The translations under genes were made by a program, and so were the position numbers. The notes under the pieces were generated by a model. It did not search any database and was not told the origin of the DNA. It saw only the letters and a program-made list of their open reading frames with translations. A stretch of DNA of 64,000 bases from the NCBI GenBank assembly GCA_017510335.1, contig JAFWNM010000014.1, positions 62,001 through 126,000 on the forward strand. Reading direction: 5' to 3'. This document shows, piece after piece, positions 1 through 64,000 of this stretch. This stretch comes from Paracoccaceae bacterium (GTDB taxonomy: Bacteria; Pseudomonadota; Alphaproteobacteria; Rhodobacterales; Rhodobacteraceae). Each line of letters opens with the position of its first letter. The stretch's first letter is position 1.

Positions 1-931
1 TCACATCAATTGCCATATCACTGACAGACAACCCGCCCGCTGTTGCGCCGCGCTGCGCAAGGAACGCTTCAAACCGGGCATAGCGGCCTGCGTCAAGGGC
101 AGCGGGGCGGGTGGCAAAACGCGGCCATGTGTCGCCCCATGCGCGGGTGTTCAGTTCAGTCTGCAATTCAGCTGCCGTGGCCGAGAATATTTCCCATGCC
201 TGATCGGGGTTGTTCAGAATGAACCCCGTTGCGCGTTCGGTGGCGTCCAGAAAGCGCGCGATGACCTGCGCATCCATGCGGTCGGGATTGGCGACATAGA
301 TCAATTCGTCATAGGCGGGCACGCCTTCGGCTTCGGGGTAGAAGCAGCGCCCCTCGGTGCCTTCGATCTGAAGCTGGTTCAATTCGAAGTTGCGAAACGC
401 GCCAATGACGCCATCTACCTGCCCCGACATCAGCGCGGGCGAAATGGACCAGCCGATGTTGATCTGCTCCACATCGCCGGGTTCCATGCCGTTATGGGCC
501 AGCATTGCGTCCAGCATCACTTCCTGCACGCCCGCCACCGCGAACCCCACCTTGCCGCCCTTCAGGTCTGCCATGTCCTGCACCGGCCCGTCCGCAAGAA
601 CCACAAGGCAGGTCAGCGGTGTGGAAATCAGCGTGCCCACGCGGCGCAAGGGCAAATCGTTATGCCGGCTAAGGTGCAATTGCGGCTGGTAGGACACGGC
701 CATGTCCACACGACCCGCCGCCACCATGCGCGGCGGGTCGTTGGGGTCGGACGGGGTGACGGTTTCCACCTGCAGGTTCGCGTCCGTAAAATAGCCCAGT
801 TCCTGCGCAAGGATAATGGGCGCATGGTCGGGGTTCACAAACCAGTCCAGCATCACGCTCAGGCGGTCCTGCGCGGCGGCAGGCAGGGCGGTGGTGGCCA
901 TAAGTGCCAGCGCGGCAAACGGGTATTTCAT
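1..931 (-). CDS. Thiamine-precursor ABC transporter substrate-binding protein (ThiY/NMT1-THI5-like), C-terminus cut by window edge
   Basis: Periplasmic binding protein, probably for a thiamine pyrimidine precursor (HMP or formyl-aminopyrimidine). The start MKYPFAAL is preceded by AAAGGA at good spacing and begins a signal peptide ending near TALPAAAQ. The mature part has the NMT1/THI5 pattern of a residue run about an early GYF and PPRMVAAGRVDMAVSY. About 310 residues are visible; the frame is still open at base 1, so the end lies outside. It is the last visible gene of the TPP-riboswitch operon, 19 bases after thiF, which is the main reason for the thiamine assignment. The cognate permease and ATPase, if present, lie to the left of the window. 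Function is family plus context inference. Confidence 0.8.
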   Translation of the reverse strand, partial: MKYPFAALALMATTALPAAAQDRLSVMLDWFVNPDHAPIILAQELGYFTDANLQVETVTPSDPNDPPRMVAAGRVDMAVSYQPQLHLSRHNDLPLRRVGTLISTPLTCLVVLADGPVQDMADLKGGKVGFAVAGVQEVMLDAMLAHNGMEPGDVEQINIGWSISPALMSGQVDGVIGAFRNFELNQLQIEGTEGRCFYPEAEGVPAYDELIYVANPDRMDAQVIARFLDATERATGFILNNPDQAWEIFSATAAELQTELNTRAWGDTWPRFATRPAALDAGRYARFEAFLAQRGATAGGLSVSDMAIDV

Positions 932-950
932 GATGTATCCTTTCATGATG

Positions 951-1904
951 TCAGTCGGTCAGGGCCAGAAGCGCGATTTGCCCCGGCCAGCGGGCCTGCA
1001 GCGCCTGCCCTGCGTTATGCGCACGCAACCCCGTGGCGCAGGCCAGCACCACACGGCAACCCGCAGGCGGGGTCAGGGCGGTAATATTCTCGGGCAGGAT
1101 ATGGCGCGCAGCGGGGCTGAAGGGGGGCGCTTCCGCGCGCAGGTCAACCAGCAGGTCATTCGCACGGGTCTGGCTGCGCGCAATGAAGGGCAGCGGCGCA
1201 TCGGGTTCGGGCGCGCGGTCAAACCGGAAGCCCCCCATGCGCCAGCGCGCCACATCAAGGCTGACAAGCTGGCCCAACGGGGCGGGCGTCAGGCCCAGCA
1301 GCACCGACAGCGCCATTTGCGCCTGTAATGCGCCAATCGCGCCCACAACCGGCCCCATGACCCCCGCTGTGGCGCAGGTTGCCCCACGCTGCGGCAGATC
1401 GGGGAAAATGGCGCGCAGACTGGGTGCGCCACCACAGCACCCCGCCACATAGCCCGACAGCGCCAGCACGCTTGCCGTGATCAGCGGTTTGCCCGTGTCG
1501 CGGCATATGTCTGACAATGTCAGGCTGGCGGCAAATGTGTCTGCGCAATCCAGCACCAGATCGGCACCTGCCACCCACTCGGGCGCAGTCGCAGGGTCCA
1601 GCCACGCGACATGCGGGGTAATCACCACATCGGGGTTCAGCGCCGATATGGCAGCGGCGGCGGCGCGCGCTTTGGGTTGGCCCAACTGGTCCATGCGGTA
1701 GATGGGCTGGCGGTGCAGGTTGCCAATCTCGACGCTGTCACCATCCACCAACGTGATATGCCCCACGCCTGCCCCCGCAAGGTATTGCAGCGCAGGCACA
1801 CCCAGCCCCCCTGCCCCCACGACCAGCACATGCGACCGCGCCAGCCGCGCCTGTCCGTCAGCGCCAATTTCCGGCAGCACCATCTGGCGGGTATAGCGGG
1901 TCAT
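951..1904 (-). CDS. thiF: ThiF-family adenylyltransferase with C-terminal rhodanese-like domain
   Basis: Adenylates the ThiS C-terminal glycine so that sulfur can be loaded for thiazole synthesis. The 317-residue protein begins [10 protein letters not shown], has the nucleotide loop GAGGLG (about 30-35), the DGDSVEIGNLHRQ motif (54-66) and the conserved TCATAG segment (176-181). The usual first Cys pair of the ThiF/MoeB zinc site is absent: the aligned stretch reads GAPSLRAIFP. From about 250 the protein resembles a short rhodanese domain (LLVDLRAE, then ACATGLRA with candidate persulfide Cys289). The start codon overlaps the thiE stop (ATGA). ThiF-rhodanese fusions are known. MoeB-like specificity is possible but the operon argues for ThiS. 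Confidence 0.88.
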   Translation of the reverse strand: MTRYTRQMVLPEIGADGQARLARSHVLVVGAGGLGVPALQYLAGAGVGHITLVDGDSVEIGNLHRQPIYRMDQLGQPKARAAAAAISALNPDVVITPHVAWLDPATAPEWVAGADLVLDCADTFAASLTLSDICRDTGKPLITASVLALSGYVAGCCGGAPSLRAIFPDLPQRGATCATAGVMGPVVGAIGALQAQMALSVLLGLTPAPLGQLVSLDVARWRMGGFRFDRAPEPDAPLPFIARSQTRANDLLVDLRAEAPPFSPAARHILPENITALTPPAGCRVVLACATGLRAHNAGQALQARWPGQIALLALTD

Positions 1905-2497
1905 GCGCAGACCGCCAGCCAGTCGCGCAGGCGCGCTTCGGGGTCGGGGTTCAGGGTAATGTCGGTGACAGCCGCGATGGTATCGGCCCCCGCCGCGAAT
2001 GCCCCTGCCGCGCGTTCGACGGACATGCCGCCAATGGCGCACAGCGGGATGTCGCCCATCAGCCGTTTCCATTCGGTAACACGCTCCAACCCCTGCTGGT
2101 GCCATTTCATCTGCTTCAGAATGGTCGGATAAACCGGCCCGAGGGCAATATAGTCAGGCGAAAGCGCCAGCGCGCGGTCAAGTTCGGCATGGTCATGGGT
2201 GGAAATGCCAATGCGCAGCCCCGCGCGCCTAATGGCGGCAATGTCGGCATTGTCCAGGTCTTCCTGCCCCAGATGCAGCCAGTCCGCGCCTTCCTCGATC
2301 GCCAGTTGCCAGTAGTCATTCACAACCAACGCGGCACCGTGCTGGCGCGCCAGCGCCAACCCTGCGCGAATGTCCAGACGCAGCGCATCGGGGTCGCGGT
2401 CCTTGATGCGCAGTTGCACCAGTTTCACCCCAAGCGGCAGGGCGCGCGCCAGCCAGTCCACAGACTCGAACACCGGATAAAAACGCGGTAGGGTCAT
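1901..2497 (-). CDS. thiE: Thiamine-phosphate synthase ThiE
   Basis: Joins HMP-PP and thiazole phosphate to thiamine monophosphate in the cytoplasm. It is a TIM-barrel protein of 198 residues, with the family features [53 protein letters not shown] and AIGGM. I chose the ATG giving MTLPRFYP because it overlaps the thiG stop as ATGA and lies at normal distance from the AGGAAAGG upstream; an in-frame ATG two codons earlier is possible. It sits between thiG and thiF in the riboswitch-controlled operon. Confidence 0.93.
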
Positions 2498-3255
2498 AGC
2501 CATGCCTTTCCTATCAGCGGGGTTGAAGGGGCGGCCATGTCGCGCGGTTCCATCGGGTCGGCAGTGCAGGCCAATGCACCCGCGCTGGCCGCCATGCCGA
2601 ACGCGCGCGCCATCGCCACCGGATCACCCGCTTGCGCCACGGCAGTATTCAGCAAGACCGCGTCAAACCCCAACTCCATGGCCGCGGCCGCATGGCTGGG
2701 CAGGCCAAGGCCCGCATCAATGACCATGGGAATGTCTGGAAACGCCGCGCGCAGGGTTTTCAACCCGTAGCGGTTGTTCAACCCCAGACCGGACCCGATA
2801 GGCGCGCCCCATGGCATCAGCACCTTGCAGCCCGCGTCAACCAGACGCTGCGCCAGAACCTGATCTTCGGTCATATAGGGGAATACCTCGAACCCCTCAG
2901 CGGCAAGGGTTTCGGCGGCGTCCAGCAACCCAAACGGGTCGGGTTGCAAGGTGTCGGCATGGCCGATCACTTCCAGCTTGATCCAGTTGGTTTCAAACAC
3001 TTCCCGCGCCATGCGGGCGGTGGTGATGGCTTCGCGTGCGCTGTGGCATCCGGCGGTATTGGGCAGCACATGCACACCAAGCCCGCGGATAATGTCCCAA
3101 AACGCCTGCCCCTGCCCGCTTTCGCGGCGCAAGGACACAGTGGCCACTGATGCGCCGGACGCGCGGAACGCCGCTTCCAGAATGGCAGGGGACGGGTATT
3201 GCGCAGTGCCCAGCATCAAGGGGCTGTCCAGCACCACACCATAGAAATCACGCAT
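2494..3255 (-). CDS. thiG: Thiazole synthase ThiG
   Basis: Forms the thiazole phosphate ring from deoxyxylulose phosphate, ThiS thiocarboxylate and the imine made by ThiO. The 253-residue TIM barrel starts MRDFYGV after an AGAAAGGA Shine-Dalgarno. Recognisable features are [12 protein letters not shown], the WIKLEVIGD-type strand with the catalytic Lys (here [10 protein letters not shown]), [15 protein letters not shown] and [14 protein letters not shown]. The 3' end overlaps thiE. Identification is clear from sequence and from position directly after thiS. Confidence 0.95.
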
Positions 3256-3320
3256 AATATTCCTTTCTGCTGGCAGGCCCGCAGCGTTGTGGGGCAAATC
3301 GGGGGCAACAAGACATCTGC

Positions 3321-3518
3321 CTAGCCGCCTTGCATGGGGGCCAGCACTTCCAGCCGGTCCCCATCCGTCAGGTCTGTTGTTGCGCGGGCGGCTTTGGGCA
3401 GGAATTCCCCGTTCAGCGCTGTTGCCACGCGCGCGTCCCCCCAGCCCAGTTCTGCCAAGGCATCCTGGACAGTTGCGGCTGAAATTTCGTGCACGTCGCC
3501 ATTCACTTCAATCTTCAT
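3321..3518 (-). CDS. thiS: Sulfur carrier protein ThiS
   Basis: Ubiquitin-fold sulfur carrier of 65 residues that is adenylated by ThiF at its C-terminus. It starts [12 protein letters not shown] and ends in the diagnostic Gly-Gly (MQGG). The contact motif [13 protein letters not shown] is typical of the family. The start overlaps the end of thiO by 11 bases. A 65-base gap separates it from thiG, in which I see no gene. Confidence 0.95.
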
Positions 3519-4476
3519 GGAACAAATCCCCCTTGATCCCTTTGGTCAGGAAATCCGCAGCCTGCTGCGCCAGCGCGGGCGCCATCAGATAGCCGTGCCG
3601 GAACAACCCGTTCAGGTGCAAAACGCGCCCCTGTCGGACCACGCGCGGCACGTTGTCGGCAAAGGCAGGGCGCAAATCGGTGCCGGTTTCCAGCACTTCG
3701 GCTTCGGCAAAACGCGGGTCCAGCGCATAGGCCGCTGACAACAATTCCAGTGTTGCACGCGCCGAAATCCCGCGCCGGTCCGCGCTTTCAATCTGGGTGG
3801 CGCCCAGCATATAAACCCCCTTGGCGCGCGGCACGATGTATAGGGGGTGGCGCGGGTGCAGCAGCCGCACAGGACGGCCCAGCGCGATATCTGGCGCACG
3901 CAACACCACCATTTCGCCCCGCACGCCGCGCAAGCCCGGCACTGTGCTGGCCATGCCGCGCGCATCAATCACAGGGCCGGACACATCATCTGGCGTGGCA
4001 TGGCCGGTTTCAATCTGCACACCATGCGCGCGCAATGCCGCCACCAGATCGCCAAGGGCCGCGCGCGGGTCCAGATGGGCCTCGGAGGGGAAGAACAGCG
4101 CCTGCTGCGGGATGTTCAGGTCAGGTTCCAGCGCAGCCAGCCCGTCCCTGACCCATTCATGCCCGCTGGTGCGGCGGGCAAAGCGCGCCAACTCGCCCTT
4201 GTCGCGCTCCAGCGCCACCACCAGCGACCCGCGATAGGTTACGTCTGTCACCTCGGCCCAGGCGGCAGCGGCACTCGCGCCATGCGCGACAACAGGCGCT
4301 TCCGCTACCGCGCCTTCGCAAAACGGGGCCAGCATGCCCCCTGCCCACCACGAACACCCATGCGGCCCTGGCGCGCCGTTGCGGTCAATCAGCCTCACGC
4401 GCATCCCGGCCTTGTTCAGCGCCCAAGCTGCCCAAAGCCCGGCAACGCCGGCCCCGATGATGGTCACATCAGCCAT
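3508..4476 (-). CDS. thiO: Glycine oxidase ThiO
   Basis: FAD-dependent oxidase that makes the dehydroglycine imine for ThiG in aerobic bacteria. The start MADVTIIGAGVAGLWAAW places the dinucleotide-binding GxGxxG at the N-terminus, followed by RLIDRNGAPG and the GCSWWAGGMLAPF segment usual for ThiO. The C-terminal part HLNGLFRHGYLMAPALA matches the DAO fold. It has 322 residues and overlaps the thiD stop by 8 bases. Use of ThiO rather than ThiH fits an oxygen-using organism. Confidence 0.92.
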   Translation of the reverse strand: MADVTIIGAGVAGLWAAWALNKAGMRVRLIDRNGAPGPHGCSWWAGGMLAPFCEGAVAEAPVVAHGASAAAAWAEVTDVTYRGSLVVALERDKGELARFARRTSGHEWVRDGLAALEPDLNIPQQALFFPSEAHLDPRAALGDLVAALRAHGVQIETGHATPDDVSGPVIDARGMASTVPGLRGVRGEMVVLRAPDIALGRPVRLLHPRHPLYIVPRAKGVYMLGATQIESADRRGISARATLELLSAAYALDPRFAEAEVLETGTDLRPAFADNVPRVVRQGRVLHLNGLFRHGYLMAPALAQQAADFLTKGIKGDLFHED

Positions 4477-5272
4477 TGCGCCAGACCCCGTGGAAATGAT
4501 GCACCGGCCCATGTCCGGCCCCCACGCCCAGCACATCCGCATGCGCAATAGCGCCCTGCAAATAGCCATGTGCGCGCGTCACCGCAGCTGTCAGGTCCAT
4601 GCCCTGCGCCAGTCCCGCTGCAATTGCAGCCGACAACGTGCAGCCGGTGCCATGGGTGTTTTTTGTGGCGCGGCGCGGGGCGGTCAGACGGGTCACGCCA
4701 CTGGCGTCCACCAGCAGGTCCACGCAATCCGGTCCGTCCCCATGCCCGCCCTTCATCAGCACAGCCCTTGCGCCCATCTCGCGCAGGGCCTGCGCTTGTT
4801 CCAGCATCTGCGCTTCGGACTGCGCGGGGGCAATGCCCAGCAAATCCGCAGCTTCTGGCAGGTTTGGGGTCACCACATGGGCAAGCGGCAGGATGTCGCG
4901 GCGCAAGGCCACCAGCGCATCGGTTGGCAGCAACCTGCCACCGGATTTTGCAACCATCACAGGGTCCAGAACAATCGGTACGGCGCACCCGTGCAACCCC
5001 TCGGCCACAGTGCAAATGGCCTGTGCGCCCCCCAACATGCCCAGCTTGACGGCGCGCACGTCCAGATCGTCGAACACGGCCTGCATTTGCGCAGCAATCA
5101 TTGCGGGGCTTGCTGGGTCCACCATGGTGACCGCGCGCGTGTTCTGTGCTGTCAGCGCGGTAATGACCGACGCGCCATAGACACCCAGCGCGGAAAACGT
5201 CTTCAAATCCGCCTGAATACCGGCGCCGCCACCGGAATCCGAACCTGCTATTGTCAGGGCTATGGGTATCAA
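4469..5272 (-). CDS. thiD: Hydroxymethylpyrimidine/phosphomethylpyrimidine kinase ThiD
   Basis: Phosphorylates HMP and HMP-P to HMP-PP. Ribokinase-fold signatures are AGSDSGGGAGIQADLKTF near the N-terminus and THGTGCTLSAAIAAGL near the C-terminus. I chose a TTG start (encoding MIPIALTIAGSD) because AAAGGAGG lies five bases before it; a longer frame from a TTG 24 bases upstream would place this Shine-Dalgarno inside the gene. It is the first gene behind the TPP riboswitch, about 70 bases downstream. Length about 267 residues, normal for the family. Confidence 0.93.
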   Translation of the reverse strand: MIPIALTIAGSDSGGGAGIQADLKTFSALGVYGASVITALTAQNTRAVTMVDPASPAMIAAQMQAVFDDLDVRAVKLGMLGGAQAICTVAEGLHGCAVPIVLDPVMVAKSGGRLLPTDALVALRRDILPLAHVVTPNLPEAADLLGIAPAQSEAQMLEQAQALREMGARAVLMKGGHGDGPDCVDLLVDASGVTRLTAPRRATKNTHGTGCTLSAAIAAGLAQGMDLTAAVTRAHGYLQGAIAHADVLGVGAGHGPVHHFHGVWRNG

Positions 5273-5344
5273 GCGCGCCTCCTTTCGTTGTGCCAACCAA
5301 CGTCAGGGGACGGAATGCGGGCATGTGACTGCCCCTATGCGCAC

Positions 5345-5424
5345 CGTTCCCTACGCCGGTATGATCCGGATCAGGTTCGATGGGTTGGCTTTGCGCCTCT
5401 CAGCCCTGCAAGCAAGGCACCCCA
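5345..5424 (-). promoter_or_regulatory. TPP riboswitch (THI element)
   Basis: Read on the minus strand the segment contains the conserved blocks GGGGTGC, GGCTGAGAGG, the ACCC turn, GAACCTGATCCGG and ATACCGGCGTAGGGA in the right order. These are the hallmark sequences of the thiamine pyrophosphate aptamer. It precedes thiD. With the thiD Shine-Dalgarno about 65 bases downstream and no clear intrinsic terminator between them, translational control is more likely than termination, but I cannot fold it here. The 120 bases between it and the gntR stop must hold the operon promoter, which I could not pin down. Confidence 0.96.
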
Positions 5425-5547
5425 ACGGTTATGTCTGACAGAACTAATTCAAAACTGCGCAGCCGACAAGCCCCCAACACGCAACAGGGCACTTTGCGAA
5501 GGGCAGGTCACAGGCAGGCCGTCAGGGCCAGCGTCCATGGGGCAAGG

Positions 5548-6282
5548 TCAGATTTCGCGCAACTCGCTGACGAAATCATAACGGTCCCCCCGATAGGCAG
5601 AACGCGTCAATTCGATCATCGTGCCATCTGCCAGATACCCGCGCCGTTCAATCCGCAACACTGCCGCACCGCTGGGCACGCCAAGGTTGTGCGCTTCGTC
5701 GTCAGATGCAAGCGACGCGGTCACCCGTTGAAGCCCGGTCACAGGCTTGTTGCCCACTGCGTCAAGGGCGGCATATAGCGAATTTTTCACGCTGTCATGA
5801 TCCGGCAAGTAGATTTCCGGGACAATGGCATGTTCCAGCGCCAGCGGTTCGCCATTTGCAGTGCGAATGCGCCGGAACCGTTTGACGCGCGCATTCACCG
5901 CCAGCCCGAAGGCAATCACTTCATCGGGGGATGCGGTGTCAGTCGATTTTTCCAGCCAGACCGAACCGGCCACCAGCCCGCGCCTGCGCAAATCTTCGGA
6001 AAATCCCGCGAGCAGGGATGACGGCTGTTCAATGCGCGGCGCAATATAGGTGCCCGACCCGTGTTTGCGCGACAGCACGCCTTCGCGCATAAGCAGGTCT
6101 ATTGCCTTGCGCACTGTCACGCGCGACACAGCCATGCGTTCGGCTATATCGCGCTCGGACGGCAGCGCATCGCCCACTGCAAATTCCCCTTGCTGGACCT
6201 TTTCGCGCAAAATTGCGGCCAGCCGGACGTAGATCGGCGTATCTTTTGCGCGCGAGGCAAGCAGTTCGTGGCGCAGTGTCAT
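5548..6282 (-). CDS. GntR/UTRA-family repressor of amino-sugar genes (NagR-like)
   Basis: Transcription regulator of 244 residues with an N-terminal winged helix (PSERDIAERMAVSRVTVRKAIDLLMREGVLSRKHGSGTYI) and a C-terminal UTRA effector domain (YRGDRYDFVSEL at the end). HutC/NagR-like members sense sugar phosphates such as GlcN6P. It overlaps murQ by four bases (ATGA) and closes the amino-sugar operon, so it probably controls both that operon and the divergent kinase-deaminase-nagA operon, with likely sites at 12417-12611. Effector not determinable from sequence. Confidence 0.88.
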   Translation of the reverse strand: MTLRHELLASRAKDTPIYVRLAAILREKVQQGEFAVGDALPSERDIAERMAVSRVTVRKAIDLLMREGVLSRKHGSGTYIAPRIEQPSSLLAGFSEDLRRRGLVAGSVWLEKSTDTASPDEVIAFGLAVNARVKRFRRIRTANGEPLALEHAIVPEIYLPDHDSVKNSLYAALDAVGNKPVTGLQRVTASLASDDEAHNLGVPSGAAVLRIERRGYLADGTMIELTRSAYRGDRYDFVSELREI

Positions 6283-7154
6283 AGCGCGGCCATGGCATCG
6301 CGCAATATGCCACCGGCGCGGTCAAGCGCGGCATCGGCGCTGTCGGGGGGGGTGCCCATGGCGACCAGAACAGCCGGTTTGACCCGCCAGCCGCATTGTT
6401 CCAGCGCGGTTGTGGCTGTTTGCGCAGGCACATCGGCAATGCGCTGAACCATGGCCTGCGCACGGCCCCGCAGCTTGATGTTCTGGGGCCGCATATCGAC
6501 CATAAGCCCGTCATGGACATGCCCCAGCCGCACCATGATTTGCGTGGAAATCATGTTCAGAACCACCTTTTGCGCTGTGCCTGCCTTCATGCGGGTGGAC
6601 CCTGCCACCACTTCGGCGCCGGTATCTGTGACGACTGCATGTTCCGCCGCGTCCAGCAGGGGGGTGCTGCCGTTGCACGCAATCCCGACTGTCAGCGCAC
6701 CCGCCGCGCGCGACGCTTCTATCGCGGCCACCGTAAACGGGGTGCGCCCGCTGGCCGCAAGGCCAATGACAACATCGCGCGCGCCAATGCCTGCACGCGC
6801 CACCTGTGCGCGCGCATCCTCGGCGTCGTCTTCCGCGCCTTCGATGCCCAGTTTCAGCGCCGCCTCGCCACCCGCAATCAGATATTGCGTGCGCGTTTCG
6901 GGCCAGTTGAAGGTGGGGCCAAGTTCGGTGCCATCCTGCACGGCAATGCGGATCGATGTGCCCGCACCCGCATAGACCAGCCGCCCGCCCGCACGCAGGC
7001 GCGGCAAGGCCGCTTCGACCAGCGCCGCCAGCGCGGGCAACGCCGGGCCAATGCTGGCAATCGCGGCCATCTGGCTTTCCCAGATGGCGCGCAGGGCGGT
7101 CAGGCTGTCCCAGCGGTCCAGATCACGGTAGCGGGGGTCGGAAAATTCGGTCAT
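6279..7154 (-). CDS. murQ: N-acetylmuramic acid 6-phosphate etherase MurQ
   Basis: Cleaves the lactyl ether of MurNAc-6-P to give GlcNAc-6-P and D-lactate. The 291-residue SIS-domain protein has the family features GRLVYAGAGTSIRIAVQDGTELGPTFNW, ASGRTPF, IACNGSTPLLDAAEH and the strongly conserved GSTRMKAGTAQKVVLNMIST. It lies 36 bases after the ABC ATPase gene and overlaps the GntR gene. Its presence shows that a muramic acid sugar, not only GlcNAc, is a likely substrate of this locus. Glucokinase-regulator homology is shared, but the length and motif fit MurQ. Confidence 0.93.
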   Translation of the reverse strand: MTEFSDPRYRDLDRWDSLTALRAIWESQMAAIASIGPALPALAALVEAALPRLRAGGRLVYAGAGTSIRIAVQDGTELGPTFNWPETRTQYLIAGGEAALKLGIEGAEDDAEDARAQVARAGIGARDVVIGLAASGRTPFTVAAIEASRAAGALTVGIACNGSTPLLDAAEHAVVTDTGAEVVAGSTRMKAGTAQKVVLNMISTQIMVRLGHVHDGLMVDMRPQNIKLRGRAQAMVQRIADVPAQTATTALEQCGWRVKPAVLVAMGTPPDSADAALDRAGGILRDAMAAL

Positions 7155-7190
7155 GCGCAGGGGCCTTTCATTATCAATGACGCGGGTTTA

Positions 7191-8192
7191 TCAGGCGCTC
7201 AGGCGCTGTCCGTCCGCGCCGAAATGGAACGCGCGGGCCATGTCGGGGGTCACAAACGCGCGGTCATCCACTTCGGCGGCATGTTCACCAAACAGGCGCA
7301 CTGTGATCAGCCCGTGGGGGTCTGCACGCAGGTAAATCAGTGTTTCACCGCCCAGTTGTTCCACATGGCTGATGCGCCCTTCTATCATGCCCGCATCGCG
7401 TGACAGGATCAGGTGTTCGGGGCGAATACCCACTGTTTTGCCCGCCACGCCCAGCGCGGGCGCATTCAGAAAATTCATCTTGGGCGACCCGATGAACCCT
7501 GCAACAAATTCATTGGCAGGGTTGTTATACAATTCCATGGGGGCGCCCACCTGTTCAATGCGCCCGTCGCGCAACACCACAATCCGGTCGGCCAGCGTCA
7601 TGGCCTCGACCTGGTCATGGGTGACATAAATCATGGTTGCGCCCAGTTCGCGGTGCAGATTGGCAATTTCAATGCGGGTTTGCACGCGCAGGGCCGCATC
7701 CAGATTGGACAGCGGTTCATCGAACAAAAACAGCTTGGGCTTGCGCACGATGGCACGGCCAATGGCCACGCGCTGGCGCTGTCCCCCGGACAATTCCGCA
7801 GGGCGGCGGTTCAGATAGGCGTCAAGATCCAGCATTCGTGCGGCGCGGTCCACAGTTTGCGTGATCTGCGCGCGCGGGTGGCCCGCCTGTTTCAGGCCCA
7901 GCCCCATATTGTCGCGCACATTCAAATGCGGATACAGCGCGTAGGACTGGAACACCATCGCGATTTCGCGCTTGGAGGGGGGCACTGTGTTTACCACCGC
8001 CCCGTCAATGCACACATTCCCCGATGTGATATCTTCCAATCCCGCAATCATGCGCAAAAGCGTGGATTTGCCACAGCCGGACGGGCCGACAAAGACGCAG
8101 AATTCCCCGTCATTCACGCTAAGGTCAACGTCACGGATCACATCGACAGTGCCGAAGGACTTGCAGACTTTTTCAAGTGTCAGATTGCCCAT
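7191..8192 (-). CDS. Sugar ABC transporter ATP-binding protein (MalK/UgpC family)
   Basis: ATPase of 333 residues starting [14 protein letters not shown] after a GGGAGGG Shine-Dalgarno. It carries Walker [10 protein letters not shown], the Q-loop [13 protein letters not shown], signature [15 protein letters not shown], Walker [13 protein letters not shown] and a C-terminal TOBE-type extension (VGIRPEHL). This is the MalK/UgpC type that pairs with MalF/MalG-like permeases, present upstream at 9234-11014. It lies 19 bases after the Gfo/Idh gene in the operon. Confidence 0.93.
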
Positions 8193-8211
8193 CAGGCCCT
8201 CCCATTTGTGG

Positions 8212-9237
8212 TTACTGGATGCGCACGATCTGGCCAGTGCGCACGCTTTCATCTGCGGCCAGACACACGGCCACAGACCGCACCGCATCATTGACGTGGC
8301 GCGACAGGTCGTGATCATCCGATATGGCGCGCGCCATGGCTGCGGCTTGCAAATCGCACAACCCCTGATGGCCGGGGCTGTTTTCAAACCTTCGGACTGT
8401 TTCATCCTGGCCTTTTGGCGCAAGGATCAGGTGGTCGGCGGCCGTGTGCCCTTCCACATCGGCCGACCCAACCCCTTGGGGGGCGCGCAGGGAAACGGCC
8501 CCTTGGGGGGAAATCACATCTTTGACGAAATGGGCGGTTTCCGACATCATCGGCCCCCAGCCCGCTTCATACCACCCGCAAGACCCGTCTGCGAAAATCA
8601 CCTGAAAATGCCCATAATTATACATGTCGGGCGCAATTTCATCCGACAGGCGCAGGCCCATCGCACGCACTTCCACAGGGGCTGCGTCAGTGATCTGGCA
8701 CATGACATCCACATAATGCACGCCGCAATCCACAATCGGCGGGGTGGATTGCATCAGCGCCTTGTGAATATCCCATGCCGGCCCGGTTGAGCGTTGGTTC
8801 AGGTTCAGCCGGAACACATAGGGCGGCCCCATGTCGCGCGACGCCGCAATCATCGCAACCCATGTCGGATGATGGCGCAGGATATGGCCCACCATCAGCT
8901 TGCGTCCAGTGCGTGCGGCAGTGTCGGCCACGGCCTGATAATCGGCCACGCTGGTGGCCAGCGGTTTTTCAACAAACACATGCGCGCCCGCCTCCATGGC
9001 CTTGATCGCAAGCGCGGCATGGCTGTCGGAATAGGTGGCAATGGCCACCATATCGGGTTTCAGCCGTGCAAGGGCTGCGTCAAAATCGCGGTCAATGCCC
9101 AGATGGCCCAGCGCATCGGGCAAGGCCACGTCAGACCTGTTCACCAACCCTACCACCTGAAACTCGGGCAATTTGGCATACGCCATCGCATGGCTAAGGC
9201 CCATCTGGCCCAGCCCCACAACCAGAACACGGATCAT
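8212..9237 (-). CDS. Gfo/Idh/MocA-family oxidoreductase in amino-sugar operon
   Basis: NAD(P)-dependent dehydrogenase of 341 residues. The Rossmann fold begins [17 protein letters not shown], and the family motif EKPLA (with the catalytic Lys) is at about residue 93. The C-terminal part has [12 protein letters not shown], matching the substrate-domain helix. Substrate unknown; co-transcription with a sugar importer and murQ suggests oxidation of a sugar or sugar derivative taken up by the same transporter. Start overlaps the stop of the upstream permease (ATGA). Confidence 0.85.
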
Positions 9238-10070
9238 TTCACGGCCCCCTTGGTAATGCCCCGTATCAATTGACGCGAGAAGATCAGATACAGCACCACC
9301 ACCGGCAATATTGCCAGCGTCAGCGCCGCAAGAACCGCGTTCCAGTTGGTCACATACTGGCCAAGAAATATCTGGCTGCCCAGTGTCAGGGTCTTGGTGG
9401 CTTCACCCGGTGCAAGGATCAGCGGGAACCACAGATCATTCCAGATGGGGATCATTGTAAACACCGCCACAGTGGCCATTGCCGGGCGCACCAGCGGCAG
9501 CGCGATGGTAAAGAAGATGCGGTATTCGCTTAGCCCGTCAATGCGCGCGGCATTCTTCAGATCATCCGACACCTGCCGCATGAATTCCGACAGGATGAAT
9601 ACCGCGAGCGGCAACCCGTTTGCCGTATAGACAAGGATCAGCGCCCAGTGCGTATTCACCAGATTGGCCGCCACCATCAGTTCCAGAATGGCAACAGTGC
9701 CCAGCCGGATGGGAATCATGATGCCCAGCGCCAGATACAGCCCCATCAGCAGATTGCCGCGAAAGCGGTATTCAGCCAGCGCGAACGCCGCCATCGCCCC
9801 GAACAGCAGCGCAAAAAACAGCGATGCGACGGTTACAATCATGGAATTCTGGAAATACAACAGGAAATTGCCCTGCTCCAGCACAGTGTGAAAGCCCACC
9901 AGATCGAATGTCTCGCGCGTGGGCAAGGCCAGCGGATCATTGAAAATGGCGCGGCGCGATTTCATCGAATTGATGACAATCAACACCACCGGATACAGCG
10001 CAAGGACCGTATAGGCGATAAGTATCGCATGGGCGGCAGAACTGCGGAACATACTGGCGCGTGCAGACAT
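9234..10070 (-). CDS. Sugar ABC transporter permease, MalG type
   Basis: Inner-membrane permease of 278 residues with about six hydrophobic helices. The N-terminal helix is AHAILIAYTVLALYPVVLIV and the EAA loop is DGLSEYRIFFTIALPLVRPA, the coupling helix that docks to the ATPase. Typical MalG/UgpE family size. It follows the MalF-type gene by 8 bases and shares its operon. Confidence 0.92.
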   Translation of the reverse strand: MSARASMFRSSAAHAILIAYTVLALYPVVLIVINSMKSRRAIFNDPLALPTRETFDLVGFHTVLEQGNFLLYFQNSMIVTVASLFFALLFGAMAAFALAEYRFRGNLLMGLYLALGIMIPIRLGTVAILELMVAANLVNTHWALILVYTANGLPLAVFILSEFMRQVSDDLKNAARIDGLSEYRIFFTIALPLVRPAMATVAVFTMIPIWNDLWFPLILAPGEATKTLTLGSQIFLGQYVTNWNAVLAALTLAILPVVVLYLIFSRQLIRGITKGAVK

Positions 10071-10078
10071 GGTGCCCC

Positions 10079-11014
10079 CTAGAACTGGTAGCGGCGCAGC
10101 CGCGTCTGAATGCCGAACAGATACAGCGACACCCCCGCCAGAATGATGAAGAACATCACTGTGGCCACAGTCGCGCCCATATGCGGATCCCCCAGTTGCA
10201 GCTGGAAGCCAAAGAAGGTGCGAAACAGGAAACTGCCCAGAATATCGGTTGCGTAATTTGGCCCCGCCAGCGCCCCTTGGGTGACGTAAATCAGGTCAAA
10301 CGCGTTAAAATTGCCCACAAATGTCAGGATAGAGATGATCCCGATCGTGGGCAGGATCAGCGGCAGCTTGATCTTCCAAAACTGGCTTGCCCCCGTGATA
10401 CCATCCATTTCGGCGGCTTCCAGCACCTCATCAGGGATGGACAGCAGCGCCGCATAGATCAGCATCAAGGGAATGCCCACGAATTGCCAGACCGAAATCA
10501 GCGCCAGCGTGGTCAGCGCGGACCGTTCCAGCCCCAGCCATGGCGCGAACCAGTTTCCAATGCCCAGCGCATCCATGAAATTCGGCGCAACCCCCCAAAG
10601 CGGTGACAGGATCAGTTTCCACACGAACCCCACGATCACGAAACTTAATATGGCGGGAATGAAAATTGCAGTGCGGTAGAAGGCCGCGAACCGCAGGCGC
10701 GGCGTCGACAGGATTGCCGCCAGCGCAATGCCAATGGGGTTTTGCACCAGCATGTGAATAATGAAAAACCACAGGTTGTTCCATGTCGCGTTCCAGAACG
10801 CCCCCGACCAGCGCGGGTCACCAAACAGCGTGGCAAAATTGGCCAGCCCCACAAATTCGCGCGCCCCCCCTTCGCCGCGCGTGAACAGCGACAGGTTCAG
10901 CGTGCCAAATAGCGGGATGATCATGATCGCTGTATAGATCAGCACGGCAGGGGCCAGAAACACGGCGATATGCCAGCGGATTGGGCTGCGCGGGGTGCGG
11001 CGGGGCTGGGGCAT
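10079..11014 (-). CDS. Sugar ABC transporter permease, MalF type
   Basis: Inner-membrane permease of 311 residues. N-terminal helix near IAVFLAPAVLIYTAIMII; EAA loop MDGITGASQFWKIKLPLILPT. This is the MalF/UgpA partner of the next gene. It sits 63 bases after the binding-protein gene. Confidence 0.92.
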   Translation of the reverse strand: MPQPRRTPRSPIRWHIAVFLAPAVLIYTAIMIIPLFGTLNLSLFTRGEGGAREFVGLANFATLFGDPRWSGAFWNATWNNLWFFIIHMLVQNPIGIALAAILSTPRLRFAAFYRTAIFIPAILSFVIVGFVWKLILSPLWGVAPNFMDALGIGNWFAPWLGLERSALTTLALISVWQFVGIPLMLIYAALLSIPDEVLEAAEMDGITGASQFWKIKLPLILPTIGIISILTFVGNFNAFDLIYVTQGALAGPNYATDILGSFLFRTFFGFQLQLGDPHMGATVATVMFFIILAGVSLYLFGIQTRLRRYQF

Positions 11015-11077
11015 GGAACCCTCCGGTATGTCGGGAATGGCGCGGCCCCCGATCAGCTCAGGGGCCGCGAATTGCGC

Positions 11078-12331
11078 TTACTGATGCGGCGCGTACCAGG
11101 ATGACAGGCCCGATTGCAGCGCTTCGCCTGCTTCTTCAGGGGTCCATGTGCCGCGCATCACGTTTGCCGATGCTGTCCAGCTTTCGTTCGACAGGTTCGG
11201 CGTGCCGCGCGATACAATCTGGTGGAAGGGACGGATCGTGCTTTCGCACTGTTCGCGCCAGCCAAGGAAGTCTTGCGCCAGCGGGTCTTCCAGTGTCACC
11301 TCGGCCGATGACAGCGGGAAGAAGCCGGGAACCGCATTTGCAAACAGGTTGGCAAATTCATCGCTGCTAAGCCATTCCAGAAAGATACGGCCCGCGTCCT
11401 GATTGGGCGATGCCGCATTCAGCCCGATGCCCATATCAGTATGGTCGGAAATATAGCACCCGTCTGTGCCTGCAGGCACGGGCGGCGGGAATGCCCCCAT
11501 TTCGAAATCGGCCTGTTCGCGGAAACCCGCAATTTCCCATGACCCTGCCGGATAGATTGCCGCACGCCCCAGCGTAAACAGGTTCTGGCTGTCAGGGTAG
11601 CTTTGGGATTCAAACCCGCGGCCCAGATATCCCGACCAGCGCGCCAGCTGGCGGAACGGGGCCACCCAGTCTTCATCTGTCAGGCGGCTTTCGCCCGCGA
11701 TCAACGCCGCGCGACCTTCTTCGCCGCGCCAGTAATTCACCCCGATATTGGCAAAACCCATGGTCGCGGCTTCCCATTGGTCATTGATGCCCATGGCCAT
11801 GGGAATATAGCTGCCATCCGCTTCAATCGCGTCCAGAACGGCGAAAAATTCGTCTTCGGTGGCGGGCACGTCAAGGCCCAGCTCGTTGAAGATGTCGACA
11901 TTATAGATAAAGCCGTGAATGACCGATGCCACAGGCACACAGAATGTCTGGCTGCCGTCATCGGTGGACCATGCCGACCGCGCCACGTCGGAATAATTGG
12001 CCATGCCGTCCAGTTCGGTCAGGTCGGCCAGCTGGCCACGCTCGAACAATTGCAGCGATGCGTCAAAGGCGCGACAGGTGATGATATCGCCCGCTGTGCC
12101 CGCATCCAGTTTGGAATTCAGCGCGGAATTATACTGCGCCGGCGCCATAGGCTGGAAATCCAGCTTGATGCCGTCATGTGCCGCTTCGAACGCGGGAATA
12201 ATCTGGTTGCGCCAGATTGTGATGTCGTCATTGCGCCAGCTTTCGATGGTCAGCGTCACATCTTGCGCAACCGCCCCTGTCGCGCAAAGCGCAAGAGCAG
12301 TTGTAAGGATCAGATTTCGACGTATGGTCAT
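11078..12331 (-). CDS. Sugar ABC transporter substrate-binding protein (family 1)
   Basis: Periplasmic binding protein of 417 residues, starting MTIRRNLILTTALALCATGAVAQ, a signal peptide, after AAGGAGG. The mature protein has the extracellular solute-binding family 1 pattern: VTLTIESWRNDD, IIPAFEAAHDGIKLDF, and aromatic-rich segments such as NYWRGEEGR and IYPAGSWEIAGF. First gene of the minus-strand operon, so its promoter is in 12332-12631. Substrate inferred from the neighbours (murQ, nagA, kinase) as GlcNAc, MurNAc or a murein fragment. Confidence 0.9.
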   Translation of the reverse strand: MTIRRNLILTTALALCATGAVAQDVTLTIESWRNDDITIWRNQIIPAFEAAHDGIKLDFQPMAPAQYNSALNSKLDAGTAGDIITCRAFDASLQLFERGQLADLTELDGMANYSDVARSAWSTDDGSQTFCVPVASVIHGFIYNVDIFNELGLDVPATEDEFFAVLDAIEADGSYIPMAMGINDQWEAATMGFANIGVNYWRGEEGRAALIAGESRLTDEDWVAPFRQLARWSGYLGRGFESQSYPDSQNLFTLGRAAIYPAGSWEIAGFREQADFEMGAFPPPVPAGTDGCYISDHTDMGIGLNAASPNQDAGRIFLEWLSSDEFANLFANAVPGFFPLSSAEVTLEDPLAQDFLGWREQCESTIRPFHQIVSRGTPNLSNESWTASANVMRGTWTPEEAGEALQSGLSSWYAPHQ

Positions 12332-12416
12332 GGCAGTCCTCCTTGTTGCAGCAGGGGCAGCATGCCGGACCGAAGATCCGTTTCTTTGGGCGTCCCCTTG
12401 CCTGAATAGAACCAAA

Positions 12417-12611
12417 ATAATACCATTTGTCTAGAAAATTCTTGATCCACTGCCCCGCATATGGCCCGATGCACCCCTGAAAAATACAGAAATTCAATGT
12501 TTTCATGCGTTAAAAACGGGACATTAATGTTGAACTCGTGCCTTTTGCCCTGAAGACTGCCGATCAGCCCATCAAGAAACCACTTTTCATATGGTATTCT
12601 TTTGGTATTAT
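12417..12611. promoter_or_regulatory. Divergent control region with TGGTATT operator-like repeats
   Basis: The 300-base region 12332-12631 separates the importer operon (minus) from the kinase operon (plus) and holds no gene. It contains TGGTATT twice in direct orientation at 12592 and 12603, one helical turn apart and just before the kinase Shine-Dalgarno, and an inverted copy ATAATACCA at 12417-12425 on the importer side, matching TGGTATTAT at 12603-12611. TGGT...ACCA-like sites are typical of NagR/DasR-type GntR regulators, and such a gene ends this operon. Binding is inferred. Confidence 0.5.
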
Positions 12612-12631
12612 ACACCTGCAGGAGGACAGGA

Positions 12632-13522
12632 ATGCGCATCTTCATTGGACTGGATGGCGGCGGCACAGGCTGCCGAGCGCAGGCAGAACTGGAAGATGGT
12701 CGCCGCACGCCCGTGACCACCGGCGGCGCGGCCAATGTGTTCAGCAACCCCGACGGGGCACTGCACGAAATTTCCGCAGCATTGACGCGCGTGCATGCCG
12801 ATGCGCAGGCCATGCTGCCGCAAGGGGAGGTCCTCGCGCCGCACATCGTTCTGGGGCTGGCGGGGGCCAGTGAATCGGGGGCGGCGCAGCGCCTGCAACA
12901 CGCCCTGCCCTATCGGCGCGTGCATGTTCTGGGGGATATCGACATTTCCCTGAAAGGCGCATTTGCAGATGATGACGGCATTGTGCTGGCCGTGGGAACG
13001 GGGTCGGTGCTGGCCTGCCAGCGAGGGGGGCGCATGCAGCGGCTGGGCGGATACGGGTTTGTGCTGGGCGATGAAGGCAGCGGCGCATGGATCGGGCGCG
13101 AAGCGCTGCGCCTTGCGCTGCATGCCCATGACGGGATCGGGCCGGATGGCCCGCTGGTCAGGGACATCTGGCACCGGTTTGGCCCGTTGTCGAACCTCAT
13201 TGGGTTTGCAGGCACTGCCCGCCCGTCCGACTATGCGGCCCTTGCGCCGTTGGTGCTGGACCATGACCGCGCCCATTGTCCGATGGCGGGGGGCATCCTT
13301 GACCGGGGGTGCGTATACTTGCTGCGCGCGATCCGTCATTTACAGCGCGGCGCGCAAAAGACGCCGGTGGCCCCGACCGGGGGGTTGGGGCCGGTGTTGC
13401 TGGACCGGATCATCGCACAAGGCGGGGCATATCTGCACCGTGTAGCCCCCAAAGGAACCGCACTTGATGGCGCGATATGGCAAGCACGCCACAGCGCAGC
13501 ACATAAGGAAACACATTCATGA
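12632..13522 (+). CDS. BadF/BadG-type N-acetylglucosamine (or N-acetylmuramate) kinase
   Basis: Sugar kinase of 296 residues of the actin-like BadF/BadG/BcrA/D family. The first phosphate loop is MRIFIGLDGGGTGCRAQ; the second is VGTGSVLACQ, followed by GGYGFVLGDEGSGAWIGREAL typical of GlcNAc kinases. Start chosen from AGGAGGACAGGA directly before the ATG. It leads the plus-strand operon and overlaps the deaminase gene by four bases. Relatives include MurK, which phosphorylates both MurNAc and GlcNAc; with murQ next door, dual specificity is plausible but not shown. Confidence 0.85.
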   Translation: MRIFIGLDGGGTGCRAQAELEDGRRTPVTTGGAANVFSNPDGALHEISAALTRVHADAQAMLPQGEVLAPHIVLGLAGASESGAAQRLQHALPYRRVHVLGDIDISLKGAFADDDGIVLAVGTGSVLACQRGGRMQRLGGYGFVLGDEGSGAWIGREALRLALHAHDGIGPDGPLVRDIWHRFGPLSNLIGFAGTARPSDYAALAPLVLDHDRAHCPMAGGILDRGCVYLLRAIRHLQRGAQKTPVAPTGGLGPVLLDRIIAQGGAYLHRVAPKGTALDGAIWQARHSAAHKETHS

Positions 13523-14541
13523 CCAAGACCTTGATGGCACAGGAGATTGCAGAAATCCCCGCCAGTGTCGCGGCCTGCCTTGACCAGAACGCGGCGGGTC
13601 TGGACGCAATCGCAACCAGACTGCGCCAGTTTGACCCGCAACTGGTCATCACTGTGGCGCGCGGGTCGTCGGACCACGCGGCAAGTTACTTCAAATACGC
13701 CTGTGAAATTCTGACGGGTATTCCCGTGGCCTCGGTCGGGCCATCGGTGGCGTCCGTCTATCATGCGAAATTGCGGCTGCCGCGCACATTGGCTTTGTCC
13801 ATCTCGCAATCAGGCCAAAGCCCTGACATTGTCGCCATGACACGCGCCGGGCGCGATTCCGGCGCAATTGCCGTGTCCCTGACCAACAACCCCGACAGCG
13901 CCCTTGCCCGCGAAAGCACGTTCTGCCTGCCGCTGCAATGTGGCCCTGAACGCAGTGTTGCAGCGACCAAAAGCTTCGTCACTTCGGTGGTGGGGGGGCT
14001 GGCGCTTCTGGCGGCATGGCGCGACGATCCTGCGCTGTCGCGCGCGCTGGCCGCCCTGCCGGACGCCTGCGAACACGCGCTGGGGTGCGATTGGGGCGCG
14101 CTGTCGGACAGGCTGGTGCGCGCGCCTGCGCTGTTTGTGCTGGGGCGCGGTGCAGGCTATGCCATCGCCAGCGAAATGGCGTTGAAATTCAAGGAAACAT
14201 GCGCGATCCATGCCGAAGCCTATTCTGCCGCCGAAGTGCTGCATGGCCCGGCCGCGCTGGTGGAACGGGGCTTTCCGGTGCTGGGCATGATCTGCGAGGA
14301 TGCGGCGCGCGCAAGCTTCACTACAACCGCCCAAAAGCTGCACCAGCAAGGCGCCGATGTGTTCGTAACCGATGATGTTGCCGGACTGGTTGCCCTGCCA
14401 GTGGCCCCGCCCTTGCACCCGTTGGTCGATCCGCTGTTGCGGGTTGTGTCCTTCTATGCCTTCATAGAGGCGTTGGCGCGCCGGCGCGGACTAACCCCCG
14501 ACACCCCGCGCCATTTGCGCAAAGTGACCGAGACTGTCTGA
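13519..14541 (+). CDS. SIS-domain glucosamine-6-phosphate deaminase (NagB-II type)
   Basis: Converts GlcN6P to fructose-6-P and ammonia. The 340-residue protein has two SIS domains like the isomerase half of GlmS but lacks the glutamine amidotransferase part. Visible motifs: ARGSSDHAASYFKY, SISQSGQSPDIV, ERSVAATKSFVTSVVGGLALL, RGAGYAIASEMALKFKETCAIHAEAYSAAEVLHGP. These fit NagB-II/AgaS-like deaminases that replace classical NagB in many proteobacteria. It is between the kinase and nagA, exactly where a deaminase is expected. Confidence 0.88.
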   Translation: MTKTLMAQEIAEIPASVAACLDQNAAGLDAIATRLRQFDPQLVITVARGSSDHAASYFKYACEILTGIPVASVGPSVASVYHAKLRLPRTLALSISQSGQSPDIVAMTRAGRDSGAIAVSLTNNPDSALARESTFCLPLQCGPERSVAATKSFVTSVVGGLALLAAWRDDPALSRALAALPDACEHALGCDWGALSDRLVRAPALFVLGRGAGYAIASEMALKFKETCAIHAEAYSAAEVLHGPAALVERGFPVLGMICEDAARASFTTTAQKLHQQGADVFVTDDVAGLVALPVAPPLHPLVDPLLRVVSFYAFIEALARRRGLTPDTPRHLRKVTETV

Positions 14542-15689
14542 TGATGCAGGTTCTGAAAGCGGCCCGTGTTTTTGACGGCACGCGCATGCATGAAAATGCG
14601 GCCGTCAGCCTGTCGGGGGACGGCCGCATTGCGGACCTGCATTTCGATGGCGACAGCCTGCCTGCACAACCGCAAGATCTGGGTGCAGGCATTCTGGCGC
14701 CCGGTCTGGTGGATTTGCAGGTCAATGGCGGGGGCGGCGTCATGGTGGGCGCGGACACGGACGCTGCGCAACTGGCGCATATTTGTGCGGCCCATGCGCG
14801 GCTGGGGGCCTGTGCAATCCTGCCAACATTGATTACCGACACCCCCCTTGCCACGCAGCGGGTCATCGCTGCTGGTATTGCCGCCGCGCGCGACAGTGTG
14901 GCGGGGTTTGCCGGGCTGCATCTGGAAGGGCCACATCTGGACCCTGTGCGCAAGGGCGCGCATGACGCCGCCCTTATTCGCCCCATGAGCGATGACGATC
15001 TGGCGCTGATATGCGATGCGGCGCGCATGCTGCCCGCGCTGATGGTTACCCTTGCCCCCGAAGCTGTCACCCTGCCCCAGATAGCGGCGCTGGCCCGTGC
15101 CGGGGTGATCGTCAGCCTTGGGCATTCCGGGTGCAGCAGCGCTGCCGCACGCGCCGCGCATGGGGCTGGCGCTGTTTGCGTCACGCATTTGTATAACGCG
15201 ATGGGCGCCTTGCAAAACCGCGCGCCGGGTCTGGTGGGCGCGGCCCTGACCAGCCCGCTGGCCGCTGGCATTATTGCAGACGGGGTGCATGTCGCGCCGG
15301 AATGTCTGCAGGTCGCGCTGCAGATGAAAGCGCAAGACGATCTGTTTATCGTCAGTGACTCCATGGCCGTGGCTGGCACGAACCTGCATGAATTCACCCT
15401 TGGGGGCCGCCGCATTCTGCGCGCCGACGGGCGGCTGACGCTGGAGGATGGCACCCTGGCAGGGGCCGATATTTCGCTGCCGCAGTCACTGGCCTGTCTG
15501 GCGCGGCTGGGTGTGAATGCTGAACGCGCATTGGCGATGGCAAGCCGCATCCCCGCTGACATGATCGGCGCACAGGACCGCGGGCGCATTGCCCCCGGCG
15601 CGCGCGGGGATCTTGTTTTGCTGTCCGATGACATGCACCTGCGCGCTGTCTGGCTGGCGGGGCAAAAACTGCCAGACCCTGAGCACTGA
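14541..15689 (+). CDS. nagA: N-acetylglucosamine-6-phosphate deacetylase NagA
   Basis: Metal-dependent amidohydrolase of 382 residues. Motifs: GAGILAPGLVDLQVNGGGG, GLHLEGPHLDP, VSLGHSGCSS, GAVCVTHLYNAMGALQNRAPGLVGAAL (conserved HxxNAM), and DSMAVAGT with the catalytic Asp. It turns GlcNAc-6-P into GlcN6P for the preceding deaminase. The start overlaps the deaminase stop by one base (TGATG); the ATG three bases later is an alternative. Confidence 0.94.
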   Translation: MMQVLKAARVFDGTRMHENAAVSLSGDGRIADLHFDGDSLPAQPQDLGAGILAPGLVDLQVNGGGGVMVGADTDAAQLAHICAAHARLGACAILPTLITDTPLATQRVIAAGIAAARDSVAGFAGLHLEGPHLDPVRKGAHDAALIRPMSDDDLALICDAARMLPALMVTLAPEAVTLPQIAALARAGVIVSLGHSGCSSAAARAAHGAGAVCVTHLYNAMGALQNRAPGLVGAALTSPLAAGIIADGVHVAPECLQVALQMKAQDDLFIVSDSMAVAGTNLHEFTLGGRRILRADGRLTLEDGTLAGADISLPQSLACLARLGVNAERALAMASRIPADMIGAQDRGRIAPGARGDLVLLSDDMHLRAVWLAGQKLPDPEH

Positions 15690-15698
15690 CCCCCCGGC

Positions 15699-15769
15699 CC
15701 ATGGCGCGCCATGGCGCTGGAGCATGTTCGAGAAGCCCAAACCCAGTTCCCGGTTTTGAACAACATGCT
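15699..15769. repeat. Intergenic inverted repeats between convergent nagA and cysW
   Basis: Positions 15699-15714 form a perfect 16-base palindrome CCATGGCGCGCCATGG. Directly after it AGCATGTT (15721-15728) and AACATGCT (15762-15769) form an 8-bp inverted repeat enclosing CAAACC...GGTTTTG. The region lies between two genes that end toward each other, so a bidirectional terminator-like role or a dispersed intergenic repeat is possible. There is no good T-run. Confidence 0.5.
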
Positions 15770-15800
15770 TGGCAACAGCGGCCCGCATGGCGGTGACCTG

Positions 15801-16637
15801 TCAGTGTCCTGCGTCCTTGCGGCCTTCCAGTATCGTTTTGACCACCAGCGCAACAACCGCGATCAGTGTCAGGGTTGATGCCGCAGCGAACGCCCCTACA
15901 GCGTTCAGGTCATTGAACAGCAATTCCACATGCAAGGGCAGCGTGTTGGTCTGGCCGCGAATATTGCCCGACACGACCGAAACGCCGCCAAATTCGCCCA
16001 CTGCGCGGGCGGTGCATAAAACTGCGCCATACAACAACGCCCATTTGATGTTGGGCAATGTCACGCGGGTGAAGATCTGCCAGCCATTCGCCCCCAGTGT
16101 AACGGCGGCCTGTTCCTGCTCGGTGCCTTGCGCCTGCATCAGGGGCAGCACTTCGCGCGCAACAAAGGGCGCGGTCACGAACATGGTGACCAGCACAATA
16201 CCCGGCAGCGCAAACACCACCTGAATGTCGTTGGCCTGAAGCCACGGCCCCAATATGCCCTGTCGTCCATACAGCAGAAGGTAGCAAATACCCGCAATGA
16301 TGGGCGATATCGAAAACGGGATTTCAATCAAAGTCACCAGTATTCCGCGACCCGGAAAGCGGTGCTTGGCCACAGCCCAGGCCGCCGCAATGCCAAAAGC
16401 CACATTCACAGGGACCACGATAATGGCCACCAAGGTGGTCAGCCAGATCGCGTGCACTGTGGCAGGGTGCAGAATGTTGGCGGCATAGACCTGCCAGCCC
16501 TGCGCAAAAGCGCGCACAAAGATAAAGGCCAGCGGCGCGGCAATGAACACCAGCGTCAGCCCCACCGCCAGCCCGATCAGGATGCGCGCGCCCTTGCCGC
16601 TTTGGCCGGGCAGATGGGGCAGTGTTGCAGTGCTCAT
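15801..16637 (-). CDS. cysW: Sulfate/thiosulfate ABC transporter permease CysW
   Basis: Inner-membrane permease of 278 residues, with the family features VNVAFGIAAAWAVAKHRFPGRGILVTLIEIPFSISPIIAG and the EAA-type loop EQEQAAVTLGANGWQIFTRVTLPNIKWALLYG. CARAVGEFGGVSVVSG is a CysW/CysT signature. It is the last gene of cysA-sbp-cysT-cysW and overlaps cysT by four bases. Confidence 0.93.
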   Translation of the reverse strand: MSTATLPHLPGQSGKGARILIGLAVGLTLVFIAAPLAFIFVRAFAQGWQVYAANILHPATVHAIWLTTLVAIIVVPVNVAFGIAAAWAVAKHRFPGRGILVTLIEIPFSISPIIAGICYLLLYGRQGILGPWLQANDIQVVFALPGIVLVTMFVTAPFVAREVLPLMQAQGTEQEQAAVTLGANGWQIFTRVTLPNIKWALLYGAVLCTARAVGEFGGVSVVSGNIRGQTNTLPLHVELLFNDLNAVGAFAAASTLTLIAVVALVVKTILEGRKDAGH

Positions 16638-17494
16638 CGGCTTGCCTCGCGGTAGCGGGACGCCCAGACTTGCAGCAGGTTCGACACCACCAACAGCACC
16701 AGCGCGAAGGCCAACAGAACCAGTGCGATGGCGGCCGCGCCGTTATAGTCGAACTCCTCCAGCCGGATATAGGCCAGAAGGGCTGCAATTTCTGTGCGGA
16801 AGGGCAGGTTTCCGGCGATGAAGACAATCGCCCCGAATTCGCCAAGTGATCGCGCAAAGGCCGTGGTGCACCCCGCCAGCCAGGCAGGCAGGATGGCGGG
16901 AAATACAACGCGGGTGAAAATCGTCCAAGGCCGCGCGCCCAGCGTCAACGCGGCTTGTTCCAGCGCAGGGTCCATGTCTTCCAACACAGGCTGGACCGTG
17001 CGCACCACAAACGGCACCGAAGTAAACGCCATCGCCAGCGCAATGCCCCAGATCGTGTAGACCACCTGAACGCCCATCGCCTCCAGCACCGGACCGAACC
17101 AGCCATTGGCGGAAAACAGTGCCGTCAGTGACAGGCCCGCCACAGCGGTGGGCAAGGCGAAAGGCACATCCATCAGCGCATCCACGATGCGCTTGCCGCG
17201 AAATTCATACCGCACCAGCACCCATGCCATCAACAGCCCGTAAACGGCATTAAACACTGTCGCCATGAGCGCCGCTGTCAGCGTGATCTGAAATGCGGCC
17301 ACCGCGCGCGGGCTGGAGATGATGCGCCAGAACCGATCGGGGCCAATTTCCGCCCCCTTCAGGATCAGCGCGATCACCGGGATCAGCACGATGAAGGTCA
17401 TATACAGCAGCGTCGTGCCAAGGCTTAGGGTAAAGCCCGGCAAGACGCGCTTGGCGCGGAATGGCGCGCCGGTATTGGTGGTGATGGTGGTCAT
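16634..17494 (-). CDS. cysT: Sulfate/thiosulfate ABC transporter permease CysT (CysU)
   Basis: Inner-membrane permease of 286 residues. It shows RIVDALMDVPFALPTAVAGLSLTALF, the EAA loop LEQAALTLGARPWTIFTRVVFPAILPAWLAG and FARSLGEFGAIVFIAGNLPF, all typical of CysT. It follows the binding-protein gene by four bases and pairs with CysW. Confidence 0.93.
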   Translation of the reverse strand: MTTITTNTGAPFRAKRVLPGFTLSLGTTLLYMTFIVLIPVIALILKGAEIGPDRFWRIISSPRAVAAFQITLTAALMATVFNAVYGLLMAWVLVRYEFRGKRIVDALMDVPFALPTAVAGLSLTALFSANGWFGPVLEAMGVQVVYTIWGIALAMAFTSVPFVVRTVQPVLEDMDPALEQAALTLGARPWTIFTRVVFPAILPAWLAGCTTAFARSLGEFGAIVFIAGNLPFRTEIAALLAYIRLEEFDYNGAAAIALVLLAFALVLLVVSNLLQVWASRYREASR

Positions 17495-17498
17495 CGGC

Positions 17499-18497
17499 TC
17501 ACTGGTTCACGAACACATTGTCAAGGCGCGCGCCTTCGGCAAAGTGGTTTTCCTGAATGGCGTCCCAGCCCCCGAACACCTCGTCCACGGTCACAAGGCG
17601 GACTTCGGGCAGTTGGTCGGCGAATTCAGCCGCAACATCATCATTGGCAACACGGTAGAAGTTCTGGGCCACGATACGTTGCGCTTCGGGGGTATACAGC
17701 CATTCCAGATAGGCAGTCGCCAGATCCACTGTGCCGTTGCGTTCGGCCACTTCGGTGACAACAGCAACCGGGAAGGCCGCGAACAAGCTGACCGAAGGTG
17801 TCACACGTTCCAGTCCGGCATCTGCATAGGCGGCGGCAATTCCGCCAGTCTCTGCCTCGAATGTCACCAGAACGTCACCGATATTGCGTTCAGCGAAGGT
17901 TTGGGTGGCACCGCGCCCGCCTGTGTCGAACACGGGCACATTATCGAAAATCGCTTTCACAAAGGCTTCGGCGGCGTCTTCATCGCCGTCATTCTGCTCC
18001 AACCCATAGGCGAAGGCTGCCAGATAGGTGTAGCGCGCGTTGCCGCTGGTGCGCGGGTTGGGGAAGATCACTTCCACATCGTCTCGGGCAAGATCACTCC
18101 AGTCTTGAATGTTCTTGGGGTTGCCATCGCGCACAAGGAACGCGGGCAGCGAATACCAGGGGGACGCACCATTGGGCAGGGCATCACGCCAGTCAGCACC
18201 CAGCAGGCCGCCTTCAACCAGAACTTCGATATCGGTTTCCTGATTGAAGGTCACGACATCAGCGGGCAGCCCTTCAAGGATGGCGCGCGCCTGCCGTGAC
18301 GTGCCGCCATGGCTTTGGTCAATCGTGACAGTGCGGCCAGTGGTTTCCTGCCAATGCGCCTGAAACTGGGGGTTCAGCGCCTCGAACACTTCGCGGGCAA
18401 TGTCATAGCTGGTGTTGAGAAGGGCATCCTGGGCGGTGGCGGGGGCTGCGCCAAGCGCAAGGACCACAGCAGAAATGCGAAGGGCGGGGAACGTCAT
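17499..18497 (-). CDS. sbp: Periplasmic sulfate-binding protein
   Basis: Binding protein of 332 residues with signal peptide MTFPALRISAVVLALGAAPATAQ. Ligand-loop motifs typical of sulfate-binding proteins are present: NTSYDIAREVFEALN, QSHGGTSRQARAI, GLPADVVTF and NPRTSGNARYTYLAA. Sbp and CysP (thiosulfate) cannot be separated with certainty here. It overlaps cysA by four bases, so the operon order is cysA first. Confidence 0.92.
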   Translation of the reverse strand: MTFPALRISAVVLALGAAPATAQDALLNTSYDIAREVFEALNPQFQAHWQETTGRTVTIDQSHGGTSRQARAILEGLPADVVTFNQETDIEVLVEGGLLGADWRDALPNGASPWYSLPAFLVRDGNPKNIQDWSDLARDDVEVIFPNPRTSGNARYTYLAAFAYGLEQNDGDEDAAEAFVKAIFDNVPVFDTGGRGATQTFAERNIGDVLVTFEAETGGIAAAYADAGLERVTPSVSLFAAFPVAVVTEVAERNGTVDLATAYLEWLYTPEAQRIVAQNFYRVANDDVAAEFADQLPEVRLVTVDEVFGGWDAIQENHFAEGARLDNVFVNQ

Positions 18498-19603
18498 CTT
18501 GTCTTCTCCTTTTGGGGAATATGCGGTCGGGTTGACGCTGACGCGGCGCTGATATGCCGGTCAGCGGGAAAGATCGTGCCCGCATCAATCTTCAGGCGGA
18601 CGGGGGCATCAGCAATCAGCGTTTCGGCGCGCACAGCACGGCGCGACACTTCAGTTTCGGCCTCTCCCAGTTCGGGATGACGCAGCACAAGGCGCAAATG
18701 CGCGCCCGTGCTGGTTCGGGAAACGATACGCCAGGGGGCGCCAGCATCGGGGACTGGTGTTATGTCTTCGGGGCGGGCAAAAAGCCTGCCCGCCCCGTCG
18801 GGCAAGGCCCGCCGCGGCAGGGCACTCAGGTCCAGGCCCGCACCTTCGGCACGCCCGGCCAGCAGGGTCACCGGCAGTTCCACCGTGGCCCCCATGAAGC
18901 GCGCCACGAAGGGCGTGGCAGGGTGGTCATGAATCGCATCGGCATTGCCGATTTGGGCAATCTGCCCTTCGCCCATCACCACCACGCGGTCGGCCAGTTC
19001 GAACGCTTCTTCCTGATCATGGGTCACGAAAATTGTGGTCGAACCCGTCGCGTCATGCACGCCGCGCAGCCAGCGGCGCAAATCGCGCCGGATCGCGGCA
19101 TCCAGCGCGCCAAAAGGTTCGTCCAGCAACAGCACTTTAGGTTCAATCGCCAGGGCACGCCCCAGCGCGACCCGCTGGCGCTGTCCGCCCGAAAGTTGCG
19201 CAGGAAAGCGGTCTGCCAGATGGTCAATCTGCAGAAAATGCAGCAATTCATCGACCTTGGCCTTGATGACGGCCTTGCCCGGCCGTTCGGCACGCGGGCG
19301 CACCGACAGCCCGAAGGCCAGATTGTCGCGCACTTTCATATGCGGGAACAGCGCGTAATGCTGGAACACAAACCCGATGCGGCGGTCCTGGGCGGCCAGT
19401 TGCAGCCAATCCTGCCCGTCCACCGCCAACCGTCCCGCATCAGGCCATTCCAGCCCTGCGATGATCTTCAGCAGCGTCGTCTTGCCCGACCCCGAAGGCC
19501 CAAGCAGCGCAACCAACTCGCCCTTGTCCACGCCAAGTTCGATCCCGCGCAGAACATCTGTCTGCCCGAAGCGCTTGGTCAGTCCTGAAATGCTAATCGA
19601 CAT
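18494..19603 (-). CDS. cysA: Sulfate/thiosulfate ABC transporter ATPase CysA
   Basis: ATPase of 369 residues: MSISISGLTKRFGQTDVLRGI, Walker A GPSGSGKTT, VFQHYALFPHMKV, signature [15 protein letters not shown], Walker [14 protein letters not shown]-loop VTHDQEEAFELADRV and a C-terminal TOBE extension. The ATG at 19603 is where homology starts, although its ribosome site is weak; a GTG ten codons upstream is an alternative. First gene of the cys operon; no CysB-like regulator is present in the window. Confidence 0.92.
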   Translation of the reverse strand: MSISISGLTKRFGQTDVLRGIELGVDKGELVALLGPSGSGKTTLLKIIAGLEWPDAGRLAVDGQDWLQLAAQDRRIGFVFQHYALFPHMKVRDNLAFGLSVRPRAERPGKAVIKAKVDELLHFLQIDHLADRFPAQLSGGQRQRVALGRALAIEPKVLLLDEPFGALDAAIRRDLRRWLRGVHDATGSTTIFVTHDQEEAFELADRVVVMGEGQIAQIGNADAIHDHPATPFVARFMGATVELPVTLLAGRAEGAGLDLSALPRRALPDGAGRLFARPEDITPVPDAGAPWRIVSRTSTGAHLRLVLRHPELGEAETEVSRRAVRAETLIADAPVRLKIDAGTIFPADRHISAASASTRPHIPQKEKTR

Positions 19604-19811
19604 GAAGATGCCCGTGTTGCTGTGGTCATTCACCTAGATGGCGAAATCCAAAGCGACAAGGGATCAGGGTTTGACGAAGGCAGGCGGGGCGCGGCAAATA
19701 TCCCGCTGCCGGCCATGATGACGTAACCGGGTCTTTCGGGCCGCAAATTGCAGATGACCTTGTTTCGAAATTCGGGTGTTCAGGCGGGAAAAATTTTTCT
19801 TTTTACCGTCA

Positions 19812-19849
19812 GGCGGGGGGCCAAAATATTCACGCCCCCCCCCCCCGCC
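19812..19849. terminator. GC hairpin with C12 run downstream of purU
   Basis: GGCGGGGGG at 19812-19820 can pair with CCCCCCGCC at 19841-19849, enclosing an AT-rich loop with AAAATATT. The right arm is part of a run of 12 C residues (19835-19846). The structure lies 45 bases past the purU stop and upstream of cysA; an AAAAATTTTT tract at 19789-19798 follows on the purU side. It may end purU transcription. The rest of the 291-base gap shows no gene. Confidence 0.45.
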
Positions 19850-19894
19850 ATTGGCGTTCCTTCATCCGGCTGCAACCTGACGGCAGCCTGCGCG

Positions 19895-20779
19895 TCAGCC
19901 CATGCGTTCGGACGCGTAAGACCCCGGCGAGGCTGGAAACACAACTGTCTTGTTGCCATTCAGGAACACACGGCGATGGATATGCGCATGAATGGCGCGA
20001 GCCAACACCTGGCTTTCCACATCGCGCCCAAGGCTGACATAATCGCTGGGTGACTGCGCATGTGTCACGCGCACAATGTCCTGTTCGATAATCGGCCCTT
20101 CATCCAGATCCGCCGTAACATAATGCGAGGTCGCGCCGATCAGCTTTACCCCGCGTTCATAGGCTTGCTTATAGGGGTTCGCGCCCTTGAAACTGGGCAG
20201 GAAGGAATGGTGGATATTGATGATCCGCCCCGACATTTTCTGACACATCGCATCTGACAGAACCTGCATGTAGCGCGCCAGAACAATCAGTTCGGCCCCG
20301 GTATCCTCGACCACCTCCATGATACGCGCTTCGGCTTGCGGCTTGTTTTCCTTGGTGACGGGAATGCAATGGAACGGAATGTCGTGGTTTACCACAACCT
20401 TCTGATAATCCATGTGATTCGAGATTACCGCAACAATGTCGATGGGCAGTGCCCCGATCCGCCAGCGATACAGAAGATCGTTCAGGCAATGCCCGAAACG
20501 CGACACCATCAAGATGACTTTCATGCGCACCGCATCATCATGAAAGGCAAAATCCATGCCCATTTTCGCACCAATCGGGGCAAACTCGGTGTTCAGGTGC
20601 GACAGGTCCGCGCCAGTTTCGCTGGCAAAACTGACACGCATGAAAAACCGCCCGGTTTCCATGTCATCAAATTGCGAACTGTCCGTAATATTGCAGCCCT
20701 GCTGTGCCAGAAATCCGGCAATGGCGGCCACGATGCCGCGCGCGGTCGCACAAGTCACCGTCAGGGTGTAATTGGTCAT
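19895..20779 (-). CDS. purU: Formyltetrahydrofolate deformylase PurU
   Basis: Hydrolyses 10-formyl-THF to formate and THF. The 294-residue protein has an N-terminal ACT domain (MTNYTLTVTCATARGIVAAI) and a C-terminal formyltransferase-type domain with IINIHHSFLPSFKGANPYKQAYERGVK and TADLDEGPIIEQD, containing the conserved Asn-His-Asp set. Only 22 bases separate it from the iolB stop, on the same strand, so it is probably the distal gene of the inositol operon. That linkage suggests a role in C1 disposal or THF recycling during catabolism. Confidence 0.93.
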   Translation of the reverse strand: MTNYTLTVTCATARGIVAAIAGFLAQQGCNITDSSQFDDMETGRFFMRVSFASETGADLSHLNTEFAPIGAKMGMDFAFHDDAVRMKVILMVSRFGHCLNDLLYRWRIGALPIDIVAVISNHMDYQKVVVNHDIPFHCIPVTKENKPQAEARIMEVVEDTGAELIVLARYMQVLSDAMCQKMSGRIINIHHSFLPSFKGANPYKQAYERGVKLIGATSHYVTADLDEGPIIEQDIVRVTHAQSPSDYVSLGRDVESQVLARAIHAHIHRRVFLNGNKTVVFPASPGSYASERMG

Positions 20780-20801
20780 TTAGGGGGTCCTTTGCAGATA
20801 C

Positions 20802-21596
20802 CTACATCATTGTTTCAACTTCCGGGGCGGGCACGAAACGCCATTTGCGCAATGGCCCGGCCATGACGTTAAGGTAATATAGCTCAAAGCCATGGGGGGC
20901 GCCACAGGGGTGGTGGCCACGCGGAACAAGGGCCACGTCATGGTTCTTGACGGCCATGGTTTCATCAAGACTGCCATCATCGGTATAGACCCGCTGCAGC
21001 GCCCAGCCATTGGCGGGGTTCAGGCGGTGATAGTAGGTTTCTTCCAGATAGGTGATGCGCGGAAAATCATCTTCATCATGGCGGTGGCTGGGATAGCTGG
21101 ACCAGTTGCCCGCAGGGGTGAACACTTCGGTCACCAGCAGGCTGTCGCAATACTCCTCATTCTCCATGGCGATGTTGTTGATCCAACGGGTATTGGACCC
21201 TTCGCCGCGCTGTGTCAGGGCAATACCCTCCGGCCCGATGCGCCGCGCCGCATGCCCGCCCACGCCCGGCGCGGAACAGACCGCGATGGTGCAATCGGTT
21301 TGCGCCACAGCCCGCCATTCATGGCCATTGGGGACATACAGGCAATGGGGCGGGGTTTTTTCAAACACATCCATGCGGTCGCCAAGGGTGCCCCAGTCCT
21401 GCCCGGCTGCGCTGAAGGCGGCCTTGCCCTCGACCATGACCAAAATAACCTCGCGCGCGGCGGTTGCCTCGGCCACCTCCTCTCCTGCGCGCAGGCGGTG
21501 CAGGGCGAAACCCACATAGCGCCAGCCCGCCGATTGCGGCGTGATGTCATGCACCTTGCCATGGGTGCCGAAGGGTTTGCGCAGCAGATGGGACAT
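20802..21596 (-). CDS. iolB: 5-deoxy-glucuronate isomerase IolB
   Basis: Isomerises 5-deoxy-D-glucuronate to 5-dehydro-2-deoxy-D-gluconate in inositol breakdown. The 264-residue cupin-type protein begins MSHLLRKPFGTHGKVHDITPQSAGWRYVGFALHRL and has NWSSYPSHRHDEDDFPRITYLEETYYHRLNPANGWALQRVYTDD with metal-binding His and Glu. Family length and motifs match well. A 109-base gap to iolE contains an inverted repeat. Confidence 0.95.
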   Translation of the reverse strand: MSHLLRKPFGTHGKVHDITPQSAGWRYVGFALHRLRAGEEVAEATAAREVILVMVEGKAAFSAAGQDWGTLGDRMDVFEKTPPHCLYVPNGHEWRAVAQTDCTIAVCSAPGVGGHAARRIGPEGIALTQRGEGSNTRWINNIAMENEEYCDSLLVTEVFTPAGNWSSYPSHRHDEDDFPRITYLEETYYHRLNPANGWALQRVYTDDGSLDETMAVKNHDVALVPRGHHPCGAPHGFELYYLNVMAGPLRKWRFVPAPEVETMM

Positions 21597-21625
21597 TGCA
21601 GGTTCCTTTGTTCCAGTTCATTCGG

Positions 21626-21640
21626 GGTATAGCCAATACC
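21626..21640. repeat. Inverted repeat GGTAT-N5-ATACC in the iolE-iolB gap
   Basis: GGTATAGCCAATACC sits in the 109-base non-coding gap between iolE and iolB, about 30 bases upstream of the iolB start. It could be an operator or an internal promoter element. No regulator can be assigned from sequence. Confidence 0.3.
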
Positions 21641-21705
21641 AAACAATGCGCACCCGCAGCCCCCCGAACAGGATGGCAAAAACGGGTGCTGCACATCAAG
21701 AACCC

Positions 21706-22608
21706 TTATTGCGCAGGCATCAGCCCTGTTTCGGCCGCAAGCCGCCGCAACGTATGCAGACCAAGTGTCTGATACAGCAGCGGGTTGCGGATGGCGGGGT
21801 CCTGTTCGGCCTCGATCACGATCCAACCACTATAGCCATGGCGCGCCAGCAGGGCCAGAAGCGGCGCAAAATCCACCGCGCCGTCCTGGTCGCCGGGCAC
21901 AGTGAACACACCCGCACGCACCCCGTCCATGAAGGACAGGCCCTCGGCCTCGACCCGCGCTTTCACATCCGCGCGCACATTCTTGGCATGGACATGGCGC
22001 ACACGCCCCGCATGGCGCGCCAGCACGGCGACAGGGTCACCACCGCCAAACCAGCAATGGCCAGCGTCAAACAACAGTTTGGTATGCGGCCCGGTTGCGG
22101 CCATGAAGGCATCAATATCATCGGGGCCTTGAACAACTGTGCCCATATGGTGGTGATAGACCAGATCAATGCCATGTGCCGCGCAATGCGCCGCCACGGC
22201 CTCGACCTTCGCGCCGAAATCGCGCATGCCTGCGCTGTCCAGCACAGGACGGCTGGACAAGGGCTGTGGCCGCCCCTGCACGGAATTCGACGTCTCGCAG
22301 ACAATCGCCACCTTGCAGCCATTATGCTTCAGCTTGTCCAGATGCGGCTGGATCGCGCGGATTTCATCCTCGACCGAATGCGCCAGCAGGTTCATCGAAT
22401 GCCAGCCTGAAATGAAGGCCAGCCCATAACCCGCCAACAGCGCACGCAATTCCTCAGGGTCGTCCGGCCAGCGATGGCCATTCTCGATACCGTCAAAACC
22501 GATCAATTCCCCGGCTTCATGCAGGATGCGCGCCGTCGGGATATCGGCGCCAAGGCGTGGGTCATCATCATTGGCCCATGCGATGGGGTTGGTGCCGAAA
22601 CGGATCAT
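21706..22608 (-). CDS. iolE: Inosose (2-keto-myo-inositol) dehydratase IolE
   Basis: Dehydrates 2-keto-myo-inositol. The 300-residue TIM barrel starts MIRFGTNPIAWANDDDPRLGAD, which is the usual IolE opening, and contains HHHMGTVVQ, LLFDAGHCWFGGGDP, and VIEAEQDPAIRNPLLYQTLGL with metal-binding Glu/His residues. It follows iolD by 10 bases. Confidence 0.94.
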   Translation of the reverse strand: MIRFGTNPIAWANDDDPRLGADIPTARILHEAGELIGFDGIENGHRWPDDPEELRALLAGYGLAFISGWHSMNLLAHSVEDEIRAIQPHLDKLKHNGCKVAIVCETSNSVQGRPQPLSSRPVLDSAGMRDFGAKVEAVAAHCAAHGIDLVYHHHMGTVVQGPDDIDAFMAATGPHTKLLFDAGHCWFGGGDPVAVLARHAGRVRHVHAKNVRADVKARVEAEGLSFMDGVRAGVFTVPGDQDGAVDFAPLLALLARHGYSGWIVIEAEQDPAIRNPLLYQTLGLHTLRRLAAETGLMPAQ

Positions 22609-22618
22609 GTCTGTGCCC

Positions 22619-24475
22619 TCAATTGCTCAGCCGCGCGCGGGCGGCGTTGGTGATGTAGCTTGCATATGCATCGCGCAGCCTCTCTGGCCCGCCGGTTTGC
22701 GGCACCGCAACGTCCCACCAATGGCCTGCGCCCTCCAACCCGTCACCGGGGCCTTGCGCAGCGGTGGTTTCAATCACGATAACGGTGGGAATATCGCGGG
22801 CGCGCGCCGCCTTGATTTCGGCCTGCAGCGCGGCCAAATCACCCGCTTTCACTGCATAAGCCCCCATGCTGGCGGCATGGGCCACATAATCAATCCGGGG
22901 CTGTTCCTCAATCGTGCAATCGGCATACAGGTTGTTGAAAGGCACGCCCCCGGTGCCCTGTTGCAGCCGGTTGATACAGCCATAGCCACGATTGTCTGTC
23001 AGGATCACAGTAAACCGAATGCGCCGCATCACGGCTGTGGCCAGTTCGGAATTGGCCATCATATAGCTGCCATCACCCACAAAACACAGCACCTCGCGCG
23101 CGGGCTGGGCCAGCTTCAGCCCCATCGCGCCCGCAATCTCATAGCCCATGCAGGAGAAGCCATACTCCATATGATACCCGCCCGCGCTGGGTTGCCACAG
23201 CAGTTTCAGCGCGCCGGGCATTGTCCCCGCAGCACACAGCGCCACGCTGGCATCAGTTGCTACCGCCTGCACCGCGCCGATAACATGCGCATCACTGGGC
23301 AAGGCGCCTGTCGCCACGGGGGCCTGACATTTTGCCTCTACGGCGGCCAGCCACGCAGCACGCGCCGCTATGTCGGGACTGGCGCGATAGCTGCCCAGTT
23401 TTTCAGACACGGCGGCCAGCGCCACTTGCGCATCCGCCACCAGACTGACAGCGCCATGTTTGGCGGCGTCATAGCCATGGGTGTTGATGGAAACCAGCCG
23501 CGCATCCGGCCCAAACAACGCCCGCGACCCGGTGGTGAAATCCTGCAACCGCGTGCCAACCCCGATGACCAGATCAGCCGCAGACAGCGCCGCATTGGCC
23601 GCCGCTGACCCGTCCACCCCTGCCGCGCCGAAATTCATCGGGTGCGCCTGCGCCAGTGCGGATTTGCCCGCCTGTGTTTCGGTAACGGGTATCTGGTGGC
23701 GGGTCGCAAAAGCCTCCAGCGCGGCCTCGGCCCCTGAATAGATGACCCCGCCCCCGCAGATGATCACAGGGCGCGCGGCGCGCGCGACCATTCCCGCAAC
23801 CTCCTCCAACTCGCGCGCATCAGGCGCGGGGCGGCGGATATGCCAAACACGGGGGCTAAAAAACGCCTCTGGCCAGTCGAACGCCTCGGCCTGCACATCC
23901 TGACAAAAACTCAGGCACACAGGCCCGCAATTGGCGGGGTCCGTCATCACCCGCAGCGCGCGTGGCAGGGCACTCAGCAATTGTTCAGGCCGCGTAATCC
24001 GGTCGAAATACCGCACCACAGGGCGGAAACAGTCATTGGCTGAAACTGTGCCATCGTCAAAATCCTCGACCTGTTGCAATACGGGGTCGGGGCGACGGTT
24101 GGCAAACACATCCCCTGCAATAACCAGCAGCGGCAGCCGGTTCACATGCGCCAGCGCCGCCGCCGTCACCAGATTGGTCGCCCCCGGCCCGATGCTCGAT
24201 GTCACCGCCATCGCCTGACGCCGCGCCCGCCCCTTGGCAAAAGCAAGGGCAGCATGGGCCATGGTCTGCTCATTCTGCCCCCGCCATGTCGGAAAGGGCG
24301 TCTCGCACAGGTCGCCATATTGCGCGCTGTGCAGCGCCTCGCCCAGCCCCGCAACATTGCCATGCCCGAAAATCGCCCAGATGCCCGGAATAAAGCGGTC
24401 GCCTTCGGCCGTCATCTGCACGCCCAACCAGCGCACCATCGCCTGTGCCGCTGTCAATCTGACTGTCCCGCTCAT
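22619..24475 (-). CDS. iolD: Cyclohexane-1,2-dione hydrolase (THcHDO hydrolase) IolD
   Basis: ThDP-dependent ring-opening enzyme of inositol breakdown, 618 residues. Start MSGTVRLTAAQAMVRWL follows GAGGAACAGC. Domains: N-terminal ThDP pyrimidine domain with IFGHGNVAGLGEAL, a central Rossmann-like domain (VIGVGTRLQDF), and the C-terminal ThDP-binding motif CFVGDGSYMMANSELATAV followed by DNRGYGCINRLQ. Motifs and length match IolD rather than other acetolactate synthase relatives. Confidence 0.95.
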   Translation of the reverse strand: MSGTVRLTAAQAMVRWLGVQMTAEGDRFIPGIWAIFGHGNVAGLGEALHSAQYGDLCETPFPTWRGQNEQTMAHAALAFAKGRARRQAMAVTSSIGPGATNLVTAAALAHVNRLPLLVIAGDVFANRRPDPVLQQVEDFDDGTVSANDCFRPVVRYFDRITRPEQLLSALPRALRVMTDPANCGPVCLSFCQDVQAEAFDWPEAFFSPRVWHIRRPAPDARELEEVAGMVARAARPVIICGGGVIYSGAEAALEAFATRHQIPVTETQAGKSALAQAHPMNFGAAGVDGSAAANAALSAADLVIGVGTRLQDFTTGSRALFGPDARLVSINTHGYDAAKHGAVSLVADAQVALAAVSEKLGSYRASPDIAARAAWLAAVEAKCQAPVATGALPSDAHVIGAVQAVATDASVALCAAGTMPGALKLLWQPSAGGYHMEYGFSCMGYEIAGAMGLKLAQPAREVLCFVGDGSYMMANSELATAVMRRIRFTVILTDNRGYGCINRLQQGTGGVPFNNLYADCTIEEQPRIDYVAHAASMGAYAVKAGDLAALQAEIKAARARDIPTVIVIETTAAQGPGDGLEGAGHWWDVAVPQTGGPERLRDAYASYITNAARARLSN

Positions 24476-24523
24476 GCTGTTCCTCTTTCCAGTCTTCATC
24501 TTGCCAAAAATACTCCGGGGGGA

Positions 24524-24558
24524 CTCCGCGCTTGCGCGGAGGGGGGGCAGCGCCCCCC
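24524..24558. repeat. Tandem GC hairpins between iolC/J and iolD
   Basis: CTCCGCGC-TT-GCGCGGAG (24524-24541) is a perfect 8-bp stem with a two-base loop. It is followed at once by GGGGGGC-AGC-GCCCCCC (24542-24558), a 7-bp stem. They sit just after the iolC/J stop and before iolD, preceded on the plus strand by CCAAAAATACTCC. Similar paired elements occur widely after genes in Rhodobacteraceae as I recall them. They may dampen read-through to iolD or stabilise upstream mRNA. Confidence 0.6.
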
Positions 24559-24560
24559 TG

Positions 24561-26480
24561 TCAGGCCGCGTCGCGTGCCCGCATCCGCGCTATGTCCCAG
24601 ATGCTGCAAAGCCGCGCAAAGCCTGCGCGCATTTCCTCTAGGGCCTGCGCATCATCGCAAGCCCCTGCAAACCAGCGCCGCGCCACATCGCCAAAAATCG
24701 TGCGGCCTACGGCGAACCCCTTGACCAGCGGGAATTGCGCCGCAGTGGCAAAACTGGCCGCAAGCTCCTGCTCTGGCGCGTCCAGGCCCAGCACCACAAT
24801 CCCGCGTGTATAACGGTCATGCGCTTCAATCGCCGCAATCGCATTCGCCCATGCCGCCTGCGTGCGCAGCGGTTCCAGTTTCCACCAGTCAGGAAAGATG
24901 CCCTCGCGGTAGAAACGCTCAATCACCTGCGCGGTGGTCTGGTCATCCAACGCGCCCACCTTGGACGGGATCACTTCCAGCAAAAATTCCAACCCGTTGC
25001 GCCGCGCGGCGGTGAACAGCCGCTTGACCGTTGCGACCTGCCCGGCCCATAGCGCCGCGTCATCATCAGGGTGGCAAAAGCACAGAACCTTGACCACATT
25101 GCCGCGCGCCCATGCCTGCAACCCGCCGCAATCAACGCCCAAAGCCGGTTCCAGCGCCAGGGGCCGCGACCCTGGCCATTCGCAGGGTCGCCCGACCCAT
25201 AGGCCAGTGCCCGATGCCGCATGCAGCGCACGCCGCCCGATCCTGTCATCGCACAAAATGCCATAGCCCGCGCGCCCGTCCTGCACTGCAAGCGCGGCCT
25301 GCAGGCACAGTTCCTTGAACGCGCCCCCGCGCGCCGGGGTGTAGCCTGTCATCTCCTCTAACTGCATACGGTGGTCAAAGGCGAAGATGCGGTAATCATC
25401 AAGGTCCGGCCCATGATTGCGCGCGCGGTTGGTGGACCAATGGATCTGTTCCAGCGCGGCATCATTGCGCAGATCGGGCCGCACCACGCCGCGTTCCAGA
25501 AAGAACTCCAGTTCCGCCAGGGACGGATAGGCCGGTGTGCAGCCATGGCGCGACACGGCAAAGGCCCCGCAGGCATTGGCGTATTTCAATGCCATCGGCC
25601 AGTCCGCGCCGTCCAGCCAGCCCTTTATCAGGCCGGAAAAGAACCCGTCCCCCGCGCCCAAGACATTGAACACCTCAATCGGGAAGCCCGGCCCACGCTG
25701 GCCGTCATCAAGGCTGTCGGGGATCACCCCTTCAAAGGCCACAGCGCCGGCAGCGCCGCGTTTGCACACCAGCACAGCGTCTGACACTGCGCGCACTGCC
25801 CGCAAAGCCGCAATCGTGTCGGTGGTCCCGCCCGCGATGTGGAATTCTTCTTCCGTTCCCACAATCAGGTCAAAGAAATGCAGATGCGATTGCAGCTTGG
25901 CGGTGACGTCCGCCGATTCCACAAAGCGGCTTTCGCCATCGCCATGCCCGGCCACCCCCCACAGGTTCGGGCGGTAGTCGATGTCCAGCGCGGTCTTGAC
26001 CCCGTGCTGCCGCGCCAGCCGCAGCGCTTTCAGCACCGCCGCTTCGGTGCGCGGGTGGGACAGATGCGTGCCTGTAGGCAGCAACGCGCGGGCGGATGCA
26101 ATGAACCCCTCATCAATATCGTCTTCGCATAACGCCATATCCGCGCAATTCTCGCGGTAGAAAATCAGCGGGAACTGGTCTTCATCACGAATGCCCAGCA
26201 GCACCAGCGCCGTTAGTCGTTGCGCATCGGTGACCACGCCATCGGTGCAGACGCCTTCGCGCGCCAGTTGCTCAAGGATGAAGCGCCCCATATGCTCATC
26301 ACCCACGCGCGTAATCACGGCAGACCGCAACCCCAGCCGCGCCGTGCCGCACGCAATATTCGTGGGGCTGCCCCCGATATATTTGGCAAACGATCCCATA
26401 TCTTCCAACCGTCCGCCAACCTGCGCGCCATACAGATCAACCGAAGACCGGCCTATGGTGATAAGGTCAAGCTGATGCAT
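24561..26480 (-). CDS. iolC: IolC-IolJ fusion: 5-dehydro-2-deoxygluconokinase with DUF2090 aldolase-like domain
   Basis: Protein of 639 residues. Residues 1 to about 330 are a PfkB-type kinase ([51 protein letters not shown] with catalytic Asp). From about 335 a DUF2090 domain follows ([43 protein letters not shown]), thought to act as the 5-dehydro-2-deoxy-6-phosphogluconate aldolase. So one polypeptide covers two consecutive inositol steps. It overlaps the broken Gfo/Idh gene by 14 bases. The fusion is a known arrangement in proteobacteria. Confidence 0.93.
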
Positions 26481-27584
26481 GGTTCATATCCTCCAGTCGG
26501 ATCGGGCACCCGTTTGACCGGGCCATGGCGTGGATGACCTGTTCGATCCTTAGCCCTTGGGCAAAATCGGGGCCGCAGGGCGGGCCGCCATCAATTGCGC
26601 GGATCAGGTCGCGCGCCTCGATCACTTTTTGTTCGTTAAAGCCGAAATTATGCCCCGGCGCGGGGCAGAAAGCCGCAAAATCAGGCTGGGCCGGGCCGGT
26701 CAGATGGCGGGTGAAACCGGCATCCCCGGCACGGTGAACCCAAAGTTCATTCATGTTTTCCTGATCGAAAACAAGTGTTCCGCCGCTGCCCTGCACTTCC
26801 CAGTGCAACCGACATTTGCGGCCCCGCGCCACGCGGCTGGTGGCAAACGACCCTTGCGCGCCACTGGCAAAGCGGATCAGGGCCAGCGCACTGTCCTCAT
26901 TTTCAACCTGGCGGGGGCGGCCATCGGGCGCGGGGCGCTGGGGCACGGCAATCTGGGTCATGGCCGTCACCTCGGACACGTCACCCATAAGGGCCACCAT
27001 CACACTGACCAGATGGCACCCCAAATCGCCAAGCGCACCCAGCCCGCCGCCTTCATGCGTCATGCGCCATGACCATGGCAGGGCGGGATCAGCGCAATAA
27101 TCTTCGTCATAGACCCCGCGAAAGGCCAGCGGCGTGCCGATTTCGCCCGCCTGCACCATCGCGCATGCAGCCTGAAACGCCGGCGCGCGCAGGTAGTTAT
27201 AGCCCAAAAGCGTGACCTGTCCGGGATGGGCCTTGGCCAGATGCGCCATGGCCTGCGCGTCTTCCAGCGTCAGGGCCATTGGCTTTTCCAGCCAGACATG
27301 CTTGCCCGCGCGCAGGGCCGCATCTGCCATGGGGCGGTGCAACCCGTTAGGGGTGGTGATGACACCACATCAATGGCCGGGTCCAGAATTGCGGCTTGCC
27401 AGTCGACCATGGCGCGCGCAAACCCGAATTGTGCGGCACATGCATCGGACTGCGCCTGGGTGGCGTCGCACAGGATTTCCAGACGTGGATGGGCCACGCC
27501 AAAAACGGGCGCGACCGACCGCCATGCCAGCGCGTGGCATTTGCCCATAAACCCTGTGCCAATCAGCGCCACACCTAATGACAT
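26467..27584 (-). pseudogene. Gfo/Idh/MocA oxidoreductase interrupted by a one-base frameshift
   Basis: The N-terminal frame MSLGVALIGTGFMGKCHALAW...AIDVVSS runs from 27584 to about 27360, then loses homology. The rest of the protein, beginning at [23 protein letters not shown], continues in another frame to 26467. Adding one base near 27360-27362 restores ...[16 protein letters not shown], the normal Gfo/Idh junction, giving about 373 residues. The start overlaps the iolG stop by one base. It is probably an inositol-type dehydrogenase (second IolG, IolX/W or MocA-like). It is either a real recent mutation or a sequencing error. Confidence 0.85.
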
Positions 27585-28594
27585 CACGCGGCCTTTTGTT
27601 TTGCGCTGGCCAGCTGCACCGCCTGCCCGCTTTGTGCGGATTCCAACGCGGCATCGGCCAGTTCAAGCGCGCGCAACCCGTCCAGCGCCGTGGTGGGCAT
27701 GGGCGTTCCATCACGCAGCGCCGCGACAAAGCCCGCGATTTCTGCAGCATAGGCAGCGATGTAGCGTGTCATGAAAAAATCCAGCAAAGGGGCGTCATGG
27801 AAGCCCTGCGCATCGGCAAACTGGATATTCGCCCTGTGCTGGTTCTTGGCGCTGATCATGCCCGCTGCGCCCAGCACTTCAACGCGCTGGTCATAGCCAT
27901 AGGTGGCGCGGCGCGAATTGGTGATGATGGCCTGTTTACCGCTTGGCGTGCGCAATATCACGTTCACGCTGTCATAATCGCCCAATTCGCCAATCGTGGG
28001 GTCTGTCAGAACAGAAGCCTGCGCCATCACGGTTTCAACCTCCTCGCCCAGCAGCCAGCGGGCCATGTCGAAATCATGGATTGTCATGTCCCTGAAAATA
28101 CCGCCCGACCGGGTGATATAGTCAGCAGGGGGCGCGCCGGGGTCGCGGCTGATGATGGTGACCATCTCGACCTTGCCGATGCGGCCTGCGTCAATTGCGG
28201 CCTTCATCGCGGCGAAATCGGGGTCAAACCGGCGGTTGAAGCCCAGCATCACGCGGCCGCCGGTTTCGTCAACCACGCGCAAACAGTCGCGCACGCGGCC
28301 TGAATCCAGATCGACGGGCTTTTCGCAAAACACGGCCTTGCCCGCGCGGCAGAACCGCTCAATCAGGTCGGCATGGGTGTCGGTGGGCGTGCAGATGACG
28401 ACGGCATCAACATCATCTGACGATTCAATGGTGTCTATGGTGCGGATATCGCAGCCATATTTCGCGGCCACACTGTCAGCGGCCGCGGCAATAGGGTCTG
28501 CGATGGCGACAAGCGCGGCCCCTTCCACCTGCGCAATCGCGCGGGCATGGACCTGACCAATACGGCCTGCACCAAGAACGGCAAAACGTGTCAT
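27584..28594 (-). CDS. iolG: Inositol 2-dehydrogenase IolG
   Basis: NAD-dependent oxidation of myo-inositol to 2-keto-myo-inositol. The 336-residue protein starts MTRFAVLGAGRIGQVHARAIA after AAGGAACAATC. It has CTPTDTHADLIERFCRAGKAVFCEKPVDLD with the catalytic Lys, MLGFNRRFDP, and IHDFDMARWLLGEEVE with the conserved Asp and His. These match IolG closely. It is followed by the frameshifted relative and preceded by the inositol importer. Confidence 0.94.
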   Translation of the reverse strand: MTRFAVLGAGRIGQVHARAIAQVEGAALVAIADPIAAAADSVAAKYGCDIRTIDTIESSDDVDAVVICTPTDTHADLIERFCRAGKAVFCEKPVDLDSGRVRDCLRVVDETGGRVMLGFNRRFDPDFAAMKAAIDAGRIGKVEMVTIISRDPGAPPADYITRSGGIFRDMTIHDFDMARWLLGEEVETVMAQASVLTDPTIGELGDYDSVNVILRTPSGKQAIITNSRRATYGYDQRVEVLGAAGMISAKNQHRANIQFADAQGFHDAPLLDFFMTRYIAAYAAEIAGFVAALRDGTPMPTTALDGLRALELADAALESAQSGQAVQLASAKQKAA

Positions 28595-28649
28595 GATTGT
28601 TCCTTTTGAAAAGACGCAGATGGCGCCCTGTTTGGCAGGTATCCTGAAT

Positions 28650-29429
28650 TCACAAGACACCTTCTGTCATGTATTCAGGCTGTGTCCTGGCGCCGGTGAT
28701 ATAGGCCACGACCTGTTCCCCCGTCACCTCACGCGTAAGAAGGTTCGCGCAAATGCGCCCGCGCCGGAACACCACGATACGGTCACACAAATCCATCACC
28801 TGCCGCATGTTATGGCTGATCAGGATCAGGGGTTCGCCCTGGTCCTTCAGCGTGCGGATGATGTTTTCCACCTGCGCGGTTTCCTGCACGCCCAGCGCCG
28901 CAGTCGGTTCGTCCATAATCGTAAGCTTGGAATGAAAGGTTGCGGTGCGCGCGATTGCCACACATTGGCGCTGCCCGCCCGACATATACTGGATTGTGTT
29001 GCGGATGGACGGGATTTTTACACCTGTTTTTTCCAATGCGGCCAGCGTATCGGCATGCATGGCCTTGTAATCCAGGCGCCGGAACGGGCCAAGCCAGTTC
29101 CATTTTGTCTTTTCGCGCCCCAGAAACAAATTGTCGGGCACGTCCAGATGGTCCGCCAGCGCCAAAGTCTGGAAAACAGCTTCTATCCCGGCTTCGCGCG
29201 CGTCCAGCGGGCCTGCAAAATCCACCCTGGCGCCGTTAAAATGTATTTCGCCGCGGGTGGGGCGTTCTACCCCTGTGATCTGGCGCACGAATGTCGATTT
29301 GCCCGCGCCATTGTCACCCATGATGGCCACATGCTCGCCTTTGCGGAGGGTGAAATTGGCGTCCTCCAATGCGTGCACACCGCCATAATGCTTGGTCAGA
29401 CCGCGCGTTTCGAGTGTATACTCGCTCAT
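28650..29429 (-). CDS. Inositol-type sugar ABC transporter ATP-binding protein (single domain)
   Basis: ATPase of 259 residues, starting MSEYTLETRGLTKHYGGVHAL after AAGGGGACGAAG. Walker A GDNGAGKST, signature MSGGQRQCVAIARTA and Walker B LTIMDEPTAALG. It has only one nucleotide-binding domain, as in FrcA-like transporters, rather than the tandem form of RbsA/XylG. It lies between permease and iolG in the operon. Confidence 0.91.
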   Translation of the reverse strand: MSEYTLETRGLTKHYGGVHALEDANFTLRKGEHVAIMGDNGAGKSTFVRQITGVERPTRGEIHFNGARVDFAGPLDAREAGIEAVFQTLALADHLDVPDNLFLGREKTKWNWLGPFRRLDYKAMHADTLAALEKTGVKIPSIRNTIQYMSGGQRQCVAIARTATFHSKLTIMDEPTAALGVQETAQVENIIRTLKDQGEPLILISHNMRQVMDLCDRIVVFRRGRICANLLTREVTGEQVVAYITGARTQPEYMTEGVL

Positions 29430-29439
29430 CTTCGTCCCC

Positions 29440-30525
29440 TTACATGCGATGGGCCGCGCGGCGCTGGCGCCACTGGTCCAGAACGACAGCGCCCACAATA
29501 ATCGCGCCCTTGGCCATTTCCTGATAATAGGCATCCAGCCGCAAATAGGTGAAACCGGAAATGATGACCCCGAAAATCAACGCGCCCAGACAGGTGCCGA
29601 CAATCGATCCGCGCCCGCCCTGCAGCGAAATGCCCCCGATCACGGCCATGGCAATGGCGTCCAGTTCATACATCACGCCCATACCGGCCTGAGCAGTCAG
29701 GTTCTTGGAGCTCAGGACAACCGCAGCGATTGCCGCAAGCCCGCCCGCGATGGTGTAAACCAGTGTCAGGTGGCGCTGGACATTGATGCCCGACATGCGC
29801 GCCGCATCAATATTGGAACCGATGGCATAGGTATGCTTGCCATATACTGTGTGGCGCATGACCAGATAGAACAACACTGCAAGCGCAAGGAAAATGTAGA
29901 CGGGCATCATACCGGAACCGATGGCGGCATAGCTTTCCGTCGGGAAGGAAACAGGCTGCCCCTTGGTCCACCATTTTGCCACGCCCCGCGCAGCGACCAT
30001 CATGCCCAGCGTCGCAATGAAAGGCGGGATGCGCGTGTAGGCAACCAGCAATCCGTTCACCAGCCCCGCAAGCAAACCGCAGGCCAGACCCACCATCACC
30101 GGGATAAGAACCGGAAGATCCACCCAGCCATGTTCAAAAAACACGGCACGGGTAAAGGGGTTTCCGTTCACCTCGCTGACCTGTGCGAAACTCATTGCAA
30201 TCATCGCCGTTGCGCCGACAATCGACCCTGAAGACAAATCAATCCCGCCCGTGATGATCACCTGTGTGACCCCCAGTGCGATGATACCAATGATTGCGAC
30301 CTGCAAGATGATGATCTGCAAGCGCGCTTCGTTGAAAATGGACGAAAACCGCCCTTGGGTGTCGAACAGAAAGCTTTGCCCGTTCATATACGGCAGCGTT
30401 TGGCCCAAAACCTCGAACACTCCGATAATCAGGATAAGCGCCAGAAAGACATTCAGTTCCGGGGGCCGACTTCGTTTTCGGTGGTCATACTTCAACCCTC
30501 CGACGCCCACTGTTGCCTCTGCCAT
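29440..30525 (-). CDS. Inositol-type sugar ABC transporter permease (RbsC/FrcC family)
   Basis: Inner-membrane protein of 361 residues with 8-10 hydrophobic helices. Family marks are GVTQVIITGGIDLSSGSIVGATAM, IPPFIATLGMMVAARG, AIGSNIDAARMSGINV and LTAQAGMGVMYELDAIAMAVIGGISLQGGRGSIVG. The start is placed at MAEATVG after GGAGGGAAC. It pairs with the ATPase 10 bases downstream. Confidence 0.92.
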   Translation of the reverse strand: MAEATVGVGGLKYDHRKRSRPPELNVFLALILIIGVFEVLGQTLPYMNGQSFLFDTQGRFSSIFNEARLQIIILQVAIIGIIALGVTQVIITGGIDLSSGSIVGATAMIAMSFAQVSEVNGNPFTRAVFFEHGWVDLPVLIPVMVGLACGLLAGLVNGLLVAYTRIPPFIATLGMMVAARGVAKWWTKGQPVSFPTESYAAIGSGMMPVYIFLALAVLFYLVMRHTVYGKHTYAIGSNIDAARMSGINVQRHLTLVYTIAGGLAAIAAVVLSSKNLTAQAGMGVMYELDAIAMAVIGGISLQGGRGSIVGTCLGALIFGVIISGFTYLRLDAYYQEMAKGAIIVGAVVLDQWRQRRAAHRM

Positions 30526-30619
30526 GCCAGGTTCCCTCCTCATCCATCGCGCTTGGTCTTAAATGCGGGGCGGTGCGACACCACCGCCCCTTCGTCGGCC
30601 AGTCCGATCTTGTTTTCGA

Positions 30620-31567
30620 TCAGTTGGCGCTCAGGTAGTCGGCCACATTCTGCGGCGTGACCAGTTCGAACGGAATATACACCTTGGACGCAACAGGATT
30701 GCCCGCCGCCAGATCAAGCGCAGCCTGAAGTGCGCCAGACCCCTGCCCCGCAGCATTCTGGAACACCGTCACATCCAGATCACCAGATTGCATCGCAGCC
30801 AGCGCATCCTGGGTGGCATCAACCCCTGTGACAATGACATCATCCATGGAAATGCCTGCCGCTTTCATGGCCTGAATCGCCCCGATGGCCATTTCATCGT
30901 TATTTGACAGCACAGCGTCGAACGGTTCGCCCGAAGACAGCCAGTTTGTCATCATGTCCTGTGCCTGATCGCGCGACCAGTTGGCCGTCTGGCGGTCAAC
31001 AACATTCATGAAATTGCACATATCGATCCCAAGAATATCGTCGAAATCCTTGGTGCGTTGCACCGCCGCCTGGTTCGACAACTCGCCCATCAGAATATAG
31101 ATATTCGCGCCTTCGCCCTTGCCTTCGGCGCGCAGCAATTTGCATGCTTCAAAAGCCGCCAAGGTGCCGGATTCAATTTCATTCGACGCCACGAAAGCCT
31201 GATTGTCCGGCAGGGTGTCCACGTTGACAGGCTGGCGGTTGACATAGACCAGCGGCACGCCACCACTTGCGGCTGCATTGCTCATGGCTTCGGTCGCGGC
31301 AGTGTCAACCGGGTTCACGATGATCGCATCCACGCCCGAAGCTACAAAATTGTTGATCTGGTCAAGTTGCCGCGCCACGTCGTTTTGTGCATCTTCTACC
31401 TGAAGCGTGACGCCGTCCATCTCTGCGGCCATATCGATCATGCCATTGCGCAAGACGGTCAGGAAGTTGTCGTCAAACAGGGCCATCGACACACCGATAT
31501 TCTGCGCATTGGCCAGTGACGCCATAAGTGCAGTGGCCGCCGTAGCAGCAAGCAGGGTTTTCTTCAT
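30620..31567 (-). CDS. Inositol-type periplasmic binding protein (IbpA-like)
   Basis: Type I periplasmic binding protein of 315 residues with signal peptide MKKTLLAATAATALMASLANAQ. It contains VDAIIVNPVDTAATEAM, PLVYVNRQPVN, FDAVLSNNDEMAIGAIQAMKAAG and VTGVDATQDALAAMQSGDLDVTVFQNA, the pentose/inositol family pattern. Gene order with iolG and the single-domain ATPase supports inositol as substrate; an O-methyl inositol is also possible. Confidence 0.91.
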   Translation of the reverse strand: MKKTLLAATAATALMASLANAQNIGVSMALFDDNFLTVLRNGMIDMAAEMDGVTLQVEDAQNDVARQLDQINNFVASGVDAIIVNPVDTAATEAMSNAAASGGVPLVYVNRQPVNVDTLPDNQAFVASNEIESGTLAAFEACKLLRAEGKGEGANIYILMGELSNQAAVQRTKDFDDILGIDMCNFMNVVDRQTANWSRDQAQDMMTNWLSSGEPFDAVLSNNDEMAIGAIQAMKAAGISMDDVIVTGVDATQDALAAMQSGDLDVTVFQNAAGQGSGALQAALDLAAGNPVASKVYIPFELVTPQNVADYLSAN

Positions 31568-31631
31568 GTTCTGGTTCCTCCCGGTGATGGTGTCCGGCGC
31601 ACCTTGCTCCTCTGCCGGAATTCCTTTCCGC

Positions 31632-32456
31632 TCAGGCGGCCTTGGCCTGCAATTGGGCGGAAATGAAATCGAACGATTGGCGCAGCGCCGTCAAAGGGTC
31701 GGCCAGCGCCTGTGTTTCTGGCGAGAAACACTCATAACTGAAGGCACCTTTGTATCCTGCGGCCAGCAGTGCCGCCATCTGGTCGATATTGCCCAAACGG
31801 TCGCGGCTGTCGATCAGGACGCGGTGTTCATCTTCCATCTGTTCGATGGCCAGCAAAGGGTCCACCACAGCCGATATATGCACGATGCCAGTTTGCGCGG
31901 CATAAAGCGCCCCCCCTCCGGCCAGGGTATGGTGGAATGTGTCATGCACAATGCGCAACCGCGCGCCCATATCCAGCGCGGCGATCATCTCGGCCAGTTC
32001 GTGCTTGGACCGCAGTGATGAGCGCCCGAAGCCCAGCGGCTCGACCAGGGCGACCATATCTGCGGCCACCAGCATCGGATAACACGCCTTCAGCGCCACA
32101 CGCAGATTGGCCTGACGTTCGCCCTCGGCGCCGCCGGTCCCGTCATTGCGCGGGATCAGGCTGATGGTTTCCGCACCCGCGCGCTTGGCAGTGTCAATCA
32201 GCGCGGCCACTTCGGCCTGGCGCGTGTCATCCCAACTATTGAACGGATACACTTGGCTTAGCCCAAGAAACCGCAACCCGCGGGCGCGCACCATCTCACC
32301 GGCTTGCGCGGGGTCCAGTCCGTCAAACAACGGGCGGCCCAAATCCGCCATGTCGTTGCGCAATTCCACGCCCATGCACCCCAGGTCGCGCGCCAGATCC
32401 AGAAAAGATGCAAAAGGCAGATGCGGGGCAGTCATCTGGTTCAGCGCGAACTGCAT
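31632..32456 (-). CDS. TIM-barrel sugar isomerase/epimerase (IolI/MocC-like)
   Basis: Protein of 274 residues of the AP-endonuclease-like isomerase family. Visible: FALNQMTAPHLPFASFLDLARDLGCMGVELRND, LVEPLGFGRSSLRSKHE, RIVHDTFHHTLAGG and GAFSYECFSPE, with Glu/His/Asp positions expected to bind a divalent metal. Family members isomerise inososes (IolI) or act in rhizopine breakdown (MocC). It is the first gene of the minus-strand inositol operon. Confidence 0.82.
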   Translation of the reverse strand: MQFALNQMTAPHLPFASFLDLARDLGCMGVELRNDMADLGRPLFDGLDPAQAGEMVRARGLRFLGLSQVYPFNSWDDTRQAEVAALIDTAKRAGAETISLIPRNDGTGGAEGERQANLRVALKACYPMLVAADMVALVEPLGFGRSSLRSKHELAEMIAALDMGARLRIVHDTFHHTLAGGGALYAAQTGIVHISAVVDPLLAIEQMEDEHRVLIDSRDRLGNIDQMAALLAAGYKGAFSYECFSPETQALADPLTALRQSFDFISAQLQAKAA

Positions 32457-32546
32457 GGGCGAATTCCTGTCAGGCGGGTTACGGTGGCTGCACGCTGCAT
32501 CCCACGACAGATTCGGTCAATCTGTGGCACATGTTTTTCCCTCATT

Positions 32547-32590
32547 AATGACGTTTTTCTGCGCAAGCAAAATGATGTTTTTACGTCATT
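32547..32590. promoter_or_regulatory. Candidate LacI-type operator ahead of the inositol operon
   Basis: AATGATGT (32571-32578) and ACGTCATT (32583-32590) form an inverted repeat with one mismatch and a four-base TTTT spacer, ending inside the last codons of the lacI gene. A further AATGACGT half-site lies at 32547-32554. The sites are about 90-130 bases upstream of the isomerase start, in the only sizeable gap before the operon. Binding by the adjacent LacI protein is inferred. Confidence 0.45.
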
Positions 32591-33612
32591 TCCGGCAAAA
32601 TGATGCGTGGATCCAGGAAATGCTGGCCAGTGATCCCGTCATCACCGCCCCGCACCGCACGCACCATCAATTCCACCATATCGGTGCACAGTTCCGGCAA
32701 AGGCGTGCAGATCACCATTGTGACATAGCCATCCGCAAGCGCAGCGCGGCTGTCAGCGGTCAGTTCGTTCACCACCAGCGCCACACGGGGGCTTGCATGC
32801 ACTTCGCGCAATGCGGCAATCGCGCCTTCCATGCCACCGCCTGCGCAATAGATGCCGGTCAGGTCGGGATGGCGGCGCACCAGATCAAGCGTGGCTTCAT
32901 AGGTCAGCTGGCGCGTTTCCAGATTGACCAGCGTTTCCAGCACCGAAAACTCGGGCGCGTTTTCGCGCACATAGGACCGGAACCCCACTTCGCGCAAATC
33001 ATGCCCATGCCACCGGTTGCCGCCCACAAATACCGCCAGCTTTCCGGGGCGCTTCACGCGGCCTGTGATCATCCAGGCGGCAATCCGGCCTATCTTCATG
33101 TTGTTCAGGCCAAGATAATTGCGCCGCACCCCTTGGGCAAAATCGTTCAGCAGGGAAAACACCGGCACGCCTTCGGCCTGCATGTCCTGCACAGCCTGCG
33201 TCAGCCGCTGGTGGTTGACCGCAACCCCCGCCACCGCGTCGCATTTCGAGCCCAAAGCGCGAAGTTCCTGCGCAAAGGCATCTGGCGACTGGGAGGACGT
33301 GTAGCGGATGATCACGCGCCCCCGAATGTCGGGTCTGGCCGCCACGGCCTGTTCGATTTCACGCGCGAAATTCTGGTAGAATTCCTGCGATTTCTTGATC
33401 AGTACGATGCCTAAGGTAAGTTCGGGTTTTGCCGCATCCAGATTTTGCGCCAACACCCCCCGCGCATGATAGCCCACGCGATGCGCCGCATCAGCGATCT
33501 TGCGCAACGTGTCCTCTCGCACCTTCATCCGCCCGTTCAGGGCGCGGTCAACAGTCGTCACGCTGACACCAGCGGCGCGCGCCACGTCCTGAACTGTCGG
33601 CCGCTTCGTCAT
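32581..33612 (-). CDS. LacI-family regulator of inositol genes
   Basis: Regulator of 343 residues. N-terminal HTH and hinge: MTKRPTVQDVARAAGVSVTTVDRALNGRMKV. The effector domain is of the periplasmic-binding type (LTLGIVLIKKSQEFYQNF, GGNRWHGHDLREVGF, GIYCAGGGMEGAIAALREV). The start MTKRPTV was chosen over a GTG/ATG four codons upstream because LacI proteins begin at the HTH. It lies directly upstream of the inositol operon and shares long blocks with the second LacI gene at 37246. Confidence 0.92.
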   Translation of the reverse strand: MTKRPTVQDVARAAGVSVTTVDRALNGRMKVREDTLRKIADAAHRVGYHARGVLAQNLDAAKPELTLGIVLIKKSQEFYQNFAREIEQAVAARPDIRGRVIIRYTSSQSPDAFAQELRALGSKCDAVAGVAVNHQRLTQAVQDMQAEGVPVFSLLNDFAQGVRRNYLGLNNMKIGRIAAWMITGRVKRPGKLAVFVGGNRWHGHDLREVGFRSYVRENAPEFSVLETLVNLETRQLTYEATLDLVRRHPDLTGIYCAGGGMEGAIAALREVHASPRVALVVNELTADSRAALADGYVTMVICTPLPELCTDMVELMVRAVRGGDDGITGQHFLDPRIILPEMT

Positions 33613-33664
33613 GGGGCACCCCATCCGTATGACGCATTTACATCATTGTGGCAGTCACGGGCCA

Positions 33665-34480
33665 CTATGACAAGCGTGCGCTTGCATCCAACCCCTGAAG
33701 AAACCCGTCAAGTTCCTCATCCGTGATGGGCACAGTATGCGCCGCCGCCGGATAGGCCCCTTGCGCGACATCATTCCTGAATGCCGCAAATGCGCTGACC
33801 CGCATCTGGTGCAGACGTTCGTGTTCAGACGCGAAGTCAGCATAGGTCTTGGCGTGGCGGGGTTTGTGCCCACGGGTGCAACCCAGAACATCCTCGGAAA
33901 ACAGGTATTGTGCATCAGCCCCCGCGCCCGCGCCCATCCCCAGCAAAACCAGGGAACTGCGGCGGGATAGTTCTGCCGCCACGCGGTCGGGCACGACTTC
34001 CAGTTCCGCGCCGAACGCGCCCGCATCCTGCAAGGCCTGCACATCGCGCCACAACTGCAATGCGGTCTGGGCCGTCTTGCCAACAGCCCTGAAGCCGCCG
34101 GTCCATGTGGCCTTGGACGGAATCAGGCCGACATGCCCGACCACAGGAATACCATCATCGGCCAATGCCCTGATCGTGCCCAGCGATGACGCGCAGTAAA
34201 CGCAATCGCCGCCCATCTGCATAGCGGCATGGGCGGCGCGCTGGTAATCTTCTTGCGTGACAAGCTGGCCATAAAGCAACCCTACCTGCACAAAACAATT
34301 TCCGGCGGCAGCGCGCATTTGCGGCGTCCAGCGGGGTGCAATGATCGACAGCATGTCGATTCCCGCCTGCGCGGCAGCGGCAGCTTCCTCGGGCGTTTCG
34401 ACATACAGCATTGTCAGCGTGCGTTTGCCCTTCAGGGCGCGAATATCAGCCACAGTGGGCCGAGAGGTTTTTTGCGTCAT
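33665..34480 (-). CDS. Divergent PanB-fold protein (ketopantoate hydroxymethyltransferase homologue), active site altered
   Basis: The 271-residue protein follows the PanB fold: VGHVGLIPS (113-121, with His116), GAFGAELEVVP (Glu161), GMGAGAGADAQYLFSEDVLGCTRGHKPRHAKTYADF (181-216). Against the E. coli PanB residues as I recall them, the metal ligands and partners are gone: the VGDS segment (Asp45) reads LSIIAPR, the DLPF segment (Asp84) reads QVGLLYG, and the KIEGG segment (Lys112, Glu114) reads VYCASS. So it is unlikely to be an ordinary pantothenate enzyme. It is 18 bases after the MocF-like gene in the oxygenase operon, with no panC nearby, which points to a C1 or aldol-type role linked to that oxygenase. 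Confidence 0.75.
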   Translation of the reverse strand: MTQKTSRPTVADIRALKGKRTLTMLYVETPEEAAAAAQAGIDMLSIIAPRWTPQMRAAAGNCFVQVGLLYGQLVTQEDYQRAAHAAMQMGGDCVYCASSLGTIRALADDGIPVVGHVGLIPSKATWTGGFRAVGKTAQTALQLWRDVQALQDAGAFGAELEVVPDRVAAELSRRSSLVLLGMGAGAGADAQYLFSEDVLGCTRGHKPRHAKTYADFASEHERLHQMRVSAFAAFRNDVAQGAYPAAAHTVPITDEELDGFLQGLDASARLS

Positions 34481-34498
34481 CGCAATATCCTTCTTAAC

Positions 34499-35707
34499 TC
34501 AGGCGGCCTTGGCGCGGCGCAACAGTGCTTTTAGCGGCTGCGCCCGATCACGCAGACAATCAGGGGCGGGCGCCAAACCGGCCTGGATCAGGCGTTCTGC
34601 CACAGCTATTTCCCTGGCACTGCTGCGCCCCGCCCCTAGCCCCGCGGCCCCGGTCAAGCGGCCATCCGCGCCCAGCCAGAACAGGATTTCACAATCTTCT
34701 GAAACGATGCGCGACGCGGCCGGCGCGCCTGCAACATTGCCCACAACCTGCAGGCCCAGATCATACTGATCCGACCAGAACCACGGCAGGGCGTCGAAAC
34801 ACACCGCGTCGCCTGCAAGTGTCCGCCCCGCAAGCATGCCTTGATCACGGGCGTTGCGCCACGTCTCGAAGCGGTGGACACGGCCATCCGGCTGGCGAAG
34901 GGCCGCACAATCCCCAGCGGCGAAAATATTGCCATCCGAACTGCGCAACTGACCATCAACACAAACGCCATTTTCACATTCAAGGCCCGCCCCCTGCGCC
35001 AAGGCTGTTTCAGGCACCACCCCGATGGCCGCAATCACCATGTCACAGGGCAGAATTCCCCCATCATTCAGGTGAACATGGTCCTTGGAAATTGCGTCAA
35101 TGGTGCAATTGAAACGGAAGGAAACCCCCTGGGCACGGTGGCGGGCCACAAGCCGACCGGCCAGCGCTTCGGGAACCGCGCGGCCAAGCGCACGCGCACC
35201 CGTTTCCAGCACCGTGACACGGGCGGCCAAGGCCCGCAAACTGGCCGCCAGTTCCAACCCGATTAGACCCGCCCCGATAATGACGACATGCCGGTTGGCC
35301 AATGGCTGGCTGAATATGGCATCTGCATCATCATGGCTGCGCAGGACCAGCGCATGTTCCGCCCCCACACAACTTAGGCGGCGTGGCGCGGCCCCCGTGG
35401 CCAGAAGCAGGCGCGTATAGCCAATGCCAGTGCCGTCTGACAGCGTGACAGATTGCGCCAAAGGGTCTATGGCCATCGCGCTGATGCCGTCTTGGTAGTC
35501 GATCCCTGACGCGCGCAAGTCGCTTTCAGAACAGATCGCACGGCGCATGACTGCGCCCGCATCCGGTTTCGACAAAGGGGGGCGTTCGTATGGCAAGCCG
35601 TATTCCTGACCAATCAACGTGATTGGTCCGTCAAACCCCGCATCCCGTGCTGATAACGCCGCGCGCGTGCCACATTCCCCCGCGCCGACAATAACAATGC
35701 CTGCCAT
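34499..35707 (-). CDS. FAD-dependent ferredoxin reductase (MocF-like)
   Basis: NAD(P)H:ferredoxin reductase of 402 residues. N-terminal FAD motif GIVIVGAGECGTRAALSARDAG, PYERPPLSK typical of oxygenase-coupled reductases, the NAD motif HVVIIGAGLIGLELAASLRALA and IFAAGDCAAL near the C-terminal side, ending with a reductase C-terminal domain (FWSDQYDLGLQVVG). It follows the Rieske ferredoxin gene by three bases. It would pass electrons to that ferredoxin for the membrane oxygenase. Confidence 0.87.
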   Translation of the reverse strand: MAGIVIVGAGECGTRAALSARDAGFDGPITLIGQEYGLPYERPPLSKPDAGAVMRRAICSESDLRASGIDYQDGISAMAIDPLAQSVTLSDGTGIGYTRLLLATGAAPRRLSCVGAEHALVLRSHDDADAIFSQPLANRHVVIIGAGLIGLELAASLRALAARVTVLETGARALGRAVPEALAGRLVARHRAQGVSFRFNCTIDAISKDHVHLNDGGILPCDMVIAAIGVVPETALAQGAGLECENGVCVDGQLRSSDGNIFAAGDCAALRQPDGRVHRFETWRNARDQGMLAGRTLAGDAVCFDALPWFWSDQYDLGLQVVGNVAGAPAASRIVSEDCEILFWLGADGRLTGAAGLGAGRSSAREIAVAERLIQAGLAPAPDCLRDRAQPLKALLRRAKAA

Positions 35708-35710
35708 CAC

Positions 35711-36019
35711 TCAGACCTCGATCAGGACGCGCCCGCCTTCGGTTTTTACGCGATAGATGTTCAGGTTCACGCAAGCCGGTGCGCGCCTGGCTTCGCCAGT
35801 GCGATAGTCGAAAGTTGCATTATGCTTCGGGCATTCAATTTCATATTCCATCACCAGCCCGTCAGCCAGATGCACCTGTTCATGCGTGCAAAGCCCGTCT
35901 GTGCAGTAGAATTCATCATCCGGGCTGCGATAAATCGCAAAGGTGCGTCCGTCATGGTCAAACCGGATCAGGTCTTCGCTGTCGATATCGTCAGTTGCGC
36001 AGGCGTCAATCCAAGGCAT
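35711..36019 (-). CDS. Rieske-type [2Fe-2S] ferredoxin (MocE-like)
   Basis: Small electron carrier of 102 residues. The Rieske ligands are clear: Cys44-Thr-His46 and Cys63-Pro-Lys-His66 (CTHEQVHL and ECPKHNATFDY). It resembles the soluble Rieske ferredoxins of oxygenase systems and MocE of rhizopine catabolism. It sits between the desaturase-type oxygenase and the reductase, spaced 24 and 3 bases. Confidence 0.9.
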   Translation of the reverse strand: MPWIDACATDDIDSEDLIRFDHDGRTFAIYRSPDDEFYCTDGLCTHEQVHLADGLVMEYEIECPKHNATFDYRTGEARRAPACVNLNIYRVKTEGGRVLIEV

Positions 36020-36043
36020 TGCTCTCTCCTTCGGGAACAGGTG

Positions 36044-37123
36044 TCATTCTGCCGCCGTGCCAAGCGCGGCATGGTGCAAATCCTCGCGATAGGGTTTTGC
36101 CGTCACAGGCAGATCGCGCTTCAGAAAGAAATCTTCGTTCTTCAACTGTCTGCGCAAGGCAGGCCACATTTCTGCAAATGCCTGCGCGATAGAACGGTTG
36201 GGTGCAGGCAGGTCATGCTTGATGGCCTGATGCAGTTCCGGCAGGCGGTGATACGGCACCATCGGGAACATGTGGTGTTCGACATGATAATTCATGTTCC
36301 AATAGATGAAGCGGCTGACGGGGTTCATATAGACGGTGCGCGAATTCAGCCGATGGTCAATCACGTTGTCGGCCAGCCCGCCATGCTGCAACAGGCCCGT
36401 CATGACGTGATGCCATGCGCCATACAGACGCGGCAGACCGATGACCATCAACGGCAGGATGGACCCCGCCACCACGGCCAGCGCTATAACGCCACCGTAG
36501 ATCAACACCCAGATACGCGCCACGCGAATGACCTTGTGCTGTTCAGCTTCGGGAATGTAGCTGGCTTCTTCAGGGTGAAGCTTGCCCGTGGCGTTATACA
36601 ACATCCGCACCCAACCATTCCATGCATCGACCACCCCGAAGAAATTGGCGATCAGGCGCGCAAATTCGGGCGGGCGCATGATGGCAATTTCAGGGTCGCG
36701 CCCGACGATAATGGTGTCGGTATGGTGGCGCGCGTGGCTCCAGCGCCAGGTGTGCGGATTGCGCACCATGCAAAAGCTTGCGATCTGGTAGATTACGTCA
36801 TTCATCCAGCGCGTCTTGAACGCTGTGCCGTGGCTGCATTCATGCCAGCGGGAGTCCATGGCCGACCCATACAGCACGCCATAGGCCAGCCAGACCGGAA
36901 GCGACCACAGCGACGGCCAAAGCGCAACGCCTGTGCCCGCAAGCGCCACCATCGCCCCGAACAGGATGATCGTATCACGAATTGCTGGCCCGTCGTCGCG
37001 CCGCATCAGGTCTTTCATCTGATTGCGGGGTATGTCGGTATGATACCACTGCGCCGCCAAAAGCCCCGTTTCAATCGCGCGCGTCGCATCTGGCCCCAAC
37101 ATGGAATAATCTCTGCGTGGCAT
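36044..37123 (-). CDS. Membrane di-iron oxygenase of the fatty acid desaturase superfamily (MocD-like)
   Basis: Protein of 359 residues with hydrophobic helices around 50-90 and 205-232. The three histidine boxes are HECSH (94-98), HARHH (130-134) and HVEHH (280-284), with an additional WHH at 237-239, the set that binds the di-iron centre. Start MPRRDYS follows GGAGGGGCCT. Together with the Rieske ferredoxin and reductase it matches the MocD-E-F set, which O-demethylates 3-O-methyl-scyllo-inosamine. The inositol genes next door support a demethylase role over lipid desaturation, which remains the alternative. Confidence 0.85.
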   Translation of the reverse strand: MPRRDYSMLGPDATRAIETGLLAAQWYHTDIPRNQMKDLMRRDDGPAIRDTIILFGAMVALAGTGVALWPSLWSLPVWLAYGVLYGSAMDSRWHECSHGTAFKTRWMNDVIYQIASFCMVRNPHTWRWSHARHHTDTIIVGRDPEIAIMRPPEFARLIANFFGVVDAWNGWVRMLYNATGKLHPEEASYIPEAEQHKVIRVARIWVLIYGGVIALAVVAGSILPLMVIGLPRLYGAWHHVMTGLLQHGGLADNVIDHRLNSRTVYMNPVSRFIYWNMNYHVEHHMFPMVPYHRLPELHQAIKHDLPAPNRSIAQAFAEMWPALRRQLKNEDFFLKRDLPVTAKPYREDLHHAALGTAAE

Positions 37124-37143
37124 AGGCCCCTCCAAACCCGAAT

Positions 37144-37196
37144 CTGAAACTCAGGTTATTCAGCCAGTGCCGGCACGCCAGAAAATTGCGTTGCAA
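37144..37196. promoter_or_regulatory. Divergent control region between the MocD-like gene and lacI, with small palindromes
   Basis: The 122-base gap holds TTGCGTTGCAA (37186-37196, arms TTGC/GCAA) and CTGAA-N10-TTCAG (37144-37163). LacI-family operators often have short GC-centred palindromes of this kind. The gap must contain the promoter for the oxygenase operon and for the regulator. Weak evidence. Confidence 0.3.
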
Positions 37197-37245
37197 ACCC
37201 CTCAAAAACCCTCAAGATGACCTGATGGGATGAGGGGTATCCATC

Positions 37246-38271
37246 ATGACACGCAAGCCGACACTGGCAGATCTGGCGCAGGCCGCCGGGGTAAGCCTGG
37301 CAACAATCGACCGCGCCATTCACGCGCGCGGCAAGGTTTCGGCACGCAGCCTTGCGCGTATCCAAGAAGCGGCATCCCGGATCGGTTTTTTTGAACCACA
37401 GTTCCAAACCGCGCCGCCCCCACGCATAGCGCTTCGGCTGGGGTTCGTGCTGCACAAGGGCAGTCAGGAATTTTACCGCAATCTGACCCGCGCGCTGGAA
37501 CGGGCCTGCCATGCGCGCAGCGATTTCGACATTCTTGCGGAATTCCGCTATGCGACATCGCAGGCGCCAGATGATTTCTGTGTGGAATTGGGCGCGGCCA
37601 GTGACACTTGCGCCGCGCTGGCGTCGTCTGCCGTAACGCATGCAAAGGTGGCGCAGGCCAGCGCGCGACTGGTGCACAACGGCCTGCCGGTTTTTGCGGT
37701 GCTCAACGATTTCGGGCGGGATGCACATATGGGGTATTTCGGACTGGACAACCTGCGCGTTGGCCGCATGGCCGGCTGGATGATGGCACAGCGTTTGCAA
37801 CAGGGGGGGCGTGTGGCGGTATTTGTCGGCGGCAACCGCTGGCATGGCCACGCCCTGCGCGAAACCGGGTTTCGCAGCGCGTTGCGGGAATATGCACCAC
37901 ATGTCACTGTGCTGGACACATTGGTAAATCTGGAAACACGGCAAGTCACCTATGAGGCGACACTTAACCTGCTTGATACACATTCCGATCTGCGCGGCAT
38001 TTACGTCGCCGGGGGCGGCATGGAAGGCGCGATTGCCGCACTTCGCGAAATGCGCCCCCCCGACAAGGTCGCATTGATCCTGAACGAACTGACGGTGGAC
38101 AGTCGCGCGGCGCTGACAGACCGGTATGCCATGATGGCCATGGCCACCCCGATAGACGCGCTGGCCGCTTCGCTGGTTGACGCCATGGTGCACGCCACAC
38201 AAAACCCGGCAACAGCACCCCGGCGCGCGGTGGTGTTTGACCCCCAGATATGGCTGCCGGAATCGTTCTGA
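37246..38271 (+). CDS. Second LacI-family regulator, divergent from the MocDEF-like operon
   Basis: Regulator of 341 residues beginning MTRKPTLADLAQAAGVSLATIDRAIHARGKV. Its effector domain shares long near-identical blocks with the LacI protein at 32581, e.g. GSQEFYRNL, FVGGNRWHGHALRETGFRS, TLVNLETRQVTYEATLNL and GIYVAGGGMEGAIAALRE. It is divergently placed 122 bases from the oxygenase gene, so it likely regulates that operon. The pair looks like a duplication with split targets and related inducers. Confidence 0.91.
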   Translation: MTRKPTLADLAQAAGVSLATIDRAIHARGKVSARSLARIQEAASRIGFFEPQFQTAPPPRIALRLGFVLHKGSQEFYRNLTRALERACHARSDFDILAEFRYATSQAPDDFCVELGAASDTCAALASSAVTHAKVAQASARLVHNGLPVFAVLNDFGRDAHMGYFGLDNLRVGRMAGWMMAQRLQQGGRVAVFVGGNRWHGHALRETGFRSALREYAPHVTVLDTLVNLETRQVTYEATLNLLDTHSDLRGIYVAGGGMEGAIAALREMRPPDKVALILNELTVDSRAALTDRYAMMAMATPIDALAASLVDAMVHATQNPATAPRRAVVFDPQIWLPESF

Positions 38272-38495
38272 TTGCGCCACGGCACATGACCGGCACCTAT
38301 TTCGCGCAGGTCAGGCGACTATGGGCACCACACCAGTTCGCAAAAGGAACGCGCGCCACATTTGCCCGGGGCCGCCAATCTGGCTAATGTCGTCTGAAAT
38401 GACGCAACAGGTCTTCCATGCATCAGGCGCGCTTCCGTATTCGTGGCGCGTGCGGGAAATGACCCGTCTGCGTCACCATAAAAGGAGCGTCGCCC

Positions 38496-39437
38496 GTGGC
38501 GAAACAGATTGATACGCGCCAGCTTAGGGTGCTGCAGGCCCTGCTGGAGGAATGCAGCGTCACGCGGGCGGCGAAAATTCTGGACCAGTCGCAGCCCCAT
38601 GTCAGCCTGACACTGCGCAAGCTGCGCGATATTGTCGGCGACCCGATCCTGGTGCGCAGCGGGTCCAAGATGGTGCTGACCGAACGCGGACTGGCGTTGC
38701 GCACCCATGTTCGCGCGGTTCTGGACGGGATCGACAAGATCATCGGCAGTCCCGAAAAATTTGACCCCGCCACATCGACCAAGGCATTCCGCATCGCATC
38801 TGCCGATTGCATGGAGGCGATCTTTCTGCCCCCGCTTATTCAGAAATTACGGCAGGCGGCCCCCGAATCACGCGTGATCATTCGCGGAATTGACGCAGGG
38901 TTCGACTATGCGGAAGCATTGGAGCGCGATGAACTGGACGCAGTGATTTGCAACTGGCCGGGCGCGCCCAGCCATCTGAAGACCGCGCATCTGATGACCG
39001 AAGACATCTTTTGCCTGATGGGACCGCAACATCCGCTGGCCGGTCGTGACAGGCTGACACTGGACGAATATCTTGCCGCAAGCCATATCGCACCCGTCGC
39101 GCGGTCCCGCGCGGACCCCGGCCCCATTGACATGCAACTGGCCGAACACGGATGGCGGCGAACTATTCATACGATGGTTGCTGAATTCAACCTTATTCCG
39201 CACATCCTGATGGGCACAGACCTGATTTTCACGTCCAGTGCCCGTTTTTCAGGCTATTTCAGTTCGCTTATGCCGCTATGCAGCGTTGCCGCCCCGCCAG
39301 AGGTGGGATCGCTGCGCTTCTATCTGCTTTGGCACGAACGCGCGCAAGCAGACGCCCGCAATATATGGCTTCGCAGCCAGATTACCGGCGTTGCGCGGTC
39401 ATTGGTTGCAACCCCAAGCATGAACGCCACAGTATAA
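38496..39437 (+). CDS. LysR-family transcriptional regulator
   Basis: Regulator of 313 residues. The GTG start (MAKQIDTRQLRVLQALLEE) follows AAAGGAGCG. HTH: CSVTRAAKILDQSQPHVSLTLRKLRDIVGDPILVRSG. The substrate domain starts near KAFRIASADCMEAIF. It resembles NodD/NahR-like members in the opening of both domains. It precedes, on the same strand, the cyclo-ligase paralogue and BMP importer and probably controls them. The 224-base gap before it shows no gene. Confidence 0.9.
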   Translation: MAKQIDTRQLRVLQALLEECSVTRAAKILDQSQPHVSLTLRKLRDIVGDPILVRSGSKMVLTERGLALRTHVRAVLDGIDKIIGSPEKFDPATSTKAFRIASADCMEAIFLPPLIQKLRQAAPESRVIIRGIDAGFDYAEALERDELDAVICNWPGAPSHLKTAHLMTEDIFCLMGPQHPLAGRDRLTLDEYLAASHIAPVARSRADPGPIDMQLAEHGWRRTIHTMVAEFNLIPHILMGTDLIFTSSARFSGYFSSLMPLCSVAAPPEVGSLRFYLLWHERAQADARNIWLRSQITGVARSLVATPSMNATV

Positions 39438-39574
39438 CAAACTATATATATACTATGTAACAATCCACCTGCTTGTGGCAGGAAAATGACGTGATAGCGT
39501 TTTGGAACAGGCCCGCTACAGGCCGGCTGTCACTCCATCCCGGGCGACAGTGTTTTTGAAAAACCAGGACGAAC

Positions 39575-40405
39575 ATGTCGCACTCGACTTTGAACTCAAC
39601 GCTTGAATCCACCCAAGCGGAAAGGGCGGGCCGCTGGTCCGGGCGCAACTCTGATAAAGACAGGCTGCGCGCCGAAATCTGGGAGCATCTGGAACGCGCC
39701 GGGCTGAATATCGGCCCGGTCTGGAGTCGCATCCCGAACTGGGTAGGCGCCGAAATGGCCGCGAAACGGCTGTCAGAACTTGACATCTGGAAACGCGCCA
39801 AAGTGGTAAAATGCAATCCCGACCCCCCCCAAATTCCGGTGCGGTTGCGCGCGCTTTATGACGGCAAACTGCTGTATATGCCGGTGCCTGAATTCGGTTC
39901 GGGTGAATTGCCCTGGGTTTTGCTGGACCCCGAACAACTGGCGCGGGACGGTGTCCAGTTCGAACTGGCCGCCACATCGCAAGGGGCCGTCAGCGTTGGT
40001 CAGAAACTGGGCTTCGAGGATATGGAACGCCTGGATCTGGCAATCTGCGGCTGTGTCGCAGTGACCAAGGCAGGCGGGCGCACCGGCAAGGGCGGCGGTT
40101 TCGCTGATCTGGAACTGGGGCTTTTCCGCGACCTGGGCAAAATTACCGCTGACACCCCAATTGCGACCACAGTGCATTCCGACATGGTGGTTGATGACGA
40201 CCGCTTGCCAATACTGGCACATGATTCCCTGCTCAACTGGATTGTGACCGAAAAAGGCGCGATTGAAACCCGCCCGCAAAGCAGCCAGCCCGGCGGCGTC
40301 GTGTGGGATATGGTCCAGCCCGACCAGATGGCAGACATCTGGTTTTTGCAGGCGCTGAAAGACAAGATACTGGCCGCAAAGGCCACATCAGCCCCGGACG
40401 CATAG
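39575..40405 (+). CDS. COG0212/MTHFSD-like 5-formyl-THF cyclo-ligase paralogue (first copy)
   Basis: Protein of 276 residues. It has KDRLRAEIWEHLERAG near the N-terminus, VPEFGSGELPWVLLDPEQL in the middle, and GRTGKGGGFADLELGLFRDLG where true cyclo-ligases have GxGxGYYDR. The GKGxGFADLE form is that of the COG0212/MTHFSD-like paralogues, whose biochemical role is poorly known and has been linked to thiamine or folate metabolism. It lies 161 bases upstream of a BMP-type importer on the same strand. Substrate unknown. Confidence 0.82.
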   Translation: MSHSTLNSTLESTQAERAGRWSGRNSDKDRLRAEIWEHLERAGLNIGPVWSRIPNWVGAEMAAKRLSELDIWKRAKVVKCNPDPPQIPVRLRALYDGKLLYMPVPEFGSGELPWVLLDPEQLARDGVQFELAATSQGAVSVGQKLGFEDMERLDLAICGCVAVTKAGGRTGKGGGFADLELGLFRDLGKITADTPIATTVHSDMVVDDDRLPILAHDSLLNWIVTEKGAIETRPQSSQPGGVVWDMVQPDQMADIWFLQALKDKILAAKATSAPDA

Positions 40406-40524
40406 CGCGCCCTGGTCAGGACCGGCCCGCACTGGTGGGAGGACAAGAAAACGGGTTGCGCGGCCACAGCCGCGCCGCCCAAAACGGCGGATCAGGAGGA
40501 CCGCCGCCAACAATAACCACTCAG

Positions 40525-40543
40525 ACTGTCAGGAAATGACAGT
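40525..40543 (+). repeat. Inverted repeat ACTGTCA-N5-TGACAGT before BMP importer operon
   Basis: A perfect 7-bp inverted repeat with a five-base GGAAA spacer lies 24 bases before the ATG of the binding protein gene. A further hairpin GCGCGGC-CACA-GCCGCGC is at 40458-40475. The short repeat could be an operator or an RNA hairpin covering the 5' leader. The rest of the gap after the cyclo-ligase gene holds no coding frame of note. Confidence 0.45.
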
Positions 40544-40566
40544 ATCCCCCAACAGATGGAGCGAAC

Positions 40567-41673
40567 ATGTCCCCAGATCTTATGTCCCGCCGCGGCATCT
40601 TGCGCACTGGCGCTGCTGCCTTTGCCGCGTCCCTGCTGCCCCTTCGCGGTTTACACGCCCAGACCCCGCTGGTCATCGGGGCAATTTATGTCGGCCCGCG
40701 CGATGATTTCGGCTGGAACCAGTCCCACGCCGCCGCAATGAACATTCTGCGCAATGTGCCGGGTGTTACCGTCGTGGAGGAAGAAAACGTCGCTGAAACC
40801 AATGCCGTTTCGCAGACGATGGAATCCATGATCAATCTGGAAGGGGCGAACCTGATTCTGGCCACCTCTTTCGGGTATTATTCGCCCTTTGTGGTTGATG
40901 TTGCTGCGAAATACCCTGATGTGCAGTTCAGACACTGCGCGCCGCTGTGGAATGCGGACACGGACCCCGCGAACGCAGGCAGCTATTTCAGCTATCTCAA
41001 TCAGGCGCATTATGTGAATGGCGTTGCGGCCGGGTTGTCCAGCCCAAGCGGCCTTTTGGGCTTTGTCGCGGCCAAGCCCGTGCAAACGGTGCTGTCCAAT
41101 GTGAATTCGTTTTTGCTGGGGGCACGGTCGGTCAACCCTGATGCACGGGTGCGCGTCATATTCACCGGCGAATGGTCCATGCCCGTACGCGAGGCCGAGG
41201 CCACCAACGCCCTGATCGACGCGGGCTGCGACGTGATTGGCTGCCATGTGGACGGCCCCAAAGTGGTGGTCGAAACGGCGGAAGCGCGCGGTGTGCGCAC
41301 CTGCGGCCATAATGCAGACCTGTCGCCGCTGGCCCCCAACGGGTTTATCACCGGCGCGGAAAGCAAATGGGAAACTGTCTATACATCTTATGCCGACGCC
41401 CTGGCCGCAGGAAAGGCCCCGCCGAACCTGATCTCGGGCGGGTATCACAACGACATGCTGCGCAACACCGCTTTTGGTGCGGGCGCCACCCCCGAAGCCA
41501 TCCGCGCCGCCGAAGCCGCAATTGCCGCGCTGAAGGACGGAAAACCCGTCTATACAGGCCCGCTGAAGGATAATCGGGGCAATCTGGTGATTGAAGGGAC
41601 GATGGACAATTACGCGCCCGAACTGGAAAGCATGGACTACCTGCTGGAAGGCGTTATAGGCGCAACGACCTGA
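40567..41673 (+). CDS. BMP-family ABC transporter substrate-binding protein (Tat-exported)
   Basis: Binding protein of 368 residues with a twin-arginine leader (MSRRGILRTGAAAFAASLLPLRGLHA). The mature part has the BMP/PnrA-Med pattern: VIGAIYVGPRDDFGWNQSHAAAMN, FGYYSPFVVDVAAKYPDVQFRH, SYFSYLNQAHYVNGVAAGL and GCDVIGCHVDGP. Family members bind purine or pyrimidine nucleosides, and some bind riboflavin-like compounds. It starts a four-gene importer set. Confidence 0.9.
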   Translation: MSPDLMSRRGILRTGAAAFAASLLPLRGLHAQTPLVIGAIYVGPRDDFGWNQSHAAAMNILRNVPGVTVVEEENVAETNAVSQTMESMINLEGANLILATSFGYYSPFVVDVAAKYPDVQFRHCAPLWNADTDPANAGSYFSYLNQAHYVNGVAAGLSSPSGLLGFVAAKPVQTVLSNVNSFLLGARSVNPDARVRVIFTGEWSMPVREAEATNALIDAGCDVIGCHVDGPKVVVETAEARGVRTCGHNADLSPLAPNGFITGAESKWETVYTSYADALAAGKAPPNLISGGYHNDMLRNTAFGAGATPEAIRAAEAAIAALKDGKPVYTGPLKDNRGNLVIEGTMDNYAPELESMDYLLEGVIGATT

Positions 41674-41674
41674 T

Positions 41675-41719
41675 GTATCGCGGGCGGGACGCGCGGTTAT
41701 CGTGTTCCGCCCGCAATAC
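41675..41719 (+). other. Intercistronic stem-loop after the BMP binding-protein gene
   Basis: GTAT-C-GCGGGCGGGA (from 41675) pairs with TTCCGCCCGC-A-ATAC (to 41719), a stem of about 14 pairs with one G-U and one C-A mismatch, starting two bases past the stop codon. No T-run follows. Such structures after binding-protein genes usually slow mRNA decay or partly end transcription so that the binding protein is made in excess. The remaining 270 bases to the permease start show no convincing gene. Confidence 0.6.
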
Positions 41720-41993
41720 ACGCAGATGCGCCACCCCGGCTATGAACCGTGCAAGAATTATGTGCGTTCAAGGACTTGTCCGTTCCTTTGGCTTCTTCTG
41801 ACACCCGCCACACAGTAAGTTGCCGTCAAGGCGCGTGTCTGTCCCATCCGCCCACGGCTGCCCGGCGGCTGTCTGCGGTGGCGTTGGTATGGCCATATTG
41901 CCGTAATATTCCTTCTAACCGCTGGTGCTCTGCGTCCGCGCGCGCACCGGCCTTCTTGCCCCGCCCCCAGAACCTGCCCGCACCGGAAGTCTT

Positions 41994-43055
41994 ATGTTGA
42001 ACACACGCGTGATCGAATCCGTCACCATCCCGCTGGCGGCCTTGCTTGTCTCAGGCCTTGTCTTTTCCGTTTTCCTGCTGATCCTTGGCAAAAGCCCTGC
42101 GACCTTTGCATCACTGGTCTGGACGGGGGGCTTTTCATCTTGGTTTTCTATCCAGAATGCGTTGCAACGCGCTGCACCACTCATCCTGACGGGGCTGGCA
42201 TTCGCGATCCCTGCCCGGATCGGGCTGACCTTGCTGGGTGCGGAAGGGGCTGTTGTCATTGGCGGGTTTTCTGCAGCTGTTGTCGCAATTCCGCTGGTAA
42301 CTGCAGGGATGCCCGCTGCCTTTGTCTGGCTGGTCATGGCCAGTGCCGCAATGGTTGTTGGTGCGGTCTGGGTAGGCTTGGCGGGCTGGCTGAAACATCA
42401 TCGCGGGGTGAATGAAACCATCTCGTCGCTGCTGCTGACCTATATCGCCATTGCGATTGTCAGTTTCCTGATCGAAGGGCCGTTCCGCGACCCCGGATCG
42501 GCCAACAAGCCGTCGACCATGCCCTTGGGCACTGATTACCGTATCGGGGGCATGTTTGACAGTTCCGTGCATTGGGGGCTGGCGGCGGGGCTGGTGTTGG
42601 CCGTCGCGCTATGGGTCTTGATGGCGCGCACCCCCTTCGGGTTTGCCGCGCGCATGACGGGGGGCAACCTGCGCGCCGCCCAGGGGCAGGGGCTGCCAGT
42701 GGGCCGCCTGCTGGTGGCATGTTGCGCCATTGCCGGGGCCTGCGCCGGGATTGTCGGTTTTTTTGAAATCGCTGCAATCCATGGGCAGGCCAATGCATCG
42801 CTGGCCGCCGGATATGGATTTACCGGAATTCTTGTGGCGTTTCTGGCGCGGCACAACCCGCTTGCTGTCGTGCCCGTGGCCATTTTGTTCGGCGCGCTGG
42901 ACGCGGCAGGCGGGCTGATCCAGCGGCGCATGGAAATGCCTGATGCAACCATGCTGGTGTTACAGGGAATAATCTTCGTTGTGCTGTTGATCAGCGACAC
43001 ATTCCACGGGCGATTGCCCTTTGGAACCAGCCAGCGGACCGGAGCGCGCACATGA
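41994..43055 (+). CDS. BMP-type ABC transporter permease 1
   Basis: Inner-membrane permease of 353 residues, starting MLNTRVIESVTIPLAALLVSGLVF after CCGGAAG. It has many hydrophobic helices and the BPD_transp_2 marks ALQRAAPLILTGLAFAIPARIGL, GAEGAVVIGGFSAAVVAI, NETISSLLLTYIAIAIVSFLI and GYGFTGILVAFLARHNPL. It overlaps the second permease by four bases. Confidence 0.91.
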   Translation: MLNTRVIESVTIPLAALLVSGLVFSVFLLILGKSPATFASLVWTGGFSSWFSIQNALQRAAPLILTGLAFAIPARIGLTLLGAEGAVVIGGFSAAVVAIPLVTAGMPAAFVWLVMASAAMVVGAVWVGLAGWLKHHRGVNETISSLLLTYIAIAIVSFLIEGPFRDPGSANKPSTMPLGTDYRIGGMFDSSVHWGLAAGLVLAVALWVLMARTPFGFAARMTGGNLRAAQGQGLPVGRLLVACCAIAGACAGIVGFFEIAAIHGQANASLAAGYGFTGILVAFLARHNPLAVVPVAILFGALDAAGGLIQRRMEMPDATMLVLQGIIFVVLLISDTFHGRLPFGTSQRTGART

Positions 43056-43984
43056 CCCAGGCCGAACCCCTCGCCAGCATGATGATCGTATTCTATGCCA
43101 TGATCGGCGGGGCGATCCGCGTATCGACACCGTTTCTTTTTGTGGCCCTTGGCGAATGCCTGACGGAAAAATCCGGCCGCATCAATCTGGGGCTGGAAGG
43201 CAACCTTATTCTGGGGGCCATGACCGGCTATGCCGTGTCCTACAACACCGGCTCTGCGTGGATGGGGGTTCTGGCCGCAGGCGGTGTGGGGGTGGTGCTG
43301 GGCGTCGCACATGGATGGATCTGCAAATTGCCGAAGGTCAACGACATCGCGGTGGGGCTGGCATTTATGGGGTTGGGCACGGGACTAGCGTTCTTTTTCG
43401 GCAAGCCCTACATCCAACCCTCGGCGCCGCGTCTAGGCTCGGTGCCGTTGGGGGGGTGGTCGAACAACCCGCAGGTCCAGCAAGCCTTGCAGATCAACCC
43501 GCTGTTCTTCATCGGGATCATGCTGGCGGTGTTCCTGTGGTGGATGCTGCGCAACACACGCTGGGGGCTTGTGATCCGCGTCACCGGCGATTCCGCCGCC
43601 TCGGCCAGGGCGATGGGGGTGAATGTCGATATGGTGCGCCTGTTGGCCACAGCGGCGGGCGGGTGCCTGGCGGGCATTGGCGGGGCGTTCCTGTCGCTGT
43701 CCTATCCCGGCAGCTGGAACGAAGGGTTGTCATCGGGCCAAGGGCTGATGGCGGTAGCGCTGGTGATCTTTGCGCGCTGGAACCCGTTGCGCTGCGTGCT
43801 GGCCGCGTTGCTGTTTGGCGCGGCGGGGGCGCTGGGTCCGTCGCTTCAGTCTATCGGGGTCAGTTTCGGCTATCACTTCTTCAATGCCGCCCCCTACATA
43901 CTCACGCTGGTCATCATGATTGCCTCGGCCAGGTCCAGATCAGCCGCGATAGAGGCACCGCGCGAATTGTCGATCATCAAATAG
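43052..43984 (+). CDS. BMP-type ABC transporter permease 2
   Basis: Inner-membrane permease of 310 residues. Family marks: STPFLFVALGECLTEKSGRINLGLEGNLILGAMTGYAVSY, VTGDSAASARAMGVNV, GGCLAGIGGAFLSLSYPGSWNEGLSSGQGLMAVALVIFARWNPLR. This is the second half of the permease heterodimer. Its start overlaps permease 1 (ATGA) and the ATPase follows after 14 bases. Confidence 0.92.
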   Translation: MTQAEPLASMMIVFYAMIGGAIRVSTPFLFVALGECLTEKSGRINLGLEGNLILGAMTGYAVSYNTGSAWMGVLAAGGVGVVLGVAHGWICKLPKVNDIAVGLAFMGLGTGLAFFFGKPYIQPSAPRLGSVPLGGWSNNPQVQQALQINPLFFIGIMLAVFLWWMLRNTRWGLVIRVTGDSAASARAMGVNVDMVRLLATAAGGCLAGIGGAFLSLSYPGSWNEGLSSGQGLMAVALVIFARWNPLRCVLAALLFGAAGALGPSLQSIGVSFGYHFFNAAPYILTLVIMIASARSRSAAIEAPRELSIIK

Positions 43985-43998
43985 AAGGAAGGGACGTG

Positions 43999-45609
43999 AT
44001 GACACCTGCCACCCTGTCGGGCATTTCGCAGCACCCCGACCGCGCCATGTCGCTGTCCACGCAGCAGATGACCAAATCCTTCGGGGCATTATGCGCGCTT
44101 GATCATGTGTCGCTGAACGTCGCGGCGGGGTCATTCCACGCACTTCTGGGGGAAAACGGCGCGGGCAAATCCACGCTGGTCAAGTGTATCATGGGGTTTT
44201 ATGCGGCAGATGCGGGCGCGATCATCCTTGACGGCCAGCGCGTGGCCATGGACAGCCCCCGTCAGGCACAGATGCGCGGCATCGGAATGGTTTATCAGCA
44301 TTTCACACTGGTGCCGTGCCTGACTGCCGCAGAGAACCTTGTGATTGCGCGCCCCGACGCGCCCGGCATCATCCACTGGCGCACAGAATTGCGGCGCCTG
44401 GAAGCGTTCATGGACCGAATGCCGTTTCGCGTCAGCCTGAACCGCCATGTCGCGGACCTGTCCGCAGGAGAGCGGCAGAAACTGGAAATCCTGAAGCTTC
44501 TTTACCTTGATCAGCGGGTGTTGATCCTGGATGAGCCCACATCCGTGATGACCCCGTCCGAGGCCGATGAAGTTCTGACCCTGTTGGGCGGCATGGCACA
44601 GCGCGGGGAGATTACGGTGCTTATGATTTCGCATAAATTCCGCGAAGTGAAAGCCTTTTGCGACAGTTTCACTGTGCTGCGGCATGGCCGGGTCACTGGC
44701 ACCGGCAGCGCCCGAAGCGCCACCATAGATGAAATGAGCCACATGATGGTCGGTGAAACCCGACTGCGCGCACGCGCACCGCGCAAATCGCGGCCAGTCG
44801 CACAACCTGCCCCCCTGCCCCGTCTGACCCTTGACGCAATCTGTGCCGATGACCAGACAGGACGCCGCGTGGTGGACAACGTAACACTGGACATTTACCC
44901 CGGCGAGATTGTGGGCCTTGCGGGGGTGTCAGGCAACGGGCAAAGCGCATTGGTGGAAATCCTGTCCGGCCAGCGCCCCCTTGCTGGCGGGCGTTTATTG
45001 ATCGGGGGCAAGCCGTTTTCGCCCTGCCGCACCGATCTGGACCGCTACAAGGTGTTTGGCCTGCCCGAAGAACCGATGCGCAACGCAGTTGTTCCGCGCA
45101 TGTCGGTGGCCGAAAACATGGCGTTTCGCAGTTTCGACAAACCCCCGATCATGTCGCGGACAGGCTTCATTTCGCCCTCGCGCATGCGGGCCATCGCGGA
45201 GCAGTTAATTGCGCGCTACAATGTGCAGACTGCTTCGGCAGATGCGGCGATTGAAACACTGTCGGGCGGGAATGTGCAGCGCGCGATTCTGGCCCGCGAA
45301 TTGTCTGGCCAGGTCGAGGTTCTGATTGTCGCCAACCCGTGTTTCGGGCTGGATTTCGCGTCAGTTGCCGAAATTCGGGCGCAGATCATGGACCAGCGGA
45401 ACCGGGGCGCTGCGGTTCTTCTGGTCAGCGAGGATCTGGACGAGGTGCTGGACCTGAGCGACCGTGTCGGCGTCATGTCAGCGGGCAAACTTGCCGCAGT
45501 GATACCCACAAGCGACACCAGCCGCGCGCAAATCGGCAAACAGATGGGGGGCGCGGAGCTGAAGCCGGACATCCGCCACCCCGGTGACAGCCACGCGCGC
45601 GTTTCGTGA
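43999..45609 (+). CDS. BMP-type ABC transporter ATPase with tandem nucleotide-binding domains
   Basis: Protein of 536 residues starting MTPATLSGISQHPD after AAGGAAGGGACG. First domain: Walker A GENGAGKST, signature LSAGERQKLEIL, Walker B VLILDEPTSVM. Second domain: GVSGNGQSALVE in place of a true Walker A, signature LSGGNVQRAILARELSG and LIVANPCFGLDF. A degenerate second site is usual for this family. A longer open frame from 43021 is only run-through ahead of this start and overlaps permease 2. Confidence 0.92.
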   Translation: MTPATLSGISQHPDRAMSLSTQQMTKSFGALCALDHVSLNVAAGSFHALLGENGAGKSTLVKCIMGFYAADAGAIILDGQRVAMDSPRQAQMRGIGMVYQHFTLVPCLTAAENLVIARPDAPGIIHWRTELRRLEAFMDRMPFRVSLNRHVADLSAGERQKLEILKLLYLDQRVLILDEPTSVMTPSEADEVLTLLGGMAQRGEITVLMISHKFREVKAFCDSFTVLRHGRVTGTGSARSATIDEMSHMMVGETRLRARAPRKSRPVAQPAPLPRLTLDAICADDQTGRRVVDNVTLDIYPGEIVGLAGVSGNGQSALVEILSGQRPLAGGRLLIGGKPFSPCRTDLDRYKVFGLPEEPMRNAVVPRMSVAENMAFRSFDKPPIMSRTGFISPSRMRAIAEQLIARYNVQTASADAAIETLSGGNVQRAILARELSGQVEVLIVANPCFGLDFASVAEIRAQIMDQRNRGAAVLLVSEDLDEVLDLSDRVGVMSAGKLAAVIPTSDTSRAQIGKQMGGAELKPDIRHPGDSHARVS

Positions 45610-45692
45610 CATGACCGGCGGTCATTGGTCGGCCGCGTTGTTTCGCTGATGGCAGGGCACGGACCATGCGCCCGTCAAATGCCCCCCTTCGC

Positions 45693-45726
45693 AAAAAACC
45701 GCGCCCTTGGTCCCGAAAACAGGCGC
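45693..45726 (-). terminator. Putative terminator downstream of the minus-strand pyr/TRAP operon
   Basis: On the minus strand GCGCC (45726-45722) can pair with GGCGC (45705-45701), followed after GG by six T residues (45698-45693). It lies 20 bases past the stop of the last operon gene. On the opposite side, the plus-strand ATPase gene is followed at once by ATGACC-GGC-GGTCAT (45611-45625), a small hairpin. The stem is short, so confidence is moderate. Confidence 0.45.
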
Positions 45727-45744
45727 ATCTTGCGCGCGGCGGGG

Positions 45745-46071
45745 TCAGCCAGTGGTGCGCATTGCCGCAGAATCATGCGCGATCGTATTCAGCACATCCA
45801 GAACCGCCGCCCTGTCCGCACTTGCAAAAGCCGCATCAAGGGCGGCAGCATTCGCGCTGATCCGGTCAAACATGGCGTCAATCTCGCGGGCGGGGACGGG
45901 CATACGTTCCACGAATTCCACAAAATCATCGGCCTGTTTGGCCAGAACGTAATAGGCTGCGGCCTGTGGCCCGCTGCGGGCTTTTTCATAGGCCGCTTCG
46001 GCCAGTGCGCTATAGCCGTGAACCCCGCGCCCGTGGTCCTTCAGGGTTTCGATCAATGCAGTGAACATCAT
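45745..46071 (-). CDS. Small protein of unknown function, last gene of the pyr/TRAP operon
   Basis: I do not recognise this 108-residue protein. It begins MMFTALIETLKDHGRGVHGY and appears entirely helical, with a charged middle (YEKARSGPQAAAYYVLAKQADDFVEFVERM) and an Ala-rich end. No signal peptide or cofactor motif. The start overlaps the stop of the phosphoribosyltransferase-like gene (ATGA), which makes translation likely and ties it to the same pathway. Confidence 0.65.
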   Translation of the reverse strand: MMFTALIETLKDHGRGVHGYSALAEAAYEKARSGPQAAAYYVLAKQADDFVEFVERMPVPAREIDAMFDRISANAAALDAAFASADRAAVLDVLNTIAHDSAAMRTTG

Positions 46072-46793
46072 GCAGTCCTTTCTTGGAAAAACAACCGGGA
46101 TGCCCCGCCGTGGCGGGCCGACCAGTCAAGCGGATTGTCAAGGAATGACCGGATTTCTGCCAGTTCCGGCGTGCTGAAGGGGCCATCCTCGCCGGCAACG
46201 GCCAGAATATCCTGCCAGTTGGCCAGCGCGTGCAGGGTCAGGCCATGGTCGTGCAGCATGTCGCGGGTCTGGGGGAAAATATCGTAGTAAAAGATCACCA
46301 GACAATCCGACACAGTCGCCCCCGCACGGCGCAGCGCCTTGCAAAAGCGCAGCTTCGATCCGCCATCAGTGGTCAGATCCTCGATCAGGGTGACCTTCTG
46401 GCCGGGGGTTACCACCCCTTCGACCTGCGCATGGGGGCCATACCCTTTTGGCCGTTTGCGCACATATTGCATGGGCAATGCAGTATTTGCAGCGATCAGC
46501 GCCGCAAACGGGATGCCGGCGGTTTCCCCCCCCGCAACGGCCTGCGTGCCGGGCATGTCGTTTTGCAACAGTTCCGTGGCGCATGCCATCAGGCTTTCGC
46601 GCACCGCAGGGTAGGAAATAATGCGGCGGCAATCGATATACACCGGGCTGACAAGGCCAGAGCTGAACATGAAGGGGCGGTCCACCGACAGCCGCACCGC
46701 GCCGATCTGCAACAGCGCCGTGGCAGTTTCCCGCGCGATCTGGCTGCGTCTGGCGGGCGTCAGTCGGGGCATGGCGGCGGGTCCTGTAGTCAT
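46068..46793 (-). CDS. Orotate phosphoribosyltransferase-like protein (PyrE family)
   Basis: Type I phosphoribosyltransferase of 241 residues. PyrE-like features: GAVRLSVDRPFMFSSGLVSPVYIDCRRIISYP, AGGETAGIPFAALIA, YVRKRPKGYG and the PRPP loop VTLIEDLTTDGGSK. It would make OMP from orotate and PRPP. Longer at the C-terminus than a minimal PyrE. ATGA overlaps with both neighbours show it is co-translated with an M20 hydrolase and a dihydroorotate dehydrogenase; the biosynthetic pyrE may be elsewhere. Confidence 0.83.
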   Translation of the reverse strand: MTTGPAAMPRLTPARRSQIARETATALLQIGAVRLSVDRPFMFSSGLVSPVYIDCRRIISYPAVRESLMACATELLQNDMPGTQAVAGGETAGIPFAALIAANTALPMQYVRKRPKGYGPHAQVEGVVTPGQKVTLIEDLTTDGGSKLRFCKALRRAGATVSDCLVIFYYDIFPQTRDMLHDHGLTLHALANWQDILAVAGEDGPFSTPELAEIRSFLDNPLDWSARHGGASRLFFQERTA

Positions 46794-48052
46794 GTGTCTG
46801 CCGCTTCCAGATAGGCGGAAATGATGGCGGTTCCTACCATAAAATCCGAAATCTCCATGGCTTCGCGCGGATTATGGGACCCGTTGCGGTTGCGCACGAA
46901 GACCATCGCAGCAGGCACGCCCGCTTGCGCGAAGACTGCCGCATCATGCCCGGCGCCCGACGCCATGGAAAACGGCGCAATGCCCGTGCGGCCCATTGCC
47001 GCCATCAGCCCGGCAACCATGGTGTCATCCATCAGCGCGGGGGCGGCAGGTATTTCGGGGCCAGTGTCGAAACGCACGCCGCGCACACGGGCGATATCGG
47101 CCATTTCTTCGTGCAGATAGTCGCGCATGTGGTCCAGAACTTCTGTATTCTGGGACCGGATGTCCAGACTGAAGCTGATGCTGTCGGCAATGCGGGCAAT
47201 GGCATGGCGCGCGGGGTCCGTCCCCACCACACCCGATGTCAGCACCAGATCACCGCCGGTTTGCAGGATATGCAGCCAACTGTCATCCAGCCGCGTCAGC
47301 AAATCGGCCATAGCCAGCACAGGGTCATGCCGATAGGCGCGCGGCACCGCGCCGGAATGCCCCCCTTCGCCCGTGCAGGTGACCGAGCGATAGCGGATAT
47401 TGCCCCGGATGCCCGTGACCACGGCTGCCGGAATATCACGTTCAACCAGCAGCGGGCCTTGTTCGATATGCAGTTCCACATAGCCCAGGATTCGTTCCAG
47501 CGCGATCAGGGGCTGGCCCGCGGCAATGGGTGCCCTGTCGATTCCCAGCGCCGCCATATGGTCCGCAAGCGACCTGTCGTCGCCCTTGTGCGGGGCGGCA
47601 AGTTCGGCTGCGGTCATCTGTCCGGTCAGCGCCTTGGACCCCAGATAGCATGACCCGAACCACGCGCTTTCCTCGCCGCGCAGGGCAAGGCACTTCACGG
47701 GCAGGCGCAAGCCCTTCTCGCGCCCCCGGATCAGCACCAGCAACCCTGCCACCACACCGGCAAGCCCGTCAAAATTCCCGCCTTCGGGGACAGTGTCGAC
47801 ATGCGACCCGACAACCATGAAGCGTTCGGCCGCACGGTGTTCGGGCAGGCTGAACCACAGGTTGCGTGCCGCGTCCGCGTCGACAGCCAAGCCCTGCGCG
47901 CGGGCAAATGCCGCCAGATAGTCCAGCGCTTGCGTCTCGACGCTGGAATAGGCAGGGCGGCTGACGCCCGCCCCATCGGGCGACATGGCGCGCAAGTCCT
48001 TGAAGATTTGCTGCGCCAGCAGTGTCAGGGGGGCAAGTTTGTCCATCATCAT
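46790..48052 (-). CDS. M20-family N-carbamoyl amino acid hydrolase / ureidopropionase-like
   Basis: Zinc amidohydrolase of about 420 residues, HyuC/AmaB/allantoate amidohydrolase group. Metal and catalytic motifs: GSHVDTVPEGGNFDG, LRGEESAWFG, LGYVELHIEQGP, GEGGHSGAVP, ASGAGHDAAVFA. These enzymes remove carbamoyl groups from N-carbamoyl amino acids, with N-carbamoyl-beta-alanine, N-carbamoyl-aspartate or allantoate as possible substrates. In this operon N-carbamoyl-aspartate (from dihydroorotate) is attractive. Start overlaps the pyrD-like stop. Confidence 0.87.
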   Translation of the reverse strand: MMMDKLAPLTLLAQQIFKDLRAMSPDGAGVSRPAYSSVETQALDYLAAFARAQGLAVDADAARNLWFSLPEHRAAERFMVVGSHVDTVPEGGNFDGLAGVVAGLLVLIRGREKGLRLPVKCLALRGEESAWFGSCYLGSKALTGQMTAAELAAPHKGDDRSLADHMAALGIDRAPIAAGQPLIALERILGYVELHIEQGPLLVERDIPAAVVTGIRGNIRYRSVTCTGEGGHSGAVPRAYRHDPVLAMADLLTRLDDSWLHILQTGGDLVLTSGVVGTDPARHAIARIADSISFSLDIRSQNTEVLDHMRDYLHEEMADIARVRGVRFDTGPEIPAAPALMDDTMVAGLMAAMGRTGIAPFSMASGAGHDAAVFAQAGVPAAMVFVRNRNGSHNPREAMEISDFMVGTAIISAYLEAADT

Positions 48053-48981
48053 GTCAGCATCGCCGCAACAGGGGCATCGGGCAGCGCCACAGTGCCACGC
48101 AGGTCACGCACCGACGCCACATCATGTGCCGCCAGCCAGTCTTCCAACCCTGCAAGCAGCCTGCGCATGGTGGTCGGCGACTGGAATGTGGCTGTGCCCA
48201 CCTGCACCGCCGTAGCACCTGCAATCAGGAATTCCACAACATCGGCGACTGTCGAAATTCCGCCACAGCCGATAACCGGAATGCGCGTGGCGCTGGCCGC
48301 CTGATAGGTCATGCGCAGCGCAACAGGCTTGATTGCGGGGCCGGAAATGCCGCCCATCACATTGCCAAGGCGGGGTTGCCGGGTTTCCACATCAATCGCC
48401 ATACCCAGCAATGTATTTGCAACAACCAGCGCATCGGCACCAGCAGCTTCGGCCGCCTGCGCCACCTCTACGGGTTCGCCGGTATTGGGGGACAGTTTCA
48501 CCCATAGCGGCAGGTCAGTTGCGCCGCGCAACTGCGCGACCACCTGACCCGTGGTATCGGCGCGCACGGCAAACGCCCTGCCGTCGGCCTCGATATTCGG
48601 GCAAGATATGTTGGCCTCGATCGCGGCCACACCGGGCACCGTCACTGCGGCAGCCAGCCGCGCGAAGGCGTCATAACTATGCGCGGAAATGGACACCACC
48701 AGCGGCACATCATAGCGCACCCAGAACGGCAGCGTCTGCGTCAGAAAATGCTCCAGCCCCTTGGACGGAATGCCGATGGCATTCATCATGCCGCCCGTCA
48801 GGTCGCACACCCGCGGCGTCGGGTTGCCGGTGCGAAGTTCTGGCGTAAAGGTTTTCAGCACATGCGCGCCAAGAATGCCAAGATCGAACACATCTGCCAG
48901 GTCCTCGGTAAAGGTGCCGGATGCGGGCATGATCGGGTTGGCCAGGTCCAACTGGCCGATGCGGGTTGCAAGCACGCTCAT
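48049..48981 (-). CDS. Dihydroorotate dehydrogenase catalytic subunit, class 1B type (PyrD)
   Basis: FMN enzyme of 310 residues starting MSVLATRIGQLDLANPIMPASGTF. Motifs: GIPSKGLEHFL, AIEANISCPNI with the class-1 catalytic Cys, LWVKLSPN, LVVANTLLGMAIDVETRQPRLGNVMGGISGPAIKPVALRM and IPVIGCGGIS. Class 1B works with a PyrK partner and NAD, and that partner is adjacent. Alphaproteobacteria normally rely on the membrane class 2 enzyme, so this is likely a second, catabolic or salvage enzyme. Confidence 0.88.
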   Translation of the reverse strand: MSVLATRIGQLDLANPIMPASGTFTEDLADVFDLGILGAHVLKTFTPELRTGNPTPRVCDLTGGMMNAIGIPSKGLEHFLTQTLPFWVRYDVPLVVSISAHSYDAFARLAAAVTVPGVAAIEANISCPNIEADGRAFAVRADTTGQVVAQLRGATDLPLWVKLSPNTGEPVEVAQAAEAAGADALVVANTLLGMAIDVETRQPRLGNVMGGISGPAIKPVALRMTYQAASATRIPVIGCGGISTVADVVEFLIAGATAVQVGTATFQSPTTMRRLLAGLEDWLAAHDVASVRDLRGTVALPDAPVAAMLT

Positions 48982-49814
48982 GCCACCACCCCTGCCAGCG
49001 GGAAAACCGGCCCCTCGCGGCAGACCCGGCGATGCACGACCTTGTCCCCGTCGCGGAAGGGGCGCACGCAGGCCTGACACATGCCAAGGCCGCAGGCCAT
49101 CTGCTGTTCCACCGCAATTTCGCCAGGGATGCCATGCGCCGCGCCAATGCCTTGCAACATGCGCGCAATCCGCGCTGACCCGCAGGTATAAAACGCATCA
49201 ACGCCGCCACTGGCGATGCGTGCTTCAATCAGCGCATGCAGCGCATCGGGCGCCGAGGATCCGTCAGTGTCGGTGACGACGATCACCTCGGCCCCGCAGT
49301 TGCGGAAATGCTCAACGGACATGACGAATTCCGGCGCACGCGCTGAACATATCGCGGTTAGCTGACGCCCGCGCGCCTGCGCCAGACGGGCCAGCGGCGC
49401 AAGTGTTGCCAGCCCCACACCACGCGCCACCAGCATCAGCCGTTGCCAGTTGTCGTGCATGCTGAACCCCTGTCCCAGCGGGCCAAGCACGTTCAGACGG
49501 TCGCCCGGGCGCAGCGTGGCCAGCCCGCGGGTGCCGGCACCTGTCACCTTGTACAGGAACCGCAGACTGCCCGCCTGCGCGTCGAAATCATAGATGCTCA
49601 TGGGGCGGCGCAGAAACGGCTGATCATCGGCGGTGCCGGGGCACAGCAACTGGAAGAACTGCCCGGGCGCGCACTCCAGCACTTCGGGCGGGGCGTCCAG
49701 CGTCAGCAGGCGGTAGTCGGTATTGACCACGTCATTGGCGCGCACAGCGCATAGCACTTCTGCGCAGCGGTAACGCGGCGGGGTCAAGATGGCATCTTTG
49801 GCAATCGCGTTCAT
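48978..49814 (-). CDS. Dihydroorotate dehydrogenase electron-transfer subunit (PyrK-like)
   Basis: FAD/[2Fe-2S] protein of 278 residues. FAD-binding RRPMSIYDF (about 69-77), flavin/NAD region GTRGLATLRPGDRLNVLGPLG and LMLVARGVGLATLAPL, and C-terminal iron-sulfur cysteines in VEQQMACGLGMCQACVRPF followed by RRVC. These are the PyrK features. It overlaps pyrD (ATGA) and lies 12 bases after the TRAP permease gene. Confidence 0.88.
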   Translation of the reverse strand: MNAIAKDAILTPPRYRCAEVLCAVRANDVVNTDYRLLTLDAPPEVLECAPGQFFQLLCPGTADDQPFLRRPMSIYDFDAQAGSLRFLYKVTGAGTRGLATLRPGDRLNVLGPLGQGFSMHDNWQRLMLVARGVGLATLAPLARLAQARGRQLTAICSARAPEFVMSVEHFRNCGAEVIVVTDTDGSSAPDALHALIEARIASGGVDAFYTCGSARIARMLQGIGAAHGIPGEIAVEQQMACGLGMCQACVRPFRDGDKVVHRRVCREGPVFPLAGVVA

Positions 49815-49826
49815 GACTGGCCCCCT

Positions 49827-51110
49827 TCAGCCGAAAATCAGGTGCGGGATAAACAGCGATATCTGCGGGATATAGGTGATCAGCATCAGCACGATCAGGT
49901 TCACCGCCAGAAACGGCCACACCCCGCCGATGATCGTTGCCACCGGCTTGCGCAACGTCGAAGACGCCACGAATATATCCAAGCCGAAGGGGGGCGTGAT
50001 CATCCCCAACCCGATGTTCAGCGTGACGATCAGCCCGAAATGGACCGGGTCAATGCCCATCGCCACGGCCACCGGATACAGGGGCGGCACAAGGATCAGA
50101 AGCGCCGAATTGGGGTCGATGAACATGCCCGCAATCAGGAAACAGATATTGACGACCAACAAGAAGGTGATCCAGCTTGCATCAATTGCGCTTAGAAAGC
50201 CGATAATCTCGTTGGGGACCTGCGCCAGCGTGACGAAATACGACACCAGCCCCCCCATCGCCAGCAACACAAAGATGATGCAGGTGTTGATCGCGCTTTG
50301 CTCGGTCACCTCGAACAGGCCGCGCAATGTCAGGCTGCGCAGGATGACCACCTCGACCACAATAGCATAGACGACGCTGATCGCGGCGGCCTCGGTCGCG
50401 GTGAAGGTGCCCGAATAGATACCGCCAAGAATAATGACCGGCATACCGATGGCCCATTTCGCCTGCCAGATCACCCGCGCGCGGGTGGGCCAGTCAGCGC
50501 GCGGTTCCCGCGCAATGCCATCCCGGCGCGCGACATAGGTCACATAGATCGAAAACGCCAACCCCAGCACCAACCCTACGGCCAGCCCGCCCGCGAACAG
50601 CCGCGCGATGGATGTGCCGGTCATCCAGCCATAGATGATCATGGTAATGGACGGCGGAATCAGCAGGGCGGTTTCCGCGCTTGAAACGATCAGGCCCAAG
50701 GAAAACTTGTCGGAATATCCGCTGCGCCGCAATTCGGGATAGGCCATGCGCGACATGGCCGCCACAGTTGCGGGCGCGGACCCCGACACGGCGCCAAATG
50801 CCATCGACCCGCCAACAACCACATGCCCCATGCCGCCACGCGTATGACCCAGCAGCGCCTTGACCACCGACACAAGTTGCCGCGCGATTTGCCCCGACCC
50901 CATCAGGTTGGCCGCGAACACAAAAAACGGGATCGCCAGAAGGGTGGCATGATCCACCCCGCCCAGAATTTTCTGCACGACCACCAGATCAGGCAGGTTG
51001 GGATAAAACACTGCCTTGTATGCCAGTGCAGGCACGGCCAGGACCAGAAACATCTCAAAGCCCAGCACCAGAAGCGCCACGGCCAGAATGACAATCAAAC
51101 CCATCATCAT
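49827..51110 (-). CDS. dctM: TRAP transporter large permease (DctM)
   Basis: Inner-membrane protein of 427 residues with about 12 helices. DctM marks are ATLLAIPFFVFAANLMGSGQIARQLV, GMGHVVVGGSMAFGAVSGSAPATVAAMSRMAYPELRRSGY, SAETALLIPPSITMIIYGWMTG and MFIDPNSALLILVPPLYPVA, LNIGLGMITPPFG. The ATG at 51110 overlaps the small-permease stop. It imports an organic acid, here probably a pyrimidine or ureido acid judged by the downstream enzymes. Confidence 0.93.
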   Translation of the reverse strand: MMMGLIVILAVALLVLGFEMFLVLAVPALAYKAVFYPNLPDLVVVQKILGGVDHATLLAIPFFVFAANLMGSGQIARQLVSVVKALLGHTRGGMGHVVVGGSMAFGAVSGSAPATVAAMSRMAYPELRRSGYSDKFSLGLIVSSAETALLIPPSITMIIYGWMTGTSIARLFAGGLAVGLVLGLAFSIYVTYVARRDGIAREPRADWPTRARVIWQAKWAIGMPVIILGGIYSGTFTATEAAAISVVYAIVVEVVILRSLTLRGLFEVTEQSAINTCIIFVLLAMGGLVSYFVTLAQVPNEIIGFLSAIDASWITFLLVVNICFLIAGMFIDPNSALLILVPPLYPVAVAMGIDPVHFGLIVTLNIGLGMITPPFGLDIFVASSTLRKPVATIIGGVWPFLAVNLIVLMLITYIPQISLFIPHLIFG

Positions 51111-51604
51111 TCCACGTCCTCCGCTTCCGCAAAGCGGTCGATGACCCCCAAAAGGCTTAGTCCATAACGCAGTGCCAGAAGCGCGAAACCCACAACCGGG
51201 GCCATATAGATCACCCCCATGGGCACCCCCAATGTGGGCGAACGCTGCCCCGTGCCCAGCACGAATTGCGCCAGCCCGAACCCCAGCCACGCGATATAAA
51301 GCGCAAAGACAAGCCCCGCGATGTCGGTCACTTTCAACAGCACCCTGCGCACCCCGTCAGGTAATTTGTCGCGCAGGTTCCGGATGCCGACATGCCGCCC
51401 GCGTTCCAACGCCAGCCCCAACCCCAGAAACACCATAAACAGGTTGAGCATGCGCACCGCTTCTTCGATCCAGGCAAAGGATGACGCCGCCTGACCGCCC
51501 ATTTCCCGCACGATGACACTGGTAAAATACAGCGCAACCATGGTCAGAAACGTCACGACAAGGACTGATCGTTCGACCAGACGAAGTATGTTGAGGGCCA
51601 GCAT
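51107..51604 (-). CDS. dctQ: TRAP transporter small permease (DctQ)
   Basis: Membrane protein of 165 residues with four helices (VTFLTMVALYFTSVIVREM, NLFMVFLGLGLALERG, VTDIAGLVFALYIAWLGFGLAQF, GVIYMAPVVGFALLALRYG). SFAWIEEAVRMLNLF is the usual DctQ helix. ATG preceded by no strong ribosome site. 163 bases separate it from dctP; I see no gene in that gap. Confidence 0.9.
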   Translation of the reverse strand: MLALNILRLVERSVLVVTFLTMVALYFTSVIVREMGGQAASSFAWIEEAVRMLNLFMVFLGLGLALERGRHVGIRNLRDKLPDGVRRVLLKVTDIAGLVFALYIAWLGFGLAQFVLGTGQRSPTLGVPMGVIYMAPVVGFALLALRYGLSLLGVIDRFAEAEDVE

Positions 51605-51766
51605 CAACGGTCCGTTCGCGTTGGGGCACGGGCGAAAAGCAAAAGGCGCGCCATGCAGGTCATCAGGGCTTGCATCCGCCAGGGGGCCAGCAGCAAGATT
51701 AAAGGAACAGGACCGAGGCGCGTGCCCCGGTCCGCATTGGCATGAAACCCGGTGTCGGGTTGGCGT

Positions 51767-52777
51767 TTACTGCGCCAGCTTTTCATACTCGGCAAGGTAG
51801 ACATCCAGCAGCGCCTGGCCCGCATCACCTGCCATTGCGACATAGGCTGATGATGTTGCCTCGAATGTTGCTGCACGGAAGGCCGCACGTTCATCTGCAC
51901 CAGCTTCGCGGACATTCATGCCAGCCGCTGTCACGGCTTCCAGCGCGCGGTCAACTGCGGCTTGCTTGTTGGCGACCAGTTCGGGCACAGTTTCGATAAA
52001 CGCGTCCTGAATGATGGTCTGGTATTCTTCCGGCAGGGTGTTCCACCAGATCGGGCTGAAGATCACGACATCTTCCATCGCGCCATGGCCGGAAATTACA
52101 AGGTTTTCCTGCACTTCAAAATACTTCATCGTCTCGATGGTATCGAGTGGGTTTTCCTGCCCGTCAACCACACCCGTCTGCAAGGCAGTGTAAAGTTCCC
52201 CGAACGGGATCGCGATGGCGGAAGCGTCCAGCGCGTTGAACTGTTCGATCAGCACGCGGCTGTCCATGACGCGGAATTTCTGGCTGGCAAAACTTGCCAG
52301 ATCATCAACCGGCTGGTTCGATGTGATATGCTTGCGCCCGTTGGGCCACAGCGCAATCGCGTGCATCCCCTTGTCCGAGAAGCTCTCCAGCAACGCCTGA
52401 CCAAACGGCCCTTCGCGCAGCGCCTGCGCTGCCGCTTCATCCTCTGGCAGCAGATAGGGAATGTCGAGGACGGACACGACAGGGTTGAACCCGCCCAGGA
52501 ATGCCGCCGGAGCCACGGTTCCTTCCAACGACCCGAACTGCACGCCTTCATTCATCTGGCGCTGGTCACCAAGCTGCGCTTGCGGGAACAGCACAAATTC
52601 CACCGCGCCATTCGTGCGCTCGTTCACCAGTGCGGCGACTTTCTCCAGATGGACGTGGCGGTTTTGCGCCGCGGATTCCAGATGGCCGATCTTGGCCGTG
52701 AAATCCTGAGCAAGCGCGCCGCCCGCCATCAAGGCGGCAGCGGTGACGGTGATCGAAAGGTTGCGGATGGTTTTCAT
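51767..52777 (-). CDS. dctP: TRAP transporter substrate-binding protein (DctP)
   Basis: Periplasmic protein of 336 residues with signal peptide MKTIRNLSITVTAAALMAGGALAQ. Conserved DctP features: VEFVLFPQAQLGDQRQMNEGVQFGSLEGTVA, WPNGRKHITSNQPVDDLA, KFRVMDSRVLIEQFNALDASAIAIPFGELYTALQTGVVDGQENPL, with the acid-binding Arg. First gene of the TRAP-pyr operon, so its promoter is in 52778-52893. Confidence 0.93.
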   Translation of the reverse strand: MKTIRNLSITVTAAALMAGGALAQDFTAKIGHLESAAQNRHVHLEKVAALVNERTNGAVEFVLFPQAQLGDQRQMNEGVQFGSLEGTVAPAAFLGGFNPVVSVLDIPYLLPEDEAAAQALREGPFGQALLESFSDKGMHAIALWPNGRKHITSNQPVDDLASFASQKFRVMDSRVLIEQFNALDASAIAIPFGELYTALQTGVVDGQENPLDTIETMKYFEVQENLVISGHGAMEDVVIFSPIWWNTLPEEYQTIIQDAFIETVPELVANKQAAVDRALEAVTAAGMNVREAGADERAAFRAATFEATSSAYVAMAGDAGQALLDVYLAEYEKLAQ

Positions 52778-52893
52778 TATATGTCCCCTGTGGCTTTGGT
52801 TGTTCCCAGACTTCCCTGAACAGGCGCCCCTGTCAAACAAATAATCTAATTTTTGAGACGGCACCAGAGGCAAGAAAGGGGTTTGCTTAAAAA

Positions 52894-53787
52894 TTAGTCA
52901 CTTGCGTCTGCGCCACCTGCTTGCGTGATCAGGTCTTCCAAATGATCAGCCGCGGCCGCACCACGCAGTGACCGTTCCCAGAGCATCCGGGCAATTCCGT
53001 CATGCAACTCCACCGCCTCTGGGGCGGAGGTGACAAAGCCCACCCCAACGGCAATATTGGGGTTATGCCCCAGCCGGAACGGGCTGACAGTCAGCACTGA
53101 TTGCCCCCCCGACCGCGTGATCTGGAAACTGGTGGATGGAAAGGGCTCGGGCGATACGCCCAGTTGGATGCCGATATCAGGTTCGCGCAAAAGCCCGATG
53201 ATATGGCGCACCTCGCCCGCTGCTGCGCCCCGGCGTTGCGCGCGCAATTCATCCGGCAGGCCGTGCCGTCCTTCCAGCCCGTCGCGCAAAAAACTTTCAA
53301 TCTCGGTGGTGGAAATAACCGAAACCAGCAAGGGCCTGCGCAGCGCAAACTTCTGTTTTCTTTGCAAAAGAATATCAAGAATTCCTTGCGCTTCGACCTG
53401 CCTTTCGGCGGGGACGGATTCCGCGAAAACATCGCGCAAGATCGCATCATAGCGCTGTGTCGTCACCAGATAGGATATCGGGCTGAATAACCCGATGATC
53501 TGGTCGGCGTCATCTTCCACCTGGCGCATCCGTTCAAAATACGCCAGCGCGTTCGGAATATACTCGATCCCCACCCCCAGAAGCGTGGGCAGCGAAACCT
53601 TCAATTCCCGCGAAATCGACGCCAGCGTTTCAATTTTGGTGATCTCGCCCTTTTCGGCGCGATACAGCGCTGCGCGGGAAATGCCGATTCGCAGCGCCAG
53701 TTCTTCCGGCCCCAATCGGCGCCCGATCCGGTGCGCACGCAATCGCGCACCGATATCGGTGAAACTGATCCTGTCAATATCCGTCAC
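52894..53787 (-). CDS. XRE-family regulator with large effector domain
   Basis: Protein of about 297 residues. A GTG start follows GAGGAGCGTC. N-terminal HTH: RLRAHRIGRRLGPEELALRIGISRAALYRAEKGEITKIETLASISRELKVSLPTLLGVG. The remaining 200 residues carry a domain I do not recognise, with GIQLGVSPEPFPSTSFQITRSGGQSVLTVSPFRLGHNPNIAVGVGFV. It lies on the same strand 116 bases upstream of dctP and downstream of the THI5-like importer, so it may regulate either operon. Confidence 0.8.
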   Translation of the reverse strand: MTDIDRISFTDIGARLRAHRIGRRLGPEELALRIGISRAALYRAEKGEITKIETLASISRELKVSLPTLLGVGIEYIPNALAYFERMRQVEDDADQIIGLFSPISYLVTTQRYDAILRDVFAESVPAERQVEAQGILDILLQRKQKFALRRPLLVSVISTTEIESFLRDGLEGRHGLPDELRAQRRGAAAGEVRHIIGLLREPDIGIQLGVSPEPFPSTSFQITRSGGQSVLTVSPFRLGHNPNIAVGVGFVTSAPEAVELHDGIARMLWERSLRGAAAADHLEDLITQAGGADASD

Positions 53788-53905
53788 GACGCTCCTCGGC
53801 TTTGCGGCGCATGCCTGTCGTCTAAGTTCTGATACAAAACGCCATGGAACGCAACTGGCATAGACGCAAAGACGGCGCAGGCAGGTCCACCGGCAGTGTG
53901 CCGCC

Positions 53906-55480
53906 CTATTCCGTTGCGGCCATGCCCATTCTGGCAAGAACGCGCCGCTCGATCATCAGGACAATCTGATAAAACCCAACAGAGATCAGCACCGAAACGG
54001 CGGCCACTGTCCAGATCATGTTGAAATCCAGATAGCCGCGCGACTGGTTCAAAAGGTTCCCAAGACCGCGCCCCGTTGCCAGCCATTCTGCGATCATCAC
54101 CCCCAGAAGGGCGCGCGGGGCCGTCAGGCGCATGGCGGCAAACACATAGGGAATGGACGCGGGAATGGCCACAAGACGCAATTCCGCCCACGCTTTGGCC
54201 CCATAGGCGCGGGGCAATTCCACTGCCGCGCGCGGCACCAGCAAAAGCCCCTGCGCCATCATGACATAGGCCGGGAAAAACGTGACCGAGATTGTGACCC
54301 AAAGTGTCAGCGATGTGCCGCGCCCCAGTATCAGCACCAGCAAGGGCGTCAGGGCGACCAGCGGCATGGTCTGGGTGATCAGCGCGACAGGCATGAAGGC
54401 GCGTGTGAATTCCGGCAACAGCCGCGATGAGACAGCAAGCACAAAGGCAAACCCCATGCCCAGTATCATGCCTGCAAACGTAATGGGCAGCGTTTCGGCC
54501 AGGGCACTGAACAGCCTGCTTTGGGCCGTGGCGCGAAGCTCGCTTAGAAACAGGTAATGAATCACATCCCAAGGGGTTTTGCCCAGCATGGACGGAACAC
54601 TCAAAACCCGCAGAAAGGCCCACCAGACCACGAATGGCAGCGCAACGGAGCACAGAAGCAAACCGATGCGGTGCCACCATGGGCTGGGATCAACGCGCAA
54701 GGCCGGCGGCGCGGCGGGGTTCAGGGAAACTGCGCGACTGGTCCCGACAAGGCGTGCAGACAGCAGCGCAAACGCCACATAACTTAGCCCCGCAATAAGC
54801 GTGGCCACCAGCCCGATCCCCCATATCCGCGCAGGTTCCCCCCGCCCAAGCGATCCCAGCAAGTAAGTGCCAAGCCCCCAACGCCCGCCACCGCCGAATT
54901 CCGCAAGGATCGCCCCCAGAACAGCGGCAGGCGCGGCAATACGAAACCCCGACAGGATAGCAGGCAGCGCGCCACGCAGTTGCACCCGCCACAACACCTG
55001 CCACTTGGCCCCGCCATAGGCGCGCACCAGATTCGCCGCGCGGCTGTCATACTGGCTTAACCCGATCACCGTAGCGCTCATGGTCACGAAATAGACGCCA
55101 AGCGCGGCCAGCGTGATGCGCGGGGCCATGCCCGACAGCGTCAGCGCAAGGATGGGCGCGATGGCGATGGGGGGCAGCGCAAAGATTGCAATATTCAGCC
55201 CCCGCGTGATGCGCAGCAAAACCGGAAAGGTGACGAACAAGACGCCCGCAAGAATGGCAATCGTATTGCCAATCAAAAACCCGCTGGCCGAGGCTGAAAG
55301 CGTCGCCCAGATATGGCCGGGGTAATCGGCCCGGTCCACCCACAAACGCAGGACAATGGCGCTTAAGCTGGGCAAGGCCCCGCCCGCAACCAGTTTGAAC
55401 TGTCCGACCAATTCCCAAATCGCAATCAGCACCAGCGCGTTGCGCAGGCCTGGCCACCGCTGCCACAGGTCAACCCCCAT
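53906..55480 (-). CDS. Fused double ABC permease of the SsuC/ThiX type
   Basis: One 524-residue protein holds two permease domains in tandem. The first (about 1-255) has EAA loop [41 protein letters not shown]; the second (about 275-524) has [42 protein letters not shown]. Each has about six hydrophobic helices. Usually such transporters use one short permease as a homodimer, so this fusion encodes the whole membrane part in a single chain. It overlaps the ATPase gene by 11 bases. Confidence 0.87.
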
Positions 55481-56243
55481 GCAGCACCTTCGCAATATCA
55501 TCGCACAGCGCGTGAAAATCCGGCTGGCCAAACAGTTCCGCTGCCCGCGGGCGCGGGAAGGGAATGTCGATCACTTCGGCAATACGCCCCGGTGCGGCCT
55601 GCATGACCACCACACGGTCGGCCAGAAACACGGCTTCATCAATGCCATGCGTCACCAACAGGGTCGTGGCGCCAGTTTCGCCCCAGATGCGCTGCAATTC
55701 TATGTTCATCTGACGGCGCAAAATCTGGTCCAGCGCGCCAAAGGGTTCGTCCATGAACAGCACTTGCGGGCGCGTGACCAACGCGCGGGCAATCGCCACG
55801 CGCTGGCGCATACCGCCCGACAATTCGCCCGGCAGCGCGTTTTCATACCCTTTCAGGCCGACCAGCGCGATAAGTTGCGCAATATCATCGCGGTAATCCG
55901 CCACCCTGCGCCCCAACACTTCCAGCGGCAGGGCAATGTTGTTGGCCACGTTGCGCCACGGCAGAAGCGCGGAATCCTGAAAGGCAACGCCTGTCACCCC
56001 GGCTGCGGCGGCCTGTTGCGGGGTTTGCCCACCAATGCTGACGCTGCCGCAATCGGCAGGTTCCAACCCCAGCAGAATGCGCAGCGCCGTGGATTTACCG
56101 CAACCAGATGGGCCGATAAGGGCAGTAAACGACCCCTGATCACAGTCCAGCGTGACATCGCGCAGGGCCTCTACGTCCTTGCCGCGCCCGCGATAGGTTT
56201 TGCCGATGGCTGTCAGCGAAATTCCGGCGGGCGCGGCGGTCAT
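55470..56243 (-). CDS. ABC transporter ATPase (SsuB/ThiZ-like)
   Basis: ATPase of 257 residues: Walker [11 protein letters not shown]-loop [14 protein letters not shown], signature [15 protein letters not shown], Walker [13 protein letters not shown] and H-loop [15 protein letters not shown]. This is the nitrate/sulfonate/taurine/thiamine-precursor subfamily. It is coupled to the binding-protein gene by a one-base TGATG overlap. Confidence 0.92.
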
Positions 56244-57214
56244 CAGAGTTCCTCTAGCAAGGTGGTGTCGAACATGTCGCGGGTGCCATTGATGCCCACG
56301 CGCGCAAGCGCTTCAAGATTGGCCTCGATCCCTTCTTCGGTCATGGCCATGTAGCCTGCGGGCGACGCCATCAGCGGTTGCTGGGCGTGGTTGAAGAACA
56401 GTTCATTTTCCAGACTGCGGCCCGTTCCGGCAAACCATGTGTCCATCCAGCGCGGGGGCCACAGGTCGGGGTCTTCAAAATTCTCGACCCACCCGCGCCG
56501 CGAGGCGCGCAACCACCCCACCAGTTCCGCGCGTTTTGTGCGCAGGGTTTCTTCGGTCACCACCACAGTGTCATTGTAAATTGTGAACCCGAAATCATAC
56601 AGCAAGAAGGACACGGCTTCTTCGCCCATGGTTTCGATGGTGTAGGGCACGTTGGTCGTGAAATCGAGGCTGGCGTCGATTTCACCGCGAATAAGCGGCG
56701 TAGGGTCATAGGAATAGGGCACGATATTGACCTGCGACCGCTCGATCCCGTTGATGGCCAGCACGGCTTCCACCGAAATCGTGTTGACGGGGGGCACAGC
56801 GATCGTCTTGCCGATCATGTCTTGCGGGGTCAGGATCGGGGACTTGGCAAGGCTGACAATGCCGATGGGGTTTTTCTGGTATTGCGCCCCGATAATTTTG
56901 AACGGCGCACCCTGTTCGACAATTGCCTTGATCGTCGTGTCAGGCGTTGTCAGCGACAGGTCAGCGCGCCCTGCGATGATCGAACTTTCGGGAATGACAT
57001 CTGGGCCACCGGGCAGATAGGTCAGATCAAGCCCTTCTTCCGCGTAATAGCCTTGATCAAGGCCAATGAAATAGCCTGCAAATTCAGCATCATTGATCCA
57101 TGCGGACTGCATGGTGAACGGGGTTGTCGCACGCGCCCGACCGGGCAAGAAGGGCAGCGCCGCAGCGCCTGCGCTTGCCCCCAGAAAATGCCGGCGGTTC
57201 ATCTGAAGTCTCAT
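56243..57214 (-). CDS. NMT1/THI5-like ABC substrate-binding protein (Tat-exported)
   Basis: Periplasmic protein of 323 residues with a twin-arginine leader [25 protein letters not shown]. Mature N-terminus [31 protein letters not shown] and [16 protein letters not shown] are typical of THI5/NMT1-like binding proteins for thiamine pyrimidine precursors. The start ATG follows AGGAGAGAGAGCC. The cyclo-ligase paralogue precedes it by 32 bases. No TPP riboswitch was seen ahead of this operon. Confidence 0.88.
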
Positions 57215-57246
57215 GGCTCTCTCTCCTGTTGGGGTTTGAATAATGT

Positions 57247-57984
57247 TCAGGCAAGACCCTGAATTCTTTGTAATTCCTGTAGTGGCGGGGTCTCAAGTAT
57301 CTGGCGGGGGTCAAGCAGGGGCCATTTTACGCCATGTGGCCGCTTTGCCCGGCGCGGCACTTCGTGCAATTCGGTGGGCGTGGCAATCCAGTCCACCAGA
57401 ATATCGGTTTCCGACGGGATCAGTTTTTCCTGCACCATCTGGCAGTCATGCACGACAGCCACGACGGGCGTGGTTTCATCAACCAGCCCCAGATCGGTGA
57501 ACATGCCCCATTCAAGATCGAAAAACCCGTGCCCCTTGCCAAAGCGCACCCCGTCAACCGACACGGCAGAGGCACCCGTGACCATGAAATCAAACCGTCC
57601 CCTGCGCGCGATTTCTTCCAGCGTGATGGGGCGGGCGAAATGTTCCATCCCATCCAGCCACGCGGCATAAAGTTCCGCGCCAGCAGGCACCATTCCCGGT
57701 TCCATCAGCAGAAAGCCCCGATAAATACCATATGTCGACATGACAAAGGGCTTGCCTGCCGCAATCATCCGGCGGCGCAGGTCCACAAGGCAGTTGTCCG
57801 GGGTTATGAAGGCAAATTCTGTTGTCTGATAGGCAGGAAGCGTCACAAGGTTGTCCGTCGCCACCTCGGACCCCTCGAAATCCGGGATCACCTCGGCAAA
57901 GTTCAAGTTAAAACGCGTATCTGGTCTGGCGACATCGCGCAGTTTCGACCATATTTGCTGCCGGATGATTTTGGACTTGGACAC
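57247..57984 (-). CDS. COG0212/MTHFSD-like 5-formyl-THF cyclo-ligase paralogue (second copy)
   Basis: Protein of about 245 residues. A GTG start (MSKSKIIRQQIW) is chosen since GGAGGGGCCC stands right before it; an ATG six codons upstream lacks such a site. It contains TLPAYQTTEFAF, GVRFGKGHGFFDLEWGMFTDLGLVDETTPV and VVAVVHDCQMVQEKLIPSETDILVDWIATPTE. As in the first copy the cyclo-ligase GxGxGYYDR is replaced by GKGxGFxDLE. It leads the THI5-like importer operon, which fits proposals that COG0212 proteins act in thiamine metabolism or salvage. Confidence 0.84.
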   Translation of the reverse strand: MSKSKIIRQQIWSKLRDVARPDTRFNLNFAEVIPDFEGSEVATDNLVTLPAYQTTEFAFITPDNCLVDLRRRMIAAGKPFVMSTYGIYRGFLLMEPGMVPAGAELYAAWLDGMEHFARPITLEEIARRGRFDFMVTGASAVSVDGVRFGKGHGFFDLEWGMFTDLGLVDETTPVVAVVHDCQMVQEKLIPSETDILVDWIATPTELHEVPRRAKRPHGVKWPLLDPRQILETPPLQELQRIQGLA

Positions 57985-57995
57985 GGGCCCCTCCT

Positions 57996-58031
57996 GTTTC
58001 ATTGTTTCATAATACTGAAACTGTCGTTTCA
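57996..58031. promoter_or_regulatory. Operator array of GTTTCA half-sites between the cyclo-ligase gene and rpiR
   Basis: Four half-sites occur within 36 bases: GTTTCA at 57996 and 58004, TGAAAC at 58016 and GTTTCA at 58026. GTTTCATAATACTGAAAC (58004-58021) is a perfect inverted repeat with a six-base spacer; TGAAAC-TGTC-GTTTCA (58016-58031) is its everted partner. They lie in the 88-base gap between divergent genes, one encoding an RpiR regulator, so autoregulation and control of the importer operon are likely. Confidence 0.65.
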
Positions 58032-58072
58032 ATATCGCAAGGAAAATCTGTGCGAAACAGCAAGAGGCAGGC

Positions 58073-58924
58073 ATGGCAACACGTTTGACGCTCAGAATTC
58101 AGGAACGCATGGCCCGCCTGACCCCGTCAGAGGCTAAAATAGCAGCAGTTCTGCTTGAGAATCATGCATTTCTGGAAACCCACACGGCGACCGAACTGGC
58201 CGGGCTTGCCGGTGTTTCCAAAGCGTCGGCGGCGCGATTCTTCCGCACGCTTGGCTACGCGGATTTTGACGAGGCACGCAATCAGGCCCGCGAGGAACGC
58301 AACCGCACCCAGCCATATGCCTATTCGGTCGCAACCGATGACAGGGTTGTTCTGGGGCGCACCTTGGGCGAGCATCTGGAACTGGAACTTACCAACCTGC
58401 GCCGCAGCTTCGAGGAGTTGCGCCCTGATCTATTGCGCGACACGGCCCAGCTTTTGGCAGATGCGCCGCGCGTGTGGTGTCTGGGGTTCGGGATGGAAGA
58501 AGGCCCTGCGCGGATGGCGCGGCTAATGCTGGCGAAGCTGCGGCCAAATGTTAATTTGCTGGGCGTTCACACGGGGTCCTGGGCGGAAGATCTGGCCATG
58601 ACAGGCCCGCGCGATGCGCTGATCCTGTGCTCGCTTCCGCCGCGCCCGCGTGCGCTTTCGGCGCTGACGACCTATGCACGCACGACACGGATGAATATTA
58701 TAACCCTGTGCGAACATGCGTTCATCCCGCAGGCGCAACGCTTTTCGCGCGTGATTTTGCCCTGCCATGTGGCGTCTTACGGGCAGGTTCCCACCCATGC
58801 GACAATGACCAGCATGCTAAGACTGCTGGCAATTGCCCTGCATGGCCAGATCGGGGATGCCGCCAGCCAGCGCAGCATTCTTATCAGCGACATTGACGAA
58901 GAACTGGACCTCAACGACCTGTGA
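58073..58924 (+). CDS. MurR/RpiR-family transcriptional regulator
   Basis: Regulator of 283 residues. N-terminal HTH: RLTPSEAKIAAVLLENHAFLETHTATELAGLAGVSKASAARFFRTLGYADFDEARNQAREE. C-terminal SIS domain: VWCLGFGMEEGPARMARLMLAKL, DALILCSLPPRPRALSALTTYARTT. RpiR SIS domains usually sense phosphosugars, but this one is coupled to a THI5-like importer. ATG follows AAGAGGCAGGC. It is divergent from the importer operon and followed by a strong hairpin. Confidence 0.9.
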   Translation: MATRLTLRIQERMARLTPSEAKIAAVLLENHAFLETHTATELAGLAGVSKASAARFFRTLGYADFDEARNQAREERNRTQPYAYSVATDDRVVLGRTLGEHLELELTNLRRSFEELRPDLLRDTAQLLADAPRVWCLGFGMEEGPARMARLMLAKLRPNVNLLGVHTGSWAEDLAMTGPRDALILCSLPPRPRALSALTTYARTTRMNIITLCEHAFIPQAQRFSRVILPCHVASYGQVPTHATMTSMLRLLAIALHGQIGDAASQRSILISDIDEELDLNDL

Positions 58925-58954
58925 AGACGGGCGGGGCCTGATGCGCAGCGCATG

Positions 58955-58987
58955 ACAGCGGCCGCACCATCATCGTGCGGCCGCTGT
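58955..58987. terminator. Bidirectional terminator between rpiR and the PRC-barrel gene
   Basis: ACAGCGGCCGCAC (58955-58967) and GTGCGGCCGCTGT (58975-58987) form a perfect 13-bp stem with a seven-base CATCATC loop. A run of seven T follows a few bases on at about 58995. It lies between two genes ending toward each other. The stem is unusually strong; the T-run is slightly displaced on the plus strand. Confidence 0.75.
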
Positions 58988-59013
58988 TATTCATATGTGC
59001 GTTTTTTTGGTGA

Positions 59014-59373
59014 TCAAGCAGTGTGGTGCGGCATTGCCTTGAGCTTTTCCTTGGTGGTGTCCAGATGGACACGAACCTTGGTTCCGCTGGTTTCGCGCTG
59101 CACGTCCAGTTGACTGAACGGCACCAGCACCGAATGGGCACCCATGCCCAGAAAACCGCCGACATCGATCACTGCCTCGGTGATTTTTCCATCTGCCCCA
59201 AGGTTCAGCGCATTGATAGAGCCGATGCTTTCATCTTCGCGCCCATAAACATAGGCACCTTCAAGGTCAGATGTTTTCAGATCATGCACGTCGACGCGAT
59301 CATAGCCTTCGCGCACGAAAGCGAAGGCGCCGCCAGTGCCGGTTCCAGGCTGGGTGTTGGATGCGTGTGTCAT
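59014..59373 (-). CDS. PRC-barrel domain protein
   Basis: Protein of 119 residues starting MTHASNTQPGTGTGG after AAGGAGAATGAA. From about residue 30 a PRC-barrel beta fold is visible: DLKTSDLEGAYVYGREDESIGSINALNLGADGKITEAVIDVGGFLGMGAHSVLVPFSQLDV. These small proteins are common in alphaproteobacteria, often stress- or envelope-linked; exact role unknown. Monocistronic, with the hairpin at 58955 as terminator and a 188-base gap upstream that shows no other gene. Confidence 0.85.
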   Translation of the reverse strand: MTHASNTQPGTGTGGAFAFVREGYDRVDVHDLKTSDLEGAYVYGREDESIGSINALNLGADGKITEAVIDVGGFLGMGAHSVLVPFSQLDVQRETSGTKVRVHLDTTKEKLKAMPHHTA

Positions 59374-59561
59374 TTCATTCTCCTTGATCCCGCAAATGCG
59401 GCACCAGTGGCGACAGGGGCCCCCTGCCGGGTTGCGACCAAGCATGACATTTCGGCACCTGTCCCGCGCGTTTGCACCGCGAACAGGGCCTGTTGTCCAG
59501 TCACGCTTCGTTACAAAGAAAGAACGCGTGCGCGCATTTGTCGTTCCACGCCAGCATCGCG

Positions 59562-60704
59562 TCAGCCAGGTTTTGCCAGAAAGAACCGGATCATCAACGC
59601 CGAGGCATCTGGCCCCTTCGTGTCGGTATATGATCCCGCCTTGCGGCCTCCGGACCACGCGTGCCCTGCGCCGGTCACACGCCACAATTCCACCGGCCCC
59701 ACCCCCGCCGATGCAGCATAGGTGCTTTTGACATAAGCGCGCCCGCGCACCGACCGCGACACCACGCAAGATGGGACCGCATCTTTTCCTAACGCCCCCG
59801 CGACAATGCTGCTGGCGTTGGACGGGTGCACTGTGCTGTCACTGCCCCCTTGAAAGATGATGCGGCGCACGGGGTCTGATAGCACTGTTATAGCGGGTGT
59901 GTGCTGGTCAGCGCTGCCATTGCGCATGGCCGACATGGCGGAAATCACATCATGCGCGGCCCCTCTGGCCAGGCCGGAATGGATACCGGCACCGGCAAAC
60001 ACCTCTGGATATTCGTCAACAAGAATGGCCGCCATCGCCCCCCCTGCCGACAAACCCGCCACAAAGGTTCTGTCCCGCACCACGCCGAATTCCTTCATCA
60101 GCTTGCGCGCCAGCGCTGCCAGAATAGCAGGCTCGCCCGAACCGCGCGCCTGATCACCGGGGCGGAACCAGTTCCAGCACGAAGCCGCGTTGTTTTGCCG
60201 GGTCTGGGCGGGATAGGCCACAGCAAGACCATGCTTTTCCGCCAGCTGGTTCATATGCGTGCCAGCGGCAAAATCATCGGGGGACTGGCTACAGCCATGC
60301 AGCATGATGATCAGGCCCTTGGGCCGTTTGGGCTGGCTGGCAGGCAAATACAACTTGTAGCGCCGCGCGCCAGCCGCGCACCGATACCGCCGCGCAAGAT
60401 AACGCGCCCCATCCGGAACCCTGGGTGCAGTCTGGCCCTTTTGCGTGCCTGCAAACGCGGCAGGCATCAAGGGCTGACCGGCGCGCAGCTGCGTCACCGC
60501 CATACCAAGCGATCGCCCCACCACCCTTTTGCGCGCGCTGCGCTGCTTGGCCAGTTTTGACGTGAGCGCGGCCAATGGGGCATAGGCAGCATCAACCATG
60601 GTGACGGCCATTGCCTTTTGGACTTTGCGAACGGCCTTGGCCTGCGCGCGCGGGCGCAACAGGCGTCTGGTGCGGCGCATCGACGCCACAAGACTGGGGG
60701 ACAT
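59562..60704 (-). CDS. PHB-depolymerase-family esterase (LpqC type)
   Basis: Alpha/beta hydrolase of 380 residues starting MSPSLVASMRRTRRLLRPRAQ after AAGGAAACCCC. The first 100 residues are basic and of low complexity. The catalytic domain has RRYKLYLPASQPKRPKGLIIMLHGCSQSPDDFAAGT, the nucleophile elbow GLSAGGAMAAIL, the loop FQGGSDSTVHPSNA with a likely Asp and the late His in RVTGAGHAWSGG. It resembles feruloyl-esterase/PHB-depolymerase relatives. No signal peptide is evident, so an intracellular polyester or oligomer is plausible. Confidence 0.87.
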   Translation of the reverse strand: MSPSLVASMRRTRRLLRPRAQAKAVRKVQKAMAVTMVDAAYAPLAALTSKLAKQRSARKRVVGRSLGMAVTQLRAGQPLMPAAFAGTQKGQTAPRVPDGARYLARRYRCAAGARRYKLYLPASQPKRPKGLIIMLHGCSQSPDDFAAGTHMNQLAEKHGLAVAYPAQTRQNNAASCWNWFRPGDQARGSGEPAILAALARKLMKEFGVVRDRTFVAGLSAGGAMAAILVDEYPEVFAGAGIHSGLARGAAHDVISAMSAMRNGSADQHTPAITVLSDPVRRIIFQGGSDSTVHPSNASSIVAGALGKDAVPSCVVSRSVRGRAYVKSTYAASAGVGPVELWRVTGAGHAWSGGRKAGSYTDTKGPDASALMIRFFLAKPG

Positions 60705-60824
60705 GGGGTTTCCTTGAGAAGACTCGTCGACATTGCCCGCCAAGGCCGTGCCAACCCGTTAAGATATGCTGCCTAAACGCCGCAATCGGGCTTATGTTCC
60801 CAAATCGCCCCGAAAGGCACCCTG

Positions 60825-63800
60825 TCAGGCGTCCTGCACATCAGCGGCCAGCGCCATGCGCACCAGCGCAGGCAAGGACGCGGCCCCGGTTTTGCGCATG
60901 ACGGATGCGCGGTGGTTTTCAACTGTGCGCTGATTTATCCCCAGATCGGCGGCAATAATCTTGTTGGGTTCGCCTGCAAGAACATGCGCCAAGACCTGGC
61001 GTTCACGGGCGGTCAGCTTGGCAAAGCGCTGGTTGGCAGCCTTGCGCGACCCTGTTCGCGCAGGACCGTTCTGCGCGGTCCGCACAGCATGGCGCACACT
61101 GGCCAGCAATTCTGCAGCGCTTGCGGGTTTCTCGATCAGGTCCGAGGCACCGGCCTTCATGGCGGCAACCGCCATTGCCGCATCGCCATGGCCCGTCAGC
61201 ACCACAGCGGGCACTTGCGAATTCTCGGCCTGCAACAGGGCCAGCAGGTCAACCCCGCTCATGCCGGGCAGCAGGGCATCAACCAGAAGACAGGCCACAG
61301 TGTCAGGGCGCGGCACGGCCAGAAAATCCTCGGCGGTGGCATAGCAGGTCACATTCCAGCCTTCGGCCTCGAACAGGCGGCGCATGGTTTCGCGGATCAT
61401 GGGGTCATCGTCGATGACGTGCACGGTCGATGTCGACGCGTCCATGCGCCTTTCCTTGTGCGAAGTTGCGCTGTGCTTTGCGTGTAGCATGTCCGAAATC
61501 AGCGCCAGCAGCACCTGTGGCATGATCGGTTTTGTGACTTGCTTGAATTCCGTCTTTGCGATGGCTTTCAATGTCTGGGCTGTGATGTCGCCTGTCAAAA
61601 TGATGGTCGGCACGGAATTGCCAAGAACATCGGGCAGGTCCTGCGCCAGCCGCAGGCCACTGGTCCCGCCGCGCAGGTCGAAATCCGTCAGCAACAGATC
61701 GGGCTGCGATGCGCCCTCGCTGGCCCAGGACAGTGCATCCTTTGCATTGGAATGGGCGATAACAGTATGCCCTTCCTTGACCAGGAATTCTTCCAGCAAT
61801 TCCCGCAGCGGTCCTTCATCTTCCACCATCAGAATAACGCCTTGGCGGGGTGCCCCGCGCGGCGTGTCGGTGGCGTGCTGCATCAGCGGCGCAGCTTCCG
61901 GCGCGGGATCGACAATCGGCAGGGTGATCATGAAGGCCGACCCCCTGCCGGGGTTCGAACGCACAGAAACCTGATGGTCCAGCAATTCCGCCAGCCGCTG
62001 AACAATGGACAGCCCCAGCCCAAGGCCCTGCGCGTCCAGCGCCTGAACCTGTGACCCCTGATGATAGGCGTCAAAAATCGTGCTGACTTCGGATTGCGGC
62101 ACCCCTATGCCAGTGTCATACACCTGAATGGTCAGCGACGTGCCACGCCGCCGGCAGCCAAGCAAGATGCCGCCATCATGCGTATATTTCAGCGCGTTGG
62201 ACATCAGGTTTCGTAACATCTGTTCCAGCAATTGCGGGTCCGTTCGCACCCATGCCGTACAGGGCACGAAGCGCAGTTTCAGGCGCTTCAAGTCGCATTG
62301 CGGGGAAAATTCATCGACCAGACGCTGCATCAGGCGCGCAATCACCACAGGGCGCATCACCGGACGGACAACGCCCGACTCTATGCGGTTCACATCCAGC
62401 ATCGAATCCAGCATCGCCGTCATCGAGGTCAGCGTCTGGTCCAGAAGCGCCGTCAGACGCGCCCCCTCGCTGGAGCGTTTGTGCCGTGCGATAAGCGAGT
62501 TGAGAAGCGCCATCGCTTGCATTGGCTGGCGCAGATCATGGCTGGCAGAGGCCAGAAACCGCGATTTGGCGCGCGTTGCACGGTCAGCTTCTTGTGTGGC
62601 GGCAACAAGGGCCGCGTTGACCCGTTTGCGTTCGGTGATGTCAACATAAGTGATCACCACCCCTTCGAACCGCCCGCCTTCGGCACGGTAGGGCTGGACA
62701 CGGCGCAAAAACCACTGTGCGTCAGACCCCGCGATTTCACGTTCAATCGGTTCGGCAAGACGCAATACGGCGCGGGCATCTTCGGTGGGGTCGTCGTCGC
62801 GCGTGACCGAGGCCAGATCCGCCAGCGGTCGGCCAATATCGGACGCGATCACACGAAAAATCGCGCGCGTGGCAGGGGTGAAAAAGCGGATATTCAGGTC
62901 AAGATCCAGAAACAGGGTCGCAACATCAGTGCTGAACAGCACGTTTTGCAGGTCGTTGGCGGTGGTGCGGTGGCGCTCCAGGGTTTCTTGCAGCTGACTG
63001 TTCAGCGCAGTCAGTTCTTCATTCAGCGATTGCAATTCTTCTTTCGAGGCCAGAAGTTCCTCATTGGTGGACTGGAACTCCTCATTCACAGACAACGCTT
63101 CGGCGCGATCGGCGCCATGCGCCTCGACTTCCTGTTCCAGATCACGCAGCGCGTCGGACAAATCGCTGCGGGTGGCTTCCAGCGCGGCTTCCAGGTCCGA
63201 TTTTTGCCTGTCCTGTCCAATGGCAATGTCGGTGCCCGGCACGTCGGACGATGTGCGCACAACGTCTATGAAACACGCAAGGAACAGCGGGTCTGCGCCT
63301 TCTGTGACCGCATGCACGGCAATGTCAAAACCGACGCCCCCGATACCGCGCCCGCCTGCAATCCTGACCACAGGGGTGTCGGTGCCGCAGGACGCGACGG
63401 CGGCGCGAAACCTTGCGCGCAAGCCCTTGGGCAGCATGCCTAGAATACCCGGATCAAGATGACCTTGTGTGATCTTCAGGTATTTTTCAATTGGTCCCAG
63501 AAGATAGACACAATCAAGCTGCGCATTCAGCAAGGCCGCCGCAGGGGCATAGTTTTCCAACACCAGCCTTTTGCACAGATCCGCCAGAGAGCTGCGGCGT
63601 CCGGGCGTCTGCCCGGGGGTGTGGGCGGCCTCGTCGCGTTTTCCAACTGCAAAATGCATATCGCCCGTGTGGCTTCTGCCGACACGGCGCCACAACCGTG
63701 CTTCCTTGTCGGCAATCGCAAAGCAGGTGTCCCCCTGCCCCGGCATTTCCGCCGCACCCAACAGCAAAAGCCCCCCCTGACGCAGCGCGAAACAACAGCG

Positions 63801-64000
63801 CGCGATCACCCGCTTTTGCGCTTCCGGTCCCAGATAGATCAGCACATTACGACAGGACACCAGATCGATCTTGGAAAATGGCGGGTCCGACAGCAGATCC
63901 GCGACAGTGAAAACAATCAAATCCCGCAAAGAGGAACAGACCCGCCAGCCCCCGTTCTCGGAAACAAAAAACCGCGCCAGTCGCTCTGGTGACACATCGG
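60825..64000 (-). CDS. CheR-PAS-histidine kinase-receiver-receiver-LuxR multidomain protein, N-terminus beyond window
   Basis: One frame is open to the right edge. In order: end of a CheR methyltransferase (LVSCRNVLIYLGPEAQKRVIARC), a long Glu/Gln/Leu-rich coiled coil (NEEFQSTNEELLASKEELQSLNEELTALN), a PAS domain, a HisKA domain with SASHDLRQPMQAMALLNSL (His near visible residue 488), an HATPase domain (GLGLGLSIVQRLAELL), a first receiver (DFDLRGGTSGL), then from MDASTSTVHVIDDD a complete FixJ-like regulator with its own receiver and LuxR HTH (LTARERQVLAHVLAGEPNKIIAADLGINQRTVENHR). A CheB domain is probably upstream, outside the window. AAGGAAAGG stands just before the internal ATG at 61445, so the regulator might also be made alone. 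Confidence 0.88.
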   Translation of the reverse strand, partial: DVSPERLARFFVSENGGWRVCSSLRDLIVFTVADLLSDPPFSKIDLVSCRNVLIYLGPEAQKRVIARCCFALRQGGLLLLGAAEMPGQGDTCFAIADKEARLWRRVGRSHTGDMHFAVGKRDEAAHTPGQTPGRRSSLADLCKRLVLENYAPAAALLNAQLDCVYLLGPIEKYLKITQGHLDPGILGMLPKGLRARFRAAVASCGTDTPVVRIAGGRGIGGVGFDIAVHAVTEGADPLFLACFIDVVRTSSDVPGTDIAIGQDRQKSDLEAALEATRSDLSDALRDLEQEVEAHGADRAEALSVNEEFQSTNEELLASKEELQSLNEELTALNSQLQETLERHRTTANDLQNVLFSTDVATLFLDLDLNIRFFTPATRAIFRVIASDIGRPLADLASVTRDDDPTEDARAVLRLAEPIEREIAGSDAQWFLRRVQPYRAEGGRFEGVVITYVDITERKRVNAALVAATQEADRATRAKSRFLASASHDLRQPMQAMALLNSLIARHKRSSEGARLTALLDQTLTSMTAMLDSMLDVNRIESGVVRPVMRPVVIARLMQRLVDEFSPQCDLKRLKLRFVPCTAWVRTDPQLLEQMLRNLMSNALKYTHDGGILLGCRRRGTSLTIQVYDTGIGVPQSEVSTIFDAYHQGSQVQALDAQGLGLGLSIVQRLAELLDHQVSVRSNPGRGSAFMITLPIVDPAPEAAPLMQHATDTPRGAPRQGVILMVEDEGPLRELLEEFLVKEGHTVIAHSNAKDALSWASEGASQPDLLLTDFDLRGGTSGLRLAQDLPDVLGNSVPTIILTGDITAQTLKAIAKTEFKQVTKPIMPQVLLALISDMLHAKHSATSHKERRMDASTSTVHVIDDDPMIRETMRRLFEAEGWNVTCYATAEDFLAVPRPDTVACLLVDALLPGMSGVDLLALLQAENSQVPAVVLTGHGDAAMAVAAMKAGASDLIEKPASAAELLASVRHAVRTAQNGPARTGSRKAANQRFAKLTARERQVLAHVLAGEPNKIIAADLGINQRTVENHRASVMRKTGAASLPALVRMALAADVQDA

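Follow-up and report, generated by a model that had tools for sequence, protein, structure and literature searches.

A stretch of 64,000 nucleotides from a Paracoccaceae bacterium (Rhodobacterales; Rhodobacteraceae; GCA_017510335.1, contig JAFWNM010000014.1, positions 62,001-126,000 of the forward strand), here called the window, carries what is, on balance, probably a LacI-controlled regulon for the use of O-methylated inositol (pinitol, ononitol or some other O-methyl cyclitol). On its minus strand, genes for a His-box oxygenase, a Rieske ferredoxin, an FAD reductase and a PanB-like protein are followed by genes for a LacI regulator, a TIM-barrel protein, an importer, the iol enzymes and PurU. 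From the gene order, the importer, the iol enzymes and the folate genes we infer O-demethylation of a methylated inositol. Two observations are new here: a PanB-like protein without the metal ligands of PanB recurs at related oxygenase loci, and a palindrome links the oxygenase and TIM-barrel promoters with the neighbourhoods of nifA and FixV-like lacI genes. All coordinates are positions within the window; the first-pass annotation of this DNA had centred on 33665..37123.

Gene content and conservation of the locus

The MocD-like membrane di-iron oxygenase (36044..37123, minus strand, as are all genes in this and the next paragraph) matched PF00487 with 128 bits against a cut-off of 29.7, and the His residues of its three boxes (H94-ECS-H98, H130-H133-H134, H280-H283-H284) were invariant in a 30-row alignment. 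Adjacent on the same strand lie a MocE-family Rieske 2Fe-2S ferredoxin (35711..36019; TIGR02377, 170.7 bits, cut-off 136.15) and a MocF-like FAD-dependent ferredoxin reductase (34499..35710; PF07992, 212.7 bits; PF14759, 54.8 bits), for which the best NCBIfam match was HcaD, at 318.4 bits below the cut-off of 450. The three components of a MocDEF-like oxygenase thus stand in one operon, as had been claimed from the sequence at first reading.

The company that the same reading had given this operon was also recovered. A TIM-barrel protein resembling Msi119, possibly an inosose isomerase (31632..32456; PF01261, 71.3 bits; closest structures 2q02/4hgx), precedes a CUT2-type sugar importer, composed of a sugar/inositol substrate-binding protein (30620..31567; PF13407, 176.8 bits; closest structure 4yo7, 201.3 bits), a permease (29440..30543; PF02653, 142.2 bits) and an ATPase of uncertain start (28650..29534; PF00005, 102.2 bits). 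All five Iol proteins scored above curated cut-offs: the inositol 2-dehydrogenase IolG (27584..28660, with the true start probably at ~28590; TIGR04380, 412.2 against 355), the bifunctional kinase/aldolase IolC/J (24561..26480; NF047869, 685.5 against 600), IolD (22619..24499; TIGR04377, 831.2 against 715), IolE (21706..22608; TIGR04379, 345.9 against 290) and IolB (20802..21596; TIGR04378, 334.4 against 205). Between iolG and iolC/J lies a second Gfo/Idh/MocA dehydrogenase gene (26467..27584), frameshifted near 27360, whose 201-bit match to a levoglucosan dehydrogenase model covers profile positions 85-377 only. Two genes had been overlooked: the PanB-like gene at 33665-34480 and, 22 bases behind iolB, purU (19895..20779), encoding formyltetrahydrofolate deformylase (TIGR00655, 331.7 bits, cut-off 285.95). 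Together, these two genes suggest that a C1 unit is set free. A 5-formyltetrahydrofolate cyclo-ligase-like gene (39575) was considered for the same route; it was excluded because it adjoins another ABC system and was found in none of the locus sets counted.

Conservation was assessed in 80 named loci, the best 80 of 559 confirmed relatives. Within these best 80, the ferredoxin was found downstream of the oxygenase in 76, a divergent LacI gene in 73, the PanB-like gene in 60, the TIM-barrel gene in 58, the importer in 46, any of iolG/CJ/D/E/B in 35, iolG in 31 and purU in 9; the reductase was detected in just 35-36. Where at least 7 kb was available on both sides, iolG, iolC/J or iolD occurred in 24 of 48 loci, as compared with none of 20 control segments of ~20 kb drawn from the same genomes and held to the same thresholds; the other 24 loci had none of these genes within reach. 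The sole module-type gene in the controls was a dehydrogenase resembling the second one, in two of the 20 segments. At an annotated Rhizobium plasmid locus (L036), the set is flanked by neither importer nor iol genes.

A PanB-like protein lacking the metal ligands of PanB

The PanB-like protein (33665..34480, minus strand) matched PF02548 with 132.1 bits and fell below both PanB cut-offs (95.7 against 207.55; 118.2 against 272); the same genome carries a true PanB elsewhere (310.9 bits). Its AF2 model (pLDDT 91.7) found PanB structures, 3vav and 1m3u among them, as best fold matches. In E. coli numbering, with Asp45, Asp84 and Glu114 as the metal ligands, the Asp45, Asp84, Lys112 and Glu114 positions were lost in all 82 PanB-like rows examined, some of which derive from overlapping contigs, and the His136 and Glu181 positions (the latter E161 in the window's protein) were retained in all 82. 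Among 20 further rows, Asp occurred in the gap-rich Asp45 column in two and in the Asp84 column in none, and the Glu114 column was gapped.

The protein tracks the oxygenase across genomes, being present in 22 of 23 genomes with a close oxygenase (the exception being G171) and in 31 of 269 without, in counts that ignore kinship. In two genomes with split modules it stays beside the ferredoxin and PurU genes (L285) or beside iolG (L287). Gamma- and beta-type loci lacked it (0/7). The idea that a formaldehyde dehydrogenase replaces it in gamma-type loci was rejected: the extra gene there was examined in two copies, of which one showed a weak PF01261 score (23.8 bits, below the cut-off of 31.1) and the other no family. 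Based on these sequence relationships, we propose that the PanB-like protein is a formaldehyde/tetrahydrofolate enzyme. Our literature search found no link between homarine and a PanB-like protein and no earlier report of a PanB-like C1 enzyme.

LacI regulators and a shared palindrome

Two LacI-family genes accompany the operon. The FixV-like regulator (32581..33624, minus strand; PF00356/PF13407) shares 52-54% identity with LacI genes that lie close to operator sites at three loci of one genus (L342, L344, L361); the second (37246..38271, plus strand; PF13407, 88.5 bits; PF00356, 31.3 bits) is divergent from the oxygenase gene. Operator-like palindromes, each with three mismatches to TGATGTAATTACATCA, precede the first LacI gene (33630..33645) and overlap its stop codon, ahead of the TIM-barrel gene (32573..32588); this order of a LacI-family gene, a palindrome at its stop codon and a TIM-barrel gene is as expected of a FixV-type regulon, and 17 palindrome sites in related loci fall no more than seven bases from the stop codon of a LacI gene. 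At the oxygenase promoter of the window itself, an alignment of upstream regions showed just a degenerate site (37231..37246, minus strand, five mismatches), in a position that a better match occupies in related loci.

In the related loci, TGATGTAATTACATCA is common to the oxygenase and TIM-barrel promoters. It matched 31 times in 1.42 Mb, whereas shuffled palindromes (up to 60) matched 1.05 times on average and 13 times at most, and 26 of the 31 matches fell in oxygenase, TIM-barrel or LacI promoters. In a rhizobial genus, the palindrome was found near nifA and FixV-like lacI genes in 46 of 119 genomes; the reversed control gave 0. The signal by which FixV starts nitrogen fixation in Mesorhizobium loti is suspected, in the portion of PMC3538637 consulted, to be possibly an inositol derivative, and no mention of FixV was found in the main text of PMC4052901, a survey of LacI regulons. 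By linking the pathway to FixV, the shared palindrome makes the FixV signal testable. One further possibility, which we hold with considerable doubt and only as a whole, is that FixV-type LacI proteins are sensors of O-methyl inositols; that nifA, on symbiosis islands of the Mesorhizobium-like kind, has come to lie behind the FixV operator of a methyl-inositol operon, so that nodule pinitol or ononitol would lead to nitrogen fixation; and that the metal-less PanB-like protein of the same regulon is the missing dedicated enzyme joining formaldehyde to tetrahydrofolate.

Proposed pathway, alternatives and known systems

The order of events proposed from sequence is as follows: the ABC importer would take up an O-methylated inositol, and electrons would pass from NADH through the FAD reductase and the Rieske ferredoxin to the membrane oxygenase, which would hydroxylate the O-methyl group. 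Collapse of the resulting hemiacetal would yield free inositol and formaldehyde. Next, the PanB-like protein may aid the loading of formaldehyde onto tetrahydrofolate, presumed FolD-type enzymes would oxidize the loaded C1 unit, and PurU would then free formate. The inositol would be converted by IolG, the second dehydrogenase and the TIM-barrel isomerase to 2-keto-myo-inositol, and the remaining steps would fall to IolE, IolD, IolB and IolC/J. FixV-type LacI proteins are predicted to bind TGATGTAATTACATCA-like sites before the LacI/TIM-barrel/importer operon and, in relatives, also before the oxygenase gene.

The MocDEF demethylation model was reportedly put forward by Bahar in 1998. Rhizopine, the rare compound for which MocDEF is known, had been named as one possible substrate at first reading, and that part of the claim was not supported, in contrast to the link between a MocDEF-like set and inositol genes, which did. 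Demethylation of 3-O-methyl-scyllo-inosamine, the reaction put forward for MocDEF in Sinorhizobium and Rhizobium, would fit the MocE-family ferredoxin, the same three components and the adjoining inositol genes; we nevertheless judge it very unlikely here. The window's binding protein scored 35.0 bits against a cut-off of 420 for the rhizopine-binding protein MocB (NF052284), and the four matches to that family in the same genome reached at best 60 bits (E 2.3e-16). The scanned stretch encodes two LacI regulators and one of the LysR family, with no MocR-type protein (GntR plus aminotransferase) among the proteins scanned. At two annotated rhizobial loci, L036 and L038, LacI and TIM-barrel genes flank the set and no gene bears the name MocB or MocR. 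A rhizopine-type binding protein exceeded the cut-off in two of 385 genomes; both carry iol genes and only distant oxygenase relatives, and so yielded no true MocD. In Rhizobium pisi DSM 30132, a single MocE exceeded its cut-off, at the L175 locus, and the best rhizopine-binding score was 321.7, below 420; the best hit to true MocB in a search of plasmid records was 70.9%, in Roseateles sp. XES5. A general MocDEF role on methylated inositols, if true, would account for the presence of close relatives in many bacteria that have no tie to nodules.

Other substrates deserve weight in differing degree. The oxygenase might instead act on another cyclitol or sugar (laminitol or a deoxy-inositol, for instance), hydroxylating the ring or a C-methyl group without any demethylation, and the PanB-like protein would then be a lyase on the product. 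The latter retains only part of the PanB site and also adjoins PF04116 hydroxylases, at loci that hold other dehydrogenases and where no close iol gene was seen, which would allow for another shared product; we consider this reading rather unlikely, however, as PurU is a folate enzyme, PanB uses folate, and the ferredoxin, PanB-like and purU genes stay grouped at L285, apart from the oxygenase. That the methyl group is instead removed from an O-methyl sugar taken up by the CUT2 system, with the iol genes merely neighbours, appears distinctly unlikely. At 18 loci of more distant oxygenases (46-62%) the ferredoxin was kept in nine, the PanB-like gene in six and iolG/CJ/D in one, which suggests that the family may have several O-methyl substrates, whereas in the close clade iolG shares the locus in 31 of the best 80 of 559, and a similar TIM-barrel protein on symbiosis islands is called a putative inosose isomerase in the excerpt of PMC8627217 that we used. 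Hardly credible is a lipid or fatty-acid desaturase operon adjoining the iol operon by chance. The oxygenase does belong to PF00487, but it scored 25.0 bits with DesA and 49.4 with DesB, against equivalog cut-offs of 500 for both; its neighbourhood is conserved in the best 80 loci; and in relatives the palindrome is common to the oxygenase and TIM-barrel/importer promoters. As far as tested, it did not group with lipid desaturases: in a tree that did not include named lipid desaturases or the MocD of strain L5-30, it fell among the rhizobial genes and at a great distance from the three other desaturase-like proteins present. Its structure model was moderate (pLDDT 76.3), with a chain of the Ycf2-FtsHi motor complex as best fold match (E 8e-4) and AlkB at E 0.15, and little weight was given to these matches.

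Taking O-demethylation of a methylated inositol as the favoured reading, the locus can be set beside known systems. The PanB-like protein shares with ketopantoate hydroxymethyltransferase (PanB) the fold and the His136 and Glu181 positions, and differs from it in the four lost positions and the sub-threshold scores. The purU-mabO-folD operon of nicotine degradation likewise places PurU in a demethylation operon that passes C1 to tetrahydrofolate; it uses another demethylating enzyme, and the part of PMC3891541 at hand mentions no PanB-like gene. The FixV/Msi119/nifA2 region of Mesorhizobium loti, as described in the same portion of PMC3538637, also combines a LacI regulator with a PF01261 TIM-barrel gene, and homologues of its genes are divergent from mocDEF; FixV drives nifA2 there, whereas in the window the palindrome precedes a catabolic operon, the likeness to FixV being drawn through LacI relatives and not through FixV of R7A. 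According to sections of PMC5789663, root exudate in which pinitol was the most concentrated compound measured induces the mocDEF homologues in Rhizobium mesoamericanum, and in Pseudomonas syringae a 'xylA2' gene follows mocDEF, according to a passage of PMC5132102. A further likeness is to MocDEF of Sinorhizobium meliloti L5-30 and Rhizobium leguminosarum, which also has a desaturase-like oxygenase, a MocE-family ferredoxin and an FAD reductase in one inositol-linked operon, a likeness judged against rhizobial homologues at ~70% identity, of the kind named mocD in parts of PMC3538637 and PMC5789663, and not against the L5-30 genes themselves. In place of the rhizopine-binding protein and MocR-type gene of the MocDEF system, both absent from the scanned stretch, the window has LacI genes, a PanB-like gene and purU.

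Locus composition and conservation

The window belongs to contig C8 of a 3.61 Mb genome. The oxygenase, ferredoxin and reductase reported in the first-pass annotation beside iol genes, an importer and a TIM-barrel gene were all confirmed, on the minus strand. In reading order the set comprises the His-box membrane oxygenase (36044..37123), a MocE-family ferredoxin, an FAD reductase, a PanB-like gene (33665..34480), a LacI regulator (32581..33624), the PF01261 TIM-barrel gene (31632..32456), binding protein, permease and ATPase, followed by iolG, a frameshifted second dehydrogenase, iolC/J, iolD, iolE, iolB and purU; a second LacI gene is divergent from the oxygenase. The second dehydrogenase (Gfo/Idh/MocA family, levoglucosan dehydrogenase-like; 26467-27584) has a frameshift near 27360 that puts the N-terminal Rossmann part in a different frame; assembly error or decay could account for it. 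Locus L046 holds a relative at 74% identity. At 39575-45609, a 5-formyltetrahydrofolate cyclo-ligase-like gene adjoins a Bmp-type binding protein, permease and ABC ATPase; these probably form an importer of their own, for a nucleoside or thiamine.

Scanning named genomes with a five-row alignment confirmed at least 559 relatives of the oxygenase, of which the best 80 (68-91% identity) were kept; some of these 80 loci end early at contig ends. Among these 80, identity was highest in Roseinatronobacter sp. HJB301 (91%), with a Natronohydrobacter metagenome bin next at 89%. Because three other genomes of the window's own genus in the order sample had no oxygenase match, we consider the locus accessory. 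Among these best 80 of at least 559 relatives, 76 had the ferredoxin downstream of the oxygenase in the same orientation and 73 had a divergent, adjacent LacI gene; the other counts were the PanB-like gene (60), the TIM-barrel gene (58), the importer (46), the reductase (35-36, depending on threshold), at least one of iolG/CJ/D/E/B (35), iolG (31) and purU (9). Where both flanks extended to 7 kb or more (48 loci), half (24/48) carried iolG, iolC/J or iolD, as compared to 0/20 control stretches (about 20 kb, same genomes), in which a second-dehydrogenase-like gene (2/20) was the sole cluster-type gene found. In 18 loci of more distant oxygenases (46-62% identity), the ferredoxin was found in 9, the PanB-like gene in 6 and iolG/CJ/D in just 1; the inositol link is thus a trait of the close clade.

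Gamma- and beta-type loci had ferredoxin and reductase in 7/7 and the PanB-like gene in 0/7. In these loci (L248-L254) a different gene follows the oxygenase, ferredoxin and reductase; of two copies tested, one matched the TIM-barrel family weakly. It is perhaps the published 'xylA2' beside mocDEF in Pseudomonas syringae. A second, divergent iol-like set lies near the oxygenase in L043, L047, L052, L108, L111, L114, L116, L118 and L126, with IolB-like and IolC-like proteins about 30% identical and a class II aldolase, several also with IolE-like, Gfo/Idh and LacI genes; this set may serve to break down another cyclitol.

The PanB-like protein and its company

The PanB-like protein matched PF02548 at 132 bits, under both PanB cut-offs, and a true PanB (310.9 bits) is encoded on another contig of the genome. 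Its predicted model (pLDDT 91.7) had PanB structures as top fold matches. In E. coli PanB numbering, the Asp45, Asp84, Lys112 and Glu114 columns lacked those residues and the His136 and Glu181 columns were conserved in 82/82 PanB-like rows, counts that depend on the alignment and include some rows from overlapping contigs. Twenty further rows all retained His136 and Glu181, with Asp in the gap-rich Asp45 column in 2/20 and in the Asp84 column in 0/20.

Within the order sample (E <= 1e-35), the PanB-like gene accompanied a close oxygenase in 22 of 23 genomes and was present in 31 of the 269 genomes lacking one (Fisher p 1.4e-17, kinship ignored). We inspected 20 PanB-like places without an adjacent close oxygenase, a part of all such places. 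At twelve, a different membrane di-iron oxygenase gene lay no more than about 2.5 kb away, ten of these genes being PF04116-hydroxylase-like (six by Pfam, four by similarity) and two PF00487-like at 31-34% (one by Pfam). In four (L285-L288) the genome's oxygenase was elsewhere and the PanB-like gene was beside ferredoxin, IolG or PurU; in the remaining four (L297, L299, L300, L302) these tests found no such oxygenase nearby. The PF04116-like hydroxylases are those of L289, L291-L296, L298, L301 and L304, several of which add 3-hydroxyisobutyrate-type dehydrogenases, ADH or ALDH. The recurring theme is an oxygenase with a product that the PanB-like protein may handle. PanB works with methylene-tetrahydrofolate (PMC4814558) and has been proposed as a possible promiscuous catalyst of the formaldehyde reaction (PMC7073904). 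Since growth of an E. coli strain additionally lacking panB and ltaE was unchanged in the latter (PMC7073904), we treat a C1 role as a lead rather than as established.

Operator-like palindrome and candidate substrates

An operator-like palindrome, TGATGTAATTACATCA, was derived from palindromic 16-mers upstream of the oxygenase. Allowing up to 3 mismatches, it had 46 matches in 107 loci (27 + 80, partly the same contigs), 40 of them near the start of an oxygenase, TIM-barrel or LacI gene (from 20 bases inside to 350 bases upstream); in 0.40 Mb of control stretches there was 1 match. The 80 named loci alone held 31 distinct matches in 27 loci, 26 of the 31 in these promoters, whereas up to 60 shuffled palindromes averaged 1.05 matches and reached at most 13. 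Seventeen predicted sites were within 7 bases of a LacI stop codon, and after 15 of them the next gene to start was the TIM-barrel gene. Two sites, 32573-32588 and 33630-33645, fall in the window, versus 0.08 expected; 1 of 100 shuffles also gave two. Genome-wide there are seven, and the reversed pattern gives two. In the window, the promoter of the oxygenase itself has only a degenerate copy. Neither the palindrome nor the PanB-like partner was reported in the literature searched, which leaves out most subscription papers.

The first-pass annotation had proposed demethylation of an O-methylinositol or of the rhizopine. The binding protein scored 35.0 against the rhizopine binding protein model (cut-off 420), which disfavours the rhizopine; the closest solved relative of the binding protein was 4yo7 (201.3 bits), a myo-inositol complex. 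The oxygenase has three His boxes, invariant across 30 aligned rows, and scored 25.0 (DesA model) and 49.4 (DesB model) versus cut-offs of 500, which speaks against a lipid desaturase. Grouping with lipid desaturases, which the first-pass annotation had held would refute its proposal, was not seen in a 63-row tree built without named lipid desaturases or the L5-30 MocD: the oxygenase grouped with Rhodobacterales, beside rhizobial homologues, with three other desaturase-like proteins far away. Elsewhere, in the genomes of L099 and L100, a binding protein that exceeds the rhizopine-type cut-off is encoded near iol genes, with no close MocD-like oxygenase; these genomes are perhaps users of unmethylated scyllo-inosamine.

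We infer the substrate, reactions and ligand of the locus, and O-demethylation of a methylated inositol fits best, on the basis of the importer, the oxygenase chain, the folate genes and the iol enzymes, which one palindrome ties together in relatives; this part of the original proposal remains the favoured reading. It is supported by R. mesoamericanum, whose mocDEF homologues were 1.53-2.11 fold up in a root exudate with pinitol as its most concentrated measured compound, although the authors themselves proposed rhizopine (PMC5789663). Legume nodules are rich in pinitol and ononitol (PMC8730688).

FixV and nitrogen fixation

In M. loti, nifA2 is activated by FixV, a regulator of the LacI family whose signal may be an inositol derivative. 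Homologues of FixV are encoded next to mocDEF and PF01261 genes, which was explained by a proposed relocation of fixV, plus a promoter under its control, to nifA2 (PMC3538637). A widened palindromic pattern, TGATRKAATTMYATCA, was searched in 119 genomes of the genus of G915. The oxygenase loci of this genus have neighbouring genes in common with the named Mesorhizobium loci L170, L174 and L178, and on that ground we take the genus to be Mesorhizobium-like. The pattern was found in 46 of the 119, with 0 matches read backwards. A nifA or LacI match was present in 28 of 30 fetched loci (at most 1.5 kb each side), which represent 18 distinct site regions and are not independent; 20 longer stretches, partly of the same sites, all had nifA, a nifA fragment or the LacI gene close by. 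The nifA sequences used as queries were drawn from these same loci and were named by TIGR01817 (one at 552.3 bits, cut-off 528.85) and Pfam.

Three points weigh against a link of this site to nitrogen fixation: many nifA and LacI copies in this genus are fragments, the commonest variant, TGATAGAATTCTATCA, has mostly nifA and no LacI gene alongside, and part of the pattern could stem from common inheritance of island DNA. In L346, L347, L348, L354, L355, L359 and L360 this variant has a FabF-like gene on one side and a NifA open frame on the other; the listed part of that frame lacks the N-terminal GAF domain. L342 holds a full LacI gene, TIM-barrel gene, nifA and operator-like site all within 10 kb. 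In L344 the operator-like site begins two bases past the LacI stop codon, the same placement as in the catabolic loci.
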